The notes beneath the pieces were generated by a model. It was not told the DNA's origin and searched no databases. It saw only the letters and a list, made by a program, of their open reading frames with translations. A DNA stretch of 64,000 bases, taken from contig NZ_QYUK01000008.1 in the NCBI RefSeq assembly GCF_003590945.1, positions 496,001 to 560,000 of the forward strand. The letters are read 5' to 3'. Made by a program: the position numbers and the translations under genes. Positions 1 to 64,000 of this stretch are shown piece after piece. Numbering within the stretch: position 1 is the stretch's first letter; every line of letters begins with the position of its first letter. Source of the stretch: Oleomonas cavernae. GTDB taxonomy: Bacteria; Pseudomonadota; Alphaproteobacteria; Zavarziniales; Zavarziniaceae.

Positions 1-57
1 GAGTCCGACCTGGGGCACCAATCACTTAGAGGGAAATCTGGAATAATCCCGATCGGG

Positions 58-116
58 CAAATCGCTCTCTTGCGCGATTTGTCCCCCACTCGCCCCCATT
101 TTCAAATGGGGCGAGT
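58..116. other. Two tandem stem-loops
   Basis: The first stem-loop (58-81) pairs CAAATCGC with GCGATTTG. The second (88-116) pairs ACTCGCCCC with GGGGCGAGT and extends through CATTT/AAATG with a bulge. Both lie downstream of the leftward aldolase gene. Neither is followed by a T-run on either strand, so they are not clear intrinsic terminators; they could cap the 3' end of the aldolase transcript. Nothing else is seen in positions 1-157. Confidence 0.5.
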
Positions 117-157
117 GAAGGCCTGCCGATCAATCACGCTCGGTGAGGGTGTTGCCT

Positions 158-928
158 TCAGGCCCCGCGCCAGCCCGGATCGACCTGGTCGAGCAGGCGC
201 AGCAGGGATGGCCACATGCGATGGCCGGCAGCCGGCGGGTTGAAGGCGCTGGTATATTGCCGGGCGGTGGATTTCACCACCTCCAGCGGCGGCTCGACGA
301 TCTTGCGGCCGCTGGCCAGCACATCCATCTGCACCCGCGCCGCCTGTTCCAGGTAGTACATGAAATAGAAGGCGGCCGGGATATTGGCGCCCACGGTCAG
401 CAGGCCGTGGTTGCGCAGCACCAGGGCGACGTTCTGTGCCAGGTCGCGGTGCAGGCGCGGCCCTTCGTCCAGGTTGAAGGCGATGCCCTCGTAATCGTGG
501 TAACCGATCCGGTCGTAGAATTCGATGGCGAACTGGTTGATCGGCATCAGGCCGTCGGCCAGGCAGGAAAGCGCCACCCCCGCCCTGGTATGGGTGTGGA
601 TCACGCAGTCGAGGTCCGGGCGGTCTTTCAGGATCGCGCTGTGGATCACGAAGCCCGCGGCATTGGCCGGGTTGGTGTCGCGGCCCAGGATGCGCCCCTC
701 GTAATCGATCTTGACCAGGGTTTCCGGCGTGATCTCGCGGAACATGAGGCCGAAGGGATTGATCAGGAAGGCATCCTCGCCCGGGATCCGCGCCGAGGCA
801 TGGGTGAAGATCAAGTCGTCCATGCCGAAATGGGACAGCAGCCGGTAGACCGCCGTCAGATTGAGGCGAACCTCCTGTTCGGTGTCGATCGCGATCTTTC
901 GGGACACCACGTCCTTGACGACATTCAT
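158..928 (-). CDS. Class II aldolase/adducin family protein
   Basis: This 256-residue protein has the class II aldolase fold. Members are zinc-dependent aldolases, epimerases or decarboxylases acting on sugar phosphates or hydroxy acids in the cytoplasm. The metal-binding histidines are visible as HTHTRAG (H111, H113) and LRNHGLLT (H174), and the family signature ITPETLVKID is near residue 70. The start is supported by a GGAGT ribosome site eight bases upstream. The gene is divergent from the DUF1028 gene across only 42 bp, so the two promoters must overlap. The substrate cannot be told from sequence; relatives often sit in catabolic clusters as decarboxylases or aldolases. Confidence 0.85.
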   Translation of the reverse strand: MNVVKDVVSRKIAIDTEQEVRLNLTAVYRLLSHFGMDDLIFTHASARIPGEDAFLINPFGLMFREITPETLVKIDYEGRILGRDTNPANAAGFVIHSAILKDRPDLDCVIHTHTRAGVALSCLADGLMPINQFAIEFYDRIGYHDYEGIAFNLDEGPRLHRDLAQNVALVLRNHGLLTVGANIPAAFYFMYYLEQAARVQMDVLASGRKIVEPPLEVVKSTARQYTSAFNPPAAGHRMWPSLLRLLDQVDPGWRGA

Positions 929-970
929 CAGGTTACTCCATTACTAGACGATGCTGCTCGAGGTCCGGCG

Positions 971-1615
971 ATGACGTTTTCCCTGCTCGCGCGCTGCGCT
1001 TCGACCGGACGGATGGGCATCGCGACCGCGACGTCGAGCCTGGCCGTCGGCGGCCGCGTGCCCTTTGCCCTGGCGCGCGCCGGCGCAGTCGCCACCCAGA
1101 ACCGCACCGATCCCATGATCGGCCCGGCCGCGCTCGCGGCCCTGACACAAGGCGCCGGCGCCCAGGCGGCGCTCGACCGGGCGGTGGCGGGAACCGCCTT
1201 CCCCGAATGGCGCCAGGTCGCGGTGATCGACGCCCAGGGCCGCATCGCGACCTATCATGGCGAGCGGTGCAGCGGCATCCATGCCGAGGCGCGCGGCGAA
1301 GGCGCCGTGGCGCTGGGCAATATCCTTGCCACACCAGCGGTGCCACAGGCCGTCATCGACGCCTTCATGGTGGCCGGCGGCAGCCTGGAGGAGCGGCTGG
1401 TCGCCGGGCTGATGGGCGGGCTTGCCGCGGGCGGCGAATTCAAGCCCCTGCGCTCCGCCGCCCTGCTGGTCGTGGATGCCGATCCCTTCCCTTATGCCAA
1501 CCTGCGCATCGATATGGCGGAGGCGCCGCTGGAGCGGCTGCGCGAACTGGTCCCGGCCTGGGCCGGCGAGGCCGAGAAATGCCGCAAATGGGCGCTCGAT
1601 CCCGACAACGCGTAA
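971..1615 (+). CDS. DUF1028 family protein (putative Ntn-hydrolase-like)
   Basis: This 214-residue protein begins MTFSLLARC, the typical DUF1028 N-terminus, and continues with GRMGIATATSSLAVGG and the conserved ATQNRTDP region. The family has an N-terminal-nucleophile-hydrolase-like fold and is often found beside amino acid, amide or peptide catabolic genes; its reaction is not established. The open frame extends far upstream to 143, but ATG 971 follows GAGG at good spacing and matches the family start, while the upstream part is antisense to the aldolase. It converges on the GntR gene with a 29-bp gap. Confidence 0.8.
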   Translation: MTFSLLARCASTGRMGIATATSSLAVGGRVPFALARAGAVATQNRTDPMIGPAALAALTQGAGAQAALDRAVAGTAFPEWRQVAVIDAQGRIATYHGERCSGIHAEARGEGAVALGNILATPAVPQAVIDAFMVAGGSLEERLVAGLMGGLAAGGEFKPLRSAALLVVDADPFPYANLRIDMAEAPLERLRELVPAWAGEAEKCRKWALDPDNA

Positions 1616-1644
1616 GGACCGCCGCCGGTCTGCGCCGCGTCGCA

Positions 1645-2357
1645 TCACGGCTTGCGCTTGGTTCGCCGCCGGCCGGCGGCAGCTTCCGCCGCCGCGTCCT
1701 CGTCGCTGGCTTTCAGCAGCATGGCATAGGCCCCGCGCAGGTGGTCGCGCATCGCCTTCTCGGCCCCGTCGGGATCGCGCTGGGCGATCGCCTCGGCGAT
1801 ATGGGCGTGATCGTCCACTGCCTTGCGCGTCTCGCTGGGCGAATAGGCCTTGAGGATATGGGGGCTGGCGAAAAGCTCGCGGTAATCGCTGATCAGCCGG
1901 TCCAGGCGCGGGGCATTGGCCGCGGCCGAAATGGTCAGGTGAAATTCGGTATTGAGGGTGGCGCGGGCCTCGACATCCGCCGGGTCGGTGTCGCGGCTGG
2001 CCTGGGCCAGGGCCTCGATGCGGGCGATCTGCTCGGCGCTGGCGCGCATCGCGGCCAGGCGGGCGGCGCAGCCTTCGATCATTTCGCGGATATAATAGAT
2101 GTCGACGAATTCCTGGCGCGGGTCGACCACCTCGATCCCCGCCCCCTTGGTGTTGCGGACCAGGCCGTCCTTGGTCAGGCGGGCGAACGCCTCGCGCACG
2201 GGGTGCGGCTGACGCCCAGGAGTTCGGCCACCGCCGCCTCGGTCAGGCGTTCGCCGGTCTTGAACTCGCCTTCGATGATGGCGCGGCGCAACCGTTCATA
2301 GGCCTGGGCCGAGTTGGTCTTGGCCGTCTGGATGCGCCAGGGATTTGCCGAAGTCAT
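1645..2357 (-). pseudogene. GntR/FCD transcriptional regulator, frameshifted
   Basis: The N-terminal winged-helix (AYERLRRAIIEGEFKTGERL, then VAELLGVSRTP) is read from ATG 2357. The continuation (VREAFARLTKDGL plus the FCD ligand domain, EFHLTISAAANAPRLDRL) is in another frame starting near 2199. Adding one C to the four-base C run at 2200-2203 (G on the top strand) restores VSRTPVREAF, the invariant GntR recognition helix. The product would be about 237 residues and bind a small acid through its FCD domain. Its ATG overlaps the HpaB-like stop by four bases, so it is the last gene of that operon and presumably its regulator. The missing base may be a sequencing error in a homopolymer rather than a true mutation. 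Confidence 0.85.
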
Positions 2358-3835
2358 GCTGCCTCGCCGTTGGGCGCGAGGCTCTCCAGCCGATCGAGGC
2401 CAGCGGCGACTCGCGCACGGGTGATGGACCGATCCCTATCATAAGTCGCAAACAGGGCGGCTTCCTGCGCGAAGATCGGCGTTTCGGCGAAAAGCTGGTA
2501 GGCCTGGGTCCGCCCGGCATAGCCGGACGCCGAGAGTTCGCGCGCCAGGTGCAGCACCCGCAGGCGATCGTCCGCGTCATGCTCGCCGGCGCGGAAATAT
2601 TTGCGCAGGTCGGCGCCGATCTCGGGGTTCATCAGCATGGCCCGGTCGGGCAGCATCACCGCCTGGCCGCCGGCAATCTCGCGCAGCAGGTGGACCATGT
2701 CGTTGTAACCCTGGGAACAGAAGATGCGCCCGGCATTCTGGATCGCCTGGTTGGGCATGACATAGCCCGAGACCGTGGTCTCGCACGCCGTCTCCGCCGC
2801 CAGCAGGAAGGACAGGATGGTCTGCTTGAAGACCATCAACTGGCTGATCTTGGAGCGGATCGGCGGCAGCTTGATGGTGCCCGACTGTTCGGCCACCAGC
2901 AGCGCCGTGCCCACCAGCAGGTCGGCCTTGGCCAGGCAGCGGGTCAGGTAGCCCTGGGCCGCCCAGCGGGCGAATTCGCTGCGCATCAGGGCCGCGAGCT
3001 CGGGCTGGCGGCTGAAGATCACGTTTTCCCAGGGCACCAGCACATTGTCGAAGACGATCAGCGTGTCGATCTCGTCGAACCCGGCCGACAGCGGATGCTC
3101 GAAACTGTCGGCCCGGCCGCCGCCGCCCGCATGGTGCGGCATGCGGCAAATGTGGCGGACACCGGGTGCGTTCAACGGCACGATGCACGAGACCGCATAG
3201 TCGCGGTTCTGCTCCACCCAGGCGCCCACGGTCGGCTTGATGAAGGCGACATGGGCATAGGGCGCGCCGGTCTCGAACTTAGCACCGGCGATGACGATGC
3301 CGGCATCGGTCTCGCGCACCACGCGCAGGTAGAGATCCGGGTCATCCTGCTCGAAAGGCTGTTTCGAGCGGTCGCCCTTGGGATCGGTATTGCCGCTGGT
3401 CATGAACAGGTTTTCGCGCTGCAGGCGGTTCAGCCAAGCCTCGCCATTGGCGCGGTAGCGCGGATCGAAACGGTCGAGCAGGTCGCCCCGGTCCTTGATC
3501 ACGAACAGCGGGGTCACCGTCTCGTCGCCGAAACGGTCCATGGTCGGGCAGACGCGGTCCAGCACGGTGGCGGTCATCTGCCGGCGCAGGATCAGGTCCT
3601 CACGGCTGGCCGGGATCTTGTAGAAGCGCGAGCCGCGCCCGCCCTGGGGCAGGGCGAAGGTCATGATCTCGCGCAGCGAGGGATCATTGTGCAGATCGTA
3701 GATTTGCGAGACCGCCTCGACCATGGGCGCGAAGGCGGGATGGCGCGTGACATCGTCGACCTTCTCGCCGCCGATCCAGACCTGTCGCCCATCGCCCAAG
3801 CTGCGGCGATACTCGGCCCGCGTCATGAGTCCCAT
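2354..3835 (-). CDS. HpaB-family FADH2-dependent monooxygenase
   Basis: This 493-residue protein matches the oxygenase component of 4-hydroxyphenylacetate 3-monooxygenase (HpaB, acyl-CoA-dehydrogenase-like fold). It starts MGLMTRAEYRRSL, has the PHHAGGGGR region, and contains FDEIDTLIVFDNVLVPWENV, which is diagnostic of the family. Such enzymes use reduced FAD from a separate reductase (HpaC) to hydroxylate aromatic or other substrates. No reductase gene is seen in the window. The frame is open to 4192, but that part is antisense or overlaps the next gene; ATG 3835 (or 3826) fits the family start. It precedes the GntR gene with an ATGA overlap, and a GCATACGGTATACAT motif sits just upstream. 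The true substrate is unknown. Confidence 0.85.
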   Translation of the reverse strand: MGLMTRAEYRRSLGDGRQVWIGGEKVDDVTRHPAFAPMVEAVSQIYDLHNDPSLREIMTFALPQGGRGSRFYKIPASREDLILRRQMTATVLDRVCPTMDRFGDETVTPLFVIKDRGDLLDRFDPRYRANGEAWLNRLQRENLFMTSGNTDPKGDRSKQPFEQDDPDLYLRVVRETDAGIVIAGAKFETGAPYAHVAFIKPTVGAWVEQNRDYAVSCIVPLNAPGVRHICRMPHHAGGGGRADSFEHPLSAGFDEIDTLIVFDNVLVPWENVIFSRQPELAALMRSEFARWAAQGYLTRCLAKADLLVGTALLVAEQSGTIKLPPIRSKISQLMVFKQTILSFLLAAETACETTVSGYVMPNQAIQNAGRIFCSQGYNDMVHLLREIAGGQAVMLPDRAMLMNPEIGADLRKYFRAGEHDADDRLRVLHLARELSASGYAGRTQAYQLFAETPIFAQEAALFATYDRDRSITRARVAAGLDRLESLAPNGEAA

Positions 3836-3851
3836 CGATACACCCCACACC

Positions 3852-3866
3852 GCATACGGTATACAT
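3852..3866. promoter_or_regulatory. Putative GntR operator upstream of hpaB-like gene
   Basis: GCATACGGTATACAT contains the perfect 9-bp palindrome ATAC-G-GTAT (3854-3862). It ends 17 bp before the HpaB-like start codon. The copy at 4868-4882 matches it at 13 of 15 positions. FCD-type GntR proteins typically bind short GTAYAC-containing palindromes, and a gntR gene ends this operon. The assignment is inferred. Confidence 0.5.
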
Positions 3867-3935
3867 CGTACCAGCAAACCAAGCCCTGTCCAGCGCCGAT
3901 GAGCCGCGCCGGGGGCGGCCCGTCGGCACCGGCGG

Positions 3936-4832
3936 TCACTTCCGGCTGATGATTTTGTAACCGTAGCTGTTTTTCTTGCCGTCGCCGGTGGTGCCGTTGA
4001 AGCGGTGGTTGGTGAACACCGTGTCCCACAGGCGGTCGGCCAGCACGCTGTCCGGCAGGGTCGTGAAGGGCTTGTAACGATGGTGTTCCTGGCCTTCCTC
4101 GATGAAGGGGGAATTCTCGATCGTGTTGTAGGAACAATGCAGGATGGTGCGCGGGAAGTCGGATTCGTTGGCGCCCGAGGCGTGCAGCGCATTGGCGTGG
4201 AAAAAGCAGACGTCGCCCGGCTCCAGTTCCACCGGCACGGTCGGCAACTGCTTCATGATCAGGTCCAGGCGCTCGGGGTCGCAGCCGTTCGCCTCACCGA
4301 TCGGCACATGGTTGACCCTGCCCAGCAGGTGCGAGCCCTTGACCAGTTTCACGCAGCCGTTCTGCTGGGTGATGCGGTCGACCGCGATCATGGCGGTCAG
4401 CATGTCGGGCCACAAGCAGCCCTCGTCGTACCAATAGGGATAGTCCTGGTGCCAGTCCCAGCGCCCGGCGGTGTGCGGCGCCTTCATGGAAAGCTTGGAG
4501 TGCCAGTGATAGCTGGGCTTGCCCAGCAGCGACTGCGCGCCGGCGATCAGGCGGGAGATGCGCGGTATCACGCCCACGTAGTCGTTCGAGAACTCGGTCC
4601 AGCCGATGACGTCCTGGGCATTGCCGCTGCTGTCGGCGACCGCGCGCAGGCGCCCGCCGACCGTGGGATCGGCCAAGCAGGCATCGCGCAGGGGACAGAT
4701 TTCCTCATTCGTGAACATGCCGGGGACGACCACGTAGCCGTCACGCTCGAACGCGGCGATCTCGCGCGGGCTCAGCGGCCGGGCGGTGGCGGGGACATGG
4801 TGAACGGCCTCACTCAAAGCAACCGACGACAT
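3936..4832 (-). CDS. Phytanoyl-CoA dioxygenase (PhyH) family protein
   Basis: This 298-residue protein belongs to the Fe(II)/2-oxoglutarate dioxygenases. The facial triad is visible as HQD (H128, D130) and a distal histidine in LHASGAN (H218), with a likely 2-oxoglutarate-binding Arg near residue 228. Family members hydroxylate phytanoyl-CoA, ectoine, phosphonates or quaternary amines; the substrate here is unknown. ATG 4832 was chosen because it follows GGAG and begins just before the conserved domain; the longer frame to 4985 reads through the promoter. It is divergent from the CocE gene and about 100 bp upstream of the HpaB-like gene, with a putative operator on each side. Confidence 0.82.
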   Translation of the reverse strand: MSSVALSEAVHHVPATARPLSPREIAAFERDGYVVVPGMFTNEEICPLRDACLADPTVGGRLRAVADSSGNAQDVIGWTEFSNDYVGVIPRISRLIAGAQSLLGKPSYHWHSKLSMKAPHTAGRWDWHQDYPYWYDEGCLWPDMLTAMIAVDRITQQNGCVKLVKGSHLLGRVNHVPIGEANGCDPERLDLIMKQLPTVPVELEPGDVCFFHANALHASGANESDFPRTILHCSYNTIENSPFIEEGQEHHRYKPFTTLPDSVLADRLWDTVFTNHRFNGTTGDGKKNSYGYKIISRK

Positions 4833-4867
4833 CGCCAATCTCCATTTTTCGAACGCAGCACGATTTT

Positions 4868-4882
4868 GCATACTGTACACAT
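4868..4882. promoter_or_regulatory. Putative GntR operator in the phyH/cocE divergent promoter
   Basis: GCATACTGTACACAT lies in the 137-bp space between the divergent PhyH-like and CocE genes. It matches GCATACGGTATACAT at 3852 at 13 of 15 positions. It could control both directions. Assignment to the adjacent GntR protein is inferred. Confidence 0.5.
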
Positions 4883-4969
4883 TCAATGGTGCCGTGCAAT
4901 ATGCTTGGCAGTGGCAGGCCAGTGTTTGCGTTGCCCAGTGTCCGCGTTGCGAGGTGTACGAGTTCCGAC

Positions 4970-6955
4970 ATGCAGCCGACTTCATCCCTCGATCACCCCC
5001 ATCCGCACGAACAGATCTGGATTCCGCTGCCCGACGGCGCCCGGCTGTGCGCGCGCCTGTGGCAGCCGGCCGGGGACGTGCGGGTGCCGGCGGTGATCGA
5101 GTGGATCCCCTATCGCTGCACCGATGCGACCGCGGTCGGCGATTCCATGATGCACGGCTATTTCGCGGCCGATGGCATCGCCTCCTTACGCATCGACATC
5201 CGCGGCAGCGGCAATTCGGACGGCGTGCTGACCGATGAATACCTGGCGAACGAACAGGACGACGCGGTGGCCGCCATCGCCTGGATCGCGGCCCAGCCCT
5301 GGTGCAATGGCGCGGTCGGCCTTATCGGCATCTCCTGGGGCGGTTTCGCCGCCTTGCAGATCGCCGCCCGCCGGCCGCCCGCGTTGAAGGCCATCGTCAC
5401 CGCCTGTTCGACCGACGACCGCTACCGCGACGACGTGCACTATATGGGCGGCTGCCTGCTGAACGACGGGATCTCCTGGGGCGCCGGCCTGTTCACCCAG
5501 ATCGCCCGCCCGCCCGATCCGGCCCAGGTCGGCGAGCGCTGGCGCGAGATGTGGCAGGAACGGCTGGAGGGAATCGCCCCGCCACTGGAATCCTGGCTGG
5601 CCCACCCTTCCCGCGACGCCTTCTGGCGCCACGGCTCGGTCTGCGAGGACTACGCCGCCATCCAGTGTCCGGTCTTCGCCGTGGGCGGCTGGACCGACGG
5701 CTATTCCGACGCGATCCTGCGCTTGATGACCCATCTCGACGTGCCGCGCCGGGGCCTGATCGGGCCCTGGACCCACGTCTATCCGAATTTCGGCATGCCC
5801 GGCCCCGCCATCGGCTTCCTCCAGGAATGCGTGGCCTGGTGGCGGCGCTGGCTGGTCGACCGCGAGGATCCGGCACCGGTGCGCGACGAGACCCTGCTGC
5901 AGGTCTGGATCGGCGAGAAGCTGGAGGCCGATGCCAAGTGCCTGCGCATCGACGGGCGGTGGGCCGCGCTCGATCGCTGGCCGATTGCCGGCGGGCAACA
6001 CCGACTTCATTTCGGCACCGGAACGCTTCAGGCCGATGCGTCCGATGCCGCGCCTGTATTGGTGGATTCGCCTCAGGACTGCGGCCTGGTCAGCGGCGAA
6101 TGGTGCCCGCTGGACGGCGGCGGCGAAGGCCCGGAATTCCAATCGGACCAGCGACCCGACGACGGCCGCAGCCTGTGCTTTGACACCGGCCCCCTGGATG
6201 CCCCATTCGATATCCTGGGCGCGCCCATCCTGACCCTGCGCCTGGCCATGACCACCCCGGCCACAACCCTGGCGGCGCGCCTGTGCGAGGTGACGCCCGA
6301 TGGCCGGTCGTCGCGCGTCACCTATGGGCTGCTGCGGCTGAAGGCGCCGTCGATCGATACCCCCTTCGACCTCGAATTCCCGCTCAAGGCCGTCGGCTAT
6401 CGCTTTGGCGCCGGCAACCGTATCCGTCTCGCGCTGTCCAACGCCTATTGGCCGCTGGCCTGGCCCGAAGCCGCGCATGCGCCCTGGCGCCTGTGGCCCG
6501 CCGAGAGTGCCCTCACCCTGCCCCTGCGGATGCCAGAGATCGAGCAAATGGCCCCTGTCTTCGGCCCGGCCGTTTCGGCGCCGCCCATCCCCTACGAGAC
6601 CGTGACGCCGGAACGCTCGCAGCGGCTGGTCACCCAGGACCTGGCCAGCGGAGAGACCACGCTGGCCGTGCTGTTCGACCGGCCGACGACGCGCCTGGGC
6701 GCCTTGCGCTTCGGCGGCCAGGGGGCCGAGCGCTACACGATCAAGGCCGATGATCCCGCCAGTGCGCAGACCGCGATCGAGCGGGAGGCCTGGTTCGAAC
6801 GGCCGGGCTGGAAGGTCACCATCCGCACCAGCACCCGCCTGCGTTATGCGGGTAACCTGCTGGAACTGACCAGTTCCCTGACCGCGCTCGAGGGCGACCA
6901 GCCCGTGTTTTCCCGTGAATGGAATCGCTGCTTTCCGCGAGATGTCGAGGCATGA
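4970..6955 (+). CDS. CocE/NonD family hydrolase (first copy)
   Basis: This 661-residue protein is of the X-Pro dipeptidyl-peptidase/cocaine-esterase class: an N-terminal alpha/beta-hydrolase domain followed by a C-terminal jelly-roll (about residues 330-560). The nucleophile is S122 in GISWGG; GGWTDGY and GPWTHVYP carry the likely acid and histidine. Members cleave esters or amides. No signal peptide is seen, so it probably acts in the cytoplasm on imported substrate. ATG 4970 starts the conserved part; the open frame runs back to 4886. It overlaps the Rieske gene by ATGA. A clear paralogue lies at 28982-30976, also next to a peptide-type ABC importer. Confidence 0.88.
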   Translation: MQPTSSLDHPHPHEQIWIPLPDGARLCARLWQPAGDVRVPAVIEWIPYRCTDATAVGDSMMHGYFAADGIASLRIDIRGSGNSDGVLTDEYLANEQDDAVAAIAWIAAQPWCNGAVGLIGISWGGFAALQIAARRPPALKAIVTACSTDDRYRDDVHYMGGCLLNDGISWGAGLFTQIARPPDPAQVGERWREMWQERLEGIAPPLESWLAHPSRDAFWRHGSVCEDYAAIQCPVFAVGGWTDGYSDAILRLMTHLDVPRRGLIGPWTHVYPNFGMPGPAIGFLQECVAWWRRWLVDREDPAPVRDETLLQVWIGEKLEADAKCLRIDGRWAALDRWPIAGGQHRLHFGTGTLQADASDAAPVLVDSPQDCGLVSGEWCPLDGGGEGPEFQSDQRPDDGRSLCFDTGPLDAPFDILGAPILTLRLAMTTPATTLAARLCEVTPDGRSSRVTYGLLRLKAPSIDTPFDLEFPLKAVGYRFGAGNRIRLALSNAYWPLAWPEAAHAPWRLWPAESALTLPLRMPEIEQMAPVFGPAVSAPPIPYETVTPERSQRLVTQDLASGETTLAVLFDRPTTRLGALRFGGQGAERYTIKADDPASAQTAIEREAWFERPGWKVTIRTSTRLRYAGNLLELTSSLTALEGDQPVFSREWNRCFPRDVEA

Positions 6956-8106
6956 TGAAACCCCAGTGGAGCGCCCCCGCCGATCCTTTCGATCCGGCCC
7001 ATTTCGCCGGCTTCCGCCGCCCGGTGCTGGAGGCCGACACCCTGCCGCCCTGGTGCTATACCTCGCCGCAATTCCATGGCCGCGAAGTCTCGGAGATCTT
7101 CGGCAAGGTCTGGAACTTCATCGGTCGCACCGACATGCTGGCCGAACCGGGCAGCTATTTCACCCTGGACCTGGTGGGCGTGCCCATCGCCGTGGTGCGC
7201 GGCAAGGATGGCGAGATCCGCGCCTTCGCCAATACCTGCCGCCACCGCGGCGCGCGGCTGCTGGACGGCGAAGGCAAGGCCAACGCCATCCGCTGTCCCT
7301 ATCACAGCTGGACCTACGACCTGACCGGGCGGCTGCGCGGCGCCGCGCAGATGGAGGATACGGTCGGCTTTGCCAAGGACGACTACGGCCTGGACAGTTT
7401 CCGCCTGGCGACCTGGGCCGGCTTCCTGTTCCTGACCTTCGACCCCGAAGCTGCACCACTGGAGGATTTCCTGGGCGACCTGCCCCAGCTCCTGGCGCCC
7501 TACGCGCTCGACGACATGCAGACGGTGCGGATCAAGAGCTGGGACGTCGCCTGCAACTGGAAGATCTATGTCGAGAACGCGATGGAGTCCTATCACGTGC
7601 CCACCGTGCACGCGAAGACGATCCAGTTGCAGAAGCGCGACGTCAACCCGCCGGTGTTCGGTACGGGCGAGTGGTGCGGCCTCTATACCCGCCACGAAGG
7701 CAGCCGGGCCCTGGAAGTGGGCGACACCGGCTTCCCCTATATCCCGAGCCTGAGCGGCCCCAGCGCCGAGGGCACCTACTACATCCTGATCTATCCCAGC
7801 ACCATGCTGGCGCTCACCTTCGACTGCATGTGGTGGCTGGAGATGTACCCCGCCGGGCCGGAGAAGATCCACCTGCGCGCCGGCTCGTGCTTCCCCAGAT
7901 CCACCGTCGCCCGCGAGGATTTCGAGGAAGTCGTGCAGCGCTACTACCGGCGCTGGGACCGCTCGATCCCGGAGGATAATGTAATCTCAGAAGTGCAGCA
8001 GCATGGGCTGTCCTCGCCCTTCGCGCGCACGGGCCGCTTCTCCAACCTCGAGCCGCTGGTCCATACCCTGGGCAACTGGGTGCTCGACCGGGTGGTGCGA
8101 TCATGA
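6952..8106 (+). CDS. Rieske ring-hydroxylating-type oxygenase alpha subunit, CntA/GbcA-like
   Basis: This 384-residue protein has an N-terminal Rieske [2Fe-2S] site (C96, H98, C115, H118, in CRHRGARL and CPYHSW) and a C-terminal mononuclear iron domain. The iron ligands are H215 and H220 in MESYHVPTVH. Preceding them is E212 in the bridging position, where classical aromatic dioxygenases have Asp. The E-x2-H-x4-H pattern matches carnitine monooxygenase CntA, so a quaternary-ammonium substrate is plausible. No reductase or ferredoxin partner is encoded in the window. ATG 6952 overlaps the hydrolase stop, implying translational coupling. Whether it demethylates or cleaves is not known. Confidence 0.85.
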   Translation: MMKPQWSAPADPFDPAHFAGFRRPVLEADTLPPWCYTSPQFHGREVSEIFGKVWNFIGRTDMLAEPGSYFTLDLVGVPIAVVRGKDGEIRAFANTCRHRGARLLDGEGKANAIRCPYHSWTYDLTGRLRGAAQMEDTVGFAKDDYGLDSFRLATWAGFLFLTFDPEAAPLEDFLGDLPQLLAPYALDDMQTVRIKSWDVACNWKIYVENAMESYHVPTVHAKTIQLQKRDVNPPVFGTGEWCGLYTRHEGSRALEVGDTGFPYIPSLSGPSAEGTYYILIYPSTMLALTFDCMWWLEMYPAGPEKIHLRAGSCFPRSTVAREDFEEVVQRYYRRWDRSIPEDNVISEVQQHGLSSPFARTGRFSNLEPLVHTLGNWVLDRVVRS

Positions 8107-8128
8107 GGGTGGGGGAGATGACCTGCGT

Positions 8129-8200
8129 GGTTCGACAGGCTCACCATGAGGAGAGCCTTTTTGCCACAAAGACTTTCCTCATCCTGAGCTTGTCGAAGGA
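8129..8200. repeat. Intergenic imperfect inverted repeat
   Basis: The left arm GGTTCGACAGGCTCACCATG (8129-8148) and the right arm region CCTCATCCTGAGCTTGTCGA (8177-8196) form a long imperfect hairpin between the Rieske and dehydrogenase genes. Sequences of this kind (TTCGACAGGCTCA...TGAGCTTGTCGAA) are common dispersed intergenic repeats in alphaproteobacterial genomes. It may stabilise or separate the transcript halves. Confidence 0.75.
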
Positions 8201-8224
8201 CGCACAACGAAAGGGCAACGCAGC

Positions 8225-9220
8225 ATGACCGCGGCCCTGCACCTGCTGTTGGCCCGCGCGCCGGAGCAGCAGCCGATCTTCTGGGTTACACCGGAACAGG
8301 TGGCCGAGGCGCGGGCCCGTGCCACCGTGCCCCTGCCCCCGATGGAGGCCACCGTCTGCCCGATCGACGATCCGTCCTTCGCCGCCATGATGGACAAGTC
8401 CTTCGGCATGGTCGGCTTCCGCTTCCCACGCGAGACGGTCGGCGCCAGCAAGGGTGCGCTTTCCCTGCTGCAACTGACCTCCGCCGGGGTCGAGCACCTG
8501 CTGCCCTTCGACTGGCTGCCGCCCCATGTGGCCCTGGCCAATGCCAGCGGCGTGCACGCACCCAAGGTCGAGGAATGGGCGACCATGGTGTTCCTGATCC
8601 TGCACACCCACATGCCGCATTTCGCCACCGCCCAGCGCCGCCATCAGTGGTCCAAGGCCTATAGCTCGACCATCGAAGGCCGCCACGCCGCGATCTTCGG
8701 CACGGGTGCCATTGGTGCGGCGATCGCCCGCGGCGGCAAGCGCCTGGGCCTGAAGGTCACCGGCATCAGCCGGTCGGCCCAGCCGGTCGACGGCTTCGAC
8801 AGCGTGATCACGCCGGCAGCAGCGGGGGCGACCCTGGCCCAGGCGGATTTCGTGGTGCTGGCGACGCCGCTGACGCCGCAGACCAAGGGCATGATGGATG
8901 CCGCCATGTTCGCCCGTCTGCGCAAGGGGGCGGGCTTCGCCAATTTCGGCCGCGGCGGCCTGGTGGTGCAGGAGGCGCTGATCGAGGCGCTGGCCAGCGG
9001 CCACCTCGACGGCGCGGTGCTGGACGTCACCACGCCCGAGCCGCTGCCGCCGGACTCGCCCCTGTGGGACGCGCCCAACCTGCTGATCTCGCCGCATGTC
9101 TCCTGCGACGATCCGGTGACCTATATCCCGCGCACCCTGGACATCTTCATGGACAATATTCACCGGCGCCTGAGCGGCCTGCCGCTGCGCAATCTCGTCG
9201 ACCCGACACGGTCGTACTGA
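8225..9220 (+). CDS. D-2-hydroxyacid dehydrogenase, NAD-binding
   Basis: This 331-residue protein is of the D-isomer-specific 2-hydroxyacid dehydrogenase family. The Rossmann motif GTGAIGAAIARG is near residue 158. The catalytic set is visible as Arg in FGRGGLVV, Glu in VLDVTTPEPLP and His in LISPHVS. It would interconvert a 2-keto acid and a D-2-hydroxyacid with NAD(P)H in the cytoplasm. It follows the Rieske gene after 118 bp holding a repeat and precedes the ABC importer. The substrate is unknown; glyoxylate, hydroxypyruvate or a product of the neighbouring oxygenases are possible. Confidence 0.87.
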   Translation: MTAALHLLLARAPEQQPIFWVTPEQVAEARARATVPLPPMEATVCPIDDPSFAAMMDKSFGMVGFRFPRETVGASKGALSLLQLTSAGVEHLLPFDWLPPHVALANASGVHAPKVEEWATMVFLILHTHMPHFATAQRRHQWSKAYSSTIEGRHAAIFGTGAIGAAIARGGKRLGLKVTGISRSAQPVDGFDSVITPAAAGATLAQADFVVLATPLTPQTKGMMDAAMFARLRKGAGFANFGRGGLVVQEALIEALASGHLDGAVLDVTTPEPLPPDSPLWDAPNLLISPHVSCDDPVTYIPRTLDIFMDNIHRRLSGLPLRNLVDPTRSY

Positions 9221-9304
9221 TTGCCATGCGGGCGGCAATCGGACGACGATCGCAGTGCCGCGAATTTGGTGCGATGCCGCAGAAAAATGTATGCAGCATG
9301 CAGC

Positions 9305-9322
9305 ATGTCATATACCGTATTC
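9305..9322. promoter_or_regulatory. Putative GntR operator upstream of the first ABC importer
   Basis: ATACCGTAT (9312-9320) is a perfect 9-bp palindrome with one central base. Read on the bottom strand it gives ATACGGTATA, the core found at 3854. It lies 132 bp before the first permease. It follows a short direct repeat of ATGCAGC at 9291-9304. It probably puts the importer under the same regulator as the oxygenase genes; this is inferred. Confidence 0.45.
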
Positions 9323-9451
9323 CTTGTTCCCGCAGGCCACCTCCGTGAAGGGCGTATTCCGACGGATGACCCATCAGGCTGATACGATCGGCGGCTTCTT
9401 CAGGCCGCCCCGGCAACTGCCGGCAGGGGCCGCGCGCGGGGGCGGGCAGCC

Positions 9452-10396
9452 ATGATCGCCTACACGCTGCAGCGCCTGGGCTGGTCCGTCGTAATCATGA
9501 TCGTTACCATGACCCTGCTGTTCGGCCTGGTCTACGTCATCCCCGGCGACCCGGCGACCGTGGCCCTGGGGCCGCGCGCGACACCGGCCATGCGCGCCGA
9601 ACTCCACGCCCGCATGGGCCTGGACAAGCCGGTGGGCGAGCAACTGGTCCGCTTCATCGGCAATGCCGCGACCGGCGACCTGGGGCTCGACGTGTGGAGC
9701 CGGCGGCCGGTCTCCACCATCGTGCTTGATGCCCTGCCCAATACCTTGAAGCTGGCGGGCGCCGGCATCGGCTGGGCCATCCTGCTGGGCATTCCCCTGG
9801 GCTGCTGGTCGGCCCTGCGCCGGGGCCGCCTGGCCGACCGCATCATCGGCGCGGGTTCCGCCGTCGGCATCGCCCTGCCCGCCTTCGTGGTGGCGATCTA
9901 CGGCCTGCTCCTGTTCGCGGTGAAGCTGAAATGGCTGCCCGCCCTGGGGGCCGGGCCGGCCGACGATTTCGGCCGCCAGCTCGTCTACCTGATCCTGCCC
10001 TCCTTCGCGATCGGCTTCGGCTGGGTCGGCTATCTGGCCCGGCTGGTGCGTGCCTCGATGATCGAGGTGCTGGGCGAGAACCATGTCCGCATGCTGCGCG
10101 CCTTCGGCGTCGGCGAGGCGCGCATCCTGCTGCGCTATGCCCTGCCCATCGCCATCGTGCCCACCATCACGATCCTTGGCATGGGCGTGGGCAGCCTGCT
10201 GTCGGGTGCCGTCCTGGTCGAGATCATCTTCAACCGGCCGGGCCTGGGCAAGCTGACCTACGAGGCGGTGATCTCGCGCAATTTCCCGGTGGTCAGCGGC
10301 ACCGTGCTGGTTACCACCGCCTGCTATGTCGTCTGTACCATCATCGCCGACCTGACCGTCGCGCGTCTGGATCCGCGTGTCCGTGGCACACTTTGA
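9452..10396 (+). CDS. ABC transporter permease, DppB/OppB type (importer 1)
   Basis: This 314-residue inner-membrane protein starts with the conserved N-terminal helix of OppB-type permeases and has about six membrane segments. The EAA loop, AFGVGEARILLRYALP, contacts the ATPase. It pairs with the next gene to form the channel of a peptide/nickel/opine-class importer. The next gene starts inside its 3' end (20-bp overlap), so the two are translationally coupled. It is the first gene after a 231-bp intergenic region with a putative operator. Confidence 0.9.
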   Translation: MIAYTLQRLGWSVVIMIVTMTLLFGLVYVIPGDPATVALGPRATPAMRAELHARMGLDKPVGEQLVRFIGNAATGDLGLDVWSRRPVSTIVLDALPNTLKLAGAGIGWAILLGIPLGCWSALRRGRLADRIIGAGSAVGIALPAFVVAIYGLLLFAVKLKWLPALGAGPADDFGRQLVYLILPSFAIGFGWVGYLARLVRASMIEVLGENHVRMLRAFGVGEARILLRYALPIAIVPTITILGMGVGSLLSGAVLVEIIFNRPGLGKLTYEAVISRNFPVVSGTVLVTTACYVVCTIIADLTVARLDPRVRGTL

Positions 10397-11273
10397 ACTG
10401 CATACGACCCTGACCCAGCCGCGCGCCCACGGCAGCACGGTGCGCTTTCTGCGCGCCCTGATCAGCCGCCCCGAAGGTGCCTTCGGCGTCGCCTGCGTCT
10501 GCCTGTTGCTGTTCACCGCCCTGTTCGCCACGCTCATCGCGCCCTACGACCCGATCAAGTTGAACGTGCTGGAGCGGCTGCAAGCGCCCAGCCTGGCGCA
10601 CCTGATGGGCACCGACCAGTTGGGCCGGGACGTGCTGTCGCGCATCATCTTCGGCACCCAGACCGCCCTGGTCGCCGCCGCCAGTGCGCTGGCCTTCTCG
10701 CTGGCGGGTGGCTTGGTCCTTGGGCTCATCGCCGGCTATGGCCCGCGCCTGGTCGATACCGCCCTGCTGCTGCTCTTCGACTCGGTCAAGTCGCTGCCCG
10801 TGATCATCATGGCCCTGGCCCTGGTCACCCTGCTGGGGCCCAGCCTGACCACGGTGGTGATCGTCGTGGTGGTCTTCACCCTGCCCGGCTATGCCCGCAT
10901 GGTGCGCAGCCAGACCCAAGTCCTCAAACGCAGCGAATACGTCCTGGCGGCGCGGGCCATGGGCGCGTCGCCCGGCCGTATCCTGCTGCGCCATATCCTG
11001 CCCAACCTGTTCGGGCCGCTGATCGTCCTGGTGTGCATGGATGTAACCACAGTCATTACCGTCGAATCCGGCCTGGCCTTCATCGGCCTGGGCGCCCAGC
11101 CGCCGACGCCGAGCTGGGGCAGCATCCTGAACGACGGCTTCTCCTTCATCCAGCAGGCCTGGTACCTGGTCGCCGCCGCCGGCCTGCCGATCGTGATCGC
11201 CACCATCGGCTTCAATTTCTTAGGCGAAGCGATTCGCGACGTGCTCGACCCCAAGAACGGCGGCACGCCATGA
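10377..11273 (+). CDS. ABC transporter permease, DppC/OppC type (importer 1)
   Basis: This 298-residue inner-membrane permease has the OppC N-terminal domain (first helix around residues 38-55, then MGTDQLGRDVLSRII) and the EAA loop ARAMGASPGRILLRHILP. It starts with GTG at 10377 inside the preceding gene. Its stop overlaps the ATPase start as ATGA. It forms the importer channel with the DppB-like protein. Confidence 0.9.
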   Translation: MSVAHFELHTTLTQPRAHGSTVRFLRALISRPEGAFGVACVCLLLFTALFATLIAPYDPIKLNVLERLQAPSLAHLMGTDQLGRDVLSRIIFGTQTALVAAASALAFSLAGGLVLGLIAGYGPRLVDTALLLLFDSVKSLPVIIMALALVTLLGPSLTTVVIVVVVFTLPGYARMVRSQTQVLKRSEYVLAARAMGASPGRILLRHILPNLFGPLIVLVCMDVTTVITVESGLAFIGLGAQPPTPSWGSILNDGFSFIQQAWYLVAAAGLPIVIATIGFNFLGEAIRDVLDPKNGGTP

Positions 11274-12235
11274 CGCCGCTGCTCGACATCCAGGGCCTGT
11301 CGATCGACTACCTGACCCCGCACGGCCCCGTGCATGCGCTGCGCGGCATCGACCTGACCGTCGAGCGTGGCGAGGTCCTGGGCCTGGTGGGTGAAAGCGG
11401 TTCGGGCAAGTCCAGCCTGATCAGCTCGATGATGGCCCTCTTGCCCGCCAATGCCCGGCTGGACGGCAGCCTGCATTTCGAGGGCCGCGACATCGCCGCG
11501 ATGGGCGAGCGGGAACGGCGCCAGCTGCGCGGCGACGGCATCGCCAGCATCTTCCAGGATCCCTTCACCGCGCTGAACCCGGTGGTTGCCATCGGCACCC
11601 TGCTGGTCGAAGTCCAGCACCACAAGCGGGAGCTGAGCCGGCGCGAGAAGAAGGCTCGCGCCGTCGACATGCTGACCCGGGTCGGTATTTCCGATCCTGA
11701 GCACCGCCTGCGGCAATATCCCTTCGAGCTGAGCGGCGGCATGCGCCAGCGCGTGGCCATCGCCGCCGCCCTGCTGACCGATCCCACCCTGCTGATCGCC
11801 GACGAGCCGACCACCGCCCTGGATGCGACCACCGAGGCGCAGATCATCGACCTGCTGCGGCAGACCCGCTCGATGGTTCAGGGCGCCATTGTCTTTGTCA
11901 CCCATCACCTGGGCCTGGTCGCCGCCCTGTGCGACCGGGTGGCGGTGATGTATGCGGGCGAGATCGTCGAGATCGGCCCGGTTACCTCGATCTTCGCGGC
12001 ACCCCAGCACCCCTATACGCGGGCGCTGCTGGAATGCGATCCGGCCATGCTGCGCGACGTCGCCCGCCGCCTGCCCACCATCGGCGGCACGGTGCCCGAC
12101 CTGCACGAGTTGCCGGCCGGCTGCGCCTTCGCCCCGCGCTGCCCGACCGCCTGCACCGCCTGCGTGCAAACCCCCGCTCCCGTCGTCGCCAGTGCCGGCG
12201 GCGGCTGGGCCCGTTGTCACAGGCTGGCATCATGA
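11270..12235 (+). CDS. ABC transporter ATP-binding protein, DppD/OppD type (importer 1)
   Basis: This 321-residue ATPase has Walker A GESGSGKSS (around residue 40), signature LSGGMRQRVAIA, Walker B LLIADEPTTALD, and the C-terminal oligopeptide/dipeptide extension with a cysteine-rich segment (CAFAPRCPTACTAC). That extension carries an iron-sulfur cluster in some relatives. ATG 11270 gives the normal family start; upstream frame is antisense or overlapping. It overlaps the next ATPase by four bases. Confidence 0.9.
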   Translation: MTPLLDIQGLSIDYLTPHGPVHALRGIDLTVERGEVLGLVGESGSGKSSLISSMMALLPANARLDGSLHFEGRDIAAMGERERRQLRGDGIASIFQDPFTALNPVVAIGTLLVEVQHHKRELSRREKKARAVDMLTRVGISDPEHRLRQYPFELSGGMRQRVAIAAALLTDPTLLIADEPTTALDATTEAQIIDLLRQTRSMVQGAIVFVTHHLGLVAALCDRVAVMYAGEIVEIGPVTSIFAAPQHPYTRALLECDPAMLRDVARRLPTIGGTVPDLHELPAGCAFAPRCPTACTACVQTPAPVVASAGGGWARCHRLAS

Positions 12236-13212
12236 TCGTGCTCGACGTCGAGGACGCGGTCGTCCAGTACAAGGCGGGAAGCTGGCTCGGCGCCAAGGTG
12301 GCCGGCCGGCCCTACCGGATCGATGCGGTCGCGGGCGTCAGCCTGGAACTGCCCGCCGGCAAAACCTACGGCCTGGTGGGCGAAAGCGGCAGCGGCAAGA
12401 CCACCCTGGGCCGCGCCATCGTCGGCCTGGTGCCCCTGACCAGCGGCATCGTCCGCATCGACGGCGCGGACGCGCAAGGCTATGGCGACGGTCCCTGGCG
12501 CCTGATCCGGCGCGACGTCGCCCTGATCTTCCAGGATCCGGTGGCGGCCATGAACCCGCGCATGACGGTCGAGACCCTGATCACCGAACCCCTGGCCATT
12601 CACCGGGCCGAACGGTTCGACCGCCGGCAGGAGGCGCGGCAACTGCTCGACATGGTCGGCCTGCCGGCCAATTTCCTGGACCGCTACCCGCATGAACTCT
12701 CGGGCGGCCAGGCCCGGCGCATCGCCGTGGCCCGGGCGCTGGCCCTGCGGCCCAAGCTGATCATCGCCGACGAGCCGACCGCCGGCCTCGACGTGTCCGT
12801 GCAGGGCGACATCCTGAACCTGCTGAGCGATCTGCAGGACGAGTTGGGCATGAGCTACCTGATCATCACCCACAACCTGGCGGTGGCCCGTCACGTCACC
12901 GATTACGTCGGTATCATGTACCTGGGCCGCCTGGTCGAGACCGGTGCGACGGCCGACGTCTTCAAGGCGCCCAGCCATCCCTATACGAAGGCCCTGCTCG
13001 CTGCCCACACGGCCGAGCCGGGCCATGCCGCCGCGCCGATCCGTGGCGAGATCCCCAGCCTGTGGCACCGCCCGACAGGTTGCGAATTCCATTCCCGGTG
13101 TCCGGCCGCCCAGCCCATCTGCAGCACGCAGACGCCGCAGGCGGCCGAGGTCGCGCCCGATCACCATGCCAGTTGCCACTTCGCCGTTGCGTATCATGCG
13201 GCGGAGGCCTGA
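12232..13212 (+). CDS. ABC transporter ATP-binding protein, DppF/OppF type (importer 1)
   Basis: This 326-residue ATPase has Walker A GESGSGKTTLGRA, signature LSGGQARRIAVARAL (the usual Q-x-R/Q-R region reads QARR), Walker B LIIADEPTAGLDVS, and the C-terminal extension with cysteines (CEFHSRCPAAQPIC). It forms the nucleotide-binding pair with the DppD-like subunit. It is translationally coupled to it by an ATGA overlap. The DUF1989 gene begins immediately after its stop. Confidence 0.9.
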   Translation: MIVLDVEDAVVQYKAGSWLGAKVAGRPYRIDAVAGVSLELPAGKTYGLVGESGSGKTTLGRAIVGLVPLTSGIVRIDGADAQGYGDGPWRLIRRDVALIFQDPVAAMNPRMTVETLITEPLAIHRAERFDRRQEARQLLDMVGLPANFLDRYPHELSGGQARRIAVARALALRPKLIIADEPTAGLDVSVQGDILNLLSDLQDELGMSYLIITHNLAVARHVTDYVGIMYLGRLVETGATADVFKAPSHPYTKALLAAHTAEPGHAAAPIRGEIPSLWHRPTGCEFHSRCPAAQPICSTQTPQAAEVAPDHHASCHFAVAYHAAEA

Positions 13213-13216
13213 TGCG

Positions 13217-13890
13217 ATGATGCCGCCAGCCCCCCCGGCTTGCCTCGTCGCATCAGGCGAAATTCCCCCGGCCGCGCGACCGCGGTCGCGCTCGAGGCCG
13301 GCGAGCGCTTGCGCATCGTCAACCACCTGGGCCAGCAGGTGGTCGACACCTGGGCCCATATCCAGGGCGATATCCACGAGTGCCTGTCGATGGAGCATTG
13401 CCGGGACAAGCTCTACAAGCTGTTCTTCGAGGTGGGCGACGTCCTGATCTCGAACCGGCGACGGCCCTTGTTCCAGATCACCGCCGATACCTCGCCCGGC
13501 CGCCACGACACGCTGTGCGCCGCCTGCGACGCCCGCAGCTATGCAGCGCTGGGCCTGGGCGACGACCATCCCAATTGCAGCGCCAACTACCGCCGCCTGC
13601 TGGGCGAGGCGGTCACGGTGCCCTGCCCGTGGAACCTGTTCATGGACATTCCCGTCGACGCCGACGGGCGCCTGAGCGACCGGCCCTCGGCCGCCGGGCC
13701 CGGTGACTTTGTCGAGTTGCGTGCGCTTACCGGCCTCGTGGTCGTCTGCTCCCCCTGTCCGCAGGAATTGATCCCCATCAGCGGTGTCGGCCGCCCCGTG
13801 CGCGGGGTGCTTTGGCAACGTCTGCAAACCGGCGACGAGGGCTCGCCGGCGCTTCATCCAACGAGTGATTGCAAGGAGGTCGGGGCATGA
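13217..13890 (+). CDS. DUF1989/urea-carboxylase-associated family protein, apparent frameshift near the N-terminus
   Basis: The body of the protein (ALEAGERLRIVNHLGQQVVD, HPNCSANY, CPWNLFM) is a typical DUF1989 domain. Proteins of this family associate with urea carboxylase, allophanate or guanidine metabolism. Read without correction, its frame opens only at a TTG (13240) with no ribosome site. ATG 13217, which follows GGAGG by nine bases, leads into SGEIPP in another frame. One extra C in the C5 run at 13265-13269 would join SGEIPP to GRATAVALEAGERL, the normal family N-terminus; an extra C in the C7 run at 13230 would also restore a frame. This is probably a homopolymer sequencing error. 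Its stop overlaps the binding-protein start. Confidence 0.75.
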
Positions 13891-15452
13891 ACGAGTTTCA
13901 ATTGAACAGGCGTCAGATTCTGGTCGGCGCATCCGTCCTCGGCGCGGGCGCCGTGGCCGCCATGTCGTCGGGGCGCCTCGCCTTCGCGGCGCAGGGCAAG
14001 ATCCTGCGGGTGCAGAACGACAAGGACATCTCGGTCATCGATCCGGCCAACCGCAGCGGCTGGTGGGAAGAAACCGCGATGTTCGCGATCTTCCAGGGCC
14101 TGATCCAATACAAGTCGGGCACCGAATGGGAGTGGCGCCTGGATGCCGCCGAGGAACTGGATGCGACCGACCCGGTGGCCATCAAGTTCCGCCTGAAGAA
14201 GGGGCTGCAATGGACCAACGGCTTTGGCGAGCTGACCTCGGCCGATGTCAAGTTCTCCTACGAGCGGATCGGCGATCCCAAGTACAATGCCGGCTATCAG
14301 ACCGACTGGGCGCCGCTGAAGGAAGTCGAGATCATCGACAAGTACAGCGGCATCATCCGCCTGACCAAGCCGTTCCCGCCCCTGTTCCGCAGCACCCTGC
14401 CCCACGGCTCGGGCCTGATCGTGTGCAAGGCGGCGCTGGAAAAGAACAACAACACCATGACCACCGACCCGTTCGCGACGTCGGGCCCCTACAAGATCGG
14501 CCAGTGGCTGCCGCGCGAGAAGCTGATCCTGGTGCGCAATGAACTATGGGCCGGCGACAAGCCCTATTTCGACGAGATCCACCTGGTTCCCATCACGGAC
14601 CTGAAGACCGCCGAGATCGGCTTCCAGAGCGGCGACCTGGACGTGACCAAGGTCTCCATGAGCTCGATCCCGCAGATGAAGGCAGCCGCCGATCCCAATG
14701 TCCAGATGCGGGCCCTGCCGGCGCTCAAATACATCTGGATGGGCATAAACGTCGAGCATCCCAAGCTGAAGGACCTGAAGATCCGCCGCGCCATTCAGCA
14801 GGGGGTGGACGTGCCCACGGTGATCCAGGCCGCCTATTTCGGCGAGGCGGCCGTCGCCTATGGCACGGTGCCGCCCTCGGTCCCCGGCCACCGCAGCAAG
14901 AACATCTATCCCTTTGACCCGGCGGCATCGAAAAAGCTGCTGGCGGAGGCTGGTGCCACCAATCTGAAGATCCGCCTCGACCTGCCGGCCGATACCGACC
15001 GCATCACCATGGCCCAGGTGATCCAGTCCCAGTTGAAGGAGGTCGGCATCGAGATCGAGGTCAACCCGATGGATCGCGGCGCCTTCGAGGAACAGTTCAT
15101 GGAATCCCATGGCGACGCCTGGAAGGATACCCAGATGTTCATCGTCGAGTTCTCGACCCCGCCCGACGCGAGCTGGGCCACCACCTGGCTGACCTGTTCG
15201 CAGGTCGGTTCGTGGAACTGGCAGCGCCTGTGCGACAAGGACTATGACGCGATCAACGACAAGGCGACCTACGAGCTGGACGACAAGCAGCGCACGGCCG
15301 ACTTCATCAAGGCCCAGGACATGCTGGAGGAAAGCGGCGCCTATGTCTTCCTGACCCATGGCTCCAACGTCTGGGTCAATCATCCCAGCCTGAACGCGGC
15401 CCTGTCGCCGGACGGCCAGTGGCTGATCCTGCGCGACGTCGCCGCCGCCTGA
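13887..15452 (+). CDS. Extracellular solute-binding protein family 5 (importer 1), Tat signal
   Basis: This 521-residue protein is the periplasmic substrate-binding component of a dipeptide/opine/nickel-type ABC importer. It begins with a twin-arginine signal, NRRQILVGAS, with likely cleavage near AFAAQG, so it is exported folded. ATG 13887 follows GGAGG and overlaps the DUF1989 stop (ATGA). Unusually, the binding protein is the last importer gene rather than the first. The ligand cannot be told from sequence; family 5 proteins bind peptides, opines, quaternary amines or sugars. Confidence 0.9.
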   Translation: MNEFQLNRRQILVGASVLGAGAVAAMSSGRLAFAAQGKILRVQNDKDISVIDPANRSGWWEETAMFAIFQGLIQYKSGTEWEWRLDAAEELDATDPVAIKFRLKKGLQWTNGFGELTSADVKFSYERIGDPKYNAGYQTDWAPLKEVEIIDKYSGIIRLTKPFPPLFRSTLPHGSGLIVCKAALEKNNNTMTTDPFATSGPYKIGQWLPREKLILVRNELWAGDKPYFDEIHLVPITDLKTAEIGFQSGDLDVTKVSMSSIPQMKAAADPNVQMRALPALKYIWMGINVEHPKLKDLKIRRAIQQGVDVPTVIQAAYFGEAAVAYGTVPPSVPGHRSKNIYPFDPAASKKLLAEAGATNLKIRLDLPADTDRITMAQVIQSQLKEVGIEIEVNPMDRGAFEEQFMESHGDAWKDTQMFIVEFSTPPDASWATTWLTCSQVGSWNWQRLCDKDYDAINDKATYELDDKQRTADFIKAQDMLEESGAYVFLTHGSNVWVNHPSLNAALSPDGQWLILRDVAAA

Positions 15453-15457
15453 CGGAT

Positions 15458-15481
15458 GCGCCCCCGTCGCGGCGGGGGCGC
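15458..15481 (+). other. GC-rich stem-loop after the binding-protein gene
   Basis: GCGCCCCCG pairs with CGGGGGCGC around a six-base loop, six bases after the binding-protein stop and ten bases before the peptidase start. There is no T-run, so it is unlikely to be an intrinsic terminator. It could stabilise the binding-protein mRNA or limit peptidase translation. Confidence 0.55.
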
Positions 15482-15490
15482 CATCCTTCC

Positions 15491-16666
15491 ATGACGCCAA
15501 GCTTTTTCCTGGAACGCCTGCGCGCCCGGACCCCCGACATGCTGACGCTGCTCGAGGCCCTGGTGCAGCAGGACTCCGGCTCCCATGACATCGCGGGCGT
15601 GAACGCGGTCGGCGCCCGCCTCGCCCAGGAATGGCGTGCCCTGGGCTTCATCGAGGAACGCCGCGCGGTTCCCGGCCGCGGCGACCTGCGCCTGCTCAGG
15701 CGCCTGTTCCCCGGCCGGGGCCGCCTGCTGATCCTCGGCCACCTCGACACCGTGTGGCCGGCGGGCACTGCCGCGACGTGGGGCTTCGCCCAGGACGGTC
15801 ACCATGCCCATGGCCCTGGCGTGGGCGACATGAAGGGCGGCCTAGTCATGGCCCTGTTCGCCCTGCGCGAACTGCTCGCCGCCGGCTTCGAGGGTCTCGC
15901 GGAGGTTGCCTGCCTGCTGGTGCCGGACGAAGAACTGGGATCGGTCGGATCCCGCGCCCATATCGAGCGGGAAGCGGCCCGGTCGGACTGGGTGCTGGTC
16001 CTGGAACCGGCCAGGCCCGGCGGCGGCGTCATCGTCGGCCGGGGCGCCGTCGGGGCCCTGATCGTCGAGGCGCGGGGCCAGGCCGCCCACGCGGCGGTGA
16101 ACCCCGAGGCGGGCCGCAGCGCGCTGAAAGCGCTCGCCGCCCTCGTGGCCCCCATGGAGGCCCTGACCGACCTTGCCGCCGGCACGGTCGTCACCGTCGG
16201 CATCCTGCGCGCCGGTTCTGCCCGCCAGGTCGTGCCCGACCACGCCGAAATGCACGTCGACCTGCGCAGCGCCCACGCCGCCGGCGCCACCCGCCTGATG
16301 ACCGCAATCGCGGCTATCCTGGATCAGGGCCGCCACGACGGCATCCGCCTGACGACAACGGGCGGCTTCACCCGCCCGGCGTTTCCGCGGGCCGCCGGCG
16401 ACGCCCTCTACGAAATCTATGCGCAGGGTGCCGCCACGCTCGGCGTCGGCGCCCCGGCGCTGACCACCAGCGGTGGCTCCGACGGCAGCTTCGCCGCCGC
16501 CCTGGGACGCCCGACCCTGGACGGTCTCGGCCCGGTCTGCACGGACACCTGCAGCCCGCGCGAACATATCGCCATCGCCAGCCTGGCGGAACGCGGCGCC
16601 CTCTTCGCCGCGCTCGTCGCCCGGCTGCCGGACATCAGGCCGGTCTCGCGCTCGGCGCCTCGGTGA
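15491..16666 (+). CDS. M20 family metallopeptidase (carboxypeptidase G2-like)
   Basis: This 391-residue protein has the di-zinc site of M20A peptidases. GHLDTVWP gives H84 and catalytic D86, GVGDMKGG gives the bridging D113, and PDEELGS gives E147/E148. A dimerisation domain occupies roughly residues 180-290. It resembles glutamate carboxypeptidase (CPG2), which removes a C-terminal amino acid from N-acyl or peptide substrates. No signal peptide is seen, unlike secreted CPG2, so it is likely cytoplasmic. It is the last gene of the first importer operon, which suggests that the imported compound carries an amide bond. Confidence 0.87.
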   Translation: MTPSFFLERLRARTPDMLTLLEALVQQDSGSHDIAGVNAVGARLAQEWRALGFIEERRAVPGRGDLRLLRRLFPGRGRLLILGHLDTVWPAGTAATWGFAQDGHHAHGPGVGDMKGGLVMALFALRELLAAGFEGLAEVACLLVPDEELGSVGSRAHIEREAARSDWVLVLEPARPGGGVIVGRGAVGALIVEARGQAAHAAVNPEAGRSALKALAALVAPMEALTDLAAGTVVTVGILRAGSARQVVPDHAEMHVDLRSAHAAGATRLMTAIAAILDQGRHDGIRLTTTGGFTRPAFPRAAGDALYEIYAQGAATLGVGAPALTTSGGSDGSFAAALGRPTLDGLGPVCTDTCSPREHIAIASLAERGALFAALVARLPDIRPVSRSAPR

Positions 16667-16720
16667 TCGCCGTCCTGAGCGAAAATAGGGGCAACCTTCC
16701 CGATGGCCCTGGCCCCGCCC

Positions 16721-17158
16721 TCACCAGACCCCCGTGTTGGCCATCGACGCCCAGGGTTCGGCCGGGGCCAGCGCCTCGCCCTTCTGCAGCAATTCGATCG
16801 AGATCAGGTCCGGCGAGCGGACGAAGGCCATGTGGCCGTCGCGGGGCGGGCGGTTGATGGTGATGCCGGCCGCGGCGAGCCTGGCGCAGGTGGCATAGAT
16901 ATCGTCGACCTCGAACGCCAGGTGGCCGAAATTGCGGGCCGAGCCATAGTCTTCAGTATCCCAATTGTAGGTCAGCTCGACCAGCGGCGAGGTCTGGCCG
17001 TCGCCGCTCAGATCGTCGGGCGCGCCCAGGAAGATCAGCGTGAAACGGCCCCGGGCGGATTCCATGCGGCGCACCTCGCGCAGGCCCAGGTGATCGCAGA
17101 AGAAGGCAAGCGAGGCATCCAGATCCCGAATGCGGATCATGGTGTGGAGATAGTGCAT
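16721..17158 (-). CDS. VOC family protein, glyoxalase I (lactoylglutathione lyase)-like
   Basis: This 145-residue protein carries the complete glyoxalase I metal set: H5, E61 (VELTYNW), H79 (GHLAFEV) and E122 (ISIELLQ). These positions are nearly the same as in E. coli GloA (H5, E56, H74, E122). It would isomerise the glutathione hemithioacetal of methylglyoxal in the cytoplasm. It converges with the M20 gene and lies downstream of the acyl-CoA synthetase. Confidence 0.85.
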
Positions 17159-17235
17159 TGGCGGACTCCTGGTGAAGCAACCCTTCGACGCGCGACAGCT
17201 TGAGCGATTCCGGGTCGACGGTCGAGCGCTGCGGC

Positions 17236-18783
<1,548 letters not shown>

Positions 18784-18847
18784 GGCGGTCCTCCATCGCG
18801 TTGCCCCATCATAGCGTGCCCGAGCCGGTGCACGAGCCCCTTGCCGG

Positions 18848-19759
18848 TCAACCCGCCGCCGCGGTCGGCGTCTGCCTGGCTTCGTCGGCAATCCAGGCCT
18901 TGAACAGGCGAACGGCGCGCTGCCGGCCGGCCTCCCGCCGGTGCAGCAGATAATAGGCGTGGGCGGGTTTCATCGTCTGCGGCGTGGCCATGACGAGCCG
19001 CCCGGCGGCCAGTTCGCCCTGGGCCAGGAACAGGGGAATCAGCGCGATGCCCATGCCCGCCGCCGCCGCTTCCGCCAGCATGAAGAAATGCTCGAAGGAG
19101 AGTTGCGGCACCTTGTCGGGCGGTTCCAGGCCGAAGGGCGCCAGAAACTCGCGCCAGGCGCCCGGACGCGTGGCGTGATGGAGCAAGGGGTGACGCAACA
19201 GGCCCGCCGGCGCCTCGATCCTGCCGCCGGGGCCGAGCCGCGACGGCGCACACAGGGCGGCCACCTCCTCCACCATCAGGCGTTCGGCCACGACATCGCC
19301 GAATGGCGGAATCCCTAAGCGGATGGCAATTTGGGCCCGGTCCGTGGACAGGTCGATCGGGCCGTCGCCGGCGGTCAGGTCGACGAAGATATCGGGATGG
19401 GCCGCCTGGAAGGCCGGCAGCCGCGGGATGAGCCAGCGCATGGCCAATGTGGGCAGCACGTTGATCGAGAGCACGTTGCTTTCGACCGACCGGCGCACCG
19501 CCCGGCTGGCGACGGCGATTTGGCCGATCGCTTCGCTGACCTCCCGGTGATAGGCGGCGCCGGCCGTGGTCAGGATGAGATTTCGGCCCTGCTTGGCAAA
19601 CAGCGCCACCCCCAGGTCGGCCTCCAGCGCCTGCATCAGCCGGCTTACCGCGCCCTGGGTCACGCCAAGCTCCGCGCCAGCCACGGTGAAGCTCAAGTGC
19701 CGGCCGGCGACGGCAAAGCAGCGCACGGCATTGAGGGAGGGGAGGCGTGTCGTCGGCAT
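18848..19759 (-). CDS. LysR-type transcriptional regulator, GcvA-like
   Basis: This 303-residue protein has an N-terminal winged helix (LPSLNAVRCFAVAGRHLSFT, AVSRLMQALE, residues 5-60) and a C-terminal type 2 periplasmic-fold effector domain. The sequence is GcvA/AmpR-like. ATG 19759 matches the family start (MPTTRLPSLNAVRCF), but it lacks a clear ribosome site. A perfect 19-bp palindrome ends only three bases upstream of the start codon on that strand. It is divergent from a VOC gene at 19866, the likely target together with its own gene. Confidence 0.87.
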   Translation of the reverse strand: MPTTRLPSLNAVRCFAVAGRHLSFTVAGAELGVTQGAVSRLMQALEADLGVALFAKQGRNLILTTAGAAYHREVSEAIGQIAVASRAVRRSVESNVLSINVLPTLAMRWLIPRLPAFQAAHPDIFVDLTAGDGPIDLSTDRAQIAIRLGIPPFGDVVAERLMVEEVAALCAPSRLGPGGRIEAPAGLLRHPLLHHATRPGAWREFLAPFGLEPPDKVPQLSFEHFFMLAEAAAAGMGIALIPLFLAQGELAAGRLVMATPQTMKPAHAYYLLHRREAGRQRAVRLFKAWIADEARQTPTAAAG

Positions 19760-19762
19760 GGT

Positions 19763-19781
19763 CAATGAGTTTAACTCATTG
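19763..19781. promoter_or_regulatory. Perfect 19-bp palindrome, putative LysR operator
   Basis: The arms CAATGAGTT and AACTCATTG flank one central T. The palindrome lies at the very start of lysR and 84 bp before the divergent VOC gene. Its overlap with the lysR translation start region would allow direct autorepression. Binding by the adjacent LysR protein is inferred. Confidence 0.55.
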
Positions 19782-19865
19782 ATTGGCGTTGAGAAGTCGC
19801 TTGTCTTTGCCAGCCCCTTGGCGCTTCGATGAGACGCTTTTCCGATTTGACGCAAGGCCCCCCCG

Positions 19866-20294
19866 ATGACCGCCCTCACCCCTTTCCACATCGCCTTTCC
19901 AGTCGACGATCTCGCCGCCGCCCGCCACTTCTACGGTACGGTCCTGGGCTGCCCGGAGGGGCGCAGCGCCGACACCTGGATCGATTTCGACCTGTTCGGC
20001 CATCAGATCGTGGCCCATTACAAGCCCAAGGCGGCCGCGGCCGAGAGTGCCCACCACAACCCGGTCGACGGCCACGACGTGCCGGTGCCGCATTTCGGCG
20101 TCGTGCTGGAAATGCCGACCTGGGAAGCCCTGGCCGAGCGCCTGAAGGCAGCCGGCACCAGCTTCGTGATCGAACCCTATGTCCGCTTCAAGGGCCAGGT
20201 CGGCGAGCAGGCGACCATGTTCTTCCTGGACCCGGCCGGCAACGCCCTGGAGTTCAAGGCCTTCGCCGACCTGTCGCAGATTTTCGCCAAGTAG
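19866..20294 (+). CDS. VOC family protein (glyoxalase/extradiol dioxygenase fold)
   Basis: This 142-residue single-domain protein of the vicinal oxygen chelate superfamily has likely metal ligands H8 (PFHIAFPV), H76 (VPHFGVV) and E129 (NALEFKAF). The typical [10 protein letters not shown]-terminus is present. It may be a small dioxygenase, isomerase or lyase; the reaction cannot be told. It is divergent from lysR across 106 bp with the palindrome at 19763 and is its likely target. Confidence 0.8.
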
Positions 20295-20321
20295 GGCCGG
20301 TTCCGCCCGATCAGCCGGGCG

Positions 20322-21794
20322 TCACCGCGGGGCGCCCACGGCGCGCCCCGTCCCTGCCGGCTTGGGCAGCCCCTGGTGCGCCGCGCAGATGGTGGTCAGC
20401 CGGTCCAGCACCTGGGCACCGGCGGCACCGGCCCGGCCGCTTGCCGCCTCGACGTGCAGCAGCATCTGTTCGGCACTGGCGACGCAGAAATCGTCACGTG
20501 AGCGGACGATCCGGTGGAACAGGTGCAGGCGCTTGGCGTCGACTGAGAGGATCTGCGTCGCCACATGCAGCCCCTCGCCCATCTTGGTTTCGCCCCGATG
20601 CATGATGTGGGTCTCGACCGTGTAGTAGGAGCCCTTGGCGGCGAGATAGGCCTGGTCGAGGCCGATATGACGCAAGAGTGCGTCGGTGGCGTCGCCAAAG
20701 ACCTGGAGATAGCGGTATTCGGTCATGTGGCCGTTGTAGTCGATCCAGTCGGCCGGCACGGTAACCTCGTGCAGCACCAGCAGGCCATCGGCAGCCTGCG
20801 CCTTCGAGACCGGTGCGGTGGCGGCCATCAGGGCCTGGTGATGGCGCTTGACCACGGCACCGGCGCCGTAATCCTCGCTGCGCAGGCCGGCCAGGACCGA
20901 GACCAGGCAATCGTCGCGCAGGGCCTCGAGTTCGCGGATCGAGACGCCCTTGGCCTGGTCATCCGACTGGCCTGCTACCGCGTCGACCAGGGCATCGGTC
21001 AATTCCGGGGCTTCCAGCTTGGTCCAGGGCAGTTTCAGGGCCGGGCCGAACTGGGCCAGGAAGTGGCGCATGCCCGCCTCGCCGCCGGCCAGGCGGTAGA
21101 TCAGGAAAGTCCCCATGAAGGACCAGCGCAGGCCGGCGCCGTAACGCACCGCGTCGTCGATCTCCTCGGTCGTGGCGACGCCGTCGTTGACCAGCCACAG
21201 CGCCTCGCGCCACAGGGCTTCCAGCAGGCGATCGGCAATGAAGCCGTCGATTTCCTTGCGGACGTGGAGCGGGTGCATGCCGATCGCGGAGTAGAAGGCC
21301 GCGGCGGTTTCCTTGGCCGCAGCACCGGTCTTCTCGCCGCCGCAGATCTCGACCAGGGGCAGCAGATAGACCGGGTTGAACGGGTGGCCCACGACCAGGC
21401 GTTCGGGATGGGCCATGTCGGCCTGCAAGCTGGTGGGCAGCAGGCCCGAGGTCGAGGAGCCGATCACCACATGAGGCGGCAGCACCGCGTCGATCGCGGC
21501 CAGCACCCGGCGCTTCAGATCTTCGCGCTCCGGCAGGCTTTCCTGCACGAAATCGACGCCCGCCACCGCGGCCTCCGCCGTCGCCGCGATGGTGACCGTG
21601 CCTTCACGCAAGGCAAGGCCGGGGAACAACTTGCCATAGGCGCGCCTGGCATGGGCGATGACGGTGTCGAGCTTGCGCGCGATCTCAGGGTCGGGATCGA
21701 AGACCTGGACATCGATCCCGTTGAGGACCATGCGCGCGGCCCAACCGGCCCCGATGACACCGCCGCCGACGATGCCGGCCCTCTTGATCGCCAT
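20322..21794 (-). CDS. L-carnitine 3-dehydrogenase fused to a betainyl-CoA-type thioesterase
   Basis: This 490-residue protein has an N-terminal 3-hydroxyacyl-CoA-dehydrogenase fold (NAD motif GGGVIGAGWA, QESLPERE, catalytic-type VVGHPFNPVYLLPLVE) to about residue 320. A hotdog thioesterase domain follows from about residue 335 (IDYNGHMTEYRYL). This two-domain layout is known for rhizobial L-carnitine dehydrogenases. It oxidises L-carnitine to 3-dehydrocarnitine, while the thioesterase part is expected to release glycine betaine from betainyl-CoA. ATG 21794 follows GAGGGAGAG. It lies 22 bp after the BKACE gene, which catalyses the step between its two activities. Confidence 0.88.
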   Translation of the reverse strand: MAIKRAGIVGGGVIGAGWAARMVLNGIDVQVFDPDPEIARKLDTVIAHARRAYGKLFPGLALREGTVTIAATAEAAVAGVDFVQESLPEREDLKRRVLAAIDAVLPPHVVIGSSTSGLLPTSLQADMAHPERLVVGHPFNPVYLLPLVEICGGEKTGAAAKETAAAFYSAIGMHPLHVRKEIDGFIADRLLEALWREALWLVNDGVATTEEIDDAVRYGAGLRWSFMGTFLIYRLAGGEAGMRHFLAQFGPALKLPWTKLEAPELTDALVDAVAGQSDDQAKGVSIRELEALRDDCLVSVLAGLRSEDYGAGAVVKRHHQALMAATAPVSKAQAADGLLVLHEVTVPADWIDYNGHMTEYRYLQVFGDATDALLRHIGLDQAYLAAKGSYYTVETHIMHRGETKMGEGLHVATQILSVDAKRLHLFHRIVRSRDDFCVASAEQMLLHVEAASGRAGAAGAQVLDRLTTICAAHQGLPKPAGTGRAVGAPR

Positions 21795-21816
21795 GATGCT
21801 CTCCCTCAACGCCTAC

Positions 21817-22707
21817 TCAGTGCTTGACCAGCTTCAACTTCGCCCGCACGTCGGCGGGGGTCAGGATACGGGCGCCCATCGCCTTCAGGATGGTCACCGC
21901 CCGTTCCACCAGTTGCCCGTTGGAGGCGAGCACGCCCCTATCGAGATAGATATTGTCCTCGAGTCCGACCCGGACATTGCCGCCGGCCAGCGCCGCCATG
22001 GCGACGAAAGGTAACTGGTGGCGTCCGATCGAGAAACCGCTGAACACCGCGTTCTCCGGTATCTGGTGGACCATCGACATGAAGGTCAGCGGGTCGTCCG
22101 GGGCGCCATAGGGAATGCCCATGCACAGTTGGATCATGACGGGATCGTCGAGCAGGCCTTCCTTGATCAACTGCTTCACGAACACCAGGTGGCCGGTATC
22201 GAACACTTCCAGTTCCGGGCGCACGCCCAGGTCCTGCACCCTGGCCGCCATGGTGCGCAGCATCGAGGGCGTGTTGGTCATGACGTAGTCACCGGCGGCG
22301 AAATTCATCGTGCCGCAATCGATGGTGCAGATTTCCGGCCGCAGTTCCTCGACATGGGCCAGGCGCTCCAGCGGGCCGATAATGTCGGTGCCGGCGGGAT
22401 CGAGCGGCAGCGGCCGTTCGCCCTGGCCGAAGATCACGTCGCCGCCCATGCCGGCGGTCAGGTTCAGCACCACGTCGGTATCGCTGGCGCGCACCCGCTC
22501 CACCACTTCACGATAGAGGGCGACATCGCGGGCGGCCTTGCCGGTCCTGGGGTCGCGAACGTGGATATGGGCGATGGCGGCACCCGCCCTGGCTGCCTCG
22601 ATCGCCGCATCGGCGATCTGGGCCGGGGTCACCGGCAGGTCCGGGTGCTTGTCGGCGGTATCGCCGGCACCGGTCACCGCGCAGGTGACGAAGACATCGA
22701 AATTCAT
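21817..22707 (-). CDS. BKACE (DUF849) beta-keto acid cleavage enzyme, probable dehydrocarnitine cleavage
   Basis: This 296-residue TIM-barrel enzyme has the zinc ligands H47 and H49 in AHIHVRDP and E250 in [14 protein letters not shown] enzymes condense a beta-keto acid with acetyl-CoA to give acetoacetate and a new acyl-CoA. Beside carnitine dehydrogenase the expected substrate is 3-dehydrocarnitine, giving acetoacetate and betainyl-CoA. ATG 22707 was chosen for its GGGGAG site and the family start [15 protein letters not shown]; the frame extends upstream to 22968 without family similarity. It is the first gene of the carnitine operon. Confidence 0.88.
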
Positions 22708-22898
22708 GGGTCCACTCCCCTCGGGCACTGGACCTGATGATAGGGGCGGCCGACAGCGGCCCCTTGACGGCGACCGACCATCACTTTGCCCCAGGCGACA
22801 CGGGCCCCATGTCGTTTTTGGTATGATCGATTTTACGCAGCGTGCCACACTGCGGGTCACGCGACGCCACAGTCCCCAATGAAAAATCGGGAAACGCC

Positions 22899-23816
22899 AT
22901 GCTGGAACCAGAAATCGCGGCTTTCGTCGAACGCTCACAAAGCTTCTATCCGCCGGGGGCGGAGGCACTGTCCATTGCCGAATCGCGGCGGCGCTACGAT
23001 GCCTTGTGCGCCGCCTTCACCCCGCCCCGGCCGCCCGGCGTCACCACCACGGAATATGCCCTCGACCTGCCCGATCGGGCGGTTCCCCTGCGCCTTTACC
23101 AGGCCGGCGCCCCGCGCGGCACCGTGATCTACCTGCACGGCGGCGGCTTCATCCTGGGCTCGCTCGACAGCCATGATCTGGTCACGGCGCGCCTGGCCGC
23201 CGATACTGGCGCCGCGGTCCTTGCCGTCGACTACCGCCTGGCCCCGGAACACCCCGCCCCCGCCGCCTTCGAGGATTGCCTGGCCGTCGCGCGGGCCGCA
23301 CTCGACGGCGACCTGCCTGGCCCCGTCGTGCTGGCCGGCGACAGTGCCGGCGGCTGCCTGTCGGCCAGTGTCGCCCTGGCCCTGCGCGATGCTCCCGCCG
23401 CGCGCAAGATCCAGGGGCTCGCCCTGATCTATCCCTGCCTGGGGTTCGAGCCGGCGCTGCCCGCCGCGGTCGAGGAAGCCGGGGCCCCCATGCTGACCCT
23501 GGCCGAGATGCGGGCCTGCCGCGAAGCCTATCTGGCCGGCCGGCCGCCCGGCCCCTACGACTTTGCCCTGGATCATGCCGACCTGCGCGGCCTGCCGCCG
23601 ACCCTGGCCCTGGCGGCCGAGCATGATCCCTTGCGCGACGACGCCCGCCTGTTCGTCGAACGGCTGCGCGCGGTGCGGGGAGTCGGGGAGTACTGGCTCG
23701 GCCCCGGCCTCGTCCACGGCTGCTTGCGGGCCATGCGGACAAGCCCGACCGCGGCCGCCCTCTATGACCGGATGGTCGAATTTGTGAAGGCGAGGCTGAG
23801 CGCGCAGGAAAATTGA
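22899..23816 (+). CDS. Alpha/beta hydrolase, HSL-family esterase
   Basis: This 305-residue esterase has the hormone-sensitive-lipase oxyanion motif HGGG (80-83), nucleophile S149 in GDSAGG, likely acid in AEHDPLRDD and histidine in GLVHGCL. It would cleave short-chain esters in the cytoplasm. It is divergent from the BKACE gene across 191 bp and could release carnitine or an acid from an ester, but this is a guess from context. ATG 22899 matches the family start. Confidence 0.86.
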
Positions 23817-23950
23817 TCAATGTCGCCCCGGGCAAAGATCGAGGTCGCTTCCCGTCAGATCGATCCGCCCAACCGTGCCTACCATTCGACCATGCGCAGG
23901 CCCCAACGTGGGTTTGTGGCGCCGCAATAGGCAGACACGGGGACTAGAAG

Positions 23951-25510
23951 ATGACCAAGCCTGACGCATTCGGCAGCACCGGCTTCGATCGCCGCACCTT
24001 CCTCGCCGGCACCGCCCTGGTCGGCGCGGTCTCGCTCCTGGGCCTCAGGCCCGCCCGCGCCGACACGCCCAAGGCCGGCGGCAGCTTGAAGATCGGCATG
24101 TCGGGCGGCGCCACCGCCGACAGCCTCGATCCCCGCACCTATACCGACTGGGTGCCGACCAATATCGGCTACCAGCTCATGAACGGCCTGGTCGAGATCG
24201 ACGCCAACAACAAGGCGACGCCCGAACTGCTCGAGTCCTGGGAAGCCAAGCCCGGCGCCATCGACTGGATCTTCAATGTCCGCAAGGGCGTTACCTTCTC
24301 GAATGGCAAGACGCTCGACGCCGACGACATCATCTATTCGATCAACCTGCACCGGGGCGACACCACCTCGGCCGCCAAGGCGGTGCTGGAGGATATCGTC
24401 GACATCAAGAAGCTCGACGCCAACCAGATCCTGGTCTCGCTGAAATCCGGCAATGCCGACCTGCCCTACCTGCTGTCCGACTATCACCTGATGGTGGTGC
24501 CCAACGGCTTCGCCGACTGGGCCAAGCCGATCGGCACCGCCGGCTACGTGCTGGAGAGCTTCGAGCCCGGCGTGCGCGCGGTGACCAGGAAGCAGGGCAG
24601 CTATTGGAAGGCCGGTTGCGGCCATGTCGACGGCATCGAGACCCTGGTGATCAACGATACCGCGGCGCGCACCAATGCCCTGCTCTCGGGCCAGGTCGAC
24701 CTGATCAACCGGCTGGACGCCCGCACCGTCGACCTGCTGGCCAAGAAGCCCGGCGTGCAGGTGGTGCGCTCCTCGGCCGGGCAGCATGCCTGCCTGGTCA
24801 TGAACACGACCCTGGCCCCCTATTCCAACAAGCATCTGCGCCTGGCACTGAAATACGCGATCGATCGCCAGAAGGTGATCGACACGGTCCTGAAGGGTTA
24901 CGGCGTAATCGGCAACGACCACCCGATCCCACGCACCAGCCCCTATTTCAACGGCGACCTGCCCCAGCATACCTACGATCCCGACAAGGCCAAGTTCCAC
25001 CTGAAGGAAGCCGGGGTTTCCGACCCGAAGTTCCAGCTCGCGGTGGCCGAGGCCGCCTTCACCGGTGCCACCGATACCGGCGTGATCTTCCAGGCGACCG
25101 CCGCCAAGGCCGGCATCGCCCTCGACGTGAAGCGCGAGCCGTCCGACGGCTATTGGGACAATGTCTGGATGAAGGCGCCCTTTTGCGCCTCCTACTGGGG
25201 TGGCCGGCCGACGCCGGACCAGATGTTCTCGATCGCCTACAAGTCCGATGCCAAATGGAACGACACGGCCTGGAAGAGCGAGGCTTTCGACAAGCTCCTC
25301 ATCGAGGCGCGGGCCGAACTGGACGAGGCCAAGCGCAAGACCATGTACGGCGAGATGCAGCGCCTGGTGTCCGACGACGGCGGCGCCCTGATCCCCATGT
25401 TCATCGACTACCTGGAAGCCGGCACGGCCCGGGTGAAGGGCATGGGACCGCATCCCATGTTCGACTTCATGGGCCAGCGCATCGGCGAGAAGGTCTGGAT
25501 CGAGGCGTAA
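23951..25510 (+). CDS. Extracellular solute-binding protein family 5 (importer 2), Tat signal
   Basis: This 519-residue periplasmic binding protein carries a twin-arginine signal, DRRTFLAGT, with cleavage likely near PARADT. It has the family 5 core (DSLDPRTYTDWVPTNI, then a large two-lobe domain). It is the first gene of a complete second importer. The ligand is unknown; its place between carnitine genes suggests a quaternary-amine compound or an ester/amide of one. Confidence 0.9.
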   Translation: MTKPDAFGSTGFDRRTFLAGTALVGAVSLLGLRPARADTPKAGGSLKIGMSGGATADSLDPRTYTDWVPTNIGYQLMNGLVEIDANNKATPELLESWEAKPGAIDWIFNVRKGVTFSNGKTLDADDIIYSINLHRGDTTSAAKAVLEDIVDIKKLDANQILVSLKSGNADLPYLLSDYHLMVVPNGFADWAKPIGTAGYVLESFEPGVRAVTRKQGSYWKAGCGHVDGIETLVINDTAARTNALLSGQVDLINRLDARTVDLLAKKPGVQVVRSSAGQHACLVMNTTLAPYSNKHLRLALKYAIDRQKVIDTVLKGYGVIGNDHPIPRTSPYFNGDLPQHTYDPDKAKFHLKEAGVSDPKFQLAVAEAAFTGATDTGVIFQATAAKAGIALDVKREPSDGYWDNVWMKAPFCASYWGGRPTPDQMFSIAYKSDAKWNDTAWKSEAFDKLLIEARAELDEAKRKTMYGEMQRLVSDDGGALIPMFIDYLEAGTARVKGMGPHPMFDFMGQRIGEKVWIEA

Positions 25511-25525
25511 CCCCTGCCCCCTCGA

Positions 25526-25558
25526 CTCGTCATCCCGGCCTCGCGCCGGGACGACGAG
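25526..25558. repeat. Dispersed CGTCATCCCGGC-type hairpin
   Basis: CTCGTCATCCCGGC pairs with GCCGGGACGACGAG around a five-base loop, with one mismatch. Such REP-like hairpins are widespread in alphaproteobacterial intergenic regions. This one lies between the binding-protein gene and the permease genes, a position where it could protect the binding-protein mRNA and raise its level relative to the permeases. Confidence 0.7.
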
Positions 25559-25584
25559 ACAGGGCTTTTTGAGAAGGACGCCGC

Positions 25585-26532
25585 ATGTTCCGCCTCGTCG
25601 CCGGACGGATAGGGCTTGGGCTGCTGACACTGTTCGCGGTGTCGGCCCTGCTCTATCTCGGCACCCAGATGCTGCCGGGCGACGTGGCGAGCGCCCTGCT
25701 GGGCCAGCAGGCAACGCCGGAAACGCTGGCCGCCCTGCGTGAAAAACTGGGCCTGAACGAGCCGGCCTGGCTGCGTTTCCTCCACTGGCTGTGGGGTGCC
25801 GTTCAGGGCGACCTCGGCAACTCGCTGGCCAACGGCCGGCCGATCGCGGCGGAGTTGCTGCCGCGCCTGGGCAATACCCTGTTCCTCGCCTCATACGCCG
25901 CCCTGCTGGCCGTGCCCCTCGCCGTCGGGCTGGGCATCCTGGCGGCGATCCGGGCCGACGGCATCGTCGATAGGGTCGCCACCACCTCGACCCTGATCGC
26001 GATCTCGGTGCCGGAATTCTTCGTGGCCTATGTCCTGGTCATCATCTTTGCCTCGGAACTGGGCTGGCTGCCCAGCCTGGCCACGGTCTATCACACCATG
26101 GGCTTCCTCGAGCGGCTCTACGTCACCACCCTGCCGGCGATCACCCTCACCCTGGTCGTGGCCGCGCACATGATGCGCATGACCCGGGCCTCGATCCTGG
26201 CCGTCATGTCCTCGCCCTATATCGAGATGGCGACGCTCAAAGGTCTGCGCCGCCGCCGGGTCGTGGTGCGTCACGCCCTGCCCAACGCGGCCGCCCCGAT
26301 CATTGCCGTGGTGGCGCTCAACCTCGCCTATCTGGTGGTCGGCGTGGTGGTGATCGAGGTCGTCTTCGTCTATCCCGGCATCGGCCAGTTGATGGTCGAT
26401 GCGGTCTCCAAGCGCGACCTGCCGACGGTGCAGGCCTGCGGCCTGATGTTCGCCACCACCTTCGTTACCCTGAACACCCTGGCCGACGTGCTGTCGATCC
26501 TGGTCAACCCGCGTCTGCGGCACAAGCGCTGA
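25585..26532 (+). CDS. ABC transporter permease, DppB type (importer 2)
   Basis: This 315-residue inner-membrane permease has the OppB N-terminal helix (residues 9-28), a periplasmic loop with MLPGDVASALLGQQATPE, and about six membrane segments. The EAA loop reads ATLKGLRRRRVVVRHALP. ATG 25585 follows AAGGA. It pairs with the next permease after a 10-bp gap. Confidence 0.9.
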   Translation: MFRLVAGRIGLGLLTLFAVSALLYLGTQMLPGDVASALLGQQATPETLAALREKLGLNEPAWLRFLHWLWGAVQGDLGNSLANGRPIAAELLPRLGNTLFLASYAALLAVPLAVGLGILAAIRADGIVDRVATTSTLIAISVPEFFVAYVLVIIFASELGWLPSLATVYHTMGFLERLYVTTLPAITLTLVVAAHMMRMTRASILAVMSSPYIEMATLKGLRRRRVVVRHALPNAAAPIIAVVALNLAYLVVGVVVIEVVFVYPGIGQLMVDAVSKRDLPTVQACGLMFATTFVTLNTLADVLSILVNPRLRHKR

Positions 26533-26542
26533 GGGCCGGCCC

Positions 26543-27367
26543 ATGAAGCATCGCCCCACCACCAGCGCCTGGATCGGCATCGCAATCCTCGCCGTGATCG
26601 TGCTCGCCGCCCTGTTCGCCCCCTGGGTCGCGCCCAATGGCGAGGCCGACCTGGTCGGCGGCGTCTGGGACCCCCCGGCCGGCGAATTCCTGCTGGGCAC
26701 CGATGCGGTCGGGCGGGACATGTTCTCGCGCCTGGTCTGGGGTGCCCGCACCACCATCGGCATAGCGCTCGCCACCAGCCTGCTGTCTTTTGCCCTCGGC
26801 ACCATGGCGGGCTTCACCGCGGCGGCGCTGGGCGGGGTCGCCGATGCGATCCTGTCGCGCATCGTCGATATCCTGCTGGCCGTGCCCTTGCTGATCTTCG
26901 CGCTGATGGTCCTGTCGGTCCTGGGCACCTCGATCCCGGTGATGATCGGCACCATCGCCGTGCTCGACTCGACGCGGGTGTTCCGCCTCGCCCGCGCGGT
27001 CGCCATGAACATCTCGGTGATGGAATTCGTGCAGATCGCCCGACTGCGCGGCGAGCGGCTGGACTGGATCATCCGCCGCGAAATCCTGCCCAGCGCCATG
27101 CCGCCGCTGATCGCGGAATTCGGCATGCGCTTCTGCTTCACCTTCCTGTTCATCGCCTCGCTGAGTTTCTTGGGGCTTGGCATCCAGCCGCCCGATGCCG
27201 ACTGGGGCAGCATGGTCCGCGAGAATGCCCAGGCGATCAATTTCGGCGGCTATGCCCCCCTGTTCCCGGCGGCGGCGATCGCCCTGGTGACCATCGGCAT
27301 CAACCTGATCGTCGACTGGATGCTGTCGCTCCACGCCCGCCCCGGCGGCGTGCAAATGGAGCTTTAG
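26543..27367 (+). CDS. ABC transporter permease, DppC type (importer 2)
   Basis: This 274-residue permease has the OppC N-terminal helix and LLGTDAVGRDMFSRLVWG motif, followed by five membrane segments. The coupling loop reads QIARLRGERLDWIIRREILP. It forms the membrane channel of the second importer. The dual ATPase gene starts four bases after its stop. Confidence 0.9.
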   Translation: MKHRPTTSAWIGIAILAVIVLAALFAPWVAPNGEADLVGGVWDPPAGEFLLGTDAVGRDMFSRLVWGARTTIGIALATSLLSFALGTMAGFTAAALGGVADAILSRIVDILLAVPLLIFALMVLSVLGTSIPVMIGTIAVLDSTRVFRLARAVAMNISVMEFVQIARLRGERLDWIIRREILPSAMPPLIAEFGMRFCFTFLFIASLSFLGLGIQPPDADWGSMVRENAQAINFGGYAPLFPAAAIALVTIGINLIVDWMLSLHARPGGVQMEL

Positions 27368-27371
27368 GTCC

Positions 27372-28985
27372 ATGAACAAGGCGATCCTGACCATCGAGGG
27401 CCTGCGGGTCGAGGCGGCGTCCGGTGCGGTGCTGGTCGACGGTGTCGACCTCGAACTGGCCCGGGGCGAGGTGCTGGGCCTGATCGGCGAAAGCGGGGCC
27501 GGCAAATCCACCATCGGCTTGGCGGCCTTGGCCTATGCCAGGGCCGGCTGCCGCCTCTCGGGCGGCACCATCCGCCTGAGCGATACCGAGCTGCGCGGTG
27601 CCGGTGGCGATGGCCGGCGGCGCATGCGCGGTGCCCGTGTCGCCTATATCGCGCAGAGTGCCGCCGCCGCTTTCAATCCGGCCATGACCCTGATGGATCA
27701 GGTCGTCGAAGGCCCGGTACGCCACGGCCTGGCGACCCCGCTGGAGGCGCGGGCCTGGGCGATCGAGCTGTTCAAGGCCCTGGACCTGCCGGATCCCGAG
27801 CATTTCGGCGATCGCTATCCCCACCAGGCCTCGGGCGGGCAGTTGCAGCGGGCCATGGCGGCCATGGCCATGTCGTGCCGGCCCGACGTGCTGGTGCTGG
27901 ACGAGCCGACCACGGCGCTGGACGTCACCACCCAGATCGAAGTGCTGGCGCTGCTGAAGAAACTGATCCGCGAGCACGGCACCGCCGCCCTCTACATCAC
28001 CCACGACCTCGCCGTGGTGGCCCAGGTGGCCGACCGGATCATGGTCCTGCGCCATGGCAAGATGGTGGAATTGGGTGATACCACCACGATCCTGACCAAC
28101 CCCAGCACCGACTATGCCCGCGCCCTGGTCGCCGAACGCCGGGCCGCCGGCAGCGTCGATCCGACCACATCGGAGACGGTGCGCAGCGTGCCCGTCCTGG
28201 AACTCGACCACGTCACCGTGCGCTACAACACCCTGAAGGCCGTCGACGATGTGAGTTTCGACGTCTGCCGGGGCGAGACCGTCGCCGTGGTCGGCGAGTC
28301 GGGTTCGGGCAAGAGCACGCTTGCCTATGCCATCGTCGGCCTGCTGGCCCGGCGCGAGGGCGCCATCCGTTACAAGGGCGCGGACCTGCCCCTGTCCTAC
28401 AAGGAGCGCCGGGGCGAATCGCGCAACCGCATCCAGCTCATCTACCAATTGCCCGACGTGGCCCTCAACCCGCACCAGCCGATCGAGGAAGTGATCGGCC
28501 GGCCGATGTATTTCACCCGCGGCCTTTCGGGCACCGCGCTCAAGCGCCGGGTGGCGGAACTGCTCGACATGGTCGGCCTGCCCCAGGATTTCGCCGGGCG
28601 CAAGCCGGGGCAATTGTCCGGCGGGCAGAAGCAGCGCGTCTGCATTGCCCGGGCGCTGGGCGTCGAGCCTGACCTGGTGATCTGCGACGAGGTCACCTCC
28701 GCCCTCGACCCGCTGGTGGCCGAGGAGATCCTGAAACTGCTCCGGCAGTTGCAGGACGACCTGGGCCTGTCCTATCTGTTCATCACCCATGACTTGGGGA
28801 CCGTCCGCCGCGTCGCCCACCGGGTGGTGGTCATGCTGAAGGGCCGCATGGTGGCGGAAGGGCCGACGGCGGAGATCTTCGACCAGCCGGAACACCCCTA
28901 TACCAGGCGCCTGCTGTCCTCGGTGCCGGAAATGCGCACCGACTGGCTGGACGAGGCGCTGGCACGTAACCAGGCACGAGCATGA
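27372..28985 (+). CDS. ABC transporter dual ATP-binding protein (DppD-DppF fusion, importer 2)
   Basis: This 537-residue protein holds two complete ATPase domains. The first (residues 5-265) has Walker A GESGAGKST and signature ASGGQLQRAMAAMAM. The second (about 275-530) has GESGSGKST and LSGGQKQRVCIARAL, with Walker B LVICDEVTSALD, where the usual P is V. It therefore supplies both nucleotide-binding subunits, unlike importer 1, which uses two separate genes. The cysteine-rich C-terminal extension seen in importer 1 is missing. Its stop overlaps the second CocE gene by four bases. Confidence 0.9.
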   Translation: MNKAILTIEGLRVEAASGAVLVDGVDLELARGEVLGLIGESGAGKSTIGLAALAYARAGCRLSGGTIRLSDTELRGAGGDGRRRMRGARVAYIAQSAAAAFNPAMTLMDQVVEGPVRHGLATPLEARAWAIELFKALDLPDPEHFGDRYPHQASGGQLQRAMAAMAMSCRPDVLVLDEPTTALDVTTQIEVLALLKKLIREHGTAALYITHDLAVVAQVADRIMVLRHGKMVELGDTTTILTNPSTDYARALVAERRAAGSVDPTTSETVRSVPVLELDHVTVRYNTLKAVDDVSFDVCRGETVAVVGESGSGKSTLAYAIVGLLARREGAIRYKGADLPLSYKERRGESRNRIQLIYQLPDVALNPHQPIEEVIGRPMYFTRGLSGTALKRRVAELLDMVGLPQDFAGRKPGQLSGGQKQRVCIARALGVEPDLVICDEVTSALDPLVAEEILKLLRQLQDDLGLSYLFITHDLGTVRRVAHRVVVMLKGRMVAEGPTAEIFDQPEHPYTRRLLSSVPEMRTDWLDEALARNQARA

Positions 28986-30976
28986 GCGTGATCGAACATC
29001 TGATGGTGCCCTTGAAGGACGGCACCCGGCTGGCCGCGCGCCTGTGGCTGCCGGACGGGGAAGCGCACCCGGTGCCGGCGATCCTGGAATATATCCCGTA
29101 CCGGAAGCGCGACGGCACCCGCGGCCGCGACGAGCCCATGCATGGGTTTTTCGCGGCCCATGGCTATGCCGCGATCCGCGTCGACATGCGCGGTTCGGGC
29201 GAGTCCGAGGGCCTGCTCGAAGACGAGTATCTGGTCGAGGAACAGGACGACGCCCTCGAGGTCATCGCCTGGATCGCGCAGCAGGCATGGTGCAACGGCC
29301 ATGTCGGCATGATGGGCAAGAGCTGGGGCGGCTTCAACGCACTGCAAGTCGCGGCGCGCCGGCCGCCGGCGCTCAAGGCCATCATCACCGTCTGCTCGAC
29401 CGATGATCGTTTCAGTGACGATATCCATTACATGGGCGGCTGCCTGCTCAACGACAATCTGTGGTGGGGCAGCATCATGCTGGCCTATCAAGGCCGCCCG
29501 CCCGATCCGGCCCTGGTGGGCGAGGACTGGCGCCGGCAATGGCTGGAGCGGCTGGAACACATGCCGTTCTGGCCCGCCCTGTGGCTGAAGCACCAGCGGC
29601 GCGATGCCTATTGGCGCCATGGCTCGGTGTGCGAGGACTGGTCCGCGATCCAGTGCCCGGTCTTCGCCATCGGCGGCTGGGCCGATGCCTATACCAATGC
29701 CGTGCCCCGCCTGCTGGAACACCTGACCGTGCCGCGCCTAGGCGTGATCGGCCCCTGGGCCCATATCTACCCGCAGGACGCCGCCCCCGGCCCTTCTATC
29801 GGCTTCCTGCAGGAAGCCCTGCGCTGGTGGGATCACTGGCTGAAGGGTGCCGACACCGGCATCATGGCCGAGCCGCAATTGCGCGCCTTTGTCGAGGACT
29901 GGCAGGCACCGTCGACCAGCAAGCCCGACGCGAACGGCCGCTGGGTCGGCGAGCCGCGTTGGCCCAGCCCGGCGATCAGCCCCCGCACCTGGCATCTGGC
30001 CCCGGGTCGTCTTGCCGCCACCCCCGCGGCCCCCGCCAATCTTTCCATCCGCTCGCCCCTGTGGACGGGCATGGCCGCCGGCGAGTGGATGGGCACCGGC
30101 GTTGCCGGCGAAATGCCGGCGGACCAGCGCCTCGACGACGGCCTGTCCGTGGTCTTCGACACTGCCCCCCTGGCCGAGGCGGTCGAGGTGCTGGGCAATC
30201 CCGAACTGACCCTGACCTTGAGCAGCGACCTGCCCCAGGGCCAACTCGCCGCCCGCCTGTGCGACGTGGCGCCGGACGGCTCGTCCCTGCGGGTCAGCTA
30301 TGCCGTGCTGAACCTCACCCACCGCCACGGCTCAGGCGAACCGCAGCCGATGGATCCGGGCAGGCCCGAGACCATCGCCGTGCGCCTGAAGGTCTGCGGC
30401 CACCGCTTCGCGCCGGGCCACCGCATCCGTCTCAGCCTGTCCAGTGCCTATTGGCCCCTGGTCTGGCCCGCCCGCGACCGGGCGACCTTGAGCCTGGAGA
30501 CCGGCGCCAGCCGCCTGGTCCTGCCCTGCCGCGCGGCGAATCCCGATGAAATCGCCCCGGCCTTCGCGCCGCCCGCCCGCGGCCCGGCCACGCCGCAGAC
30601 CATGCTGATGCCCAGCCACCTGGAACGCACTGCCTCGCTGGACCTGCTCAGCGGCGTGGCGACCTATGTCACCGTCGGCGAGGGCGGCCTGTTCGGCGAG
30701 GGCTTGCTGCGCTTCGACGAGATCGACACCAGCGTGAACCATTCCCTGCGCCGGTCCCTCACCATCCAGGCCGACGACCCGCTGTCCGCCACATCGGTCA
30801 TCGACCAGACCTACGAGATGGGCCGCGACGGCTGGCGGATCGAAATCGAGACCACCACTAGCCTGACCGCGCAGGCCGACGGCTTCATCATCGAAGGCAC
30901 CCTCATCGCCCGGGAGAACGGCGACGTCGTCCACCGCCGCAACTGGCAGCGGCGTCTTGCGCGCGACCATCTGTGA
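28982..30976 (+). CDS. CocE/NonD family hydrolase (second copy)
   Basis: This 664-residue paralogue of the protein at 4970-6955 has the same layout: alpha/beta-hydrolase with S114 in GKSWGG, AIGGWADAY and GPWAHIYP for the acid and histidine, and a C-terminal jelly-roll. Long stretches are shared, such as RRPPALKAI and MGGCLLND. It would hydrolyse an ester or amide taken up by the adjoining importer. It is coupled to the ATPase gene by ATGA and to the following regulator by TGATG, so it is in the importer 2 operon. Confidence 0.88.
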   Translation: MSVIEHLMVPLKDGTRLAARLWLPDGEAHPVPAILEYIPYRKRDGTRGRDEPMHGFFAAHGYAAIRVDMRGSGESEGLLEDEYLVEEQDDALEVIAWIAQQAWCNGHVGMMGKSWGGFNALQVAARRPPALKAIITVCSTDDRFSDDIHYMGGCLLNDNLWWGSIMLAYQGRPPDPALVGEDWRRQWLERLEHMPFWPALWLKHQRRDAYWRHGSVCEDWSAIQCPVFAIGGWADAYTNAVPRLLEHLTVPRLGVIGPWAHIYPQDAAPGPSIGFLQEALRWWDHWLKGADTGIMAEPQLRAFVEDWQAPSTSKPDANGRWVGEPRWPSPAISPRTWHLAPGRLAATPAAPANLSIRSPLWTGMAAGEWMGTGVAGEMPADQRLDDGLSVVFDTAPLAEAVEVLGNPELTLTLSSDLPQGQLAARLCDVAPDGSSLRVSYAVLNLTHRHGSGEPQPMDPGRPETIAVRLKVCGHRFAPGHRIRLSLSSAYWPLVWPARDRATLSLETGASRLVLPCRAANPDEIAPAFAPPARGPATPQTMLMPSHLERTASLDLLSGVATYVTVGEGGLFGEGLLRFDEIDTSVNHSLRRSLTIQADDPLSATSVIDQTYEMGRDGWRIEIETTTSLTAQADGFIIEGTLIARENGDVVHRRNWQRRLARDHL

Positions 30977-32097
30977 TGCGCTATGGTGATCGGCACATGG
31001 CCACCAAGTCGGCCGGCGGGGTTACCGATCGCACCATGTACCAGCCCTATGAAGGTTCCGGGCCCGAGCCGATCGGCTTCCTGCTGATCCCGGGCTTCTC
31101 GATGATGGCCTTCTTCTCGGCCGTGGAACCCTTGCGCGTGGCCAACCGCCTGGCCGGCCGCCCGCTGTTTTCCTGGCATGCCTTCTCGGGCGACGGGGAA
31201 CCGGTGGAGGCGTCCAACGGCATGCGCCTGATGGTCGAAGGCCCCGTCGCCGCGCTCAAGGGGGTGCCCACCCTGTTCACCGTCGCCGGTTTCGAGCCGC
31301 AGGTGGCCGCCACCAAGCGCCTGCTGGGGACCTTGCGCACCCTGGCGCGGGAGGGCCTGACCCTGGGCGCGCTCGATACCGGCGTGCACCTGCTGGCCAA
31401 GGCGCATCTGGTCGATCACGTCCGGGTCACCATGCATTGGGAGGCGGTCTCGGGCTTCCAGGAGGAATTTCCCGAGATCGAGGTCTCCGACGAATTGTTC
31501 GAGGTCGCCCCGGGGCGCATCACCTGTGCCGGTGGCACCGCGGCACTGGACATGATGCTGGACATGATCGGCGCCAAGCACGGGGCCGACCTGGCGGTGG
31601 CGGTATCGGAACAGTTCATCCACGACCGCATCCGCGACCGCCGCGCCCATCAGCGCATGGAACTGTCCAGCCGCCTGGGCGTCACCAATTCGCGCATCCT
31701 GAAAATCGTCGACGTCATGGAGCGCAACCTCGAGGCGCCCATCGGCAATGACGAGTTGGCGGCGGTCGCCGGGGTGTCGTCCCGGCAGTTGGAGCGGCTG
31801 TTCCGCCTGCACCTGACCACCACGCCCTCGGCCTATTACATGCGCCTGCGGCTGGAGCGGGCACGGCAGTTGCTGCGCCAGACCGACATGAGCGTGGTCG
31901 ACATCGCCATGGCCGCCGGCTTCTCGTCGGCCTCGTGCCTGTCGCGGGCCTACCGCGCCCGCTTCGGCCGCCCGCCCCGCCAGGATCGCCATGAACTGCC
32001 CGCCGGCATGGGCGGCCAGGTCGATCAGGCGTCGCCTGCCGGCCCGCCCCGCGCCAGCACCCGGATGCGCGAGAGCAATTCGTCCCGGTCGACATAG
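30976..32097 (+). CDS. GlxA-type AraC-family regulator (CdhR/GbdR-like)
   Basis: This protein of about 373 residues has an N-terminal DJ-1/PfpI-like (class I amidotransferase-like) sensor domain (FLLIPGFSMMAFFSAVEPLRVAN) and a C-terminal AraC double helix-turn-helix (IGNDELAAVAGVSSRQLERLF, then DIAMAAGFSSASCLSRAY). Regulators of this form control carnitine and glycine betaine catabolism in pseudomonads (CdhR, GbdR), which fits the neighbours. It begins inside the hydrolase stop (ATG 30976, or GTG 30973). Its last 73 bp overlap the convergent dioxygenase gene, giving an unusual 35-residue tail after the AraC domain. Confidence 0.87.
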   Translation: MRYGDRHMATKSAGGVTDRTMYQPYEGSGPEPIGFLLIPGFSMMAFFSAVEPLRVANRLAGRPLFSWHAFSGDGEPVEASNGMRLMVEGPVAALKGVPTLFTVAGFEPQVAATKRLLGTLRTLAREGLTLGALDTGVHLLAKAHLVDHVRVTMHWEAVSGFQEEFPEIEVSDELFEVAPGRITCAGGTAALDMMLDMIGAKHGADLAVAVSEQFIHDRIRDRRAHQRMELSSRLGVTNSRILKIVDVMERNLEAPIGNDELAAVAGVSSRQLERLFRLHLTTTPSAYYMRLRLERARQLLRQTDMSVVDIAMAAGFSSASCLSRAYRARFGRPPRQDRHELPAGMGGQVDQASPAGPPRASTRMRESNSSRST

Positions 32098-33218
32098 CAG
32101 CCCTGCAGGTGGCGGGCGCCGCTCGCGGGATCGAACTCGGTGCGGGCGTGCAGCACCCGGCGATTGTCGAACACCCACATTTCGCCTGCTTCCAGCCGAT
32201 GGACGACGCGGAAGCGCGGATCCCGCGTCATCGCCTGATAGCGGCGATAGGCGCGGTAGAACGGGGCGACCACCTCGGCCGGGGCATCGAGCGGTCCGCG
32301 CAGGAAGTTGGCGCAGCGCAGTTCCGCCACCTTAGCCGTTACCGGGTCGAGCGCGATGACGGGCGCCGAGAAGCGGTAATCGGTCCGGTCGTCCTTGTTC
32401 CAGAAGGCGACCGGCACCGTGGTCAGCAGGGCGAAATCCGCCGGGTGCTCCCGCGCCAGGGCATCGGCGATGGCAAAGCCGTCGACAAAGATGCTCTCGC
32501 CGCCGGTCGCCTCGTTGACCAGGCAGTGGAGGAATTGCAGGCCGGGCTGCAATTCCCGGGTCGGCAGGTCGGTATGCGGCGGCAGGTTGACGGCGGTGTA
32601 GGCGGCACTGTCGGGCTTGGGCTTCGACGCCACGTCGAAGATCACACCGAAATTGGTCTCGCGGACGAAGGCGATGCGCCGCGCCAGCGTCGCCACCGTA
32701 TCCGGGGTCGTCGGCACGCCGTCGACCAGAACCAGGCCGCGATCGCGCAAGGTTACCAGCCAACCATGCAGCGCACCGTCGTCGGCCATCAATCGGCCAT
32801 AGGGGAAGCGCGGCACGGGCGCCCCGGCCTGCCACAGCAGGGGCGCATCGGCCATGCGCCGTTCGGCGCGGGAGGCCTCGTCATAGGCACTGGCACGCAG
32901 CCAGCCCGCCCCATAGCGGCTGTCATGACCGTCGCTCCAGCGGACGTTCAAATCGCCGTTGCCGTCGAGCACCGCCCCGGCGACGGCAAGGTCCGTCGGT
33001 GCATCGGCGATCTCGAACATCTGCTCGCGGGTCAGGCGCTGGACGCAATCGGCGCAGGGGCAGTTGTCGCGCAGCCAATCGGCATGAAACGGGCTGATGC
33101 GGCCGTCGCTCCAGGCGGCATCAACGCGCCCGGGGGCAACGGTCAGGTGCCTGATGGCATGCGTCGTGGCAAAAACCCGCCAATCGGCAATGATGTCTCG
33201 TACCGCGTCCGTCCGCAT
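32025..33218 (-). CDS. Gamma-butyrobetaine dioxygenase (BBOX-like)
   Basis: This 397-residue protein has an N-terminal zinc domain (C53, C55, C58 in NCPCADC; H98 in WSDGHDS) and a C-terminal TauD-type Fe(II)/2-oxoglutarate domain (H215 and D217 in PPHTDLP, distal H357 in RVLHART). This pairing is specific to gamma-butyrobetaine and trimethyllysine hydroxylases, and DNCPCADC closely resembles the human BBOX zinc motif. It would hydroxylate gamma-butyrobetaine to L-carnitine, feeding the carnitine genes at 20322-22707. ATG 33218 follows GGAG. It is convergent with the GlxA-type regulator, whose gene overlaps its end. Confidence 0.88.
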   Translation of the reverse strand: MRTDAVRDIIADWRVFATTHAIRHLTVAPGRVDAAWSDGRISPFHADWLRDNCPCADCVQRLTREQMFEIADAPTDLAVAGAVLDGNGDLNVRWSDGHDSRYGAGWLRASAYDEASRAERRMADAPLLWQAGAPVPRFPYGRLMADDGALHGWLVTLRDRGLVLVDGVPTTPDTVATLARRIAFVRETNFGVIFDVASKPKPDSAAYTAVNLPPHTDLPTRELQPGLQFLHCLVNEATGGESIFVDGFAIADALAREHPADFALLTTVPVAFWNKDDRTDYRFSAPVIALDPVTAKVAELRCANFLRGPLDAPAEVVAPFYRAYRRYQAMTRDPRFRVVHRLEAGEMWVFDNRRVLHARTEFDPASGARHLQGCYVDRDELLSRIRVLARGGPAGDA

Positions 33219-33339
33219 CGCCACGCTCCATGACCAGGGCCACGAAGACGATAGCCTGCCCGCCGGCGGGCGGCGGGCCGGATTCCGTCATGCTTGGCGC
33301 AAAGCTCGACACCGGGCCGGCATTGGCGCCCGAACCGGC

Positions 33340-34041
33340 TCAAGGCATCTGCAGGCGCATGGTGAAGGCGACGATGGCGGCGCGGCTCTCCACCCCCAGC
33401 TTGTTCAGGATGTTGATGATGTAGGTCTTCACCGTCGCGACGCCGATGCCCAGAATCTGCGCGATGGTGAGATTCGATGCCCCATTATTGAGCAGGCCCA
33501 CGACCTCGATTTCCCGCGGGGTCAAGCCATACTGCTTGGCCAGTGCCGTCATCAGGCGCAGGCGGCGCATCCTCGAATGCATCTTCAAATTGAATTCGAG
33601 GTAGCCACGCATGGCCTCCCAGTCGAACACATTGGCCGAGAACGGCGGGTCGCCCGGCCGCTTCAGAATACCTAGGAACGCAAAGGGCGCGCCATCGTGC
33701 CAGAACAGGAAGTCGACCTCGTCGACCAGGCCGTAAGAACCCAGGAACTCCGCATAGATGCGGTTGTCATCCGCCGAGCGGCGACAACGTTCCTGTTCAA
33801 GAACAGCGATCCTCTTTTCGCTGTTGAGCAGTTCGAAAATATTCAGCGGGTCATAGATATTCATACCGCCGAGGTAGCGGTCCATCAGGTCTTCCGGCAT
33901 GCCGACCATTTCGACACCGGAAATGCTCTTGCGATCCTCGATCCAGAAGAACACGGTCGCGGAAGCATCCAGCGATGAACGACTGAACTGGAGGGCCTCT
34001 CTGACCATGGCCGTGGACATGTGGTCATCTGCCAGCAGCAT
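33340..34041 (-). CDS. LuxR-family transcriptional regulator
   Basis: This 233-residue protein has a C-terminal LuxR helix-turn-helix (LTPREIEVVGLLNNGASNLT, then ATVKTYIINILNKLGV, about residues 170-225). The N-terminal domain of about 160 residues has no recognised signature and may sense a ligand; receiver-domain aspartates are not evident. ATG 34041 follows GAGGAG six bases upstream and was preferred to TTG 34059. It lies between the gamma-butyrobetaine dioxygenase and the PhyH-RidA-SDR operon and could control either. Confidence 0.84.
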   Translation of the reverse strand: MLLADDHMSTAMVREALQFSRSSLDASATVFFWIEDRKSISGVEMVGMPEDLMDRYLGGMNIYDPLNIFELLNSEKRIAVLEQERCRRSADDNRIYAEFLGSYGLVDEVDFLFWHDGAPFAFLGILKRPGDPPFSANVFDWEAMRGYLEFNLKMHSRMRRLRLMTALAKQYGLTPREIEVVGLLNNGASNLTIAQILGIGVATVKTYIINILNKLGVESRAAIVAFTMRLQMP

Positions 34042-34151
34042 GGGAAACTCCTCGACCAATATCGGCGGTTGCCGTCCGCGGACGCCGCTCGACTGGGGCT
34101 CCTCCTTAGCCGGATGTTTTTATCGGGAATAACCCGCAAATATCGTGCCAT

Positions 34152-34173
34152 CGGATCGCCATCCGGCGATCCG
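34152..34173. other. Stem-loop downstream of the SDR gene
   Basis: CGGATCGCC pairs with GGCGATCCG around a four-base loop, starting 10 bp after the SDR stop (leftward reading). There is no T-run. It probably marks the end of the PhyH-PhyH-RidA-SDR transcript before the LuxR gene. Confidence 0.55.
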
Positions 34174-34183
34174 GCCTGCGGGG

Positions 34184-34972
34184 TCAGGCGGCGTCGATAT
34201 CGGGGGCGAGCACGCCGCCCTCGGGCAGGATCTGGCCACCGTCGACGATGATCGACTGGGCCGTGACATAGCCCGCCTCGTCGGAGGCGAGGTAGAGTAC
34301 CGCATTGGCGATGTCGTCGACCGTGCCCAGGCGCTTGAGCGGCACGGACGCTTCCATCGCCTTCACGTGGTCAGGCCCGAGGCCGGCCAGCCCCTCGGTC
34401 AGGATATTGCCCGGCAGCACGGCATTCACCGTAATGCCCCAGGGCGCCAGCTCGACCGCGGCCGCGCGCATGAAGCCCAGTTGCCCTGCCTTGGAAGCGC
34501 TGTAGTGGCTCTGCCCCGGCACGCCGGTGTAGGGACCGGTAATCGACGAGGTCAAGACGATGCGCCCGGCCCGCCTGGCCTTCATGGTGGGCAGGCAGGC
34601 GGACACGCTGAGGAAGGTGCCCTTCAGGTTGGTGCCCAGGACATGGTCGAAGTCCGCCTCGGTCATGGTGTCGAGGCTGGCCATGGGAAAGATCCCGGCA
34701 TTGGCGCACAGGATATCGATGGTGCCGTGCAGCTCGATCGCGGCCTGCGCCATGGCCTGGGCCTGGGCGGTGACCGAGACATCGGCGGCAAAGCCCTTGG
34801 CGATGCCGCCGGCGGCGACGATTTCGGCGGCAACCGCCGCGGCTTCGGCCAGGTTTCGCGAGACTACCAGCACCTTGGCGCCCACCGCGCCAAAGCGCCG
34901 CGCAATGCCGCGGCCGATGCCCTTGCTGGCACCGGTGACGATGACGCTGCGGCCGGTCAGCGGCGTCAGCAT
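34184..34972 (-). CDS. Short-chain dehydrogenase/reductase (SDR)
   Basis: This 262-residue classical SDR has the cofactor motif TGASKGIGRGIA (residues 14-25), NAG in CANAGIFPM, catalytic Ser in TSSITG and YSASK. It reduces or oxidises a carbonyl/alcohol with NAD(P). ATG 34972 overlaps the RidA stop (ATGA), so it is the last gene of the four-gene operon. It could oxidise the alcohol made by the PhyH enzymes; the substrate is unknown. Confidence 0.86.
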   Translation of the reverse strand: MLTPLTGRSVIVTGASKGIGRGIARRFGAVGAKVLVVSRNLAEAAAVAAEIVAAGGIAKGFAADVSVTAQAQAMAQAAIELHGTIDILCANAGIFPMASLDTMTEADFDHVLGTNLKGTFLSVSACLPTMKARRAGRIVLTSSITGPYTGVPGQSHYSASKAGQLGFMRAAAVELAPWGITVNAVLPGNILTEGLAGLGPDHVKAMEASVPLKRLGTVDDIANAVLYLASDEAGYVTAQSIIVDGGQILPEGGVLAPDIDAA

Positions 34973-35385
34973 CAGGCGTCCACCGCGATGGCGGTGATTT
35001 CCAGCATCTGGTCGGGATGCACGAAGCCGCTGACCGCGAGGTGGGTGGTGGTCGGCCGGTGGTCGCCGACGAAGGCCTTGAACAGCGGCCCCCACACCTC
35101 CATGAGGTCCGCGAGCCTGGTCGTGTAGATGGTCAGGGCGGCCAGGTTGGACGAGGTGAACCCGTCGGCCGCCAGGCAGTCGCCGAGCACGCCAAGGACG
35201 AACGCGGTCTGGGCCTTCATGTCGTCCTTGCCGACCAGTTCCATCGCGGCAAGCGTGCCACGCAGGGGGGCCACGCCGGAATAATAGACGGTATTGCCCG
35301 CGCGCAGCGACTGCGAGAAGGAGAAGGCGTCGAAGACATCGGCCGCGAAATAGCCGCTCTCGGGATTGCTGGTGGTGATCATCAC
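34972..35385 (-). CDS. RidA/YjgF family protein, atypical
   Basis: This 137-residue protein has the RidA fold (FSFSQSLRAGNTVYYSGV, then a long helix AQTAFVLGVLGDCL). The arginine needed for imine deamination in canonical RidA (PARSxVxV) is not present: the matching segment reads PTTTHLAV. It is therefore likely one of the Rid subfamilies found in catabolic operons, not a true 2-iminoacid deaminase. It sits between a PhyH dioxygenase and an SDR with 12 bp and a 3-bp overlap on either side. Confidence 0.82.
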   Translation of the reverse strand: MMITTSNPESGYFAADVFDAFSFSQSLRAGNTVYYSGVAPLRGTLAAMELVGKDDMKAQTAFVLGVLGDCLAADGFTSSNLAALTIYTTRLADLMEVWGPLFKAFVGDHRPTTTHLAVSGFVHPDQMLEITAIAVDA

Positions 35386-35397
35386 ATTCTCGCTCGT

Positions 35398-36291
35398 TCA
35401 GGCGGCCTGACCGCCGCGCAGCAGCATGGCGGCGTCCTGCGCCTCGCCCGATTTCTTCTGCAGCATGTCGACATTGAAGACGGCGCGGACCTCGGGTTCC
35501 TTGATCACGGTCATGGGATCCTCGAAGTCACCCACGTAGCCCATGGCGAAGCAGCCCATCTGATAGCCCATGACCTTCAGCAGGTCTTCGGGCAGGGTCC
35601 GCGCGACCTCGAGCGGGCAGGCCAGGTACTGGTTCTCCTCCTGGCGCACCCAGCCCACGGCGTAGGTGATGTTGATCGCCTGGCGAATCGTGTCCGACTT
35701 GTTCTCACCCGCGCCGTGATAGACCTTGCCGGTATAGAACAGGGCCGAGCCGCGCTTCATCACCGCCGGAATCGATTCCTCGACGGCATATTCCTTGTCG
35801 GGCATCAGGTGGCTGCCGGGAACCACGCGGGTGGCGCCCATTTCCTCGGTATAGTCGGTCATGGCCCACAGCAGGTTGCACTGGACCTCGTAGTCCTGCG
35901 GGAAAGGGAAGAAATCCCAGGCGACCTGGTCGCGGTGGATGGGCTGCGCCTTGGAGCCGGGAAAGACGCTGATCACCTGAGTCAGGTGAAGCTGGAAGGC
36001 CGAGGCATGGGACAGGAACTTGCCCGCCGTCGCGATGGCCGTCGGGTTCATGACCAGTTCGCGCGCGGCGGCCGAGCGGGCGATCATGGCGCCCGTCCGC
36101 TTGGTCAGCTTGCCCACGAAATTGTCGTCGCCGTGCAGGCTGCGGTCGACATAGGGCTTCATTTGCGCCGCAATGCGGTCCATGAGCTCGCTCGAGGCCA
36201 GTTCGTCGACGATGGCATAGCCGTATTTGCGCAGGGAATCGACGACATCCCCGGGCGTGGCGTCAGGGGGCAGGTGGGGGGCGACTTCCAT
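35398..36291 (-). CDS. Phytanoyl-CoA dioxygenase family protein (operon copy 2)
   Basis: This 297-residue Fe(II)/2-oxoglutarate dioxygenase has H119 and D121 in IHRDQVAWDF and a distal H192 in VYHGAGENKSD. It shares long segments with the next gene (WAMTDYTEEMGATRVVPGSH, VMKRGSALFYTGK), so the two arose by tandem duplication. Both may act on the same class of substrate with different specificity, or as a heteromer. It starts 12 bp after the upstream paralogue. Confidence 0.86.
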   Translation of the reverse strand: MEVAPHLPPDATPGDVVDSLRKYGYAIVDELASSELMDRIAAQMKPYVDRSLHGDDNFVGKLTKRTGAMIARSAAARELVMNPTAIATAGKFLSHASAFQLHLTQVISVFPGSKAQPIHRDQVAWDFFPFPQDYEVQCNLLWAMTDYTEEMGATRVVPGSHLMPDKEYAVEESIPAVMKRGSALFYTGKVYHGAGENKSDTIRQAINITYAVGWVRQEENQYLACPLEVARTLPEDLLKVMGYQMGCFAMGYVGDFEDPMTVIKEPEVRAVFNVDMLQKKSGEAQDAAMLLRGGQAA

Positions 36292-36303
36292 GGGTCCACT
36301 CCT

Positions 36304-37206
36304 CTATTCGGCAGGCTCGGCCATTTCGACGTCGCGCAGGAAACCCTGCAGCGCCTTGCGGTTCTTCGCGTTGTCCTGAAGGATGCCGCAGTTGTAGGGC
36401 ACCCGCTTGTCGGGCTCGCGGATCGCGACCATGGGATCCTCGCCATCGCGCACGTAACCCAGTGAGAAACAGCCGAGCTGATAGCCCATGACCTTGAGCA
36501 GGTCGTCGGGCAAGGTGCGGGCGATCTCGATCGGGGTGGTGAGGAACTGGTTCTCCTCCTGCCTTACCCAGCCCACGGCATAGGTGATGTTGATCGCCTG
36601 GCGCAGGCGGTCGGATTTGTTGGCACCGGCGCCGTGGAAAATCTTGCCGGTGTAGAACAGGGCCGAGCCGCGCTTCATCACCGCGGGCAGGGTGTCTTCC
36701 TGGGTGTATTTCTTGCGCTCGGACAGGTGGCTGCCCGGCACGACCCGGGTGGCCCCCATCTCTTCGGTGTAGTCGGTCATGGCCCAGAGCGTGTTGCACT
36801 GGATGTTGTAGTCGAGGGGGAAGGGGAAGAAGTCCCAGGCGACCTCGTCCTGGTGCAGCTTCTGCGCCGGCTCGCCCGGATGGACGCTGATGATCTGGGT
36901 CAGGTGGAGCTGGAAGGCCGATGCCTTCTCCAGCACGATGCCGGCGGCCCCCAGCACGGTGGAATTCATGACCAGCTCGCGCGCGGCCGGCGAGCGGGCG
37001 ATGAGCGCGCCCGTGCGCTTGGTCTTGAAGCCCAGCATGTTGTCGATGCCGAACATCGAATCGTTCACGTAGGGCCCCATCTCCTCGCCGATGCGGTCCA
37101 TCAGCGCGGTGGGGACCAGTTCGTCGACGATGACATAGCCGTCACGGTTGATGCAGGCCGCGACCTGTTCGGGCGTGGCATCGGCGGGGAGGTGATTGAG
37201 CGACAT
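36304..37206 (-). CDS. Phytanoyl-CoA dioxygenase family protein (operon copy 1)
   Basis: This 300-residue paralogue of the next gene has H118 and D120 (LHQDEVAWDF) and H191 (FHGAGANKSD) for iron. It is the first gene of the PhyH-PhyH-RidA-SDR operon. The TCCACC-N4-GGTGGA palindrome lies about 75 bp before its start. The substrate is unknown; the paralogue pair is clearly different from the PhyH protein at 3936. Confidence 0.86.
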   Translation of the reverse strand: MSLNHLPADATPEQVAACINRDGYVIVDELVPTALMDRIGEEMGPYVNDSMFGIDNMLGFKTKRTGALIARSPAARELVMNSTVLGAAGIVLEKASAFQLHLTQIISVHPGEPAQKLHQDEVAWDFFPFPLDYNIQCNTLWAMTDYTEEMGATRVVPGSHLSERKKYTQEDTLPAVMKRGSALFYTGKIFHGAGANKSDRLRQAINITYAVGWVRQEENQFLTTPIEIARTLPDDLLKVMGYQLGCFSLGYVRDGEDPMVAIREPDKRVPYNCGILQDNAKNRKALQGFLRDVEMAEPAE

Positions 37207-37277
37207 GGTTGACTCCCGTGCTTTCGGTGGGCCAATGATCTATGTAACCAATCATATTCCCAGCACGCGACCGCGCC

Positions 37278-37297
37278 CATCCACCTTCGGGTGGATG
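37278..37297. promoter_or_regulatory. TCCACC-N4-GGTGGA palindrome, putative operator
   Basis: CATCCACC-TTCG-GGTGGATG is a perfect inverted repeat directly after livM and about 75 bp before the first PhyH gene. The same 16-bp core occurs twice at 42185-42220. There is no U-tract on either strand, so an operator is more likely than a terminator. The cognate regulator is not known. Confidence 0.5.
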
Positions 37298-38362
37298 TCA
37301 CGAGGCGGGCTGGTCGGCGGCGAGCGCCGCGCCCTGCGCCTTGCGGGCACGGCGGTTGCGCAGGATATCCTCGAATTCGTCGTCGCCCAGGATGCCGTCG
37401 CGGCGCAAAGTCATGCACAGCACGATGACGGCGCCCAGGAAAAAACCGGTCAGGCCGAACATCGTGGGCAGCTTCTGCCCCAGGATGGTTGGGCCGTTCT
37501 CCAGGATGCGCGCCAGTTCCGAGCCCGCCGAGATCAGCGCGGTGCCGACGATGGTGCCCGAGACGCTGCGCATGCCGCCCAGGATCACCATGGCCATGAT
37601 CAGGAAGGTCTGGGTGAAGTAGTAGCTGTTGGGCCCGATCGTGCCGAGGTAGGTCGCATGCAGCATCCCGCCCAGGCCGACCAGCCCCGCGCTGATCACC
37701 CAGGCCCGATGGCGCAGCCTCTCGACCGGCACGCCCATGGCGCGGGCGGCCAGCAGGTTGTCGCTGGAGGCGCGAAGCTGAAGGCCGCCTTCCGAATCCC
37801 GGAACATCTTGGCGACGAAGATCGCCACCGCGCTGGCGGCCACGGCCCAGGGCAGGCTGGAAGCGACGGGAATGCCGTAGAGCGAGCGGGGCCCGCGCGT
37901 CAGGTCGATCCAGGCGTTGAACACGACATAGCTGACGACCAGCAGCGCCAGCGTCAGGATTTCCGCCGCCGCCCCGCCCAGGCGCTTCAGGACGAAGCCG
38001 AATGCCCAGGCGATCGACGTGGTGATCAGCAAGGCGGCGACCACCGCCGGCGCCACGTCGAGATGGATCTCCGGCAGGCCGAAGGGCGCGTCGGGGATCA
38101 GCGTCTTCTTCAGCGACAGCGGGATGGTGAGCAGGGCCACCGCATAGGCGGCGATGCCCATGAAACTGACATGGCCGAAGCTGACCACGCCCGAATTGCC
38201 CATGAAGACCTGCAGGCCGACGGCGATCGTCAGGTTCATGAAGAAGGCATAGGCGATGCGCACCTGGAAGGGTTCGGCGAAGAGCAGCACGATCGCGCCG
38301 AACAGCACCAGGAGCAGGATCGGCAAAGCGGCATTGACACTGGTACGCAGGAACAGACTCAT
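37298..38362 (-). CDS. Branched-chain-type ABC transporter permease LivM
   Basis: This 354-residue inner-membrane protein has about nine to ten hydrophobic segments and the LivM pattern FMNLTIAVGLQVFMGNSGVVSFGH near residue 42. It pairs with LivH to import an amino acid or amino-acid-like substrate. ATG 38362 overlaps the LivH stop (ATGA). The stop is followed at once by the palindrome at 37278. Confidence 0.9.
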   Translation of the reverse strand: MSLFLRTSVNAALPILLLVLFGAIVLLFAEPFQVRIAYAFFMNLTIAVGLQVFMGNSGVVSFGHVSFMGIAAYAVALLTIPLSLKKTLIPDAPFGLPEIHLDVAPAVVAALLITTSIAWAFGFVLKRLGGAAAEILTLALLVVSYVVFNAWIDLTRGPRSLYGIPVASSLPWAVAASAVAIFVAKMFRDSEGGLQLRASSDNLLAARAMGVPVERLRHRAWVISAGLVGLGGMLHATYLGTIGPNSYYFTQTFLIMAMVILGGMRSVSGTIVGTALISAGSELARILENGPTILGQKLPTMFGLTGFFLGAVIVLCMTLRRDGILGDDEFEDILRNRRARKAQGAALAADQPAS

Positions 38363-39258
38363 GCCTCTTTGTCTCCCAGTTCGACCTTGCGGCCCAGCAG
38401 GCCCTCGGGGAATACGACCAGCACCACCGCGACCGCGGTGAAGACGATGGCATCGCGGAAGGCCGTCACCTCCTGCGGCAGGAAGGCCTGCAGCATGACC
38501 TCGAAGACGCCCAGCGCCATGCCGCCCACCACCGCCCCCTGGAGCGACGTGAGACCGCCCAGGACGCAGGCGACGAAAGCCTTGAGCACGGGGACCGAGC
38601 CCATGAAGGGATCGATCGCGCCGCGCCGGCTGATGATGAAGACGGCGGCGAGGCCGGCCAGGAAGCCCGACAGGACGAAGGCCGCCTGAATCACCGAGTT
38701 GGCCTTGATGCCCATCAGGCGCACGGCGATGAAATCCTTGGAGGCGGCGCGCATGGCCATGCCCACCGTGGTCTTCTTCAGCACGAACAGCAGGGCGCCG
38801 ATGGCGATCGCCGTGACCAGCGTCTCGAGGATCTGCAGAACAGGCAGGCGATAGGAACCGACCTCGACCATCGACGACAGCCAGCCGGGCGTCTCGACCG
38901 GCTTGGGCCGCGTGGCGACGAAGATGATGAAGGCGTTCTGCACCACAATGCTGACGCCGAAGGCCGTCAATATGCCCGTATTGGTCGAGGCATTCCGGAT
39001 GTAGCGGAAGGCCACCTTCTCGAACACCACGGCAGCCACCATGGCGCCCGCGATGGCGATCGGCAGGGCGAGCCAGGGCGACGGCAGGAAGACGGAGGCG
39101 GTAAAGAAGATCGCATAGCCGCCGACGGTGATCAGCTCGCCATGGGCGAAGTTCACCAGGCCGATGATGCTGAAGACGATCGCCAGCCCCAGGGCCAGCA
39201 GCGCATATTCGCTGCCGACGCTGAGCGCGTTGATGACCTGCTGGACGAAATACTCCAT
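38359..39258 (-). CDS. Branched-chain-type ABC transporter permease LivH
   Basis: This 299-residue permease starts MEYFVQQVINALSVGSEYALLALG and contains GLVNFAHGELITVGGY, typical of LivH. It forms the channel with LivM. It lies 30 bp after livF. Confidence 0.9.
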   Translation of the reverse strand: MEYFVQQVINALSVGSEYALLALGLAIVFSIIGLVNFAHGELITVGGYAIFFTASVFLPSPWLALPIAIAGAMVAAVVFEKVAFRYIRNASTNTGILTAFGVSIVVQNAFIIFVATRPKPVETPGWLSSMVEVGSYRLPVLQILETLVTAIAIGALLFVLKKTTVGMAMRAASKDFIAVRLMGIKANSVIQAAFVLSGFLAGLAAVFIISRRGAIDPFMGSVPVLKAFVACVLGGLTSLQGAVVGGMALGVFEVMLQAFLPQEVTAFRDAIVFTAVAVVLVVFPEGLLGRKVELGDKEA

Positions 39259-39288
39259 GCCACTCCCCCACTCACACGTGGACTGGCG

Positions 39289-40002
39289 TCAATGGACGCC
39301 GGCGCCCAGATAGGCTTCCATCAGGTCCTCGGACTCGGCCATCATCTTGGCCTCGCCCTCGTAGACGAGCTGGCCGCTGGCCAGGATGTAGCCCCGGTCG
39401 GCGATGCGCAGGGCCTCGGTCGCGTTCTGCTCGACCACCAGCATGGTGAGGCCGGTCTTGCGCAGCTCGACCATCAGGTCGAAGATGCGGTCGACGATGC
39501 GCGGGGCAAGGCCCAGCGACGGCTCGTCCAGCATCAGCATCTTGGGGCGCGACATCAGCGAGCGGGCGATGGCCAGCATCTGCTGCTCGCCGCCTGACAG
39601 GGTCTTGGCGGTCTGGCGATAGCGCTCGCCCAGGATGGGGAACATCTTGAGATACAGGTCGATATCGTCGGCGATGCCCGCCTTGTCCTTGCGGATCGCG
39701 GCACCCAGGCGAAGATTTTCGGCGACGGAGAGATCGGCGAAGACGCGGCGGCCTTCCGGCGTCAGGGTCAGGCCCATGGTCACCACCGCCTCGGCCGGCT
39801 TCTTGGTGATGTCGGTGCCGTCGAAGTTGATGGCGCCGGCGGCGACCGGCAGGATGCCCACGGCGGCCGAGACCAGGCTGCTCTTGCCCGCGCCGTTGGG
39901 GCCGAGAAGGGCGACGATCTCGCCCTTCCCGACCTTCAGGCTGACATTCCTGACGGCCTTCACCACGCCGTATTGGACGACGATGTTGGAAAGCTCCAGC
40001 AT
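39289..40002 (-). CDS. Branched-chain-type ABC transporter ATPase LivF
   Basis: This 237-residue ATPase has Walker A GPNGAGKSS (residues 34-42), signature LSGGEQQMLAIARSL and Walker B LMLDEPSLGLAP, as in LivF. Its ATG shares one base with the stop of the binding-protein gene (TGATG). Confidence 0.9.
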   Translation of the reverse strand: MLELSNIVVQYGVVKAVRNVSLKVGKGEIVALLGPNGAGKSSLVSAAVGILPVAAGAINFDGTDITKKPAEAVVTMGLTLTPEGRRVFADLSVAENLRLGAAIRKDKAGIADDIDLYLKMFPILGERYRQTAKTLSGGEQQMLAIARSLMSRPKMLMLDEPSLGLAPRIVDRIFDLMVELRKTGLTMLVVEQNATEALRIADRGYILASGQLVYEGEAKMMAESEDLMEAYLGAGVH

Positions 40003-41159
40003 CAGGGTGCGGGCACGTATTGCGGCAGGATGTGATCGACCAGGCTGAACGCCCCGTTCTTCACCTCGACGATCGCCATGCGCTTGATCGGCACGCCGCC
40101 ACGGTCCTTGAAGGTGATCTCGTCGGTGGTGATCCCCTTCATGTCGGTGATCTCCTTGATCGCCGCATTGACCGCCGCCGGTTCGGCCGAGCCCGCCTTC
40201 TCGATCGCGGTCTTGATGATCAGCACCCCCTCGCCCGCCAGGCCGAAGAAGATGTTCTGGATCTGGTAACCGCGCTTGGTGCAGTCGGCGTAGAATTCCT
40301 CGAGCGCACTGCCCGGGGTGGGGAAGCCGTGGGTGATGAACTTGATCGCGGAGGCCGAGTCGCCGGCGATCTTCAGGATGCCGGCGTCGTCATAGCCGTC
40401 GGTCCCCATGAAGACGATGCTGCCCAGGCCCGCCGCCTTGAACTGGCGCGGGAAGACGCCGCCGTCGGGCGTGATGAAGCCGCCGAAGATGACATCGGGC
40501 TTGGGATCCATGGCCTGGATTTCGGCGAGCTGGGCGCTGTAATCGGAAAGGCCCGTGTTGAAGTTGATCTTCTTCAGGACCTTGCCGCCCAGGTGCGTGA
40601 AGGCGTCGCCGAAATATTCAGGCAGGGCAAGGCCGTAACTACCGATATCGCGGGTGATCATCAGCACGGCATTCTTATAGCCCAGCTTGATCGCGTATTC
40701 GGCGGCGGCGGCGGCCGACAGGTTGTCGCCATAGGGCACGAGATAGGCATTCTCGGGCTGGGCGGCGGGGAACTGCACCTGGGTGGAGGCGACCGAAAGC
40801 ACGGGAATGCCCATGGGCGCCGCCAGGGCCGCGATGGGGATCGAGGTATCGTCGGACGGCGGCGACAGGATCGCGGTGGCCCCCAGGTCGATCAGTTCCT
40901 GGCCGGCGGCGGCGGACGCGATCGCATCGCTCTTCATGTCGCGGGCTTCCAGGCGCAGCTTGCGCCCCAGCACGCCGCCCTTCTCGTTGATCCGGTCGAT
41001 CTCGCACTTGGCGCCGTCGACGCTGTCATAGGGCGCGTAGAGGCCGGTGATGGCGGCGGCGTAACCGATGATGATATCGTCGGCGGCAGCGGCGTTGGTC
41101 GCCGGCAAGGCCGATGCGCCGAGCGCCACGGCCAGCGAGAGCGCGCATACCTTCTTCAT
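40002..41159 (-). CDS. Branched-chain-type periplasmic binding protein
   Basis: This 385-residue protein has a signal peptide (MKKVCALSLAVALGASALPA, cleavage near AAAADD) and the two-lobe LivJ-type fold (IIIGYAAAITGLYAPY, INEKGGVLGRKLRL). It captures the importer's substrate in the periplasm. The ligand may be any amino acid, amide or aromatic acid; the operon neighbours do not point to leucine. ATG 41159 follows AGAGGGG. It lies between livG and livF, an unusual but known arrangement. Confidence 0.88.
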   Translation of the reverse strand: MKKVCALSLAVALGASALPATNAAAADDIIIGYAAAITGLYAPYDSVDGAKCEIDRINEKGGVLGRKLRLEARDMKSDAIASAAAGQELIDLGATAILSPPSDDTSIPIAALAAPMGIPVLSVASTQVQFPAAQPENAYLVPYGDNLSAAAAAEYAIKLGYKNAVLMITRDIGSYGLALPEYFGDAFTHLGGKVLKKINFNTGLSDYSAQLAEIQAMDPKPDVIFGGFITPDGGVFPRQFKAAGLGSIVFMGTDGYDDAGILKIAGDSASAIKFITHGFPTPGSALEEFYADCTKRGYQIQNIFFGLAGEGVLIIKTAIEKAGSAEPAAVNAAIKEITDMKGITTDEITFKDRGGVPIKRMAIVEVKNGAFSLVDHILPQYVPAP

Positions 41160-41207
41160 TGGAACCCCTCTTCGAATAAAGCCCACAGAACCCCTGGAAA
41201 CCGGCCC

Positions 41208-42026
41208 CTACTTGCGGGCCTTGCGGCCCAGATAGATCTCGATCACCCGCTCGTCATGGCGCACCTCGTCGGGGATGCCGCTGACGATCACTTCCCCCAG
41301 ATGCATGACGTAGAGGTACTCGCTGACCTCCATGATGAATTTCAGGTCGTGGTCGATCACGATCACGCCGCAGCCGAAGCGGTCGCGGATCAACTGGACG
41401 GACCCGATGAGCGCCCGCGACTCCTGCTCGTTCATGCCGGCGGCCGGCTCGTCCAGCAGCACCACGCGGGGCGACAGGGCGACCGCGCGGGCGATCTCGA
41501 CCCGGCGCTGGTGGCCGTAGGGCAAGGTGCCGGCCTTGGCCTCGGCGATGCCGTCCAGGCCCAGGAGCTTCAGGATCTCGTCGACGCTGGGCGCCTTTTC
41601 CGCGCCCCTGGCGAGGCGCCGGCGGGTGATGCGCGCCACCTCGACGTTCTGGCGCACGGTCAGGCGCTTGAACAGGCGGATGTTCTGGAAGGTGCGGGCG
41701 ATGCCGGCTTCCGCACAGGCGGCGGGCGAGGTTGCGCTGACCACCTTGCCGTCGAGATAGACGGCGCCGCCGGTGGGGGTCAGCGTGCCGGAAATCAGGT
41801 TCATCAGCGTGGTCTTGCCGGCGCCGTTGGGCCCGATCAGGCCGACGATCTGGCCCACCCGGCATTCGAGCGAGACGTCGCGCACCGCATAGATGCCGCC
41901 GAACTGCTTGGTCAGGCCGTCGACCACGATGCCGGATGCCGCCGACGGCTCGGCCTCGGGCGGGCGCTCGGCCGGGGCCGAGACAGCCAGCATTTCCGCG
42001 ATATCCGCCTTCCGAAGTGCCTTCAC
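41208..42026 (-). CDS. Branched-chain-type ABC transporter ATPase LivG
   Basis: This 272-residue ATPase starts with GTG and carries an extra N-terminal segment of about 30 residues rich in Ala, Pro and Glu before the ATPase domain. It has Walker A GPNGAGKTT, ARTFQNIRLFKRLTVRQNV, an altered signature LPYGHQRRVEIARAV (in place of LSYGxQRR) and Walker B VVLLDEPAAGMN, with the LivG C-terminus. It is the first gene of the importer operon. Confidence 0.9.
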   Translation of the reverse strand: MKALRKADIAEMLAVSAPAERPPEAEPSAASGIVVDGLTKQFGGIYAVRDVSLECRVGQIVGLIGPNGAGKTTLMNLISGTLTPTGGAVYLDGKVVSATSPAACAEAGIARTFQNIRLFKRLTVRQNVEVARITRRRLARGAEKAPSVDEILKLLGLDGIAEAKAGTLPYGHQRRVEIARAVALSPRVVLLDEPAAGMNEQESRALIGSVQLIRDRFGCGVIVIDHDLKFIMEVSEYLYVMHLGEVIVSGIPDEVRHDERVIEIYLGRKARK

Positions 42027-42472
42027 CGCCTTGCCCTCGCCAGCCTGGAATTGCCAAAGTCCTGATTTTCAGACCAATAAGATCCCGCCATCAACCATCC
42101 GCACCGCAGACTTTGGTCGCATGGACCCGTCGGCCGGAATGCCTATTCCTCAAAAGAATGATTGATGACGGCTTGAATTGGCCATCCACCTTTCGGTGGA
42201 CCGCTCCACCAAAAGGTGGAAAGCCCTGGAAAGATAATGATTTCCCCGAAAATCGGCGCTGCTATTTTGAGAAGGCAATCGGCTTGTCCAGGCTGATTGA
42301 CATGGCTGGATCAGGAATTAGGGAAAATTCTGCACTGCCGCGACATGAATTGACGCGGCGCCGCGAAGTAAAACGGGCGGTCCCGTGACCGTACCTTTGC
42401 GGCGGCGGATGGTTCTTCCAAGACCGGCCCATCACAACCGGCTGCCCGCAGCCCGATCAAGGAGTGGCGATC
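42027..42472. promoter_or_regulatory. Divergent intergenic region livG/aminotransferase
   Basis: This 446-bp stretch holds no gene. It is lower in GC than its surroundings between about 42130 and 42310 and must carry promoters for both the liv operon and the aminotransferase. Its main feature is the pair of palindromes at 42185-42220. No reliable -35/-10 pair could be assigned. Confidence 0.6.
42185..42220. promoter_or_regulatory. Pair of TCCACC-N4-GGTGGA palindromes, putative tandem operator
   Basis: TCCACCTTTCGGTGGA (42185-42200) and TCCACCAAAAGGTGGA (42205-42220) are perfect 6-bp inverted repeats with different loops. Their centres are exactly 20 bp apart, two helical turns, as expected for two protein dimers on one DNA face. 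The same core is at 37280-37295. Confidence 0.6.
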
Positions 42473-43834
42473 ATGCTGACACCCGTGCTGAAGAACGATC
42501 TGGCTGCCCAGGCGATCGATCACTGCATTTTCCCGATCATCGATGCCGCCGAGGTGAAGCGCGACGGGCCGGCGATCGTCGCCTCGGGGACGGGCCTCAC
42601 CATCATCGACGGCGCCGGCAAGCCGCACCTGGACATGATCAGCGCCTATACGCGGGCGAACTCGCTGGGTTACGGCAACCAGGAAATCGCCCGGGCGATG
42701 TACGACCAGATGGTCAAGATGCATTATGCCGGCACGGTCTCGATCGTGACCGAGCCCATGGTCCAGCTGGCCCGCTCGCTGGCGGAACTCACCCCGGGCA
42801 AGCTGTCGCGCGCCTTCTTCGTCTCGGGCGGCTCGGAAGCGGTCGAATCGGCGGTGAAGATCGCCAAGCAATACCAGGTGGGCAGTGGCAAGAAGCCCCA
42901 TGCCTACAAGATCATTTCCCGCTGGAACGCCTATCACGGGGCGACGGCCGGGGCGATGGCGCTGACCAACCACCTGTCGGTCGCCAACACGCCCGACCCG
43001 GCCATGCCGGGGGTGAGCAAGATCCCGAACCCGAGTTGCTACCGCAACCCGTTCGGCATGGCCGAGGACGAGTATTTCGAGTTCTGCGCCAATTACCTGG
43101 AGCAGCAGATCCTGCACGAGGGGCCGGAACTGGTCGCCGCCTTCATCGGCGAGCCGGTGATGCAGGCCAACGGCACCCAGATCCCCTCCAAGGCCTATTG
43201 GCAGCGGGTGCGCGAGATCTGCAGCAAATACGGCGTCATGCTGATCATCGACGAGGTGATCTGCTGCTTCGGGCGCACCGGCGCCTGGTTCGCAACCGAG
43301 CATTTCGGCATCGAGCCCGACATCATGACCATGGCCAAGGCGCTGACCGCCGGCTATGCCCCCATGGGCGCGGTGATGACCACCGAGGCGATCGCCGATG
43401 CGATCCCCCATTTCCGCCATGTCCACACCTTCAGCGGCCATGCCGGCTGCGCCGCCGCCGCCAATGCGGTGATCGCGATCAAGAAGCGGGAAGGCCTGAT
43501 CGACAAGGCCTATGACAACGGCGTCTATTTCCTGGCCGCGCTCAAGGACAAGCTGACGGACCTGCCCAGCGTGGGCGACATCCGGGGGATCGGCCACTGG
43601 CACGCGGTCGATTTCACCAGCAACAAGAAGACCAAGGCCCTGCCCGAGCCCAGGATGGTCAAGGCCATCGCCGACAAGATGAAGTCCCTGGGCGTCCTGG
43701 TCGGCGCCGCGGGCACCGCCATCGAAGTGGCGCCCGGCCTGATCGCCACCAGGGAAGACTTCGACCGCACGGTGGACGCCTTCAAGGAAGCGATTGTCGC
43801 CATCGCCAAGGACTATGAGATCGCGGCTGCTTGA
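42473..43834 (+). CDS. Class III pyridoxal-phosphate aminotransferase
   Basis: This 453-residue enzyme is of the omega-amino-acid/diamine aminotransferase class. The PLP lysine is K289 in MAKALTAGYAPMGAV, D260 in LIIDEVICCFGRTG contacts the pyridine nitrogen, and FVSGGSEAVESAVK binds phosphate. It would move an amino group from an omega-amino acid or amine to a keto acid. ATG 42473 follows AAGGAG eight bases upstream; GTG 42464 would overlap that site. It is divergent from the liv importer, which may supply its substrate. Confidence 0.87.
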   Translation: MLTPVLKNDLAAQAIDHCIFPIIDAAEVKRDGPAIVASGTGLTIIDGAGKPHLDMISAYTRANSLGYGNQEIARAMYDQMVKMHYAGTVSIVTEPMVQLARSLAELTPGKLSRAFFVSGGSEAVESAVKIAKQYQVGSGKKPHAYKIISRWNAYHGATAGAMALTNHLSVANTPDPAMPGVSKIPNPSCYRNPFGMAEDEYFEFCANYLEQQILHEGPELVAAFIGEPVMQANGTQIPSKAYWQRVREICSKYGVMLIIDEVICCFGRTGAWFATEHFGIEPDIMTMAKALTAGYAPMGAVMTTEAIADAIPHFRHVHTFSGHAGCAAAANAVIAIKKREGLIDKAYDNGVYFLAALKDKLTDLPSVGDIRGIGHWHAVDFTSNKKTKALPEPRMVKAIADKMKSLGVLVGAAGTAIEVAPGLIATREDFDRTVDAFKEAIVAIAKDYEIAAA

Positions 43835-43895
43835 GCTTTGGCCCTGCCCCCTCCCCCGACCCCTCCGCCCTGAAGGGCAGAGGGGAGCTAAGTAG

Positions 43896-43919
43896 CCCTC
43901 TCCTCTCGAGAGGAGAGGG
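43896..43919. repeat. Perfect 24-bp palindrome (CCCTCTCC/GGAGAGGG family)
   Basis: The arms CCCTCTCCTCTC and GAGAGGAGAGGG meet with no loop. It lies between the aminotransferase and the PRISE-type gene, within a pyrimidine/purine-rich stretch. Related hairpins are at 48505-48528 and 60369-60393, so this is a dispersed intergenic repeat. It probably acts at mRNA ends. Confidence 0.65.
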
Positions 43920-43945
43920 TGGGGTGAGGAGGGGGGTTATGATGA

Positions 43946-45019
43946 ATGAGAGTGCGAATGAGCAATGAATCAGGCAAGGGCCGCAAGCGGGCGATCGTGT
44001 CCGGCGGCCTGGGGGTGATCGGGCGCAACCTGGTCGATCACCTGTCGGCGCACGACGACTGGGAGATCATCGCTCTGTCCAGGCGCAGCGCCGATTTTCC
44101 CTCGGCCGCGCGCTTCGTCCCCGTCGACCTGCTGGACGAGACGGCGGCGCGCCCGGTGCTGGCCGGCCTCGGCCCGGTCGACTACATCTTCCACGCGGCC
44201 TACCAGGAACATGCCCGGCCGGCGGACCAGGTGGCGGTCAACCTGGCCCTGCTGCGCAACCTGGTGACGGGGGTGGAGGCGGCCGGCCTTGCCCGCGTCG
44301 TGCTGTACGAGGGCGCCAAGTATTACGGCGTCCACCTGGGGCCCTTCACCACGCCGGCGCGCGAGGACGACCCGCGCCACATGCCGCCCAATTTCTACTA
44401 CGACCAGGAAGACTGGCTGGCCGAGAACAGCAAGGGCAAGGCCTGGGACTATTGCGTGCTGCGGCCCGACGTGGTCTGCGGCTTCGCGGTGGGCAGCCCG
44501 ATGAGCCTGATCATGGTGCTGGCCGTCTATGCCGCGATCTCCAGGGAATTGGGCCGGCCCCTGCGCTTTCCCGGCACGCCCGACTGCTATGGCCGCCTGG
44601 CCCAGGTGACCGATGCCGGGATCCTGGCTCGCGCCTCCACCTGGGCGGCGACGCAGGCACCGCCGAACCAGGCCTATAACGTGACCAACGGCGATCTGTT
44701 CCGCTGGTACCGGCTCTGGCCCAAGCTGGCGGCCATGTTCGACATGGCGGTGGGCGAACCGCAGACGATCCGCCTGATCGACTTCATGGCCGACAAGGCG
44801 CCGGTGTGGGACCGGGTGGTGGCGAAATATGGGCTCACCCCCATTCCCTACGAGCGGGCGGCGGCCTGGGGCTTCGGCGATTTCGTCTTCCGCTGCGATT
44901 TCGACGTGATCTCCAGCACCACCAAGATCCGCCAGGCGGGCTTTGCCGATATCGTCGACAGCGAGGACATGTTCGCCCGGATGTTCGCCGAACTGCGCCG
45001 GCGTCGGGTCATCCCCTGA
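43946..45019 (+). CDS. PRISE-type NAD(P)-dependent enone reductase (extended SDR)
   Basis: This 357-residue extended SDR has the cofactor motif SGGLGVIGRNLV (19-30). It carries the motifs of the progesterone 5-beta-reductase/iridoid synthase family: GAKYYGVHLGP with K125 (family: GSKHYVGP) and NFYYDQED with Y151/Y152, plus NVTNGDLFRW. The family reduces the C=C bond of enones using NADPH. This fits the CurA-like enone reductase nearby. The start is ATG 43946, with GGAGGGGGG upstream; ATG 43958 is also possible. It ends 11 bp inside the convergent GntR gene. Confidence 0.82.
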   Translation: MRVRMSNESGKGRKRAIVSGGLGVIGRNLVDHLSAHDDWEIIALSRRSADFPSAARFVPVDLLDETAARPVLAGLGPVDYIFHAAYQEHARPADQVAVNLALLRNLVTGVEAAGLARVVLYEGAKYYGVHLGPFTTPAREDDPRHMPPNFYYDQEDWLAENSKGKAWDYCVLRPDVVCGFAVGSPMSLIMVLAVYAAISRELGRPLRFPGTPDCYGRLAQVTDAGILARASTWAATQAPPNQAYNVTNGDLFRWYRLWPKLAAMFDMAVGEPQTIRLIDFMADKAPVWDRVVAKYGLTPIPYERAAAWGFGDFVFRCDFDVISSTTKIRQAGFADIVDSEDMFARMFAELRRRRVIP

Positions 45020-45764
45020 GCCGGTCGGCATCCAGGAAGGTGATGATGGCCTTGCGCGTCAGGTCGATGTGCAGGCGCATCATCTCGCCGGCACGGGCGT
45101 CGTCGCGGTCGAAAATGGCATCGTAGATGTTGCGGTGATAGACATCGGCATCGGTGCGGGTGCGCACGAAGAAGCCGCCGAACGGCAGGTACATTTCGCG
45201 CCTGATGTCTTCGACCGCCTTGCGCAGCATGCCGTTGCGTGCCGCCGCCGCGACCTCCAGGTGATAGACCGTGTCGGCGGCATTGAATTCGGCCGCCGCC
45301 TCTGTCTGCGCCAGCGCCGCGTCCTTCGACCGGTCCATGCGCTGCAGGGCGGCCTCCATCCGGGCCAGATCCTCGTCGGTTCGCCGCCGGGCGGCGAATT
45401 CGGCCGCCGCCCCCTCGATCACCATGCGGTAGTCGAGCAGTTCGTTGAGGTGGGCGCGCTGGGTACGGATCCAGGCGCGCAGCTCAGCCGGATCCTCGAC
45501 ATGGGCGTCGTGGACGATCAGGCCGCCTGCAGCGCCGCGGCGCACCGACAGGTAGCCCGCCGCCCGCAGAACCCGGACGGCCTCGCGCAGGGTCGACCGC
45601 GAGACCGACAGCCGCTCCGCCAGCATGCGCTCGGGCGGCAGCTTCTCGCCGGGCAGGAACAGGCCGAGCTGGATGCAGCGCTTGATCTGCTCCGTCGCCA
45701 GTTCGTGGGCGGCAACCGGGCTGATCGGCGCCATCAGCGCCTGCTGGATCGCATCGGCTTCCAT
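45009..45764 (-). CDS. GntR/FCD-family transcriptional regulator (FadR-like)
   Basis: This 251-residue protein has an N-terminal winged helix (LPPERMLAERLSVSRSTLREAV) and an FCD domain. It binds a small organic acid and controls transport or catabolism genes. ATG 45764 follows AGGAG; the longer frame to 45827 reads through an inverted repeat. Its end overlaps the convergent PRISE-type gene by 11 bp. It is divergent from the CurA-like gene, its likely target. Confidence 0.87.
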   Translation of the reverse strand: MEADAIQQALMAPISPVAAHELATEQIKRCIQLGLFLPGEKLPPERMLAERLSVSRSTLREAVRVLRAAGYLSVRRGAAGGLIVHDAHVEDPAELRAWIRTQRAHLNELLDYRMVIEGAAAEFAARRRTDEDLARMEAALQRMDRSKDAALAQTEAAAEFNAADTVYHLEVAAAARNGMLRKAVEDIRREMYLPFGGFFVRTRTDADVYHRNIYDAIFDRDDARAGEMMRLHIDLTRKAIITFLDADRLRG

Positions 45765-45781
45765 CGCCTCTCCTGATGCCT

Positions 45782-45806
45782 CATTGGTTCTGTAGCCATA
45801 CCAATG
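45782..45806. promoter_or_regulatory. Inverted repeat upstream of gntR, putative operator
   Basis: CATTGGT and ACCAATG are perfect 7-bp arms with an 11-bp spacer, beginning 18 bp upstream of the GntR start and within the divergent promoter shared with the CurA-like gene. It could allow autoregulation. A further C5A/TG5 palindrome is at 45852-45868. Confidence 0.45.
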
Positions 45807-45851
45807 CCGGGGCGGGCTGTCGATCACCCGCTTGCCCGAGGCCGGCTTTCA

Positions 45852-45869
45852 CCCCCACCATTTGGGGGG
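45852..45869. promoter_or_regulatory. Degenerate CCCACC-ATTT-GGGGGG palindrome
   Basis: This C-rich/G-rich palindrome lies about 72 bp before the CurA-like start. With four central bases it resembles a weak version of TCCACC-N4-GGTGGA (three mismatches). The relation is only suggestive. Confidence 0.3.
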
Positions 45870-45940
45870 ATCGCCTGGGCGCGGCCTCGGCCAAGATCGC
45901 AGGGTGAAAGACGGGTGTCAGACCCGCCGTGGAGGGGCTT

Positions 45941-46993
45941 ATGGAAGCGACGGCACGCAATCTGGGGAGCAATCAGTTGACCTCGCGGTTCTGGCGGCTG
46001 GACCGCCGGCCCCAGGAAAACATCGAGGACGGCTGCCTGAGCGTGCAGACCGAGACCATCGCCCCCCTGGCCGAGGGCCAGGTCCTGCTGCGCAACATCT
46101 ATCTCTCGCTCGATGCCACCAACCGGCTGTGGATGGAAGACATCGAGGAAATGTACATGCCGCCGGTCCCCCTGGGCGCGCCGATGCTGGGCTTCACCCT
46201 CGCGCAGGTGATGGAGAGCCGGAACCCCGCGTTCAAGACCGGCCAGCTCGCCATGGGCCTGGGCCACTGGTCGGAATACCTGGTCAGCGACGGCACCGGC
46301 CTGATGCCCATGGACCGGCCCGAGGGCATTCCTCTGCCGCTGGCCTTCGGCGCCCTGGCGATTGCCGGGCCGACGGCCTATTTCGGCCTGCTCGATGTCG
46401 GCCGGCCCCAGCCGGGCAGCACGGTGGTGGTCAGCGCCGCCGCCGGCGCCGCGGGTTCGTGCGCCGCGCAGATCGCCAAGATCAAGGGCTGCCGGGTCAT
46501 CGGCATCGCCGGCGGCGCCGAGAAGTGCGGCTGGCTGAAGAACGAGGCCGGGCTCGACGCCGTCATCGACTACAAGGCCGAGGATGTTCTGGCGGCCTTG
46601 AAGCACCACGCCCCCGATGGCATCGACCTGCTCTACGAGAATGTCGGCGGCGATATCCTCGACGCCAGCCTCAGCCACATGAAGCTGGGCGGCACGGTCG
46701 TGGTGTGCGGGCTGATCTCGACCTACAACAACGGGCATTTGCAGGGCTCGGGACCGCGCATGTTCCACAACGTGATCATGAAGCGGCTGCGTATCGAGGG
46801 CTTCGTCGTGCTCGACTACCTCGCCCGCTACGGGGAAGCCTGGGCCGAGCTGATCCCCTGGCTGCGCGAGGGCAGGCTCAAGTTCCGCGTCGATGTCGTC
46901 GACGGGCTCGACAATGCCGTCGACGCCCTGCGTTCGATGTACACCGGCGCCAACCAGGGCAAGCTGATGGTGCAGATCGGCAGCGAACCCTGA
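45941..46993 (+). CDS. Zinc-independent MDR enone reductase (CurA/prostaglandin-reductase-like)
   Basis: This 350-residue medium-chain reductase lacks the zinc-binding cysteines of alcohol dehydrogenases. It starts QLTSRFWRLDRRPQENI-like, has the NADPH motif VVSAAAGAAGSCAAQIAK and DLLYENVGGDILDA, typical of the curcumin/leukotriene B4 reductase group. It reduces an alpha,beta-unsaturated ketone. ATG 45941 follows GGAGGGG closely; GTG 45929 is an alternative. It is divergent from the GntR gene and near the PRISE-type enone reductase. Confidence 0.87.
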   Translation: MEATARNLGSNQLTSRFWRLDRRPQENIEDGCLSVQTETIAPLAEGQVLLRNIYLSLDATNRLWMEDIEEMYMPPVPLGAPMLGFTLAQVMESRNPAFKTGQLAMGLGHWSEYLVSDGTGLMPMDRPEGIPLPLAFGALAIAGPTAYFGLLDVGRPQPGSTVVVSAAAGAAGSCAAQIAKIKGCRVIGIAGGAEKCGWLKNEAGLDAVIDYKAEDVLAALKHHAPDGIDLLYENVGGDILDASLSHMKLGGTVVVCGLISTYNNGHLQGSGPRMFHNVIMKRLRIEGFVVLDYLARYGEAWAELIPWLREGRLKFRVDVVDGLDNAVDALRSMYTGANQGKLMVQIGSEP

Positions 46994-47048
46994 GTGCGTT
47001 CGCCCGGCCCGGCACGAGCCTCCCGCGGGCCGGGCGAACCTGCGTGCC

Positions 47049-47516
47049 TCAGGTGATGGCGAAGACCTCGTAGGTGACACCGCCGTCGCCGATGCGCCCC
47101 TGGCCCACGGCCACCACATTGTTCAGCCAGGCGTAATCGGCGCTCCCCGTCTCGAACAGCGGGTTGGTGCGGAAATAATAGCGTGACGGGTCGACGGCCT
47201 GGGCCGCGCCGAAATCCATCACCTGGGCAAAGATTTCCGGTGGGATGACCAGCCGGCCGCCATAGCTCACGAAGATCGTGGCGCCGTCGTCGGTTTGCAG
47301 GCAGATGCGCACATCGATCGCGCCCGAGCCGTCGGCGCGCAGGCGCAGCCAGTCGCCGCCGCCCGGCAGCACTTTGCCGCGCAGGCGTGGCCCCGTGAAC
47401 GACCCGCCGGTGACATAGACAGGCAGCATATGCCCGGCCCCGGACGGGCCGATATCGATCGGCGGCGCCAGGCCGGCAAAGACGGTGAACAACAGTTCCG
47501 ATTGTAGTTGTGGCAT
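47049..47516 (-). CDS. DUF3237 (UPF0311) family protein
   Basis: This 155-residue protein matches DUF3237, a small beta-barrel family of unknown function often near aromatic or steroid catabolic genes. Conserved segments include LPVYVTGGSFTGPRLRGKVLPGGGDW and YYFRTNPLFETGSADYAWLN. ATG 47516 follows GGGAGG; the frame is open to 48293 but that part is antisense to the SDR gene. It is convergent with the CurA-like gene and divergent from the SDR at 47676. Confidence 0.82.
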   Translation of the reverse strand: MPQLQSELLFTVFAGLAPPIDIGPSGAGHMLPVYVTGGSFTGPRLRGKVLPGGGDWLRLRADGSGAIDVRICLQTDDGATIFVSYGGRLVIPPEIFAQVMDFGAAQAVDPSRYYFRTNPLFETGSADYAWLNNVVAVGQGRIGDGGVTYEVFAIT

Positions 47517-47565
47517 TGCCGCCTCCCTTGACGGCCCCCAGCATGCATGGCCGCGCTGGCAACGG

Positions 47566-47583
47566 CCCCCCATCCGTGGGGGG
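47566..47583. promoter_or_regulatory. CCCCCCA-TCCG-TGGGGGG palindrome in a divergent promoter
   Basis: A perfect 7-bp inverted repeat with a four-base loop lies between the divergent DUF3237 and SDR genes. Its four-base spacing and GC-rich arms recall the TCCACC-N4-GGTGGA elements, but the arm sequence differs. It may be an operator for both genes. Confidence 0.4.
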
Positions 47584-47675
47584 TGCCGGCACCACCGCCC
47601 CGGCCGAGATTGGGATGCTGTGTGTTGCATCGCCGTCATGGGGCGGGCCAGCCAAGAACGGGAACGGAAACAATC

Positions 47676-48491
47676 ATGACGGACAGTACGAACAACCACC
47701 GTCTCGACGGCAAGGTCGCCCTGATCACCGGTGCTGCCCGCGGCCTGGGCGCCGAGACCGCCAGGGTTCTGGCGGCGGCCGGGGCAACGGTGGTCCTCAC
47801 CGACATTCGCGACGAACTGGGCCAGGCGACCGCGGCCCAGCTCGCGGCCGACGGCGCCACGACCAAATTCCTGCACCAGGACAGCAGTCTCGAGGCCGAT
47901 TGGGTGCAGGCCATCGATGCCACGATCAAGGCCTTCGGCGGGCTGGACATCGTCGTCAACAATGCTGGCATCGAGGCTGTCTGTCCCATCGTCGACACCA
48001 CGGTCGAGACGTTCGAGCGCATCATGCGGGTGAATTCCACCGGCGTGTTCCTCGGCATCAAGCAGGCGATCCTGGCCATGCGCCCGGGCGGCGGCGCCGG
48101 CCACGGCGGCTCGATCATCAACCTGTCGTCGATTGCCGGCCTGCGCGGCTTCCCCGGCTTCTTCGCCTATTGCGCCTCCAAGGGCGCGGTGCGCCTGATG
48201 ACCAAATCCGCGGCGGTCGAATGCGCCAACCTCGGCTATGGCATCCGGGTCAATTCGATCCATCCCGGCCTGATCATGACCGACATGGGCCATGCCGCCG
48301 TCGATGGCCTGGTCGCCATCGGTTTCGTGCCCGACGCCCAGACCGCCTCGACCACCTTCGATGCCCGACAGGCCTTAGGGCTGGGCCGCCCCGCCGATAT
48401 CGCCGAAGCCGTGCTGTTCCTGGCCAGCGACGCCGCCGGCTGGATCACCGGTGTCGAACTGTCGGTCGACGGTGGTTTCGCGGCGAGTTGA
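47676..48491 (+). CDS. Short-chain dehydrogenase/reductase (SDR)
   Basis: This 271-residue classical SDR has TGAARGLGAETA (residues 18-29), NNAGIEA, catalytic Ser in LSSIAG and YCASK, and the C-terminal DGGFAAS end. It resembles the 3-alpha/beta-hydroxysteroid and cyclohexanol dehydrogenase group, though that is weak evidence of substrate. ATG 47676 is the family start. It is divergent from the DUF3237 gene. Confidence 0.86.
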   Translation: MTDSTNNHRLDGKVALITGAARGLGAETARVLAAAGATVVLTDIRDELGQATAAQLAADGATTKFLHQDSSLEADWVQAIDATIKAFGGLDIVVNNAGIEAVCPIVDTTVETFERIMRVNSTGVFLGIKQAILAMRPGGGAGHGGSIINLSSIAGLRGFPGFFAYCASKGAVRLMTKSAAVECANLGYGIRVNSIHPGLIMTDMGHAAVDGLVAIGFVPDAQTASTTFDARQALGLGRPADIAEAVLFLASDAAGWITGVELSVDGGFAAS

Positions 48492-48504
48492 ATGGCCGAT
48501 CTAG

Positions 48505-48528
48505 CCCTCTCCCCCTCGGAGGAGAGGG
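48505..48528. repeat. CCCTCTCC/GGAGAGGG hairpin
   Basis: CCCTCTCC pairs with GGAGAGGG around an eight-base loop between the convergent SDR and DUF1329 genes. It is related to the palindrome at 43896. It may end transcription from either side, though no U-tract is present. Confidence 0.55.
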
Positions 48529-48538
48529 ATCGCTTGCA

Positions 48539-49915
48539 TCATGACCCGTGGCGGACCATGGCGCTCTGGGTCAGGAAGCGGTCATAGGAGTCGGGATCGT
48601 TGGTCACCGTCTCGTAGCCGCCGGTGATCTTCTTCACCTGCTGCAGGCGGGTGATGCGGTTGGTCTGGATGTTGTGGGCATGGACATGGGTCCAGGACCA
48701 GTAGGGATGCGCCCCGTCCATGACCGATTTGCCGCCCTCGTCATAGAGCGAGAAGGCGCCGTCGAAGGAGCGGAAGGCCTTGCCCTGCCGATCGAAGCTG
48801 ATCATGCCGATGGGCAGCATGGTGCGCAGGTCGAAGGTCACCTGCTTCTTCGAGATCGGCGCCCGCGGGAACATCACCGGTTCCGCCTCGATCGTCACCG
48901 CTTCCGGCACCAGCTCGACCGCGGTATCCCAGAACGACTGGCCCTTGGCCCCGCCATGGACGCCGCGTTCCCAATTGGGCTGATCCGCCATCCAGTTGCG
49001 CGACAGCGCGGCCAGGGCCGGGCCGCGGGCGACGATCTTGTAGTTGCCCCAGGTCAGGAACGGATCGCCGGCGGCCCAGGCGTCCGACAGGTAGAGGTCG
49101 GAGCCCGGGATCAGCGGCTCGAAGCGCTGGTTGGTGGGGTAGCGGCGGATGCGCTTGAAACCCGGCAGGTAGCCATAGAGTTCGGGGAACTGGGTCTGGT
49201 CGTAGGGCCAGATATTGAGGAAGGCCGTGCCCTTCACATTGTTGGGCCAGGGGAAAATGATCGACTGGTAGCGCAGCTTGTCCTCGTGGCCCGGCAAATA
49301 GGGCTTGGGCTCCAGCACCACCCGCCCCACCGGCGCCATTTCGACCCACAGGGATTCGTAGAGATAGGCGACGGTGCCGTCGGGATCGAGGTCGTATTCC
49401 TTGATCGCATAGTTGGAAATATCGTGCCGGCCCCAGCTCAAGGTCAGGCCGGCGAAGACTTCCAGCGCCGTCTTGGCCTCGGGGAACGGGTTGCCGCCGA
49501 TCCACGGCTTGCCCTCCCGGGTGACGACATTGCCGGTCGTATCGAACTGGGCCTGGCCCTTGTTGCGCAGGGTCGCCTCGAGATACTCCCACGGGCTCAA
49601 CTTCATGATCTCGGTCGTCGCCGGCACCACTTTCAGGCGGCGGCCCATCTCCTTGATCTGGACATAGCGGATGGGATCGAGCAGATCGCGGACAAGATCC
49701 ACGTTGTCGGCCGTGATCTCGTGCCCCGTGGCGATCTTGCCCTTGGTGTAGGCATCGATCGACAGCAGCTCGTCGGGATAGGCCGCGGCGGCCGTGCCCC
49801 GTGCCGCGATGGTCGCCCACAACGGCGCCAGGACACCGGCGGCGAGGATACCCCTCGCCGCCTGGCCCAGAAAGTGACGGCGGGAAAAGCCGTGATCGTA
49901 CTTGATGACATGCAT
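48539..49915 (-). CDS. DUF1329 family protein, Tat-exported (copy A)
   Basis: This 458-residue protein has a twin-arginine signal (SRRHFLGQAARG) with cleavage near TAAAAY, then a DUF1329 domain (PWIGGNPFPEAKTA, LSWGRHD, PTNQRFEPLIPGSDLYLSDA). DUF1329 proteins have a LolA/LppX-like lipid-carrier fold and sit beside DUF1302 and RND genes. It is expected to carry a hydrophobic molecule in the periplasm. It is closely similar to the protein at 56270-57646. It is the last gene of the envelope module. Confidence 0.84.
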   Translation of the reverse strand: MHVIKYDHGFSRRHFLGQAARGILAAGVLAPLWATIAARGTAAAAYPDELLSIDAYTKGKIATGHEITADNVDLVRDLLDPIRYVQIKEMGRRLKVVPATTEIMKLSPWEYLEATLRNKGQAQFDTTGNVVTREGKPWIGGNPFPEAKTALEVFAGLTLSWGRHDISNYAIKEYDLDPDGTVAYLYESLWVEMAPVGRVVLEPKPYLPGHEDKLRYQSIIFPWPNNVKGTAFLNIWPYDQTQFPELYGYLPGFKRIRRYPTNQRFEPLIPGSDLYLSDAWAAGDPFLTWGNYKIVARGPALAALSRNWMADQPNWERGVHGGAKGQSFWDTAVELVPEAVTIEAEPVMFPRAPISKKQVTFDLRTMLPIGMISFDRQGKAFRSFDGAFSLYDEGGKSVMDGAHPYWSWTHVHAHNIQTNRITRLQQVKKITGGYETVTNDPDSYDRFLTQSAMVRHGS

Positions 49916-49933
49916 GCCCCGCCCCCAAGCCTG

Positions 49934-51712
49934 TCAGAACTGACGCGTGACGCGCAGGAAAGCCTCGCTGGCGAAGTCGAGGGTCGAGAGCGCGTTCTTG
50001 TTGTCGTCCGACGCCGTGATGATCGACGAGTAGAGATCGACCTGCCAGGCATCGTCCGGCTTCCACTTCACACCCGGCTGGAACAGGGCCCCGCCACGCA
50101 GATCGTAGAGCACGGTCAGGTCGAACCGCCATTCCAGCGTGGGCGACGGCTGCTGAATCGCCAGGGCGAAGGCGTTATAGCCATCGACACCGGTAGGATC
50201 CCGTTCGGCGGTGCCACCATAACCGTCCAGATTACGCCCAAATAGGTCGCTTTCGGACTTGTGGAGATACTGAAACACCATGTACGTTGCAGGGAATTCA
50301 TCGGTGAAGCGGTAGTACTTCTCGAGCACCAAGGCCAAGGTCCATTCGTCGCTCTCGATGGGCCTTTGCGACAGAGACGGACTGGTGAATTTCTTGTCCG
50401 GCGTATAGGACATTTCGATCCGCGCGATGAGCTGATCGAAAAGCGTGTCGGGCTCGTCCTCGAAGACGTAGTTGGCCCCGAAACCAAAGACGTTTTCGTA
50501 AGGATAGATCCGTTCGATATGGCCGCGCAGGCCGCCGGACAGGGCAAAAAACGTGTCGAGTTCCTGACCGGCCAAGGCATGATTGTTGCCGGCGTTGAAA
50601 GCGCCGAGCAGGCCCGTGAACGGCTGGAAATCATCCACCGCGGCGTTCAACCCGGCGGTGCCGTTGAGCCGGACCATGGTCGCATAGTCGAACCATTCCT
50701 GTGCCGACAGGACACCGTTGATGGGATCGACCTGGAACGGCGTTTCCGCCAGGACGGCGCCCGAACCCGGCAAGCCCGGCAGATCGGCACTGCCGCCTGA
50801 TTTTGTCCAGCGATAGATACCATCCGGGTTGCGCCGGCTGGTCGCCATGAACTGTACGCCCAGCGGCCCCATCTGGCCACGCAGACGGCCGCCAACATTC
50901 CACGACCCATCGACCTCGTGATAGCGATCATGGACGGTGAACTGGTCCGGGATCACGTTGTACGGTGTCGACGGATTGGCATTGATCGACGGGTTGAACT
51001 GCTGGACGAAGGCATCGATCTCCCAATTGTCGGTCACCTGGTAGGAGGTCCGTATGCCCAGGGCCGGCACCCGCTTGTCCGAGAATTCCTCGGCCGCCGG
51101 ATCGAGGATCAGATGGCGGCGAAGGTCGAGGCCGTTGGGCACGTCGAGAACGCGGAAGAAGATCGACTCGCCCCAGGCAATCTGCTGATTGCCGGCCCGG
51201 ATGAACAGCGGCCCGTTGGAATAGTCGAGATAGGCCGCCGGCAGATCGACCATATAGTCGTTGTCATTGATTTCCAGCAAGGAACCCCGATCATCACCAC
51301 GGATCGGCGCTTCGAAGAAACTGGTGTCGCCGTTGTCGTCGTAGACATTCCAGTCGTAGTAGCCGCGCAGGGTAAAATGCGCCTTGAGATCCGGCGAGAA
51401 GGCCGCGTCGAGGTTTAGTTCCAGCCGCGTCGCAAACAGGTTGAAATCGTTGTCCGTGCTGCGGGCCGCCCGGGTCGCCGTCGTCGGCAGGCCGGCGATC
51501 AGCGGATTCAGCGCCACGGTGACGCCGTTGTACTTGTTGCCCTGGGTATTGAAGGGATTCTCGTCGCCCGAGATCCCCGCTGCCACCTCCTGTCGCACAA
51601 AGCCCGAAAACGAGATGTCGACCGCTCTCGCCGACATCACCGGTGCGACCACCACGGTCGCGCCTAAGGCGATGCTCCACCATCTGTTGCTGCCATTGCC
51701 CCTATCCCTCAT
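49934..51712 (-). CDS. DUF1302 family outer-membrane protein (copy A)
   Basis: This 592-residue protein has a signal peptide (cleavage near SARAVD) and a DUF1302 beta-rich body (FSGFVRQEVAAG, GNQQIAWGESIFFRVLDVPN, NPDGIYRWTKSGG), ending in the terminal Phe (RVTRQF) typical of outer-membrane barrels. It probably forms an outer-membrane channel or receptor for a hydrophobic compound. It is a close paralogue of the protein at 53386. ATG 51712 follows AAGGGAG. It lies 26 bp after the 507-residue protein. Confidence 0.84.
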   Translation of the reverse strand: MRDRGNGSNRWWSIALGATVVVAPVMSARAVDISFSGFVRQEVAAGISGDENPFNTQGNKYNGVTVALNPLIAGLPTTATRAARSTDNDFNLFATRLELNLDAAFSPDLKAHFTLRGYYDWNVYDDNGDTSFFEAPIRGDDRGSLLEINDNDYMVDLPAAYLDYSNGPLFIRAGNQQIAWGESIFFRVLDVPNGLDLRRHLILDPAAEEFSDKRVPALGIRTSYQVTDNWEIDAFVQQFNPSINANPSTPYNVIPDQFTVHDRYHEVDGSWNVGGRLRGQMGPLGVQFMATSRRNPDGIYRWTKSGGSADLPGLPGSGAVLAETPFQVDPINGVLSAQEWFDYATMVRLNGTAGLNAAVDDFQPFTGLLGAFNAGNNHALAGQELDTFFALSGGLRGHIERIYPYENVFGFGANYVFEDEPDTLFDQLIARIEMSYTPDKKFTSPSLSQRPIESDEWTLALVLEKYYRFTDEFPATYMVFQYLHKSESDLFGRNLDGYGGTAERDPTGVDGYNAFALAIQQPSPTLEWRFDLTVLYDLRGGALFQPGVKWKPDDAWQVDLYSSIITASDDNKNALSTLDFASEAFLRVTRQF

Positions 51713-51738
51713 GCTTGTCGCTCCCTTTGTTGTTCTAC

Positions 51739-53262
51739 TCACTCAACAAGACCACCCAGCACCCCGCGCAGCAGGCCGCCGATCATCGGCACATCGGCAA
51801 ACGGCCCCATGGGACCGATGGCGTCCGCCAGCGGCGCCAACTCGCCCAGCAGGGGGCCGCCCGTGGCGTTCTCGATCGAACCGCCCAGCAGGCCGCCCAC
51901 CAGGCTCAAGGTCGTCTCGGTCTTGGCATCGGCACCGCCCGCCAGGAACGAGCCGGTCACGGCACCCAGCAGGTCACCCACCAACGGCACACCGGTCAGT
52001 GGCCCGCCGACAGCCAGGAAGCCGCCGCTGGCAGTCCCCAGCCCGTCGCCCAGGGTGGCGACGACCGGATTCAACGCCTCGCCCAAGGTCTCCAGCGGTG
52101 CGGCCAGGGCGCTGGTCAGGGGACCCAGCGGCCCGCTATCGATGGCGGTCGCGGCATTGAGCTGCGAGGTCAAGGGGGCTAGCACGCCGCCGGCGGGATC
52201 GACCAGGCTTTGCACCAGGCCGGTAACCGGCTCCAGCGCGGTCTGGCTGCCGAGATCGCCCAGCAGCGTGTCGACCGAATCGATCAGGCCTTCGCCCGCC
52301 ACCCCACTGCCGCCGAGCGCTGATGCCGTGCTGCCCGATGCCGTGCTGGACGATGCCGCGCTGCTCGCGCCGGCCGCATCGCCCTCGCCGGGCGACAGGC
52401 TGCCGAAGCCGTCGTTGTCGCCATTGAGCGCGCCGGCCGCCTGGGCGATCTGGCGCAGGCCGAAGCCCGGATCGCTGGTGATGAAATTGGGCCGCGTGCC
52501 GTAGCGATGACGCTCGAACAGGGTCGGGCCGTCCGACGCCTGCTTGGTGCGGTCGGTGGCGAGCAGATCATCGCCCGCGTTGAAATAGAAGCGCACGCCG
52601 GCGACGCCCAGGGCGCCGTCGTCGTCGAACACGCCGGTGGCATAGAGCGACAGGCCGGGGGAATTGCCCAGCAGGGCCTCGACCTGGACATCGCCGGCCC
52701 ATTCGCTGACCTCGTCATAGCGCACGCCGGCGCCCAGGCGCAGGTTGGGCGTGGCATAGACCGACAAGCCGGCCCGGCCGTACCAGCTGTCGGCAATATC
52801 GCCGCCCTGGTACCCGACCATGCCCTCGAGCGTGATCGTGTCGAGATAGAATTCGGCAAAGCCTGCGACCGCGTATTGCGACACGGAGTCGAGGGCGTAG
52901 CCGCCGCCGGCGATGCCGACCGAGAAACGCTGCGGGTCGCGATAGAACAGCTGCAGGGCGCCGCCGCCAAAGCCGGTATCGCCCCCCGCCACGCCGGCGA
53001 TGGCATCGGCCTGCAGGCCGCCGCGATCGCCCAGGGGGATGGCGATACTGCCGGCACCGCCGTAGATCGCGCCGTTGTCGTCGCCGCCGCCGAAGCCTTC
53101 GAGCACGAAACTGGTGCCCGCTACCGCGACCGGGCCGCCATCCTGGCCGGCGCTCGCCGACACGGGCTCGGCATCCTGGCCAAGGCCAAGACCTGCCGCG
53201 GCGCTGGCCGAGACCAGCACCGCCGAACCCAGCAGCAGGTTTGTCATCCGCATTGCACTCAT
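51739..53262 (-). CDS. Unrecognised exported protein with barrel-like N-terminus and Gly/Leu-rich tail
   Basis: This 507-residue protein is not recognised as a named family. It has a signal peptide (ending about residue 25). Residues 45-235 are rich in alternating Gly/aromatic beta-strand-like segments (GFGGGALQLFYRDPQRFSVG, GVRFYFNAG), like a small outer-membrane barrel. A Ser/Ala linker (about 300-320) follows. A tail of about 180 residues repeats short hydrophobic Gly-Pro-Leu units (LTSALAAPLETLGEAL, GGLLGG, GPLLGEL), like helical surface repeats. It sits between the two DUF1302 genes and is probably an outer-membrane or surface part of the module. ATG 53262 follows GGGGG. Confidence 0.7.
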   Translation of the reverse strand: MSAMRMTNLLLGSAVLVSASAAAGLGLGQDAEPVSASAGQDGGPVAVAGTSFVLEGFGGGDDNGAIYGGAGSIAIPLGDRGGLQADAIAGVAGGDTGFGGGALQLFYRDPQRFSVGIAGGGYALDSVSQYAVAGFAEFYLDTITLEGMVGYQGGDIADSWYGRAGLSVYATPNLRLGAGVRYDEVSEWAGDVQVEALLGNSPGLSLYATGVFDDDGALGVAGVRFYFNAGDDLLATDRTKQASDGPTLFERHRYGTRPNFITSDPGFGLRQIAQAAGALNGDNDGFGSLSPGEGDAAGASSAASSSTASGSTASALGGSGVAGEGLIDSVDTLLGDLGSQTALEPVTGLVQSLVDPAGGVLAPLTSQLNAATAIDSGPLGPLTSALAAPLETLGEALNPVVATLGDGLGTASGGFLAVGGPLTGVPLVGDLLGAVTGSFLAGGADAKTETTLSLVGGLLGGSIENATGGPLLGELAPLADAIGPMGPFADVPMIGGLLRGVLGGLVE

Positions 53263-53326
53263 GAGCCACACCCCCTGTTTGCCGCCTCTTGCCGTCGCGT
53301 CAGCCGCCCCTCACCCCGAAAAGATC

Positions 53327-53380
53327 GGGAGGGCGAACGGGGTTACGCACCGTCCGCCCTCCCCGAGTTGTCCGGGGGAG
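53327..53380. other. Overlapping mutually exclusive hairpins
   Basis: GGGAGGGCG (53327-53335) can pair with CGCCCTCCC (53355-53363). CTCCCC (53359-53364) can instead pair with GGGGAG (53375-53380). The two stems share bases, so only one can form. They lie between the DUF1302 gene (copy B) and the 507-residue gene. They could tune expression between the two; this is only inferred. Confidence 0.4.
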
Positions 53381-53385
53381 CCGGA

Positions 53386-55197
53386 TCAAAACTGATAACT
53401 GACACGCAGAAAGACCTCGTCGGCGTATTCGATGCTGGACAGCGCGTTCTTGTTGTCGTCGTCGGCAACCACAAAGGTGCCGTAGAGATCGACCCCGACC
53501 TTGTCGTTGGGGCGCCAGCGAATGCCGGGCTGGATCAGCACCCCGCCCTCGATGTCGTAGAGCACCGCGAGATCGGCCCGCCAGATCAGGTTGGGGAACG
53601 GCTGCTGGGCGGCAAAGGCAACGGCGGTATAGCTGTCGATGCCGTCCGGCGTGTGGTTGACCGAGCCGCCGAAGCCGCTGAGCGCCCGGCCGAAGATGTC
53701 GGACTGGGACTTGTGCAGGGCTTGCAGGACCATGTAGGTCGCCGGGAAGTCGTCGAAGAAGCGCTGATACTTCTCGAAGATCAGGGCCATAGTGTATTCA
53801 TCCTTCTCGATGAATTCCTGGCCCAGGGTGATGTTGGTGAACTTCTTGTCCGGCGTATAGGTCATCTCGAAGCGGGTGATGAGCTGGTCGAAGATGGTGT
53901 CCGGCTCGCCCGAGAAAACATAGTTGATGCCGAAACCGAAGACGTTCTCCTGCGGATAGACCCGCTCGATATGGCCCCGCAGGCCGCCCGACAGGGCGAA
54001 GAACAGGTCCAGCTCGGTCTCGGCCAGCATCATGTTGTTGCCGACATTGAAGGCCAGCAGGTTGCCGGTGGCGGGCTGGAAATCGTCGATGGCGGCATTG
54101 AGGCCCTGGGTGCCGTCCAGGCGGACGTCACCCGCGTAATCATACCATTCCCGGGAGGAATGCACGCCGGTCGGATCGACCTCGAAGGGGGTATCCTTCA
54201 GGCTGTTGCCGCTACCGGGAATGACCGGGATGTCACGATTGACGCCCGATTTCGTCCAGCGGAAGACACCGTCGGGATTGCGGCGGTTGACGGCGATGAA
54301 TTGCAGGCCGATGTCGCCCAACTGGCCGCGGATGCGACCGCCGACATTCCACATGTTGTCGACCGCATCATAGCCTTCGCGCTGATGCACGGTGAACTGA
54401 TCGGGGATGATGTTGTAGGGCGTGTTGGGGTTGGGCAGGATGGACGGGTTGAACTTCTGAACGAAGGCTTCCAGCTCCCACTCGTCCGTCACCTGATAGG
54501 AGGCGCGAATGCCGAGGCCAGGAACGCGCTTGTCGGAATATTCCTCGCCCGCCGGATCCAGCACCAGGTGGCGGCGCAGATCGAGGCCGTTGGTGACGTC
54601 CAGGACGCGGAAGAAGATCGCCTCGCCCCAGGCAATCTGCTGATTGCCCACCCGGATGAACAGGGGGCCGGTGGCATAGTCGACATAGGCATCGGGGAAA
54701 TCGACCATGAAATTCTGGCCGGTGACCTCGAGCGGCGTGCCGCGGTTACCGGTGAACGGCACTTCGAAGAAGTTGGGATCGCCGTAGTTCTCATAGAGGC
54801 CGGTGTCCCAGAAGGCCCGCAGGCGCACGGTCGCGCTGAGGTCGTCGGTGAACTTGGCGCCGAAATTGAGCTCGAGCCGCGTCGCCAGCATGTTGAGGGC
54901 GTTGCTGTCGCTCTTGATCTTGCGCTCGCCCGTCGCCAGATCGACGGGCAACAGGCCCAGAACCGGCGCCGGGACGAGGCCCAGCAGCGGCCCGATCGAG
55001 TGCGGGAACAGGGGCACGGGGACATTGTTGTAAGGGTTGCCCCCCTGGTTGTTCTGGTTCTCCTGGCCACTGACCTTGAACGCGATCTCTTCCCGGATGA
55101 AACCGGAGAACGAGAAATCGACACCGAGCGCCGGCGTCATCATGCCGATCGCAGCGCCCCCTGCCATCAGCTTGTAAAGGAGTTTCTTCTCCCGCAT
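53386..55197 (-). CDS. DUF1302 family outer-membrane protein (copy B)
   Basis: This 603-residue protein has a signal peptide (MREKKLLYKLMAGGAAIGMM, cleavage near TPALGVD) and the DUF1302 body (FSGFIREEIAFK, GNQQIAWGEAIFFRVLDVTN, NPDGVFRWTKSG), ending RVSYQF. It is a paralogue of the protein at 49934 along its full length. It is probably an outer-membrane channel or receptor for a hydrophobic substrate. The YCF48-like gene is just upstream (48-bp gap). Confidence 0.85.
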   Translation of the reverse strand: MREKKLLYKLMAGGAAIGMMTPALGVDFSFSGFIREEIAFKVSGQENQNNQGGNPYNNVPVPLFPHSIGPLLGLVPAPVLGLLPVDLATGERKIKSDSNALNMLATRLELNFGAKFTDDLSATVRLRAFWDTGLYENYGDPNFFEVPFTGNRGTPLEVTGQNFMVDFPDAYVDYATGPLFIRVGNQQIAWGEAIFFRVLDVTNGLDLRRHLVLDPAGEEYSDKRVPGLGIRASYQVTDEWELEAFVQKFNPSILPNPNTPYNIIPDQFTVHQREGYDAVDNMWNVGGRIRGQLGDIGLQFIAVNRRNPDGVFRWTKSGVNRDIPVIPGSGNSLKDTPFEVDPTGVHSSREWYDYAGDVRLDGTQGLNAAIDDFQPATGNLLAFNVGNNMMLAETELDLFFALSGGLRGHIERVYPQENVFGFGINYVFSGEPDTIFDQLITRFEMTYTPDKKFTNITLGQEFIEKDEYTMALIFEKYQRFFDDFPATYMVLQALHKSQSDIFGRALSGFGGSVNHTPDGIDSYTAVAFAAQQPFPNLIWRADLAVLYDIEGGVLIQPGIRWRPNDKVGVDLYGTFVVADDDNKNALSSIEYADEVFLRVSYQF

Positions 55198-55245
55198 GTG
55201 CCCCTCCCCAATGTCAATCCATTCTGGACTTCGACAATTTCCACG

Positions 55246-56211
55246 TTATGGCGCGAGTTCGACGATCCGCCCCCTGTGACCGGTGACAATCCATTGCGTG
55301 TTGCCGCCGGCGGCAACGCCCTGATACCAGGTGGTCGCGACATCGCCGGGGGTGGCGACGGCCCAGTCGGACCCGCCTTTGGTGCCACGCAACAGGGCCC
55401 GCATGCCGGTTACCAGCACCGCCCCGTCATCCCTGATTTTCACCCCCAGCAGGTTGACCTGGGTCGGGGTCCGTTCCGCCGCCCAGCTTGCCCCGCCATC
55501 GCTGGTACGCAGGACGGTGCCCTTTTGCCCCACCGCGTAACCTATCCCATCGCGACCGATCGCCAGATCGAACAGCGAGGCCTCGCCGCTGTGCGCGGCA
55601 CTCCAGGTCGCACCGCCATCGGTGGAGCGCAGGATCAACTCGAACTCGCCAACCACGGTGATCGCGCCGGCGTCATCGACCGTCACGCCGTAGAGATGCG
55701 GCTCCAGCCCTTCGGGGTTGAAGGCCGCCCAGTCGATGGCGACCTGGGTCCAACTCTTGCCGCCGTCGCCCGAGCGCAGCACGGTACCGAAGGCACCGAC
55801 CGCCACGGCCTGGCCGCTGGCATTCAGGTCGATATCGAACAGCCGGCTGGTCGAGCCGCTGGCGATCGCAGTCCAGGCGGTTTGCCCCTTCTCGCGGCGC
55901 AGGATAGTGCCGGCCTGGCCGACCACCAGGCCGACGCCCTGCTTCAGCGAGCAGCCCAGCAGGGCCGAGACGGTCAAGCCGTGCTCGACCTTGTGCCAGC
56001 CGTGGCCGCCGTCATTGCTCTCGAACAACAGGGCCGGGGCACCGACCGCCAGGGCCTCCTTGCCCTGGACATCGATGCAATAGACCGCCTCATGGGCCGT
56101 GCCCGCGCGCAGGACGTCGAGTGTCGTGGCCGGCGGCGCGCCGGCGGTTGCAACCGAGGCAGCCAGGACCGCCGCAGCCGATGCCGCCAGAAGGCTTGTC
56201 AAACGTGTCAT
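55246..56211 (-). CDS. YCF48-like/BNR-repeat beta-propeller protein, exported
   Basis: This 321-residue protein has a signal peptide (cleavage near TAGAP) and repeated BNR/YCF48 units (GTVLRSGDGGKSWTQV, ILRSTDGGATWSAA, TVLRTSDGGASWAA), spaced about 40 residues, forming a beta-propeller. In photosynthetic organisms such proteins help assemble photosystem II; here it is found with RND, DUF1302 and DUF1329 genes, a recurrent envelope set. Its role is probably as a periplasmic scaffold or partner of the RND exporter. It lies between DUF1329 copy B and DUF1302 copy B. Confidence 0.84.
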   Translation of the reverse strand: MTRLTSLLAASAAAVLAASVATAGAPPATTLDVLRAGTAHEAVYCIDVQGKEALAVGAPALLFESNDGGHGWHKVEHGLTVSALLGCSLKQGVGLVVGQAGTILRREKGQTAWTAIASGSTSRLFDIDLNASGQAVAVGAFGTVLRSGDGGKSWTQVAIDWAAFNPEGLEPHLYGVTVDDAGAITVVGEFELILRSTDGGATWSAAHSGEASLFDLAIGRDGIGYAVGQKGTVLRTSDGGASWAAERTPTQVNLLGVKIRDDGAVLVTGMRALLRGTKGGSDWAVATPGDVATTWYQGVAAGGNTQWIVTGHRGRIVELAP

Positions 56212-56269
56212 ATCGTTTCCGTTCCCCTGAGATCGCCGGCAGCAATGCGCTGCCGGCGACCAAGCCCGA

Positions 56270-57646
56270 TCAGGCGCCCAGGCGCCGCACCGCCTGGATG
56301 GTCAGGAACTTGTCGTAGAGACTGCCCTGGTTCCAAGACGAGTTGTAGCCGCCGGTGATGCTCTTGGCCTGGACGAACCGGCTCATGCGGTTCGACTGGA
56401 TGTCGTGGCTGTGGACATGGGTCCACGACCAGCCGGGGTTCTTGCCGTCCATGACGACGTTGCTGGCCGTCTTGTACTGGCTGAAGCCGGGCTCGAAGGA
56501 TTTCCAGATTTCGCCGCGCCGGTCATAGGTGACATAGGCCACGAACATCATGTTGCGGACGTCGATCCAGACCCGCTTCTTGCCCACCGGCGAGCGCGGA
56601 TAGCCGACCGGCTCGGCCTCGACCACCATCACCTCGGGGATCAGCTCCATGTAGGTGTCGAAGAAGGTCTCGCCCTTCGGCCCGCCATGGACCTTGCGCT
56701 CCCAGTTGGGATCGTCGCCCATCCAGTTCTGCGAGACCGAACCCAGGTGCGGCTTGCTGCCGATCACCTTGTAGTTGCCCCAGGTCAGCATGGGGTCGCC
56801 CGCCGCCCAGGCGTCCGACAGGAAGATGGTGATGCCGGGCACCAGCGGCTCGAAGCGCTGGTTGGTGGGGAACCGGCGCTCGCGCTTGAAGGCGGGGAGA
56901 TAGCCGAACAGGTCGGGGAACTTGGCCTGGTCGTAATACCAGGTGTTGACGAAGGAGGTCCCCTTGACGTCGTTGGGGCCGATGAAGAACACCGACTGGT
57001 AACGCAGCTTGTCCTCGTGGCCTGCCCAATAGGGGCCGTCGGGATTGTTGACCAGGCAGGTCGTGTTCTGTTCGGCCCAGCAGAAATCATACTGGTAGGA
57101 GGTGGTGCCGCCGGGCGAAATGTCCCAGTCGCGCACGGCGTAGAAGGACTGATCGTGGCGGCCCCAGCTTAAGGTCAGGTTGGCGAAGGCTTCCACGCCG
57201 TCCTTGGGCTCGGGGAACGGGTTGCCGCCGATCCACGGCTTGCCGTCGGCGTTGAAGGTATTGCCCGAACCGTCCAGCTTGGCCTTGCCCTTGTTCTTCA
57301 GGGTGGCTTCCAGATATTCGTGCGGGAACAGCTTGGTCACGTCGCTGGTGGTCTCCACCAGGGTGATGCGCCGGCCCATTTCCTTCACCTGGCGGTAGGC
57401 GATGGGGTCGAGCAGGTCCTTCACGATATCGACATTGTCGGCGGTGAGCACGTCGCCGGGCTTCAGCTTGCCCTTGGTATAGGCGCTGATCGAGCGCAGT
57501 TCTTCAGGGTAGGCGGTCGTGGCGTCGCCCGATTTGGCGATGGTCGGCCACAGCGGGGCGAGCACGCCGGCACCGACGATGCCCTTGGCCGCGCGCTCCA
57601 GAAACAGGCGCCTGGAGTAGTCGAAGTCGTATTTCTTAATGTGCAT
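56270..57646 (-). CDS. DUF1329 family protein, Tat-exported (copy B)
   Basis: This 458-residue protein begins MHIKKYDFDYSRRLFLERAA, a twin-arginine signal, and has the DUF1329 body (PWIGGNPFPEPKDG, LSWGRHD, PTNQRFEPLVPGITIFLSDA). It is a close paralogue of copy A. It probably carries a hydrophobic molecule in the periplasm between the RND exporter and the DUF1302 outer-membrane protein. ATG 57646 follows GGGAGGA. It lies 29 bp after the RND gene. Confidence 0.85.
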   Translation of the reverse strand: MHIKKYDFDYSRRLFLERAAKGIVGAGVLAPLWPTIAKSGDATTAYPEELRSISAYTKGKLKPGDVLTADNVDIVKDLLDPIAYRQVKEMGRRITLVETTSDVTKLFPHEYLEATLKNKGKAKLDGSGNTFNADGKPWIGGNPFPEPKDGVEAFANLTLSWGRHDQSFYAVRDWDISPGGTTSYQYDFCWAEQNTTCLVNNPDGPYWAGHEDKLRYQSVFFIGPNDVKGTSFVNTWYYDQAKFPDLFGYLPAFKRERRFPTNQRFEPLVPGITIFLSDAWAAGDPMLTWGNYKVIGSKPHLGSVSQNWMGDDPNWERKVHGGPKGETFFDTYMELIPEVMVVEAEPVGYPRSPVGKKRVWIDVRNMMFVAYVTYDRRGEIWKSFEPGFSQYKTASNVVMDGKNPGWSWTHVHSHDIQSNRMSRFVQAKSITGGYNSSWNQGSLYDKFLTIQAVRRLGA

Positions 57647-57675
57647 GGTTACAGTCCTCCCTGAGCGTTGCTTCG

Positions 57676-60114
57676 TCACTGGGCCGCGGCCAGCGTCGAC
57701 AGTTCTTTTTCGTCAACCGTATAGGCGGAAAGATCGACCCCCTCGCCGACCAGCAGGTCGTCGCGGGTCATGAACTGGGGCTTCACCAGCCAGACCAGCA
57801 GGGGCACCACGATCAGTGCGATGACCATGTTGATCAGCATGACCATGACCAGCAGCAGGCCCATGTCGGCCAGGAACTTCAGTTCCGACAGGAAGTACCA
57901 GGGCAGGATGCCCAGCAGCATGATGGTGGCGGTGAAGAAGATCGCCTTGCCGGTGGTGGCAACCGAGGCGAGGATCGCCGTGTCATATTCCTTGTGGCCC
58001 TGGAATTCCTCGCAGATCCGGCTGAGCAGGTAGATGCCGTAATCGATGCCGACACCGATGCCGATCGCGGTGATCGGCAGGCTGTTGATGTCGAGGCCGA
58101 TGCCCATTTCGACCATGACCGCGGTCAGGAAGAAGTTGGACAGGTTCACGGGCACCAGCAGCATCAGGCCGGCAACGATCGAGCGATAGGCAAAGGCGCA
58201 GCTCACGAACATCGCCAGGTTCAGCAGGCCCAGAATGATCCAGTGGTAGTGCTCGACCGCGTCGTTGACCGACTGTTGCAGGGCGATGGTGCCGGTGGCG
58301 AGGCGGATGCGGAAATCCGGGTGGTCGGAGCCGACAAAGTCGACCGCGGCCTGGGCCTGGGCAATCGCCTGGTCGACCGTTTCCTGTTTGTTGTCCTTGT
58401 ACCACAGCGAGACAGTCGAATTCTGCTGCTCGAAATCGGTTACATGGAGGAAGGCCTTGGGGCTGGTGCCCACCATCAACGCCCCTACCGCGGCGCCCAC
58501 GGAGGCATCGTCGGGATCGAGCGGCGACCATTTCGGGTTGCCGCCGGCGAACAGGCGATTGGCCTCGGGCAGGTAATCGGCGAAGGCCAGGGTGGCGACC
58601 GGCGGTTTCTCCTGCTGTTCCAGGAAATATTCGATGCGGGCCATGGTCGCGATGGTTTCGGCCTGGCGCGCCACCCGGTTGGGATTGATCGGATTCTTGG
58701 CCTCAAGCACGATTTCGAGCGTGTTCAAGCCCGGAAAGTGATCGTTGATCTGGGCGACCGCCGTGTTGAACTGGCTGTTTTCCCACAACAGGTTGCTGCC
58801 CTCGACCGGGTTGCCGATCTTCACATGGGCGGTCTGCCAGATGCTGAAGGCGGCGACGATCAGCACGGCGACGGTGGTGAAGCGTGCCCGCTTGCCGAAG
58901 GTCCAGGTGGAGAGGCCGCGCAGCAGGTTGCGGATCATCACATGGACCCCGCGGTCGCCGTCACGCCCGGTGATCTTCAGGATGTTGCGCGGCGTCGGCA
59001 GGTAGGACAGCAGCAGGGGCGTCAGGAAGATGTTGGTGGGCACCAGCATGAAGGCCCAGAAGCCGCAGAACAGGGCCAGGCGCTCCATCACCGGGATGGG
59101 TGCCACGGCGATCAGGCACAGGCCCACGGCATCGGTGACGATGCCCAGCGTGCCCGGCACCATCATCACGCTGAGCGCGATTTCGGCCGCCTTGGTCTTG
59201 TTCTTCACATGGTGAAGGATCTCGCAATAGCGCTCGATGAACTGCACGCAATGGCTGAACGAGCGCGCGACGTGGAGCAGCGGCACCACCATGATCAGCG
59301 GCTCGATCGGGATGTTCAACCAGCCGACGAAGCCAAAGCCCCACAGGGCGGCGATCGTGCTCGCACCCAGGGGCACGACGACACCGATGATGTTCCGCAT
59401 GTAGACGATCAGGCACAGGATCAGCGCGCAGACCGTGGCCGCGAAGATGAACAGCATCTGGTGTTCATAGTGATAGACCCAGCCGGTCAGGGCCGGCTGG
59501 CCCGCCATGTAGACCTCGTGGTTGGCGTCGCGGTTACGCTCCACCAAGCCTTGCATGTATTCGAAGGTGGCGCCGTAATCGAGCAGGCGTTCGATGAAGG
59601 TGACGGTGATGATGGTCGCCGTCTCGTCGTCGGAGATCAGGAAGGCGCGGGCGTTGGGCGCCATGTCCACGCGGCGGCGGAATTCGTCGATATCGGCCTG
59701 GGTGGTAGGCACGGTATCGCCCATGATCGGCTGGGTATCGATGCCGTCCGGCACCGCTTCGGCATAACGCGCCTTCTCGGTGGTGATCGACAGGACCTGG
59801 TCGTGGTCGACCGCGGGCGCCAGATCGGCCTCGCGGGTCATGTTCCAGACCTTTTGCAGGGTATCGATATTATAGATCGTGCCGGTCTTGCGCTTGACCA
59901 TCAGGGTGATGGTCAGCGGGTTGCCGAAGTTGGGGTGATCCTTGAAGGTCTGGACGTAAGGGTGGTCCGACGGCAGCAGGTCGGAGAAGATCGTGCGCAG
60001 CTCGACATTGCGCAGGCCCAGGCCCAGGAAGATCGTAATCCCGATCATTACGGCGACGGACAGCAGGCGGTTCTGCATCACGAATTGCGCGATGGAATGG
60101 CGGGTGATCTTCAC
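57676..60114 (-). CDS. RND superfamily transporter, MMPL type
   Basis: This 812-residue inner-membrane protein has the two-fold RND layout: a first membrane helix (residues about 15-35), a large periplasmic loop, five helices (about 235-400), a second loop and six helices (about 620-790). The second set contains PITAIGIGVGIDYGIYLLSRI, the conserved RND segment with the proton-relay Asp (D in GIDYGI). MMPL proteins move lipids, sterols or hopanoids. The start is GTG 60114 after AAGGGAG; the frame extends to 60162. It is the first gene of the envelope module. Confidence 0.86.
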   Translation of the reverse strand: MKITRHSIAQFVMQNRLLSVAVMIGITIFLGLGLRNVELRTIFSDLLPSDHPYVQTFKDHPNFGNPLTITLMVKRKTGTIYNIDTLQKVWNMTREADLAPAVDHDQVLSITTEKARYAEAVPDGIDTQPIMGDTVPTTQADIDEFRRRVDMAPNARAFLISDDETATIITVTFIERLLDYGATFEYMQGLVERNRDANHEVYMAGQPALTGWVYHYEHQMLFIFAATVCALILCLIVYMRNIIGVVVPLGASTIAALWGFGFVGWLNIPIEPLIMVVPLLHVARSFSHCVQFIERYCEILHHVKNKTKAAEIALSVMMVPGTLGIVTDAVGLCLIAVAPIPVMERLALFCGFWAFMLVPTNIFLTPLLLSYLPTPRNILKITGRDGDRGVHVMIRNLLRGLSTWTFGKRARFTTVAVLIVAAFSIWQTAHVKIGNPVEGSNLLWENSQFNTAVAQINDHFPGLNTLEIVLEAKNPINPNRVARQAETIATMARIEYFLEQQEKPPVATLAFADYLPEANRLFAGGNPKWSPLDPDDASVGAAVGALMVGTSPKAFLHVTDFEQQNSTVSLWYKDNKQETVDQAIAQAQAAVDFVGSDHPDFRIRLATGTIALQQSVNDAVEHYHWIILGLLNLAMFVSCAFAYRSIVAGLMLLVPVNLSNFFLTAVMVEMGIGLDINSLPITAIGIGVGIDYGIYLLSRICEEFQGHKEYDTAILASVATTGKAIFFTATIMLLGILPWYFLSELKFLADMGLLLVMVMLINMVIALIVVPLLVWLVKPQFMTRDDLLVGEGVDLSAYTVDEKELSTLAAAQ

Positions 60115-60267
60115 TGGACTGAGCTCCCTTCCGCAGCGAGCTGCCGGCGCCCGCTGGAGCATGTAACCTGCTCGACGATGTCCGTTGCAGTGGCGAGGGC
60201 GTACCTCGCCGTGGCGGCATGACTGCCGACCCGACGCCTCATTGCGTTTCCCCCGTCGCAGGTGCCG

Positions 60268-60277
60268 CCCCTAGGGG
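60268..60277. promoter_or_regulatory. CCCCTAGGGG palindrome, putative operator
   Basis: A perfect 10-bp palindrome about 155 bp before the RND start, downstream of a MalT-type LuxR gene. It could be the regulator site for the envelope module; this is an inference from position only. Confidence 0.35.
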
Positions 60278-60368
60278 TCCCGGGCCCTGCCGTTGTGACC
60301 GTGGCGCCTCTGGTCCGATGCAGACCCGCAGCGTTTTGCAGGCTCAGCGTGCGACAGAGCGCAAGGCC

Positions 60369-60393
60369 ATCCTCCCCCCATTCGGAGGGGGAT
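60369..60393. repeat. C-run/G-run hairpin
   Basis: TCCCCC (60373-60378) pairs with GGGGGA (60387-60392) around an eight-base loop, about 80 bp past the end of the MalT-type gene. It is related to the hairpins at 43896 and 48505. It may mark that transcript's end. Confidence 0.4.
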
Positions 60394-60473
60394 CGGGGGT
60401 GGGCATGGATCGGGCTGGGGCCCTTGCGGCCATCACCCGGGCATGGCCGGGGCGATGGCCGGGAAGGCGGCGG

Positions 60474-63239
60474 CTAGAGCACGCGGGCGCGGCGGGCCTG
60501 GCGCACCGCTTGGGTGCGGGTGTTGGCGCCAAGCTTCAGGAAGATCTGCTTGACGTACCATTTTACCGTTTCCGGCGCGATCGCCAGCGCCGCGGCAATT
60601 TCCTTGTTGGTCAGCCCTTCGGCCATGCAACTGAGCACTTCGCGTTCGCGCGCGGTCAGTTGCTGGTAGAGGCTCTGATCGCTCTCGGCCTCGCCCTGCA
60701 GCACGGCCATGCGTTCGGGCAGGATGCGCGTCGGCCGGCCGACCTCGGTAAAGTTCACCACCTCGGCACGCTTGGCGCCGGTGTCGCCGCGGCCTTGCAG
60801 AAGTTCGGCCGCAAAGGCCTTCTCCTCGGGCGACAGGCCGGCAGCATCGAGGCCGGTCTGCAACGCCTTGAGCAGGGGCAGGACATAGATCCGCTGATCC
60901 TGGAACGCGCGGCGGTATCGCTTGGGCAAGGCCATCGACAACGCGGCCTGGAACACCCCCACCGCCTCATCCTGGCTGCCCGTCGACCACAGCGCGCTGG
61001 CCAGCAGGATGCGCCCGGTCACCTGGTCGCCGAAACGATCGAATTCTTCGGCTTCGGCCAGGTAATTCTGCAGGAAGCCCAGGCTGCGCTTGGCCTCGCC
61101 CAGCATCAGGTCGGCCCGCGCCTCGCCCAGGCGGATGATCTCGTTGGTGAGGGTGACCGCGGTGCGGCCCAGTGCCGGATTCTCGGCCTGGCGCAGCGCC
61201 TGCAAACGATTGGTCCAGTGACGCACCTGGCGCCAGTCGTTGGCCAGCAGGGCAAGATGCAGGCGCTCGGCCAGGCAACCGGCCACGATACGGGCAAAGC
61301 CCAGGCGATTGGCGATCGCCTCCAGCCGGTCCAGCCGCTCCAGCGCCCGCTTCATGTCACCATCGGCGACATGGACCTTGACCAGCGAGATCGCCCCGCG
61401 CGCGCTAAAGCTCGGCGGTGTGCGTGAACAGGCGATGTCGAACCGTCCCGCCAAGACCTTCTGCGCGCCCAGGAGATCGTCCTGATCGTAAAGCAACCCG
61501 GAAAGACACGAGGCCGGCAAGGCCGCCGGCACCGAACGGCGGCCGCCGATTTCCTCGCCCCGGCGCAGCGCCATCTCGTAATGTTCCCGCGCCTTGTCGA
61601 ACTCGCCACGCTGCTCGTGGGCGGTGCCGATGCAGCAATCGGCATAGATCATGGTGAAGTGGCTGCGCTCCGCCATGGGCCAGGATTCGCCGATCAACTG
61701 CGCCTCAAGCGCACGGTCGAATTCGCCCCGGATGTTGCGGTTGTAGGTGACCACATTGGCCAGCGCGCCGATCTTGAACTGGTCGTTGCGCGGCCCGTTG
61801 GCCAGCCATTCCTCGGCCACCTGCAGGCCTTCGCCGCGATCGTTCAGCGTGTAGTAGGCGGCCTTCACCGCCTGCAATTCCCACCGCACCGTGTCGTCCG
61901 GCTGGGGACGTTCGGCCAGCGCCTTCTCCACCTCGGCGATGGCGGCCCCCGCCTCGTCCATGCGCATCGACAGGCTCAACGCCCAGATGACATCGACCGC
62001 CAGGTCCAGACGTTTGGCGAAGGCTTCCTTGGGCAGCCGTTCGTACCAGCTCATCAGCAGCAGGATCTGGGCGCTTTCCACCATGCGCCGCGACTGGCGC
62101 GCGATGAGCTGAATCGCCCAGGTCGAATCGCCTTCCTCGATCGCGTGGTGGATCGCCTCGGAAATCGCCTCGCGAGCGGAAAACCACTGTGCCGCCCGGC
62201 GATGCAGACCGACGAACTCGTCATGGGCCAGCAGCTTCACCTCGCCGGCCAGGAATTCGCGCAGCAGGGGATGCAGCCGGGCCCAGCCTTCCGCCCCCTC
62301 CAGGGGAATGATGAAGGGCACCTCCTCGACCAGGCGGGCAATCCGCGCCGCCGAATCCGCCCGTTCCAGCACCTCGTCGCACAGGGCCGGACAGAAGCGC
62401 GAGAAGATCGAAATGCGCACCAGCCAGCGGCGATCCTCCTCGTCAATCTGGCGAAACACGGTGTCGCGGATGTAATCGGTGATTTCCTTGGTCTGGCCGC
62501 AGAAGGTCTCGACGAATTCCGAGACGTTCTTCTTGCGCGCCAGCGACTGGCTGGCCAGGCACAGGCCGGCGACCCAGCCCTCGGTCGCCTGGTTCAGCGT
62601 GTCGATGTCGGTCAGGCGCAGCAGGTCGTGGCCGCGCAGGCGGAAAAACTCGATGGCTTCCGAAATGTCGAAGCGCATCTCGGCGATATCGGTTTCCTGC
62701 ACCCGGCCCTGGACCTTCAGCCGCGACAGGCCCAGCCGGATGGCGGGCCGGCCGGCCAGCACGAAATGCAGGTTGGGCGGCGCGTAATGGATCAGGTCAT
62801 AGAGGATCGACAGCGCCGCGGGGGCATTGAGATCATGCACGTCGTCGAGGAAGACATAGATATCGTCGCTGAGCTGCTGCACCTCGTTGACGATGAAGCC
62901 GGCGACCAGATTGGGCGCAAGGTTGCCCGAGGCGGAGAGAAACGAGGTCGTCACCGCGCGATCGTTCTCGAACGCCTGGTCGAGCGCGCCCAGCAGGTAG
63001 CTGAGCAATTGCGCCGGCTCGTTGTCGTGTTCGTCGAGGCTGAGCCAGGCGACCCGGCTGCCGTCGAACAGCAGGCGTTTGCGCCAGTCGGCCAGCAGGG
63101 TGGTCTTGCCGAAGCCGGCGGGCGCGCGCACCAGCGTCACCGAATAGGCGGGCAGGTGCTCGAAATAATCTTCGAGGTTTTTCCTACGCACGAGGTTGGT
63201 CAACAGACTCGGCGGCAGAAATTTGGTCCTGACGAGCAT
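60474..63239 (-). CDS. MalT/LAL-type ATP-dependent LuxR regulator
   Basis: This 921-residue protein has an N-terminal STAND ATPase domain (Walker A APAGFGKTT, residues 39-47; WLSLDEHDN; DIYVFLDDVHDL as Walker B), a long central helical/TPR-like region, and a C-terminal LuxR helix-turn-helix (LTAREREVLSCMAEGLTNKE, then PETVKWYVKQIFLKLGANTR). Such regulators are activated by ligand and ATP, then assemble on DNA. Its position just upstream of the RND-DUF1329-DUF1302 module in the same direction suggests it controls that module. ATG 63239 follows GGGG. Confidence 0.88.
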   Translation of the reverse strand: MLVRTKFLPPSLLTNLVRRKNLEDYFEHLPAYSVTLVRAPAGFGKTTLLADWRKRLLFDGSRVAWLSLDEHDNEPAQLLSYLLGALDQAFENDRAVTTSFLSASGNLAPNLVAGFIVNEVQQLSDDIYVFLDDVHDLNAPAALSILYDLIHYAPPNLHFVLAGRPAIRLGLSRLKVQGRVQETDIAEMRFDISEAIEFFRLRGHDLLRLTDIDTLNQATEGWVAGLCLASQSLARKKNVSEFVETFCGQTKEITDYIRDTVFRQIDEEDRRWLVRISIFSRFCPALCDEVLERADSAARIARLVEEVPFIIPLEGAEGWARLHPLLREFLAGEVKLLAHDEFVGLHRRAAQWFSAREAISEAIHHAIEEGDSTWAIQLIARQSRRMVESAQILLLMSWYERLPKEAFAKRLDLAVDVIWALSLSMRMDEAGAAIAEVEKALAERPQPDDTVRWELQAVKAAYYTLNDRGEGLQVAEEWLANGPRNDQFKIGALANVVTYNRNIRGEFDRALEAQLIGESWPMAERSHFTMIYADCCIGTAHEQRGEFDKAREHYEMALRRGEEIGGRRSVPAALPASCLSGLLYDQDDLLGAQKVLAGRFDIACSRTPPSFSARGAISLVKVHVADGDMKRALERLDRLEAIANRLGFARIVAGCLAERLHLALLANDWRQVRHWTNRLQALRQAENPALGRTAVTLTNEIIRLGEARADLMLGEAKRSLGFLQNYLAEAEEFDRFGDQVTGRILLASALWSTGSQDEAVGVFQAALSMALPKRYRRAFQDQRIYVLPLLKALQTGLDAAGLSPEEKAFAAELLQGRGDTGAKRAEVVNFTEVGRPTRILPERMAVLQGEAESDQSLYQQLTAREREVLSCMAEGLTNKEIAAALAIAPETVKWYVKQIFLKLGANTRTQAVRQARRARVL

Positions 63240-63439
63240 TGCAGCCCCAATCCGATGTTGTCTCGGTTATCGTTATCCAGGCCCTGATGGTCGAACGGTG
63301 CTGCGCACCGCCGATGGCCGATTATTTCGGCCTTTCCTCCCCCAACCAGTCAGTGTCCCATTATGGGAGATCACCCCGAAAATTCGAGCATACATTCTCC
63401 CGAATAGGTACCAACAGTTCGGTATATCGGGGCCACCCC

Positions 63440-64000
63440 CTATGCAACAGCCGTGCGCTGCCGCCGCTGCGCCAGCGCAATATACCAATCCAGCGCCGGC
63501 GGATTGGTCATGGCGTCCCGGCTGGCGGCCTTGTCCGGCGCCCATCCCATCAGGATCTTGCGCACCGGGATCTCCATTTTCTTGCCCGTCAGGGTATAGG
63601 GCACGTCCGGCACCTGGTGGATTTCATCGGGGACGTGGCGCGGGCTGCAATCGGCGCGCAACTTGGCATTGATCGCCAGGCGAACACTATCGGTCAGATC
63701 GCATCCCGGCTTCAGCTTGACGAACAAGGGCATGTAGAAGTTTCCGCCCGGCAGTTCGCAGCACACGATCAGGCTGTCGAGCACCTCGTCGACCTGCTCG
63801 ACCGCCCGGTAGATTTCGGCCGTGCCGATGCGCACACCGTAGCGGTTCAGGGTCGAGTCCGAACGGCCATAGATGTAGCAGCCGCCGCGACCATTGATCT
63901 TGATGAAATCGCCGTGGCGCCACACGCCGGGGAACACATCGAAATAGGATTCGTGATAGCGCTTGCCCTTGGTGTCGCCCCAGAAAAAGATCGGCATCGA
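63440..64000 (-). CDS. Acetoacetyl-CoA synthetase-like protein, partial (C-terminal part)
   Basis: The 186 residues visible are the C-terminal part of an adenylate-forming enzyme. GVWRHGDFIKINGRGGCYIYGRSDSTLNRYGVRIGT holds the A7-A8 motifs, and the catalytic lysine is in LTGKKMEIPVRKIL. The phrase NRYGVRIGTAEIYRAVE is typical of acetoacetate-CoA ligases. The gene runs off the right edge of the window, so its start is not seen. It would activate acetoacetate, a product of the BKACE enzyme at 21817, but the distance makes a direct link uncertain. Confidence 0.82.
   Translation of the reverse strand, partial: SMPIFFWGDTKGKRYHESYFDVFPGVWRHGDFIKINGRGGCYIYGRSDSTLNRYGVRIGTAEIYRAVEQVDEVLDSLIVCCELPGGNFYMPLFVKLKPGCDLTDSVRLAINAKLRADCSPRHVPDEIHQVPDVPYTLTGKKMEIPVRKILMGWAPDKAASRDAMTNPPALDWYIALAQRRQRTAVA

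Follow-up and report, generated by a model that had tools for sequence, protein, structure and literature searches.

A seven-gene RND, DUF1329 and DUF1302 operon beside acetophenone-carboxylase-like genes in Oleomonas cavernae, with a possible role in shuttling a hydrophobic substrate

A likely seven-gene operon of Oleomonas cavernae, with parts for the inner membrane, the periplasm and the outer membrane, stands near a CoA ligase gene and apcABCD-like carboxylase genes on the same strand; the ligase gene crosses the edge of the window (the 64,000-nucleotide stretch of contig NZ_QYUK01000008.1 analyzed here) and the carboxylase genes lie just beyond it. This neighborhood is newly described. 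We propose, with belief and doubt evenly balanced, that the operon encodes an energized shuttle that carries a hydrophobic catabolic substrate through the periplasm and serves the adjoining ketone pathway. DUF1302 would be a porin-like outer-membrane channel, and the two DUF1329 proteins, which carry Tat-type signals, would act as shuttles resembling lipid carriers; the gene for one adjoins that of the pump, and the gene for the other closes the cassette. The YCF48 protein would be a periplasmic partner of the RND transporter, which would tap the proton gradient and load or unload the carriers at the inner membrane. In the adjoining pathway, a ketone would be converted to a beta-keto acid by an ApcABCD-like enzyme and then activated with CoA by an enzyme of the acetoacetate--CoA-ligase type, perhaps with an alcohol-to-ketone step ahead of carboxylation. 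We infer the physical shuttle, its ketone or precursor cargo, and the direction of transport from the evidence below.

The seven-gene operon and its recurrence

All seven open reading frames were confirmed on the minus strand where the original prediction had placed them, at 48539-60114, or to 60162 with the longer RND frame. The first gene encodes an 828-residue, HAE3-like RND/MMPL transporter (57676..60162, with an alternative start at 60114; MMPL, 96 bits, E 2.2e-27). It is followed by DUF1329a, a candidate LolA-like carrier (56270..57679; 228 bits, E 3.5e-67), a YCF48/BNR propeller that is the likely periplasmic partner of the transporter (55246..56211; YCF48, 73 bits; PSII_BNR, E 2.6e-20), the outer-membrane barrel DUF1302a (53386..55197; 121 bits, E 1.3e-34), a 510-residue accessory protein (51739..53271), a second outer-membrane barrel, DUF1302b (49934..51742; 144 bits, E 1.4e-41), and a second candidate carrier, DUF1329b (48539..49915; 174 bits, E 6.2e-51). 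In this order the genes are spaced by -4, 58, 48, 114, -4 and 18 bp, the 4 bp overlaps joining DUF1329a to the RND gene and DUF1302b to the 510-residue gene, and such short gaps make a single operon likely. Codon-position GC called all seven frames genes and six of the seven proteins match named domains above Pfam cut-offs, so the predicted set is real.

The order RND, DUF1329a, YCF48, DUF1302, DUF1329b recurs in 28 of the 58 named loci that extend 8.5 kb or more downstream from the RND gene; YCF48 is present in 55 of them, DUF1302 in 56 and an a-type DUF1329 in 43. The loci compared are mutually related, and some genomes contribute two. The cassette order is not due to chance.

Neither Pfam nor NCBIfam gives a match for the 510-residue protein at E 0.001. 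It occurs in one of the 58 cassettes, itself from Zavarzinia, which marks it as accessory and rules it out as the center of the machine. Its profile found eight matches among the loci compared, all in Zavarzinia, and the O. cavernae genome holds five further copies. The alignment shows a conserved front half with many predicted strands and a variable repeat tail; the structural model, at pLDDT 33.7, is not interpretable.

The near-mirror gene order that was originally predicted is literally there, but its two halves differ in age. DUF1329a and DUF1329b are old paralogs, with a split that spans Alpha- and Gammaproteobacteria. The b branch (25 rows) has support of 88/99, short of the intended 95, and the a-type rows do not come together as one supported group in the 57-row tree, on which the a and b labels (assigned by phmmer score against the two window proteins, with a difference above 40 bits) were checked. 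Both window DUF1302 proteins fall inside a Zavarzinia group (98/95), and the sister of DUF1302b is another copy from the same genome (L024, 100/100). By these trees the two barrels split within the Zavarzinia branch, later than the carriers did. Given the differing ages, we reject a single block duplication as the source of the mirror order, and the predicted duplicated machine finds no support.

The envelope proteins and their published relatives

DUF1302 was the sole Pfam match of DUF1302a, with no OprD-type family, and a PDB sequence search gave no match up to E 1. Its predicted model (pLDDT 88.6) ranks general porins first in Foldseek and superimposes on OpdK with Z 20.4, rmsd 3.5 and 314 aligned positions; no FadL-type or TolC-type channel is among the best 50 structural matches listed for it. 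Judged by the model, DUF1302a is a porin-like, OprD-like barrel. The fold is common to the OprD/Occ porins and the predicted model, although DUF1302a has about 10% identity to those porins, is longer and belongs to a different Pfam family. DUF1302a, used as the sole query against genome contigs, gave 21 stretches, none of them confirmed.

Among the operon proteins, Pfam found no membrane-fusion protein or TolC-type duct at E 0.001. Together with the porin-like model, this leads us to reject a TolC-like conduit and sets the operon, by its own proteins, apart from an HAE1 tripartite pump of the AcrAB-TolC type, and it speaks against the continuous trans-envelope conduit of the original prediction. 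The broader expectation, of parts that span inner membrane, periplasm and outer membrane, probably for a hydrophobic compound and with direction left open, is supported.

The RND protein finds its best NCBIfam match in TIGR00921 (HAE3; 129.6 bits, E 1e-37, cut-off 351.9), a comparison with the family model and not directly with AmeD. Every NCBIfam model it matches stays below cut-off, among them weak matches to HpnN and BstA, and in Pfam ACR_tran scores 23.8 bits under a cut-off of 28. Asp707-Tyr708 in TM10 and Arg300 and Ser303-His304 in TM4 are kept across the lineage. In the O. cavernae genome, YCF48 lies within 3 kb of seven of the ten RND matches. An RND protein of the window type, at E 1e-120, was found in 6 of 385 genomes drawn from the class, four of them Zavarzinia; 29 stretches of viral contigs scanned with the RND alignment yielded none that was confirmed.

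The view of both DUF1329 proteins as LolA-like fits DUF1329a, which reaches 34.5 bits against LolA_like PF17131 (cut-off 30) and matches PDB 9tp6, an 'Outer membrane lipoprotein-sorting protein' (E 2.4e-5); DUF1329b, at 25.3 bits, falls below the cut-off. Both carry the motif SRRxFL. A simple script found an RR-type motif in 64/67 a-type, 41/43 b-type and 4/6 unassigned DUF1329 frames, counts in which some loci enter twice and one distant paralog is scored as a-type.

To call the function of this set not established was too strong, as three sets have been published: AmeABCD for monoterpenes, one for Tween 20 in P. putida and a benzene Nanopod cluster. Their mechanism and direction are also unsettled; we take PP_2019 of the P. 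putida set to be of the RND type. AmeABCD of Castellaniella defragrans, encoded inside a monoterpene-catabolism island, has the same four parts: DUF1302, DUF1329, the YCF48-like COG4447 and an HAE3-type RND, in that order (PMC6394551). The window operon starts with RND instead and has two distinct DUF1329 proteins, a second DUF1302, an extra protein and an Apc-like neighboring pathway. Because the A-B-C-D order is absent, we regard it as the same kind of system and not as AmeABCD proper. In P. putida, PP_0765, PP_0766, PP_2018 and PP_2019 (a DUF1302, a DUF1329, a periplasmic protein and a multidrug efflux transporter) are reported as essential on Tween 20, and co-folding suggests contacts; the locus numbers imply two separate sites, and that report discusses one DUF1329 (PMC10866462). 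The 'Nanopod' cluster of ORM2a, an anaerobe, combines a porin-like protein, DUF1329, a YCF48-related protein and an MMPL transporter with a universal stress protein; its account leaves direction open and, in the text available, describes no Apc link (PMC13101534).

The carboxylase neighborhood, cargo and direction

Between the transporter and carboxylase operons lies a MalT/LuxR-type regulator gene (60474..63239, minus strand; TPR_MalT, GerE). The 3′ part of the acetoacetate--CoA-ligase-type gene follows (63440..64000, minus, running on to 66235), and upstream of it on that strand, past the window's edge, are ApcD (66309-68579), ApcC (68611-70746), ApcB (70751-71200) and ApcA (71197-73005). 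Acetophenone carboxylase is recognized by the gene order apcABCD, the fingerprint R/KERiDsxG in Apc-alpha and not Apc-alpha', and four small-subunit cysteines (PMC5214803). The neighboring operon shares with the Aromatoleum enzyme (5l9w) this gene order, the fingerprint (RERIDYKG in the ApcC-like protein, no match in the ApcA-like protein) and the cysteines (ApcB-like pairs C25/C28 and C81/C84, plus C74), and each of its four subunits has 5l9w as its best match in the PDB. It differs in that no ApcE was seen adjoining it and in that all four subunits score below the acetophenone carboxylase equivalog cut-offs of NCBIfam, so we call them Apc-like and leave the substrate open. The ligase passes the acetoacetate--CoA ligase equivalog cut-off, and the cargo could thus be a small, weakly hydrophobic ketone such as acetone. 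Convergent with the transporter operon is an SDR dehydrogenase gene (47547..48491, plus strand; adh_short_C2, E 3.1e-57), whose best NCBIfam match, an (R)-specific alcohol dehydrogenase, is below cut-off and which passes the cut-off of a broad glucose 1-dehydrogenase subfamily; any part it may play in turning an alcohol into a ketone is conjecture.

The recurring cassette, the OprD-like model of DUF1302a, the LolA relationship of DUF1329a, the RR motifs and the adjoining Apc operon, with its acetophenone-carboxylase features, all argue for the shuttle, as do Apc and PmoA/PmoB genes at other loci. So does the poor growth of an ameABCD mutant on hydrocarbon monoterpenes (PMC6394551). For its direction, we lean very slightly toward inward delivery, by analogy with the hand-off of sterols from NPC2 to NPC1. 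Against an inward ketone shuttle, RND pumps usually export. The authors of the AmeABCD study also interpreted their system as an exporter (PMC6394551).

Efflux for solvent tolerance is a real possibility, if short of probable. The RND protein would take the hydrophobic substrate or a toxic ketone from the inner membrane and pass it through DUF1329 and out via DUF1302, as suggested for AmeABCD. Cells in which AmeABCD is deleted tolerate monoterpenes less well and accumulate slightly more Nile Red; yet Nile Red efflux kinetics are nearly the same with and without it (PMC6394551). Hopanoids are carried outward by HpnN, an HAE3-family member, and the models that the RND protein matches below cut-off bear mostly exporter names. 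The predicted barrel, however, resembles OprD-type porins, and fifteen DUF1302-DUF1329 pairs in the genome lie more than 12 kb from any listed RND gene.

The carboxylase could instead be an accidental neighbor of a generic transporter of hydrophobic compounds, compatible with either direction, which we consider unlikely. Apc-type genes occur in 21 of 80 named loci from Alpha- and Gammaproteobacteria, always on the RND strand and on both sides (upstream in 14, downstream in 7), while among 30 genomes tested, 22 have one or two Acetone_carb_G (Apc small subunit) genes, 2 have none and 6 have three to fourteen; the single match found in our assembly is in the neighboring operon. The loci are interrelated, however, and some genomes supply two. 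Several observations weigh against the ketone link: the sub-cut-off Apc subunits, the 59 loci that fall short of the strict Apc count (although 34 of the 80 have less than 8.5 kb to one side or to both, and two of the 59, L111 and L128, had members on a looser list), and three other Zavarzinia genomes in which Apc does not adjoin a cassette, leaving the link in one of four examined. Nor were the regulator and SDR found conserved among 19 loci compared, none of which gave either protein a match spanning half its length; a MalT-type match of at least 150 bits occurs in 10 of the 80. Trafficking of an endogenous lipid or hopanoid to the outer membrane, apart from catabolism, is very improbable despite the weak HpnN and BstA matches and the LolA-like DUF1329a, as cassettes recur near Apc, copper membrane monooxygenase (PmoA and PmoB in 8 of the 80 loci), thiolase and acyl-CoA ligase genes, and the many DUF1329/DUF1302 copies in one genome are more in keeping with a range of substrates than with a single housekeeping lipid.

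Shared engines and wider meaning

The O. cavernae genome has seven RND-YCF48 pairs against the fifteen RND-remote barrel-carrier pairs, a surplus that suggests shared engines. We offer tentatively, and with more doubt than belief, that DUF1302-DUF1329 pairs may be exchangeable, substrate-specific modules working on a few RND-YCF48 engines, much as TonB receptors share one TonB. If so, the window would hold an engine to which a second barrel was added, one of the two carrier types would attend to the pump and the other to the barrel, and the Apc-linked branch would carry a ketone or its precursor.

How oily substrates pass through the Gram-negative periplasm is poorly understood. This transporter family recurs near hydrocarbon-type catabolic genes, and its parts are still named as DUFs. 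The Apc neighborhood offers concrete, cheap candidate substrates and a first clue to cargo. The two carrier types would allow a testable division of labor, and the surplus pairs may point to a modular logic comparable with that of the TonB receptors.

A conserved cassette with two putative carriers

The cassette consists of seven ORFs on the minus strand, running from 60162 to 48539 with intergenic gaps of -4 to 114 bp, in an assembly of 5.64 Mb and 29 contigs (96.3% complete, 3.5% contamination). The gene set of the original prediction (RND, DUF1329a, YCF48, DUF1302a, a 510-aa unknown, DUF1302b, DUF1329b) is present where it was placed, and domain searches confirmed the domains assigned to six of the seven ORFs. 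The same searches gave no match for the 510-aa protein. A DUF3237 domain at 47049-47500 (minus strand) forms the end of a longer ORF, which overlaps at its front with an SDR gene on the opposite strand.

Related loci were gathered with an alignment of eight RND proteins. The best 80 of 190 confirmed matches were kept as named loci, some genomes contributing two, and gene order was counted in the 58 of these whose sequence extends 8.5 kb or more beyond RND on the downstream side. YCF48 is present in 55 of the 58 and DUF1302 in 56, while DUF1329 is of a-type (most like DUF1329a) in 43, b-type in 32 and unassigned in 4. The order RND-1329a-YCF48-1302-1329b occurs in 28 of the 58 loci, RND-1329a-YCF48-1302 in 12 and RND-YCF48-1302 in 8; the other 10 have different or incomplete orders. 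The cassette is conserved, and its mirror symmetry does not come from one duplication.

Two trees bear on the claim that the machine had been duplicated, and that claim fails: the DUF1329 a/b split is old, and the DUF1302 split falls within a Zavarzinia group. The DUF1329 tree (57 proteins) places the b-type in a 25-row branch (support 88/99) that includes Alpha- and Gammaproteobacteria, 4 of the 25 scoring nearly equally to both window proteins. In the tree of 28 DUF1302 proteins, both window barrels, which are 61% identical, sit in one 14-row group (support 98/95) made up entirely of Zavarzinia, DUF1302b as sister of another copy from the same genome and DUF1302a at the base. Having two putative carriers (DUF1329) is thus an older trait than having two barrels (DUF1302).

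At 56270-60162, RND is nearest to Zavarzinia and DUF1329a nearest to Parvibaculum. The window RND shares 84% identity with its counterpart in L018, the genome's second cassette, and 68% with the one in the Parvibaculum locus L068; for DUF1329a the values are 63% and 75%. From these identities the cassette looks like a mosaic, possibly produced by recombination or transfer.

Several related loci depart from the common gene orders. Some of the eight RND-YCF48-1302 loci, along with others, carry a further DUF1329 behind an ExbB-VWA module. A module of ExbB, VWA and an unknown (c7) follows DUF1302 in L066, L084, L087, L100, L101, L104, L112, L123, L124, L127 and L138, with DUF1329 behind it in several; it is possibly an added energizing unit. 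In Z. marina (L063:18219-19502), an Old-Yellow-Enzyme-like gene, its translation judged by eye, stands at the expected DUF1329b position. An RND of this kind with Apc (acetophenone-carboxylase-like) or regulator genes also occurs in L117, from a record titled Klebsiella pneumoniae MAG, and in L083 and L131, whose title gives Verrucomicrobia; these labels look doubtful.

Predicted properties of the components

The DUF1302a model, built with 46 sequences, is a porin-like barrel (mean pLDDT 88.6, pTM 0.87). After re-alignment, the top-ranked chains belong to OprD-family channels (OpdK 2y2x, Z 20.4, rmsd 3.5, 314 aligned), followed by AlgE (5iyu, Z 18.7, rmsd 4.1, 325 aligned). Foldseek by itself puts general porins first, with modest TM-scores. 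The modeled fold is one common to porins, and function does not follow from it.

RND residues were read from an alignment of 101 sequences, 96 of the lineage and five distant paralogs from the same genome. Arg300, Ser303 and His304 (TM4) are kept in all 96 lineage proteins, and Asp707 and Tyr708 (TM10) in 95, with one gap. The five paralogs keep Asp-Tyr and Ser-His, but not Arg. The TM10 Asp-Tyr pair is a putative proton relay, as in MmpL-type pumps.

Among the related loci, a profile of the 510-aa protein matched eight ORFs, seven of them distinct and all from Zavarzinia: five elsewhere in the same genome, one in Z. marina (counted twice) and one in Z. aquatilis. The front half is conserved with many predicted strands, and the tail is variable and repetitive. 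Its structure model (pLDDT 33.7) is too weak for interpretation. Our guess is a small outer-membrane barrel.

Metabolic neighborhood

ApcA-, ApcB-, ApcC- and ApcD-like genes, a ligase gene, a MalT-type regulator and then the cassette all run in one direction. The genome's Acetone_carb_G match lies 10.7 kb upstream of RND on the same strand, and a genome search found no second. For each of the four Apc-like subunits, the best PDB match is acetophenone carboxylase 5l9w; in gene order, fingerprint and cysteines the operon agrees with the Apc branch under the criteria of PMC5214803. Since the subunits do not reach the NCBIfam Apc cut-offs and the ligase exceeds those of both acetoacetate--CoA ligase models, no particular ketone is singled out. 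Judged from sequence, the substrate may be as small a ketone as acetone.

Flanking ORFs of 89 loci were clustered and cluster representatives scanned with Pfam. The flanks hold hydantoinase/acetone-carboxylase-type genes, copper membrane monooxygenase genes (PmoC, PmoA/AmoA, PmoB, multicopper oxidase), and thiolase, acyl-CoA and dehydrogenase genes. By a stricter count of the 80 named loci (the best of 190 matches), Apc-type genes occur in 21 (14 upstream of RND, 7 downstream) and share its direction in every case. A ligase-type gene occurs in 9 of the 80, six of which carry Apc as well; in those six its orientation is opposite to that of RND, unlike in the window. PmoA and PmoB occur in 8 of the 80 (L071, L074, L078, L079, L082, L086, L103 and L114). 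There PmoC-PmoA-PmoB lies shortly upstream of the cassette and is read the same way; seven of the eight also have a multicopper oxidase gene.

Across 30 genomes, Acetone_carb_G was absent from 2, single in 17, double in 5, triple in 2 and present four to fourteen times in 4. At one or two copies per 3-5 Mb, we estimate that at most about 1% of random 20-kb stretches would carry it, and up to about 5% in the richest genome. It occurs in 16 of the 46 named loci with 8.5 kb on both sides, a comparison that is no formal test because the loci are related to each other. Three other Zavarzinia genomes count against the link: within the sequence examined, their copy of the gene lies away from their cassettes. 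Among the papers listed by a limited open-access search, none joins the cassette to acetophenone carboxylase or copper membrane monooxygenase, judged by titles, abstract starts and term counts.

Copy number and possible shared pumps

With fragments counted, the genome has 28 DUF1329 and 36 DUF1302 matches. Excluding one and six broken-gene pieces, respectively, leaves 27 and 30, among which 18 DUF1329 genes lie less than 1 kb from a DUF1302. The window RND as query found 13 RND matches, of which 10 were considered (three were short or weak); YCF48 lies within 3 kb of seven of these. YCF48 itself occupies nine places (13 matches merged), two without a listed RND nearby. Near the ends of contig C11, some copies have scores equal to those of inner ones; these counts may therefore be too high by one or so because of an assembly repeat. 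On contig C10 (L028, 6.6 kb), two incomplete copies of RND face opposite ways, one with an internal TGA, presumably an assembly repeat or rearrangement. DUF1302 pieces with internal TGA stops at C2:2039-4445 are likely a pseudogene.

For fifteen of the DUF1302-DUF1329 pairs, no listed RND lies within 12 kb, the list being confined to those found with the window RND. This surplus echoes P. putida, where the locus numbers of the barrel-carrier genes are far from those of the pump-partner genes (PMC10866462). From these remote pairs and the P. putida-like pattern comes the idea that a few RND-YCF48 engines may be shared by many barrel-carrier pairs.

The transporter family is partly known. In PMC6394551, cells lacking AmeABCD grew less well on non-functionalized monoterpenes and accumulated slightly more Nile Red, with almost identical efflux kinetics. 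Deletion of a Delftia DUF1329 gene impaired growth on phenanthrene, as cited in PMC13101534. The literature covered also included PMC3110197, PMC7012976 and PMC12502698. To this picture our analysis adds a core with two carriers, neighborhoods with Apc or copper-monooxygenase genes, and the surplus of barrel-carrier pairs.
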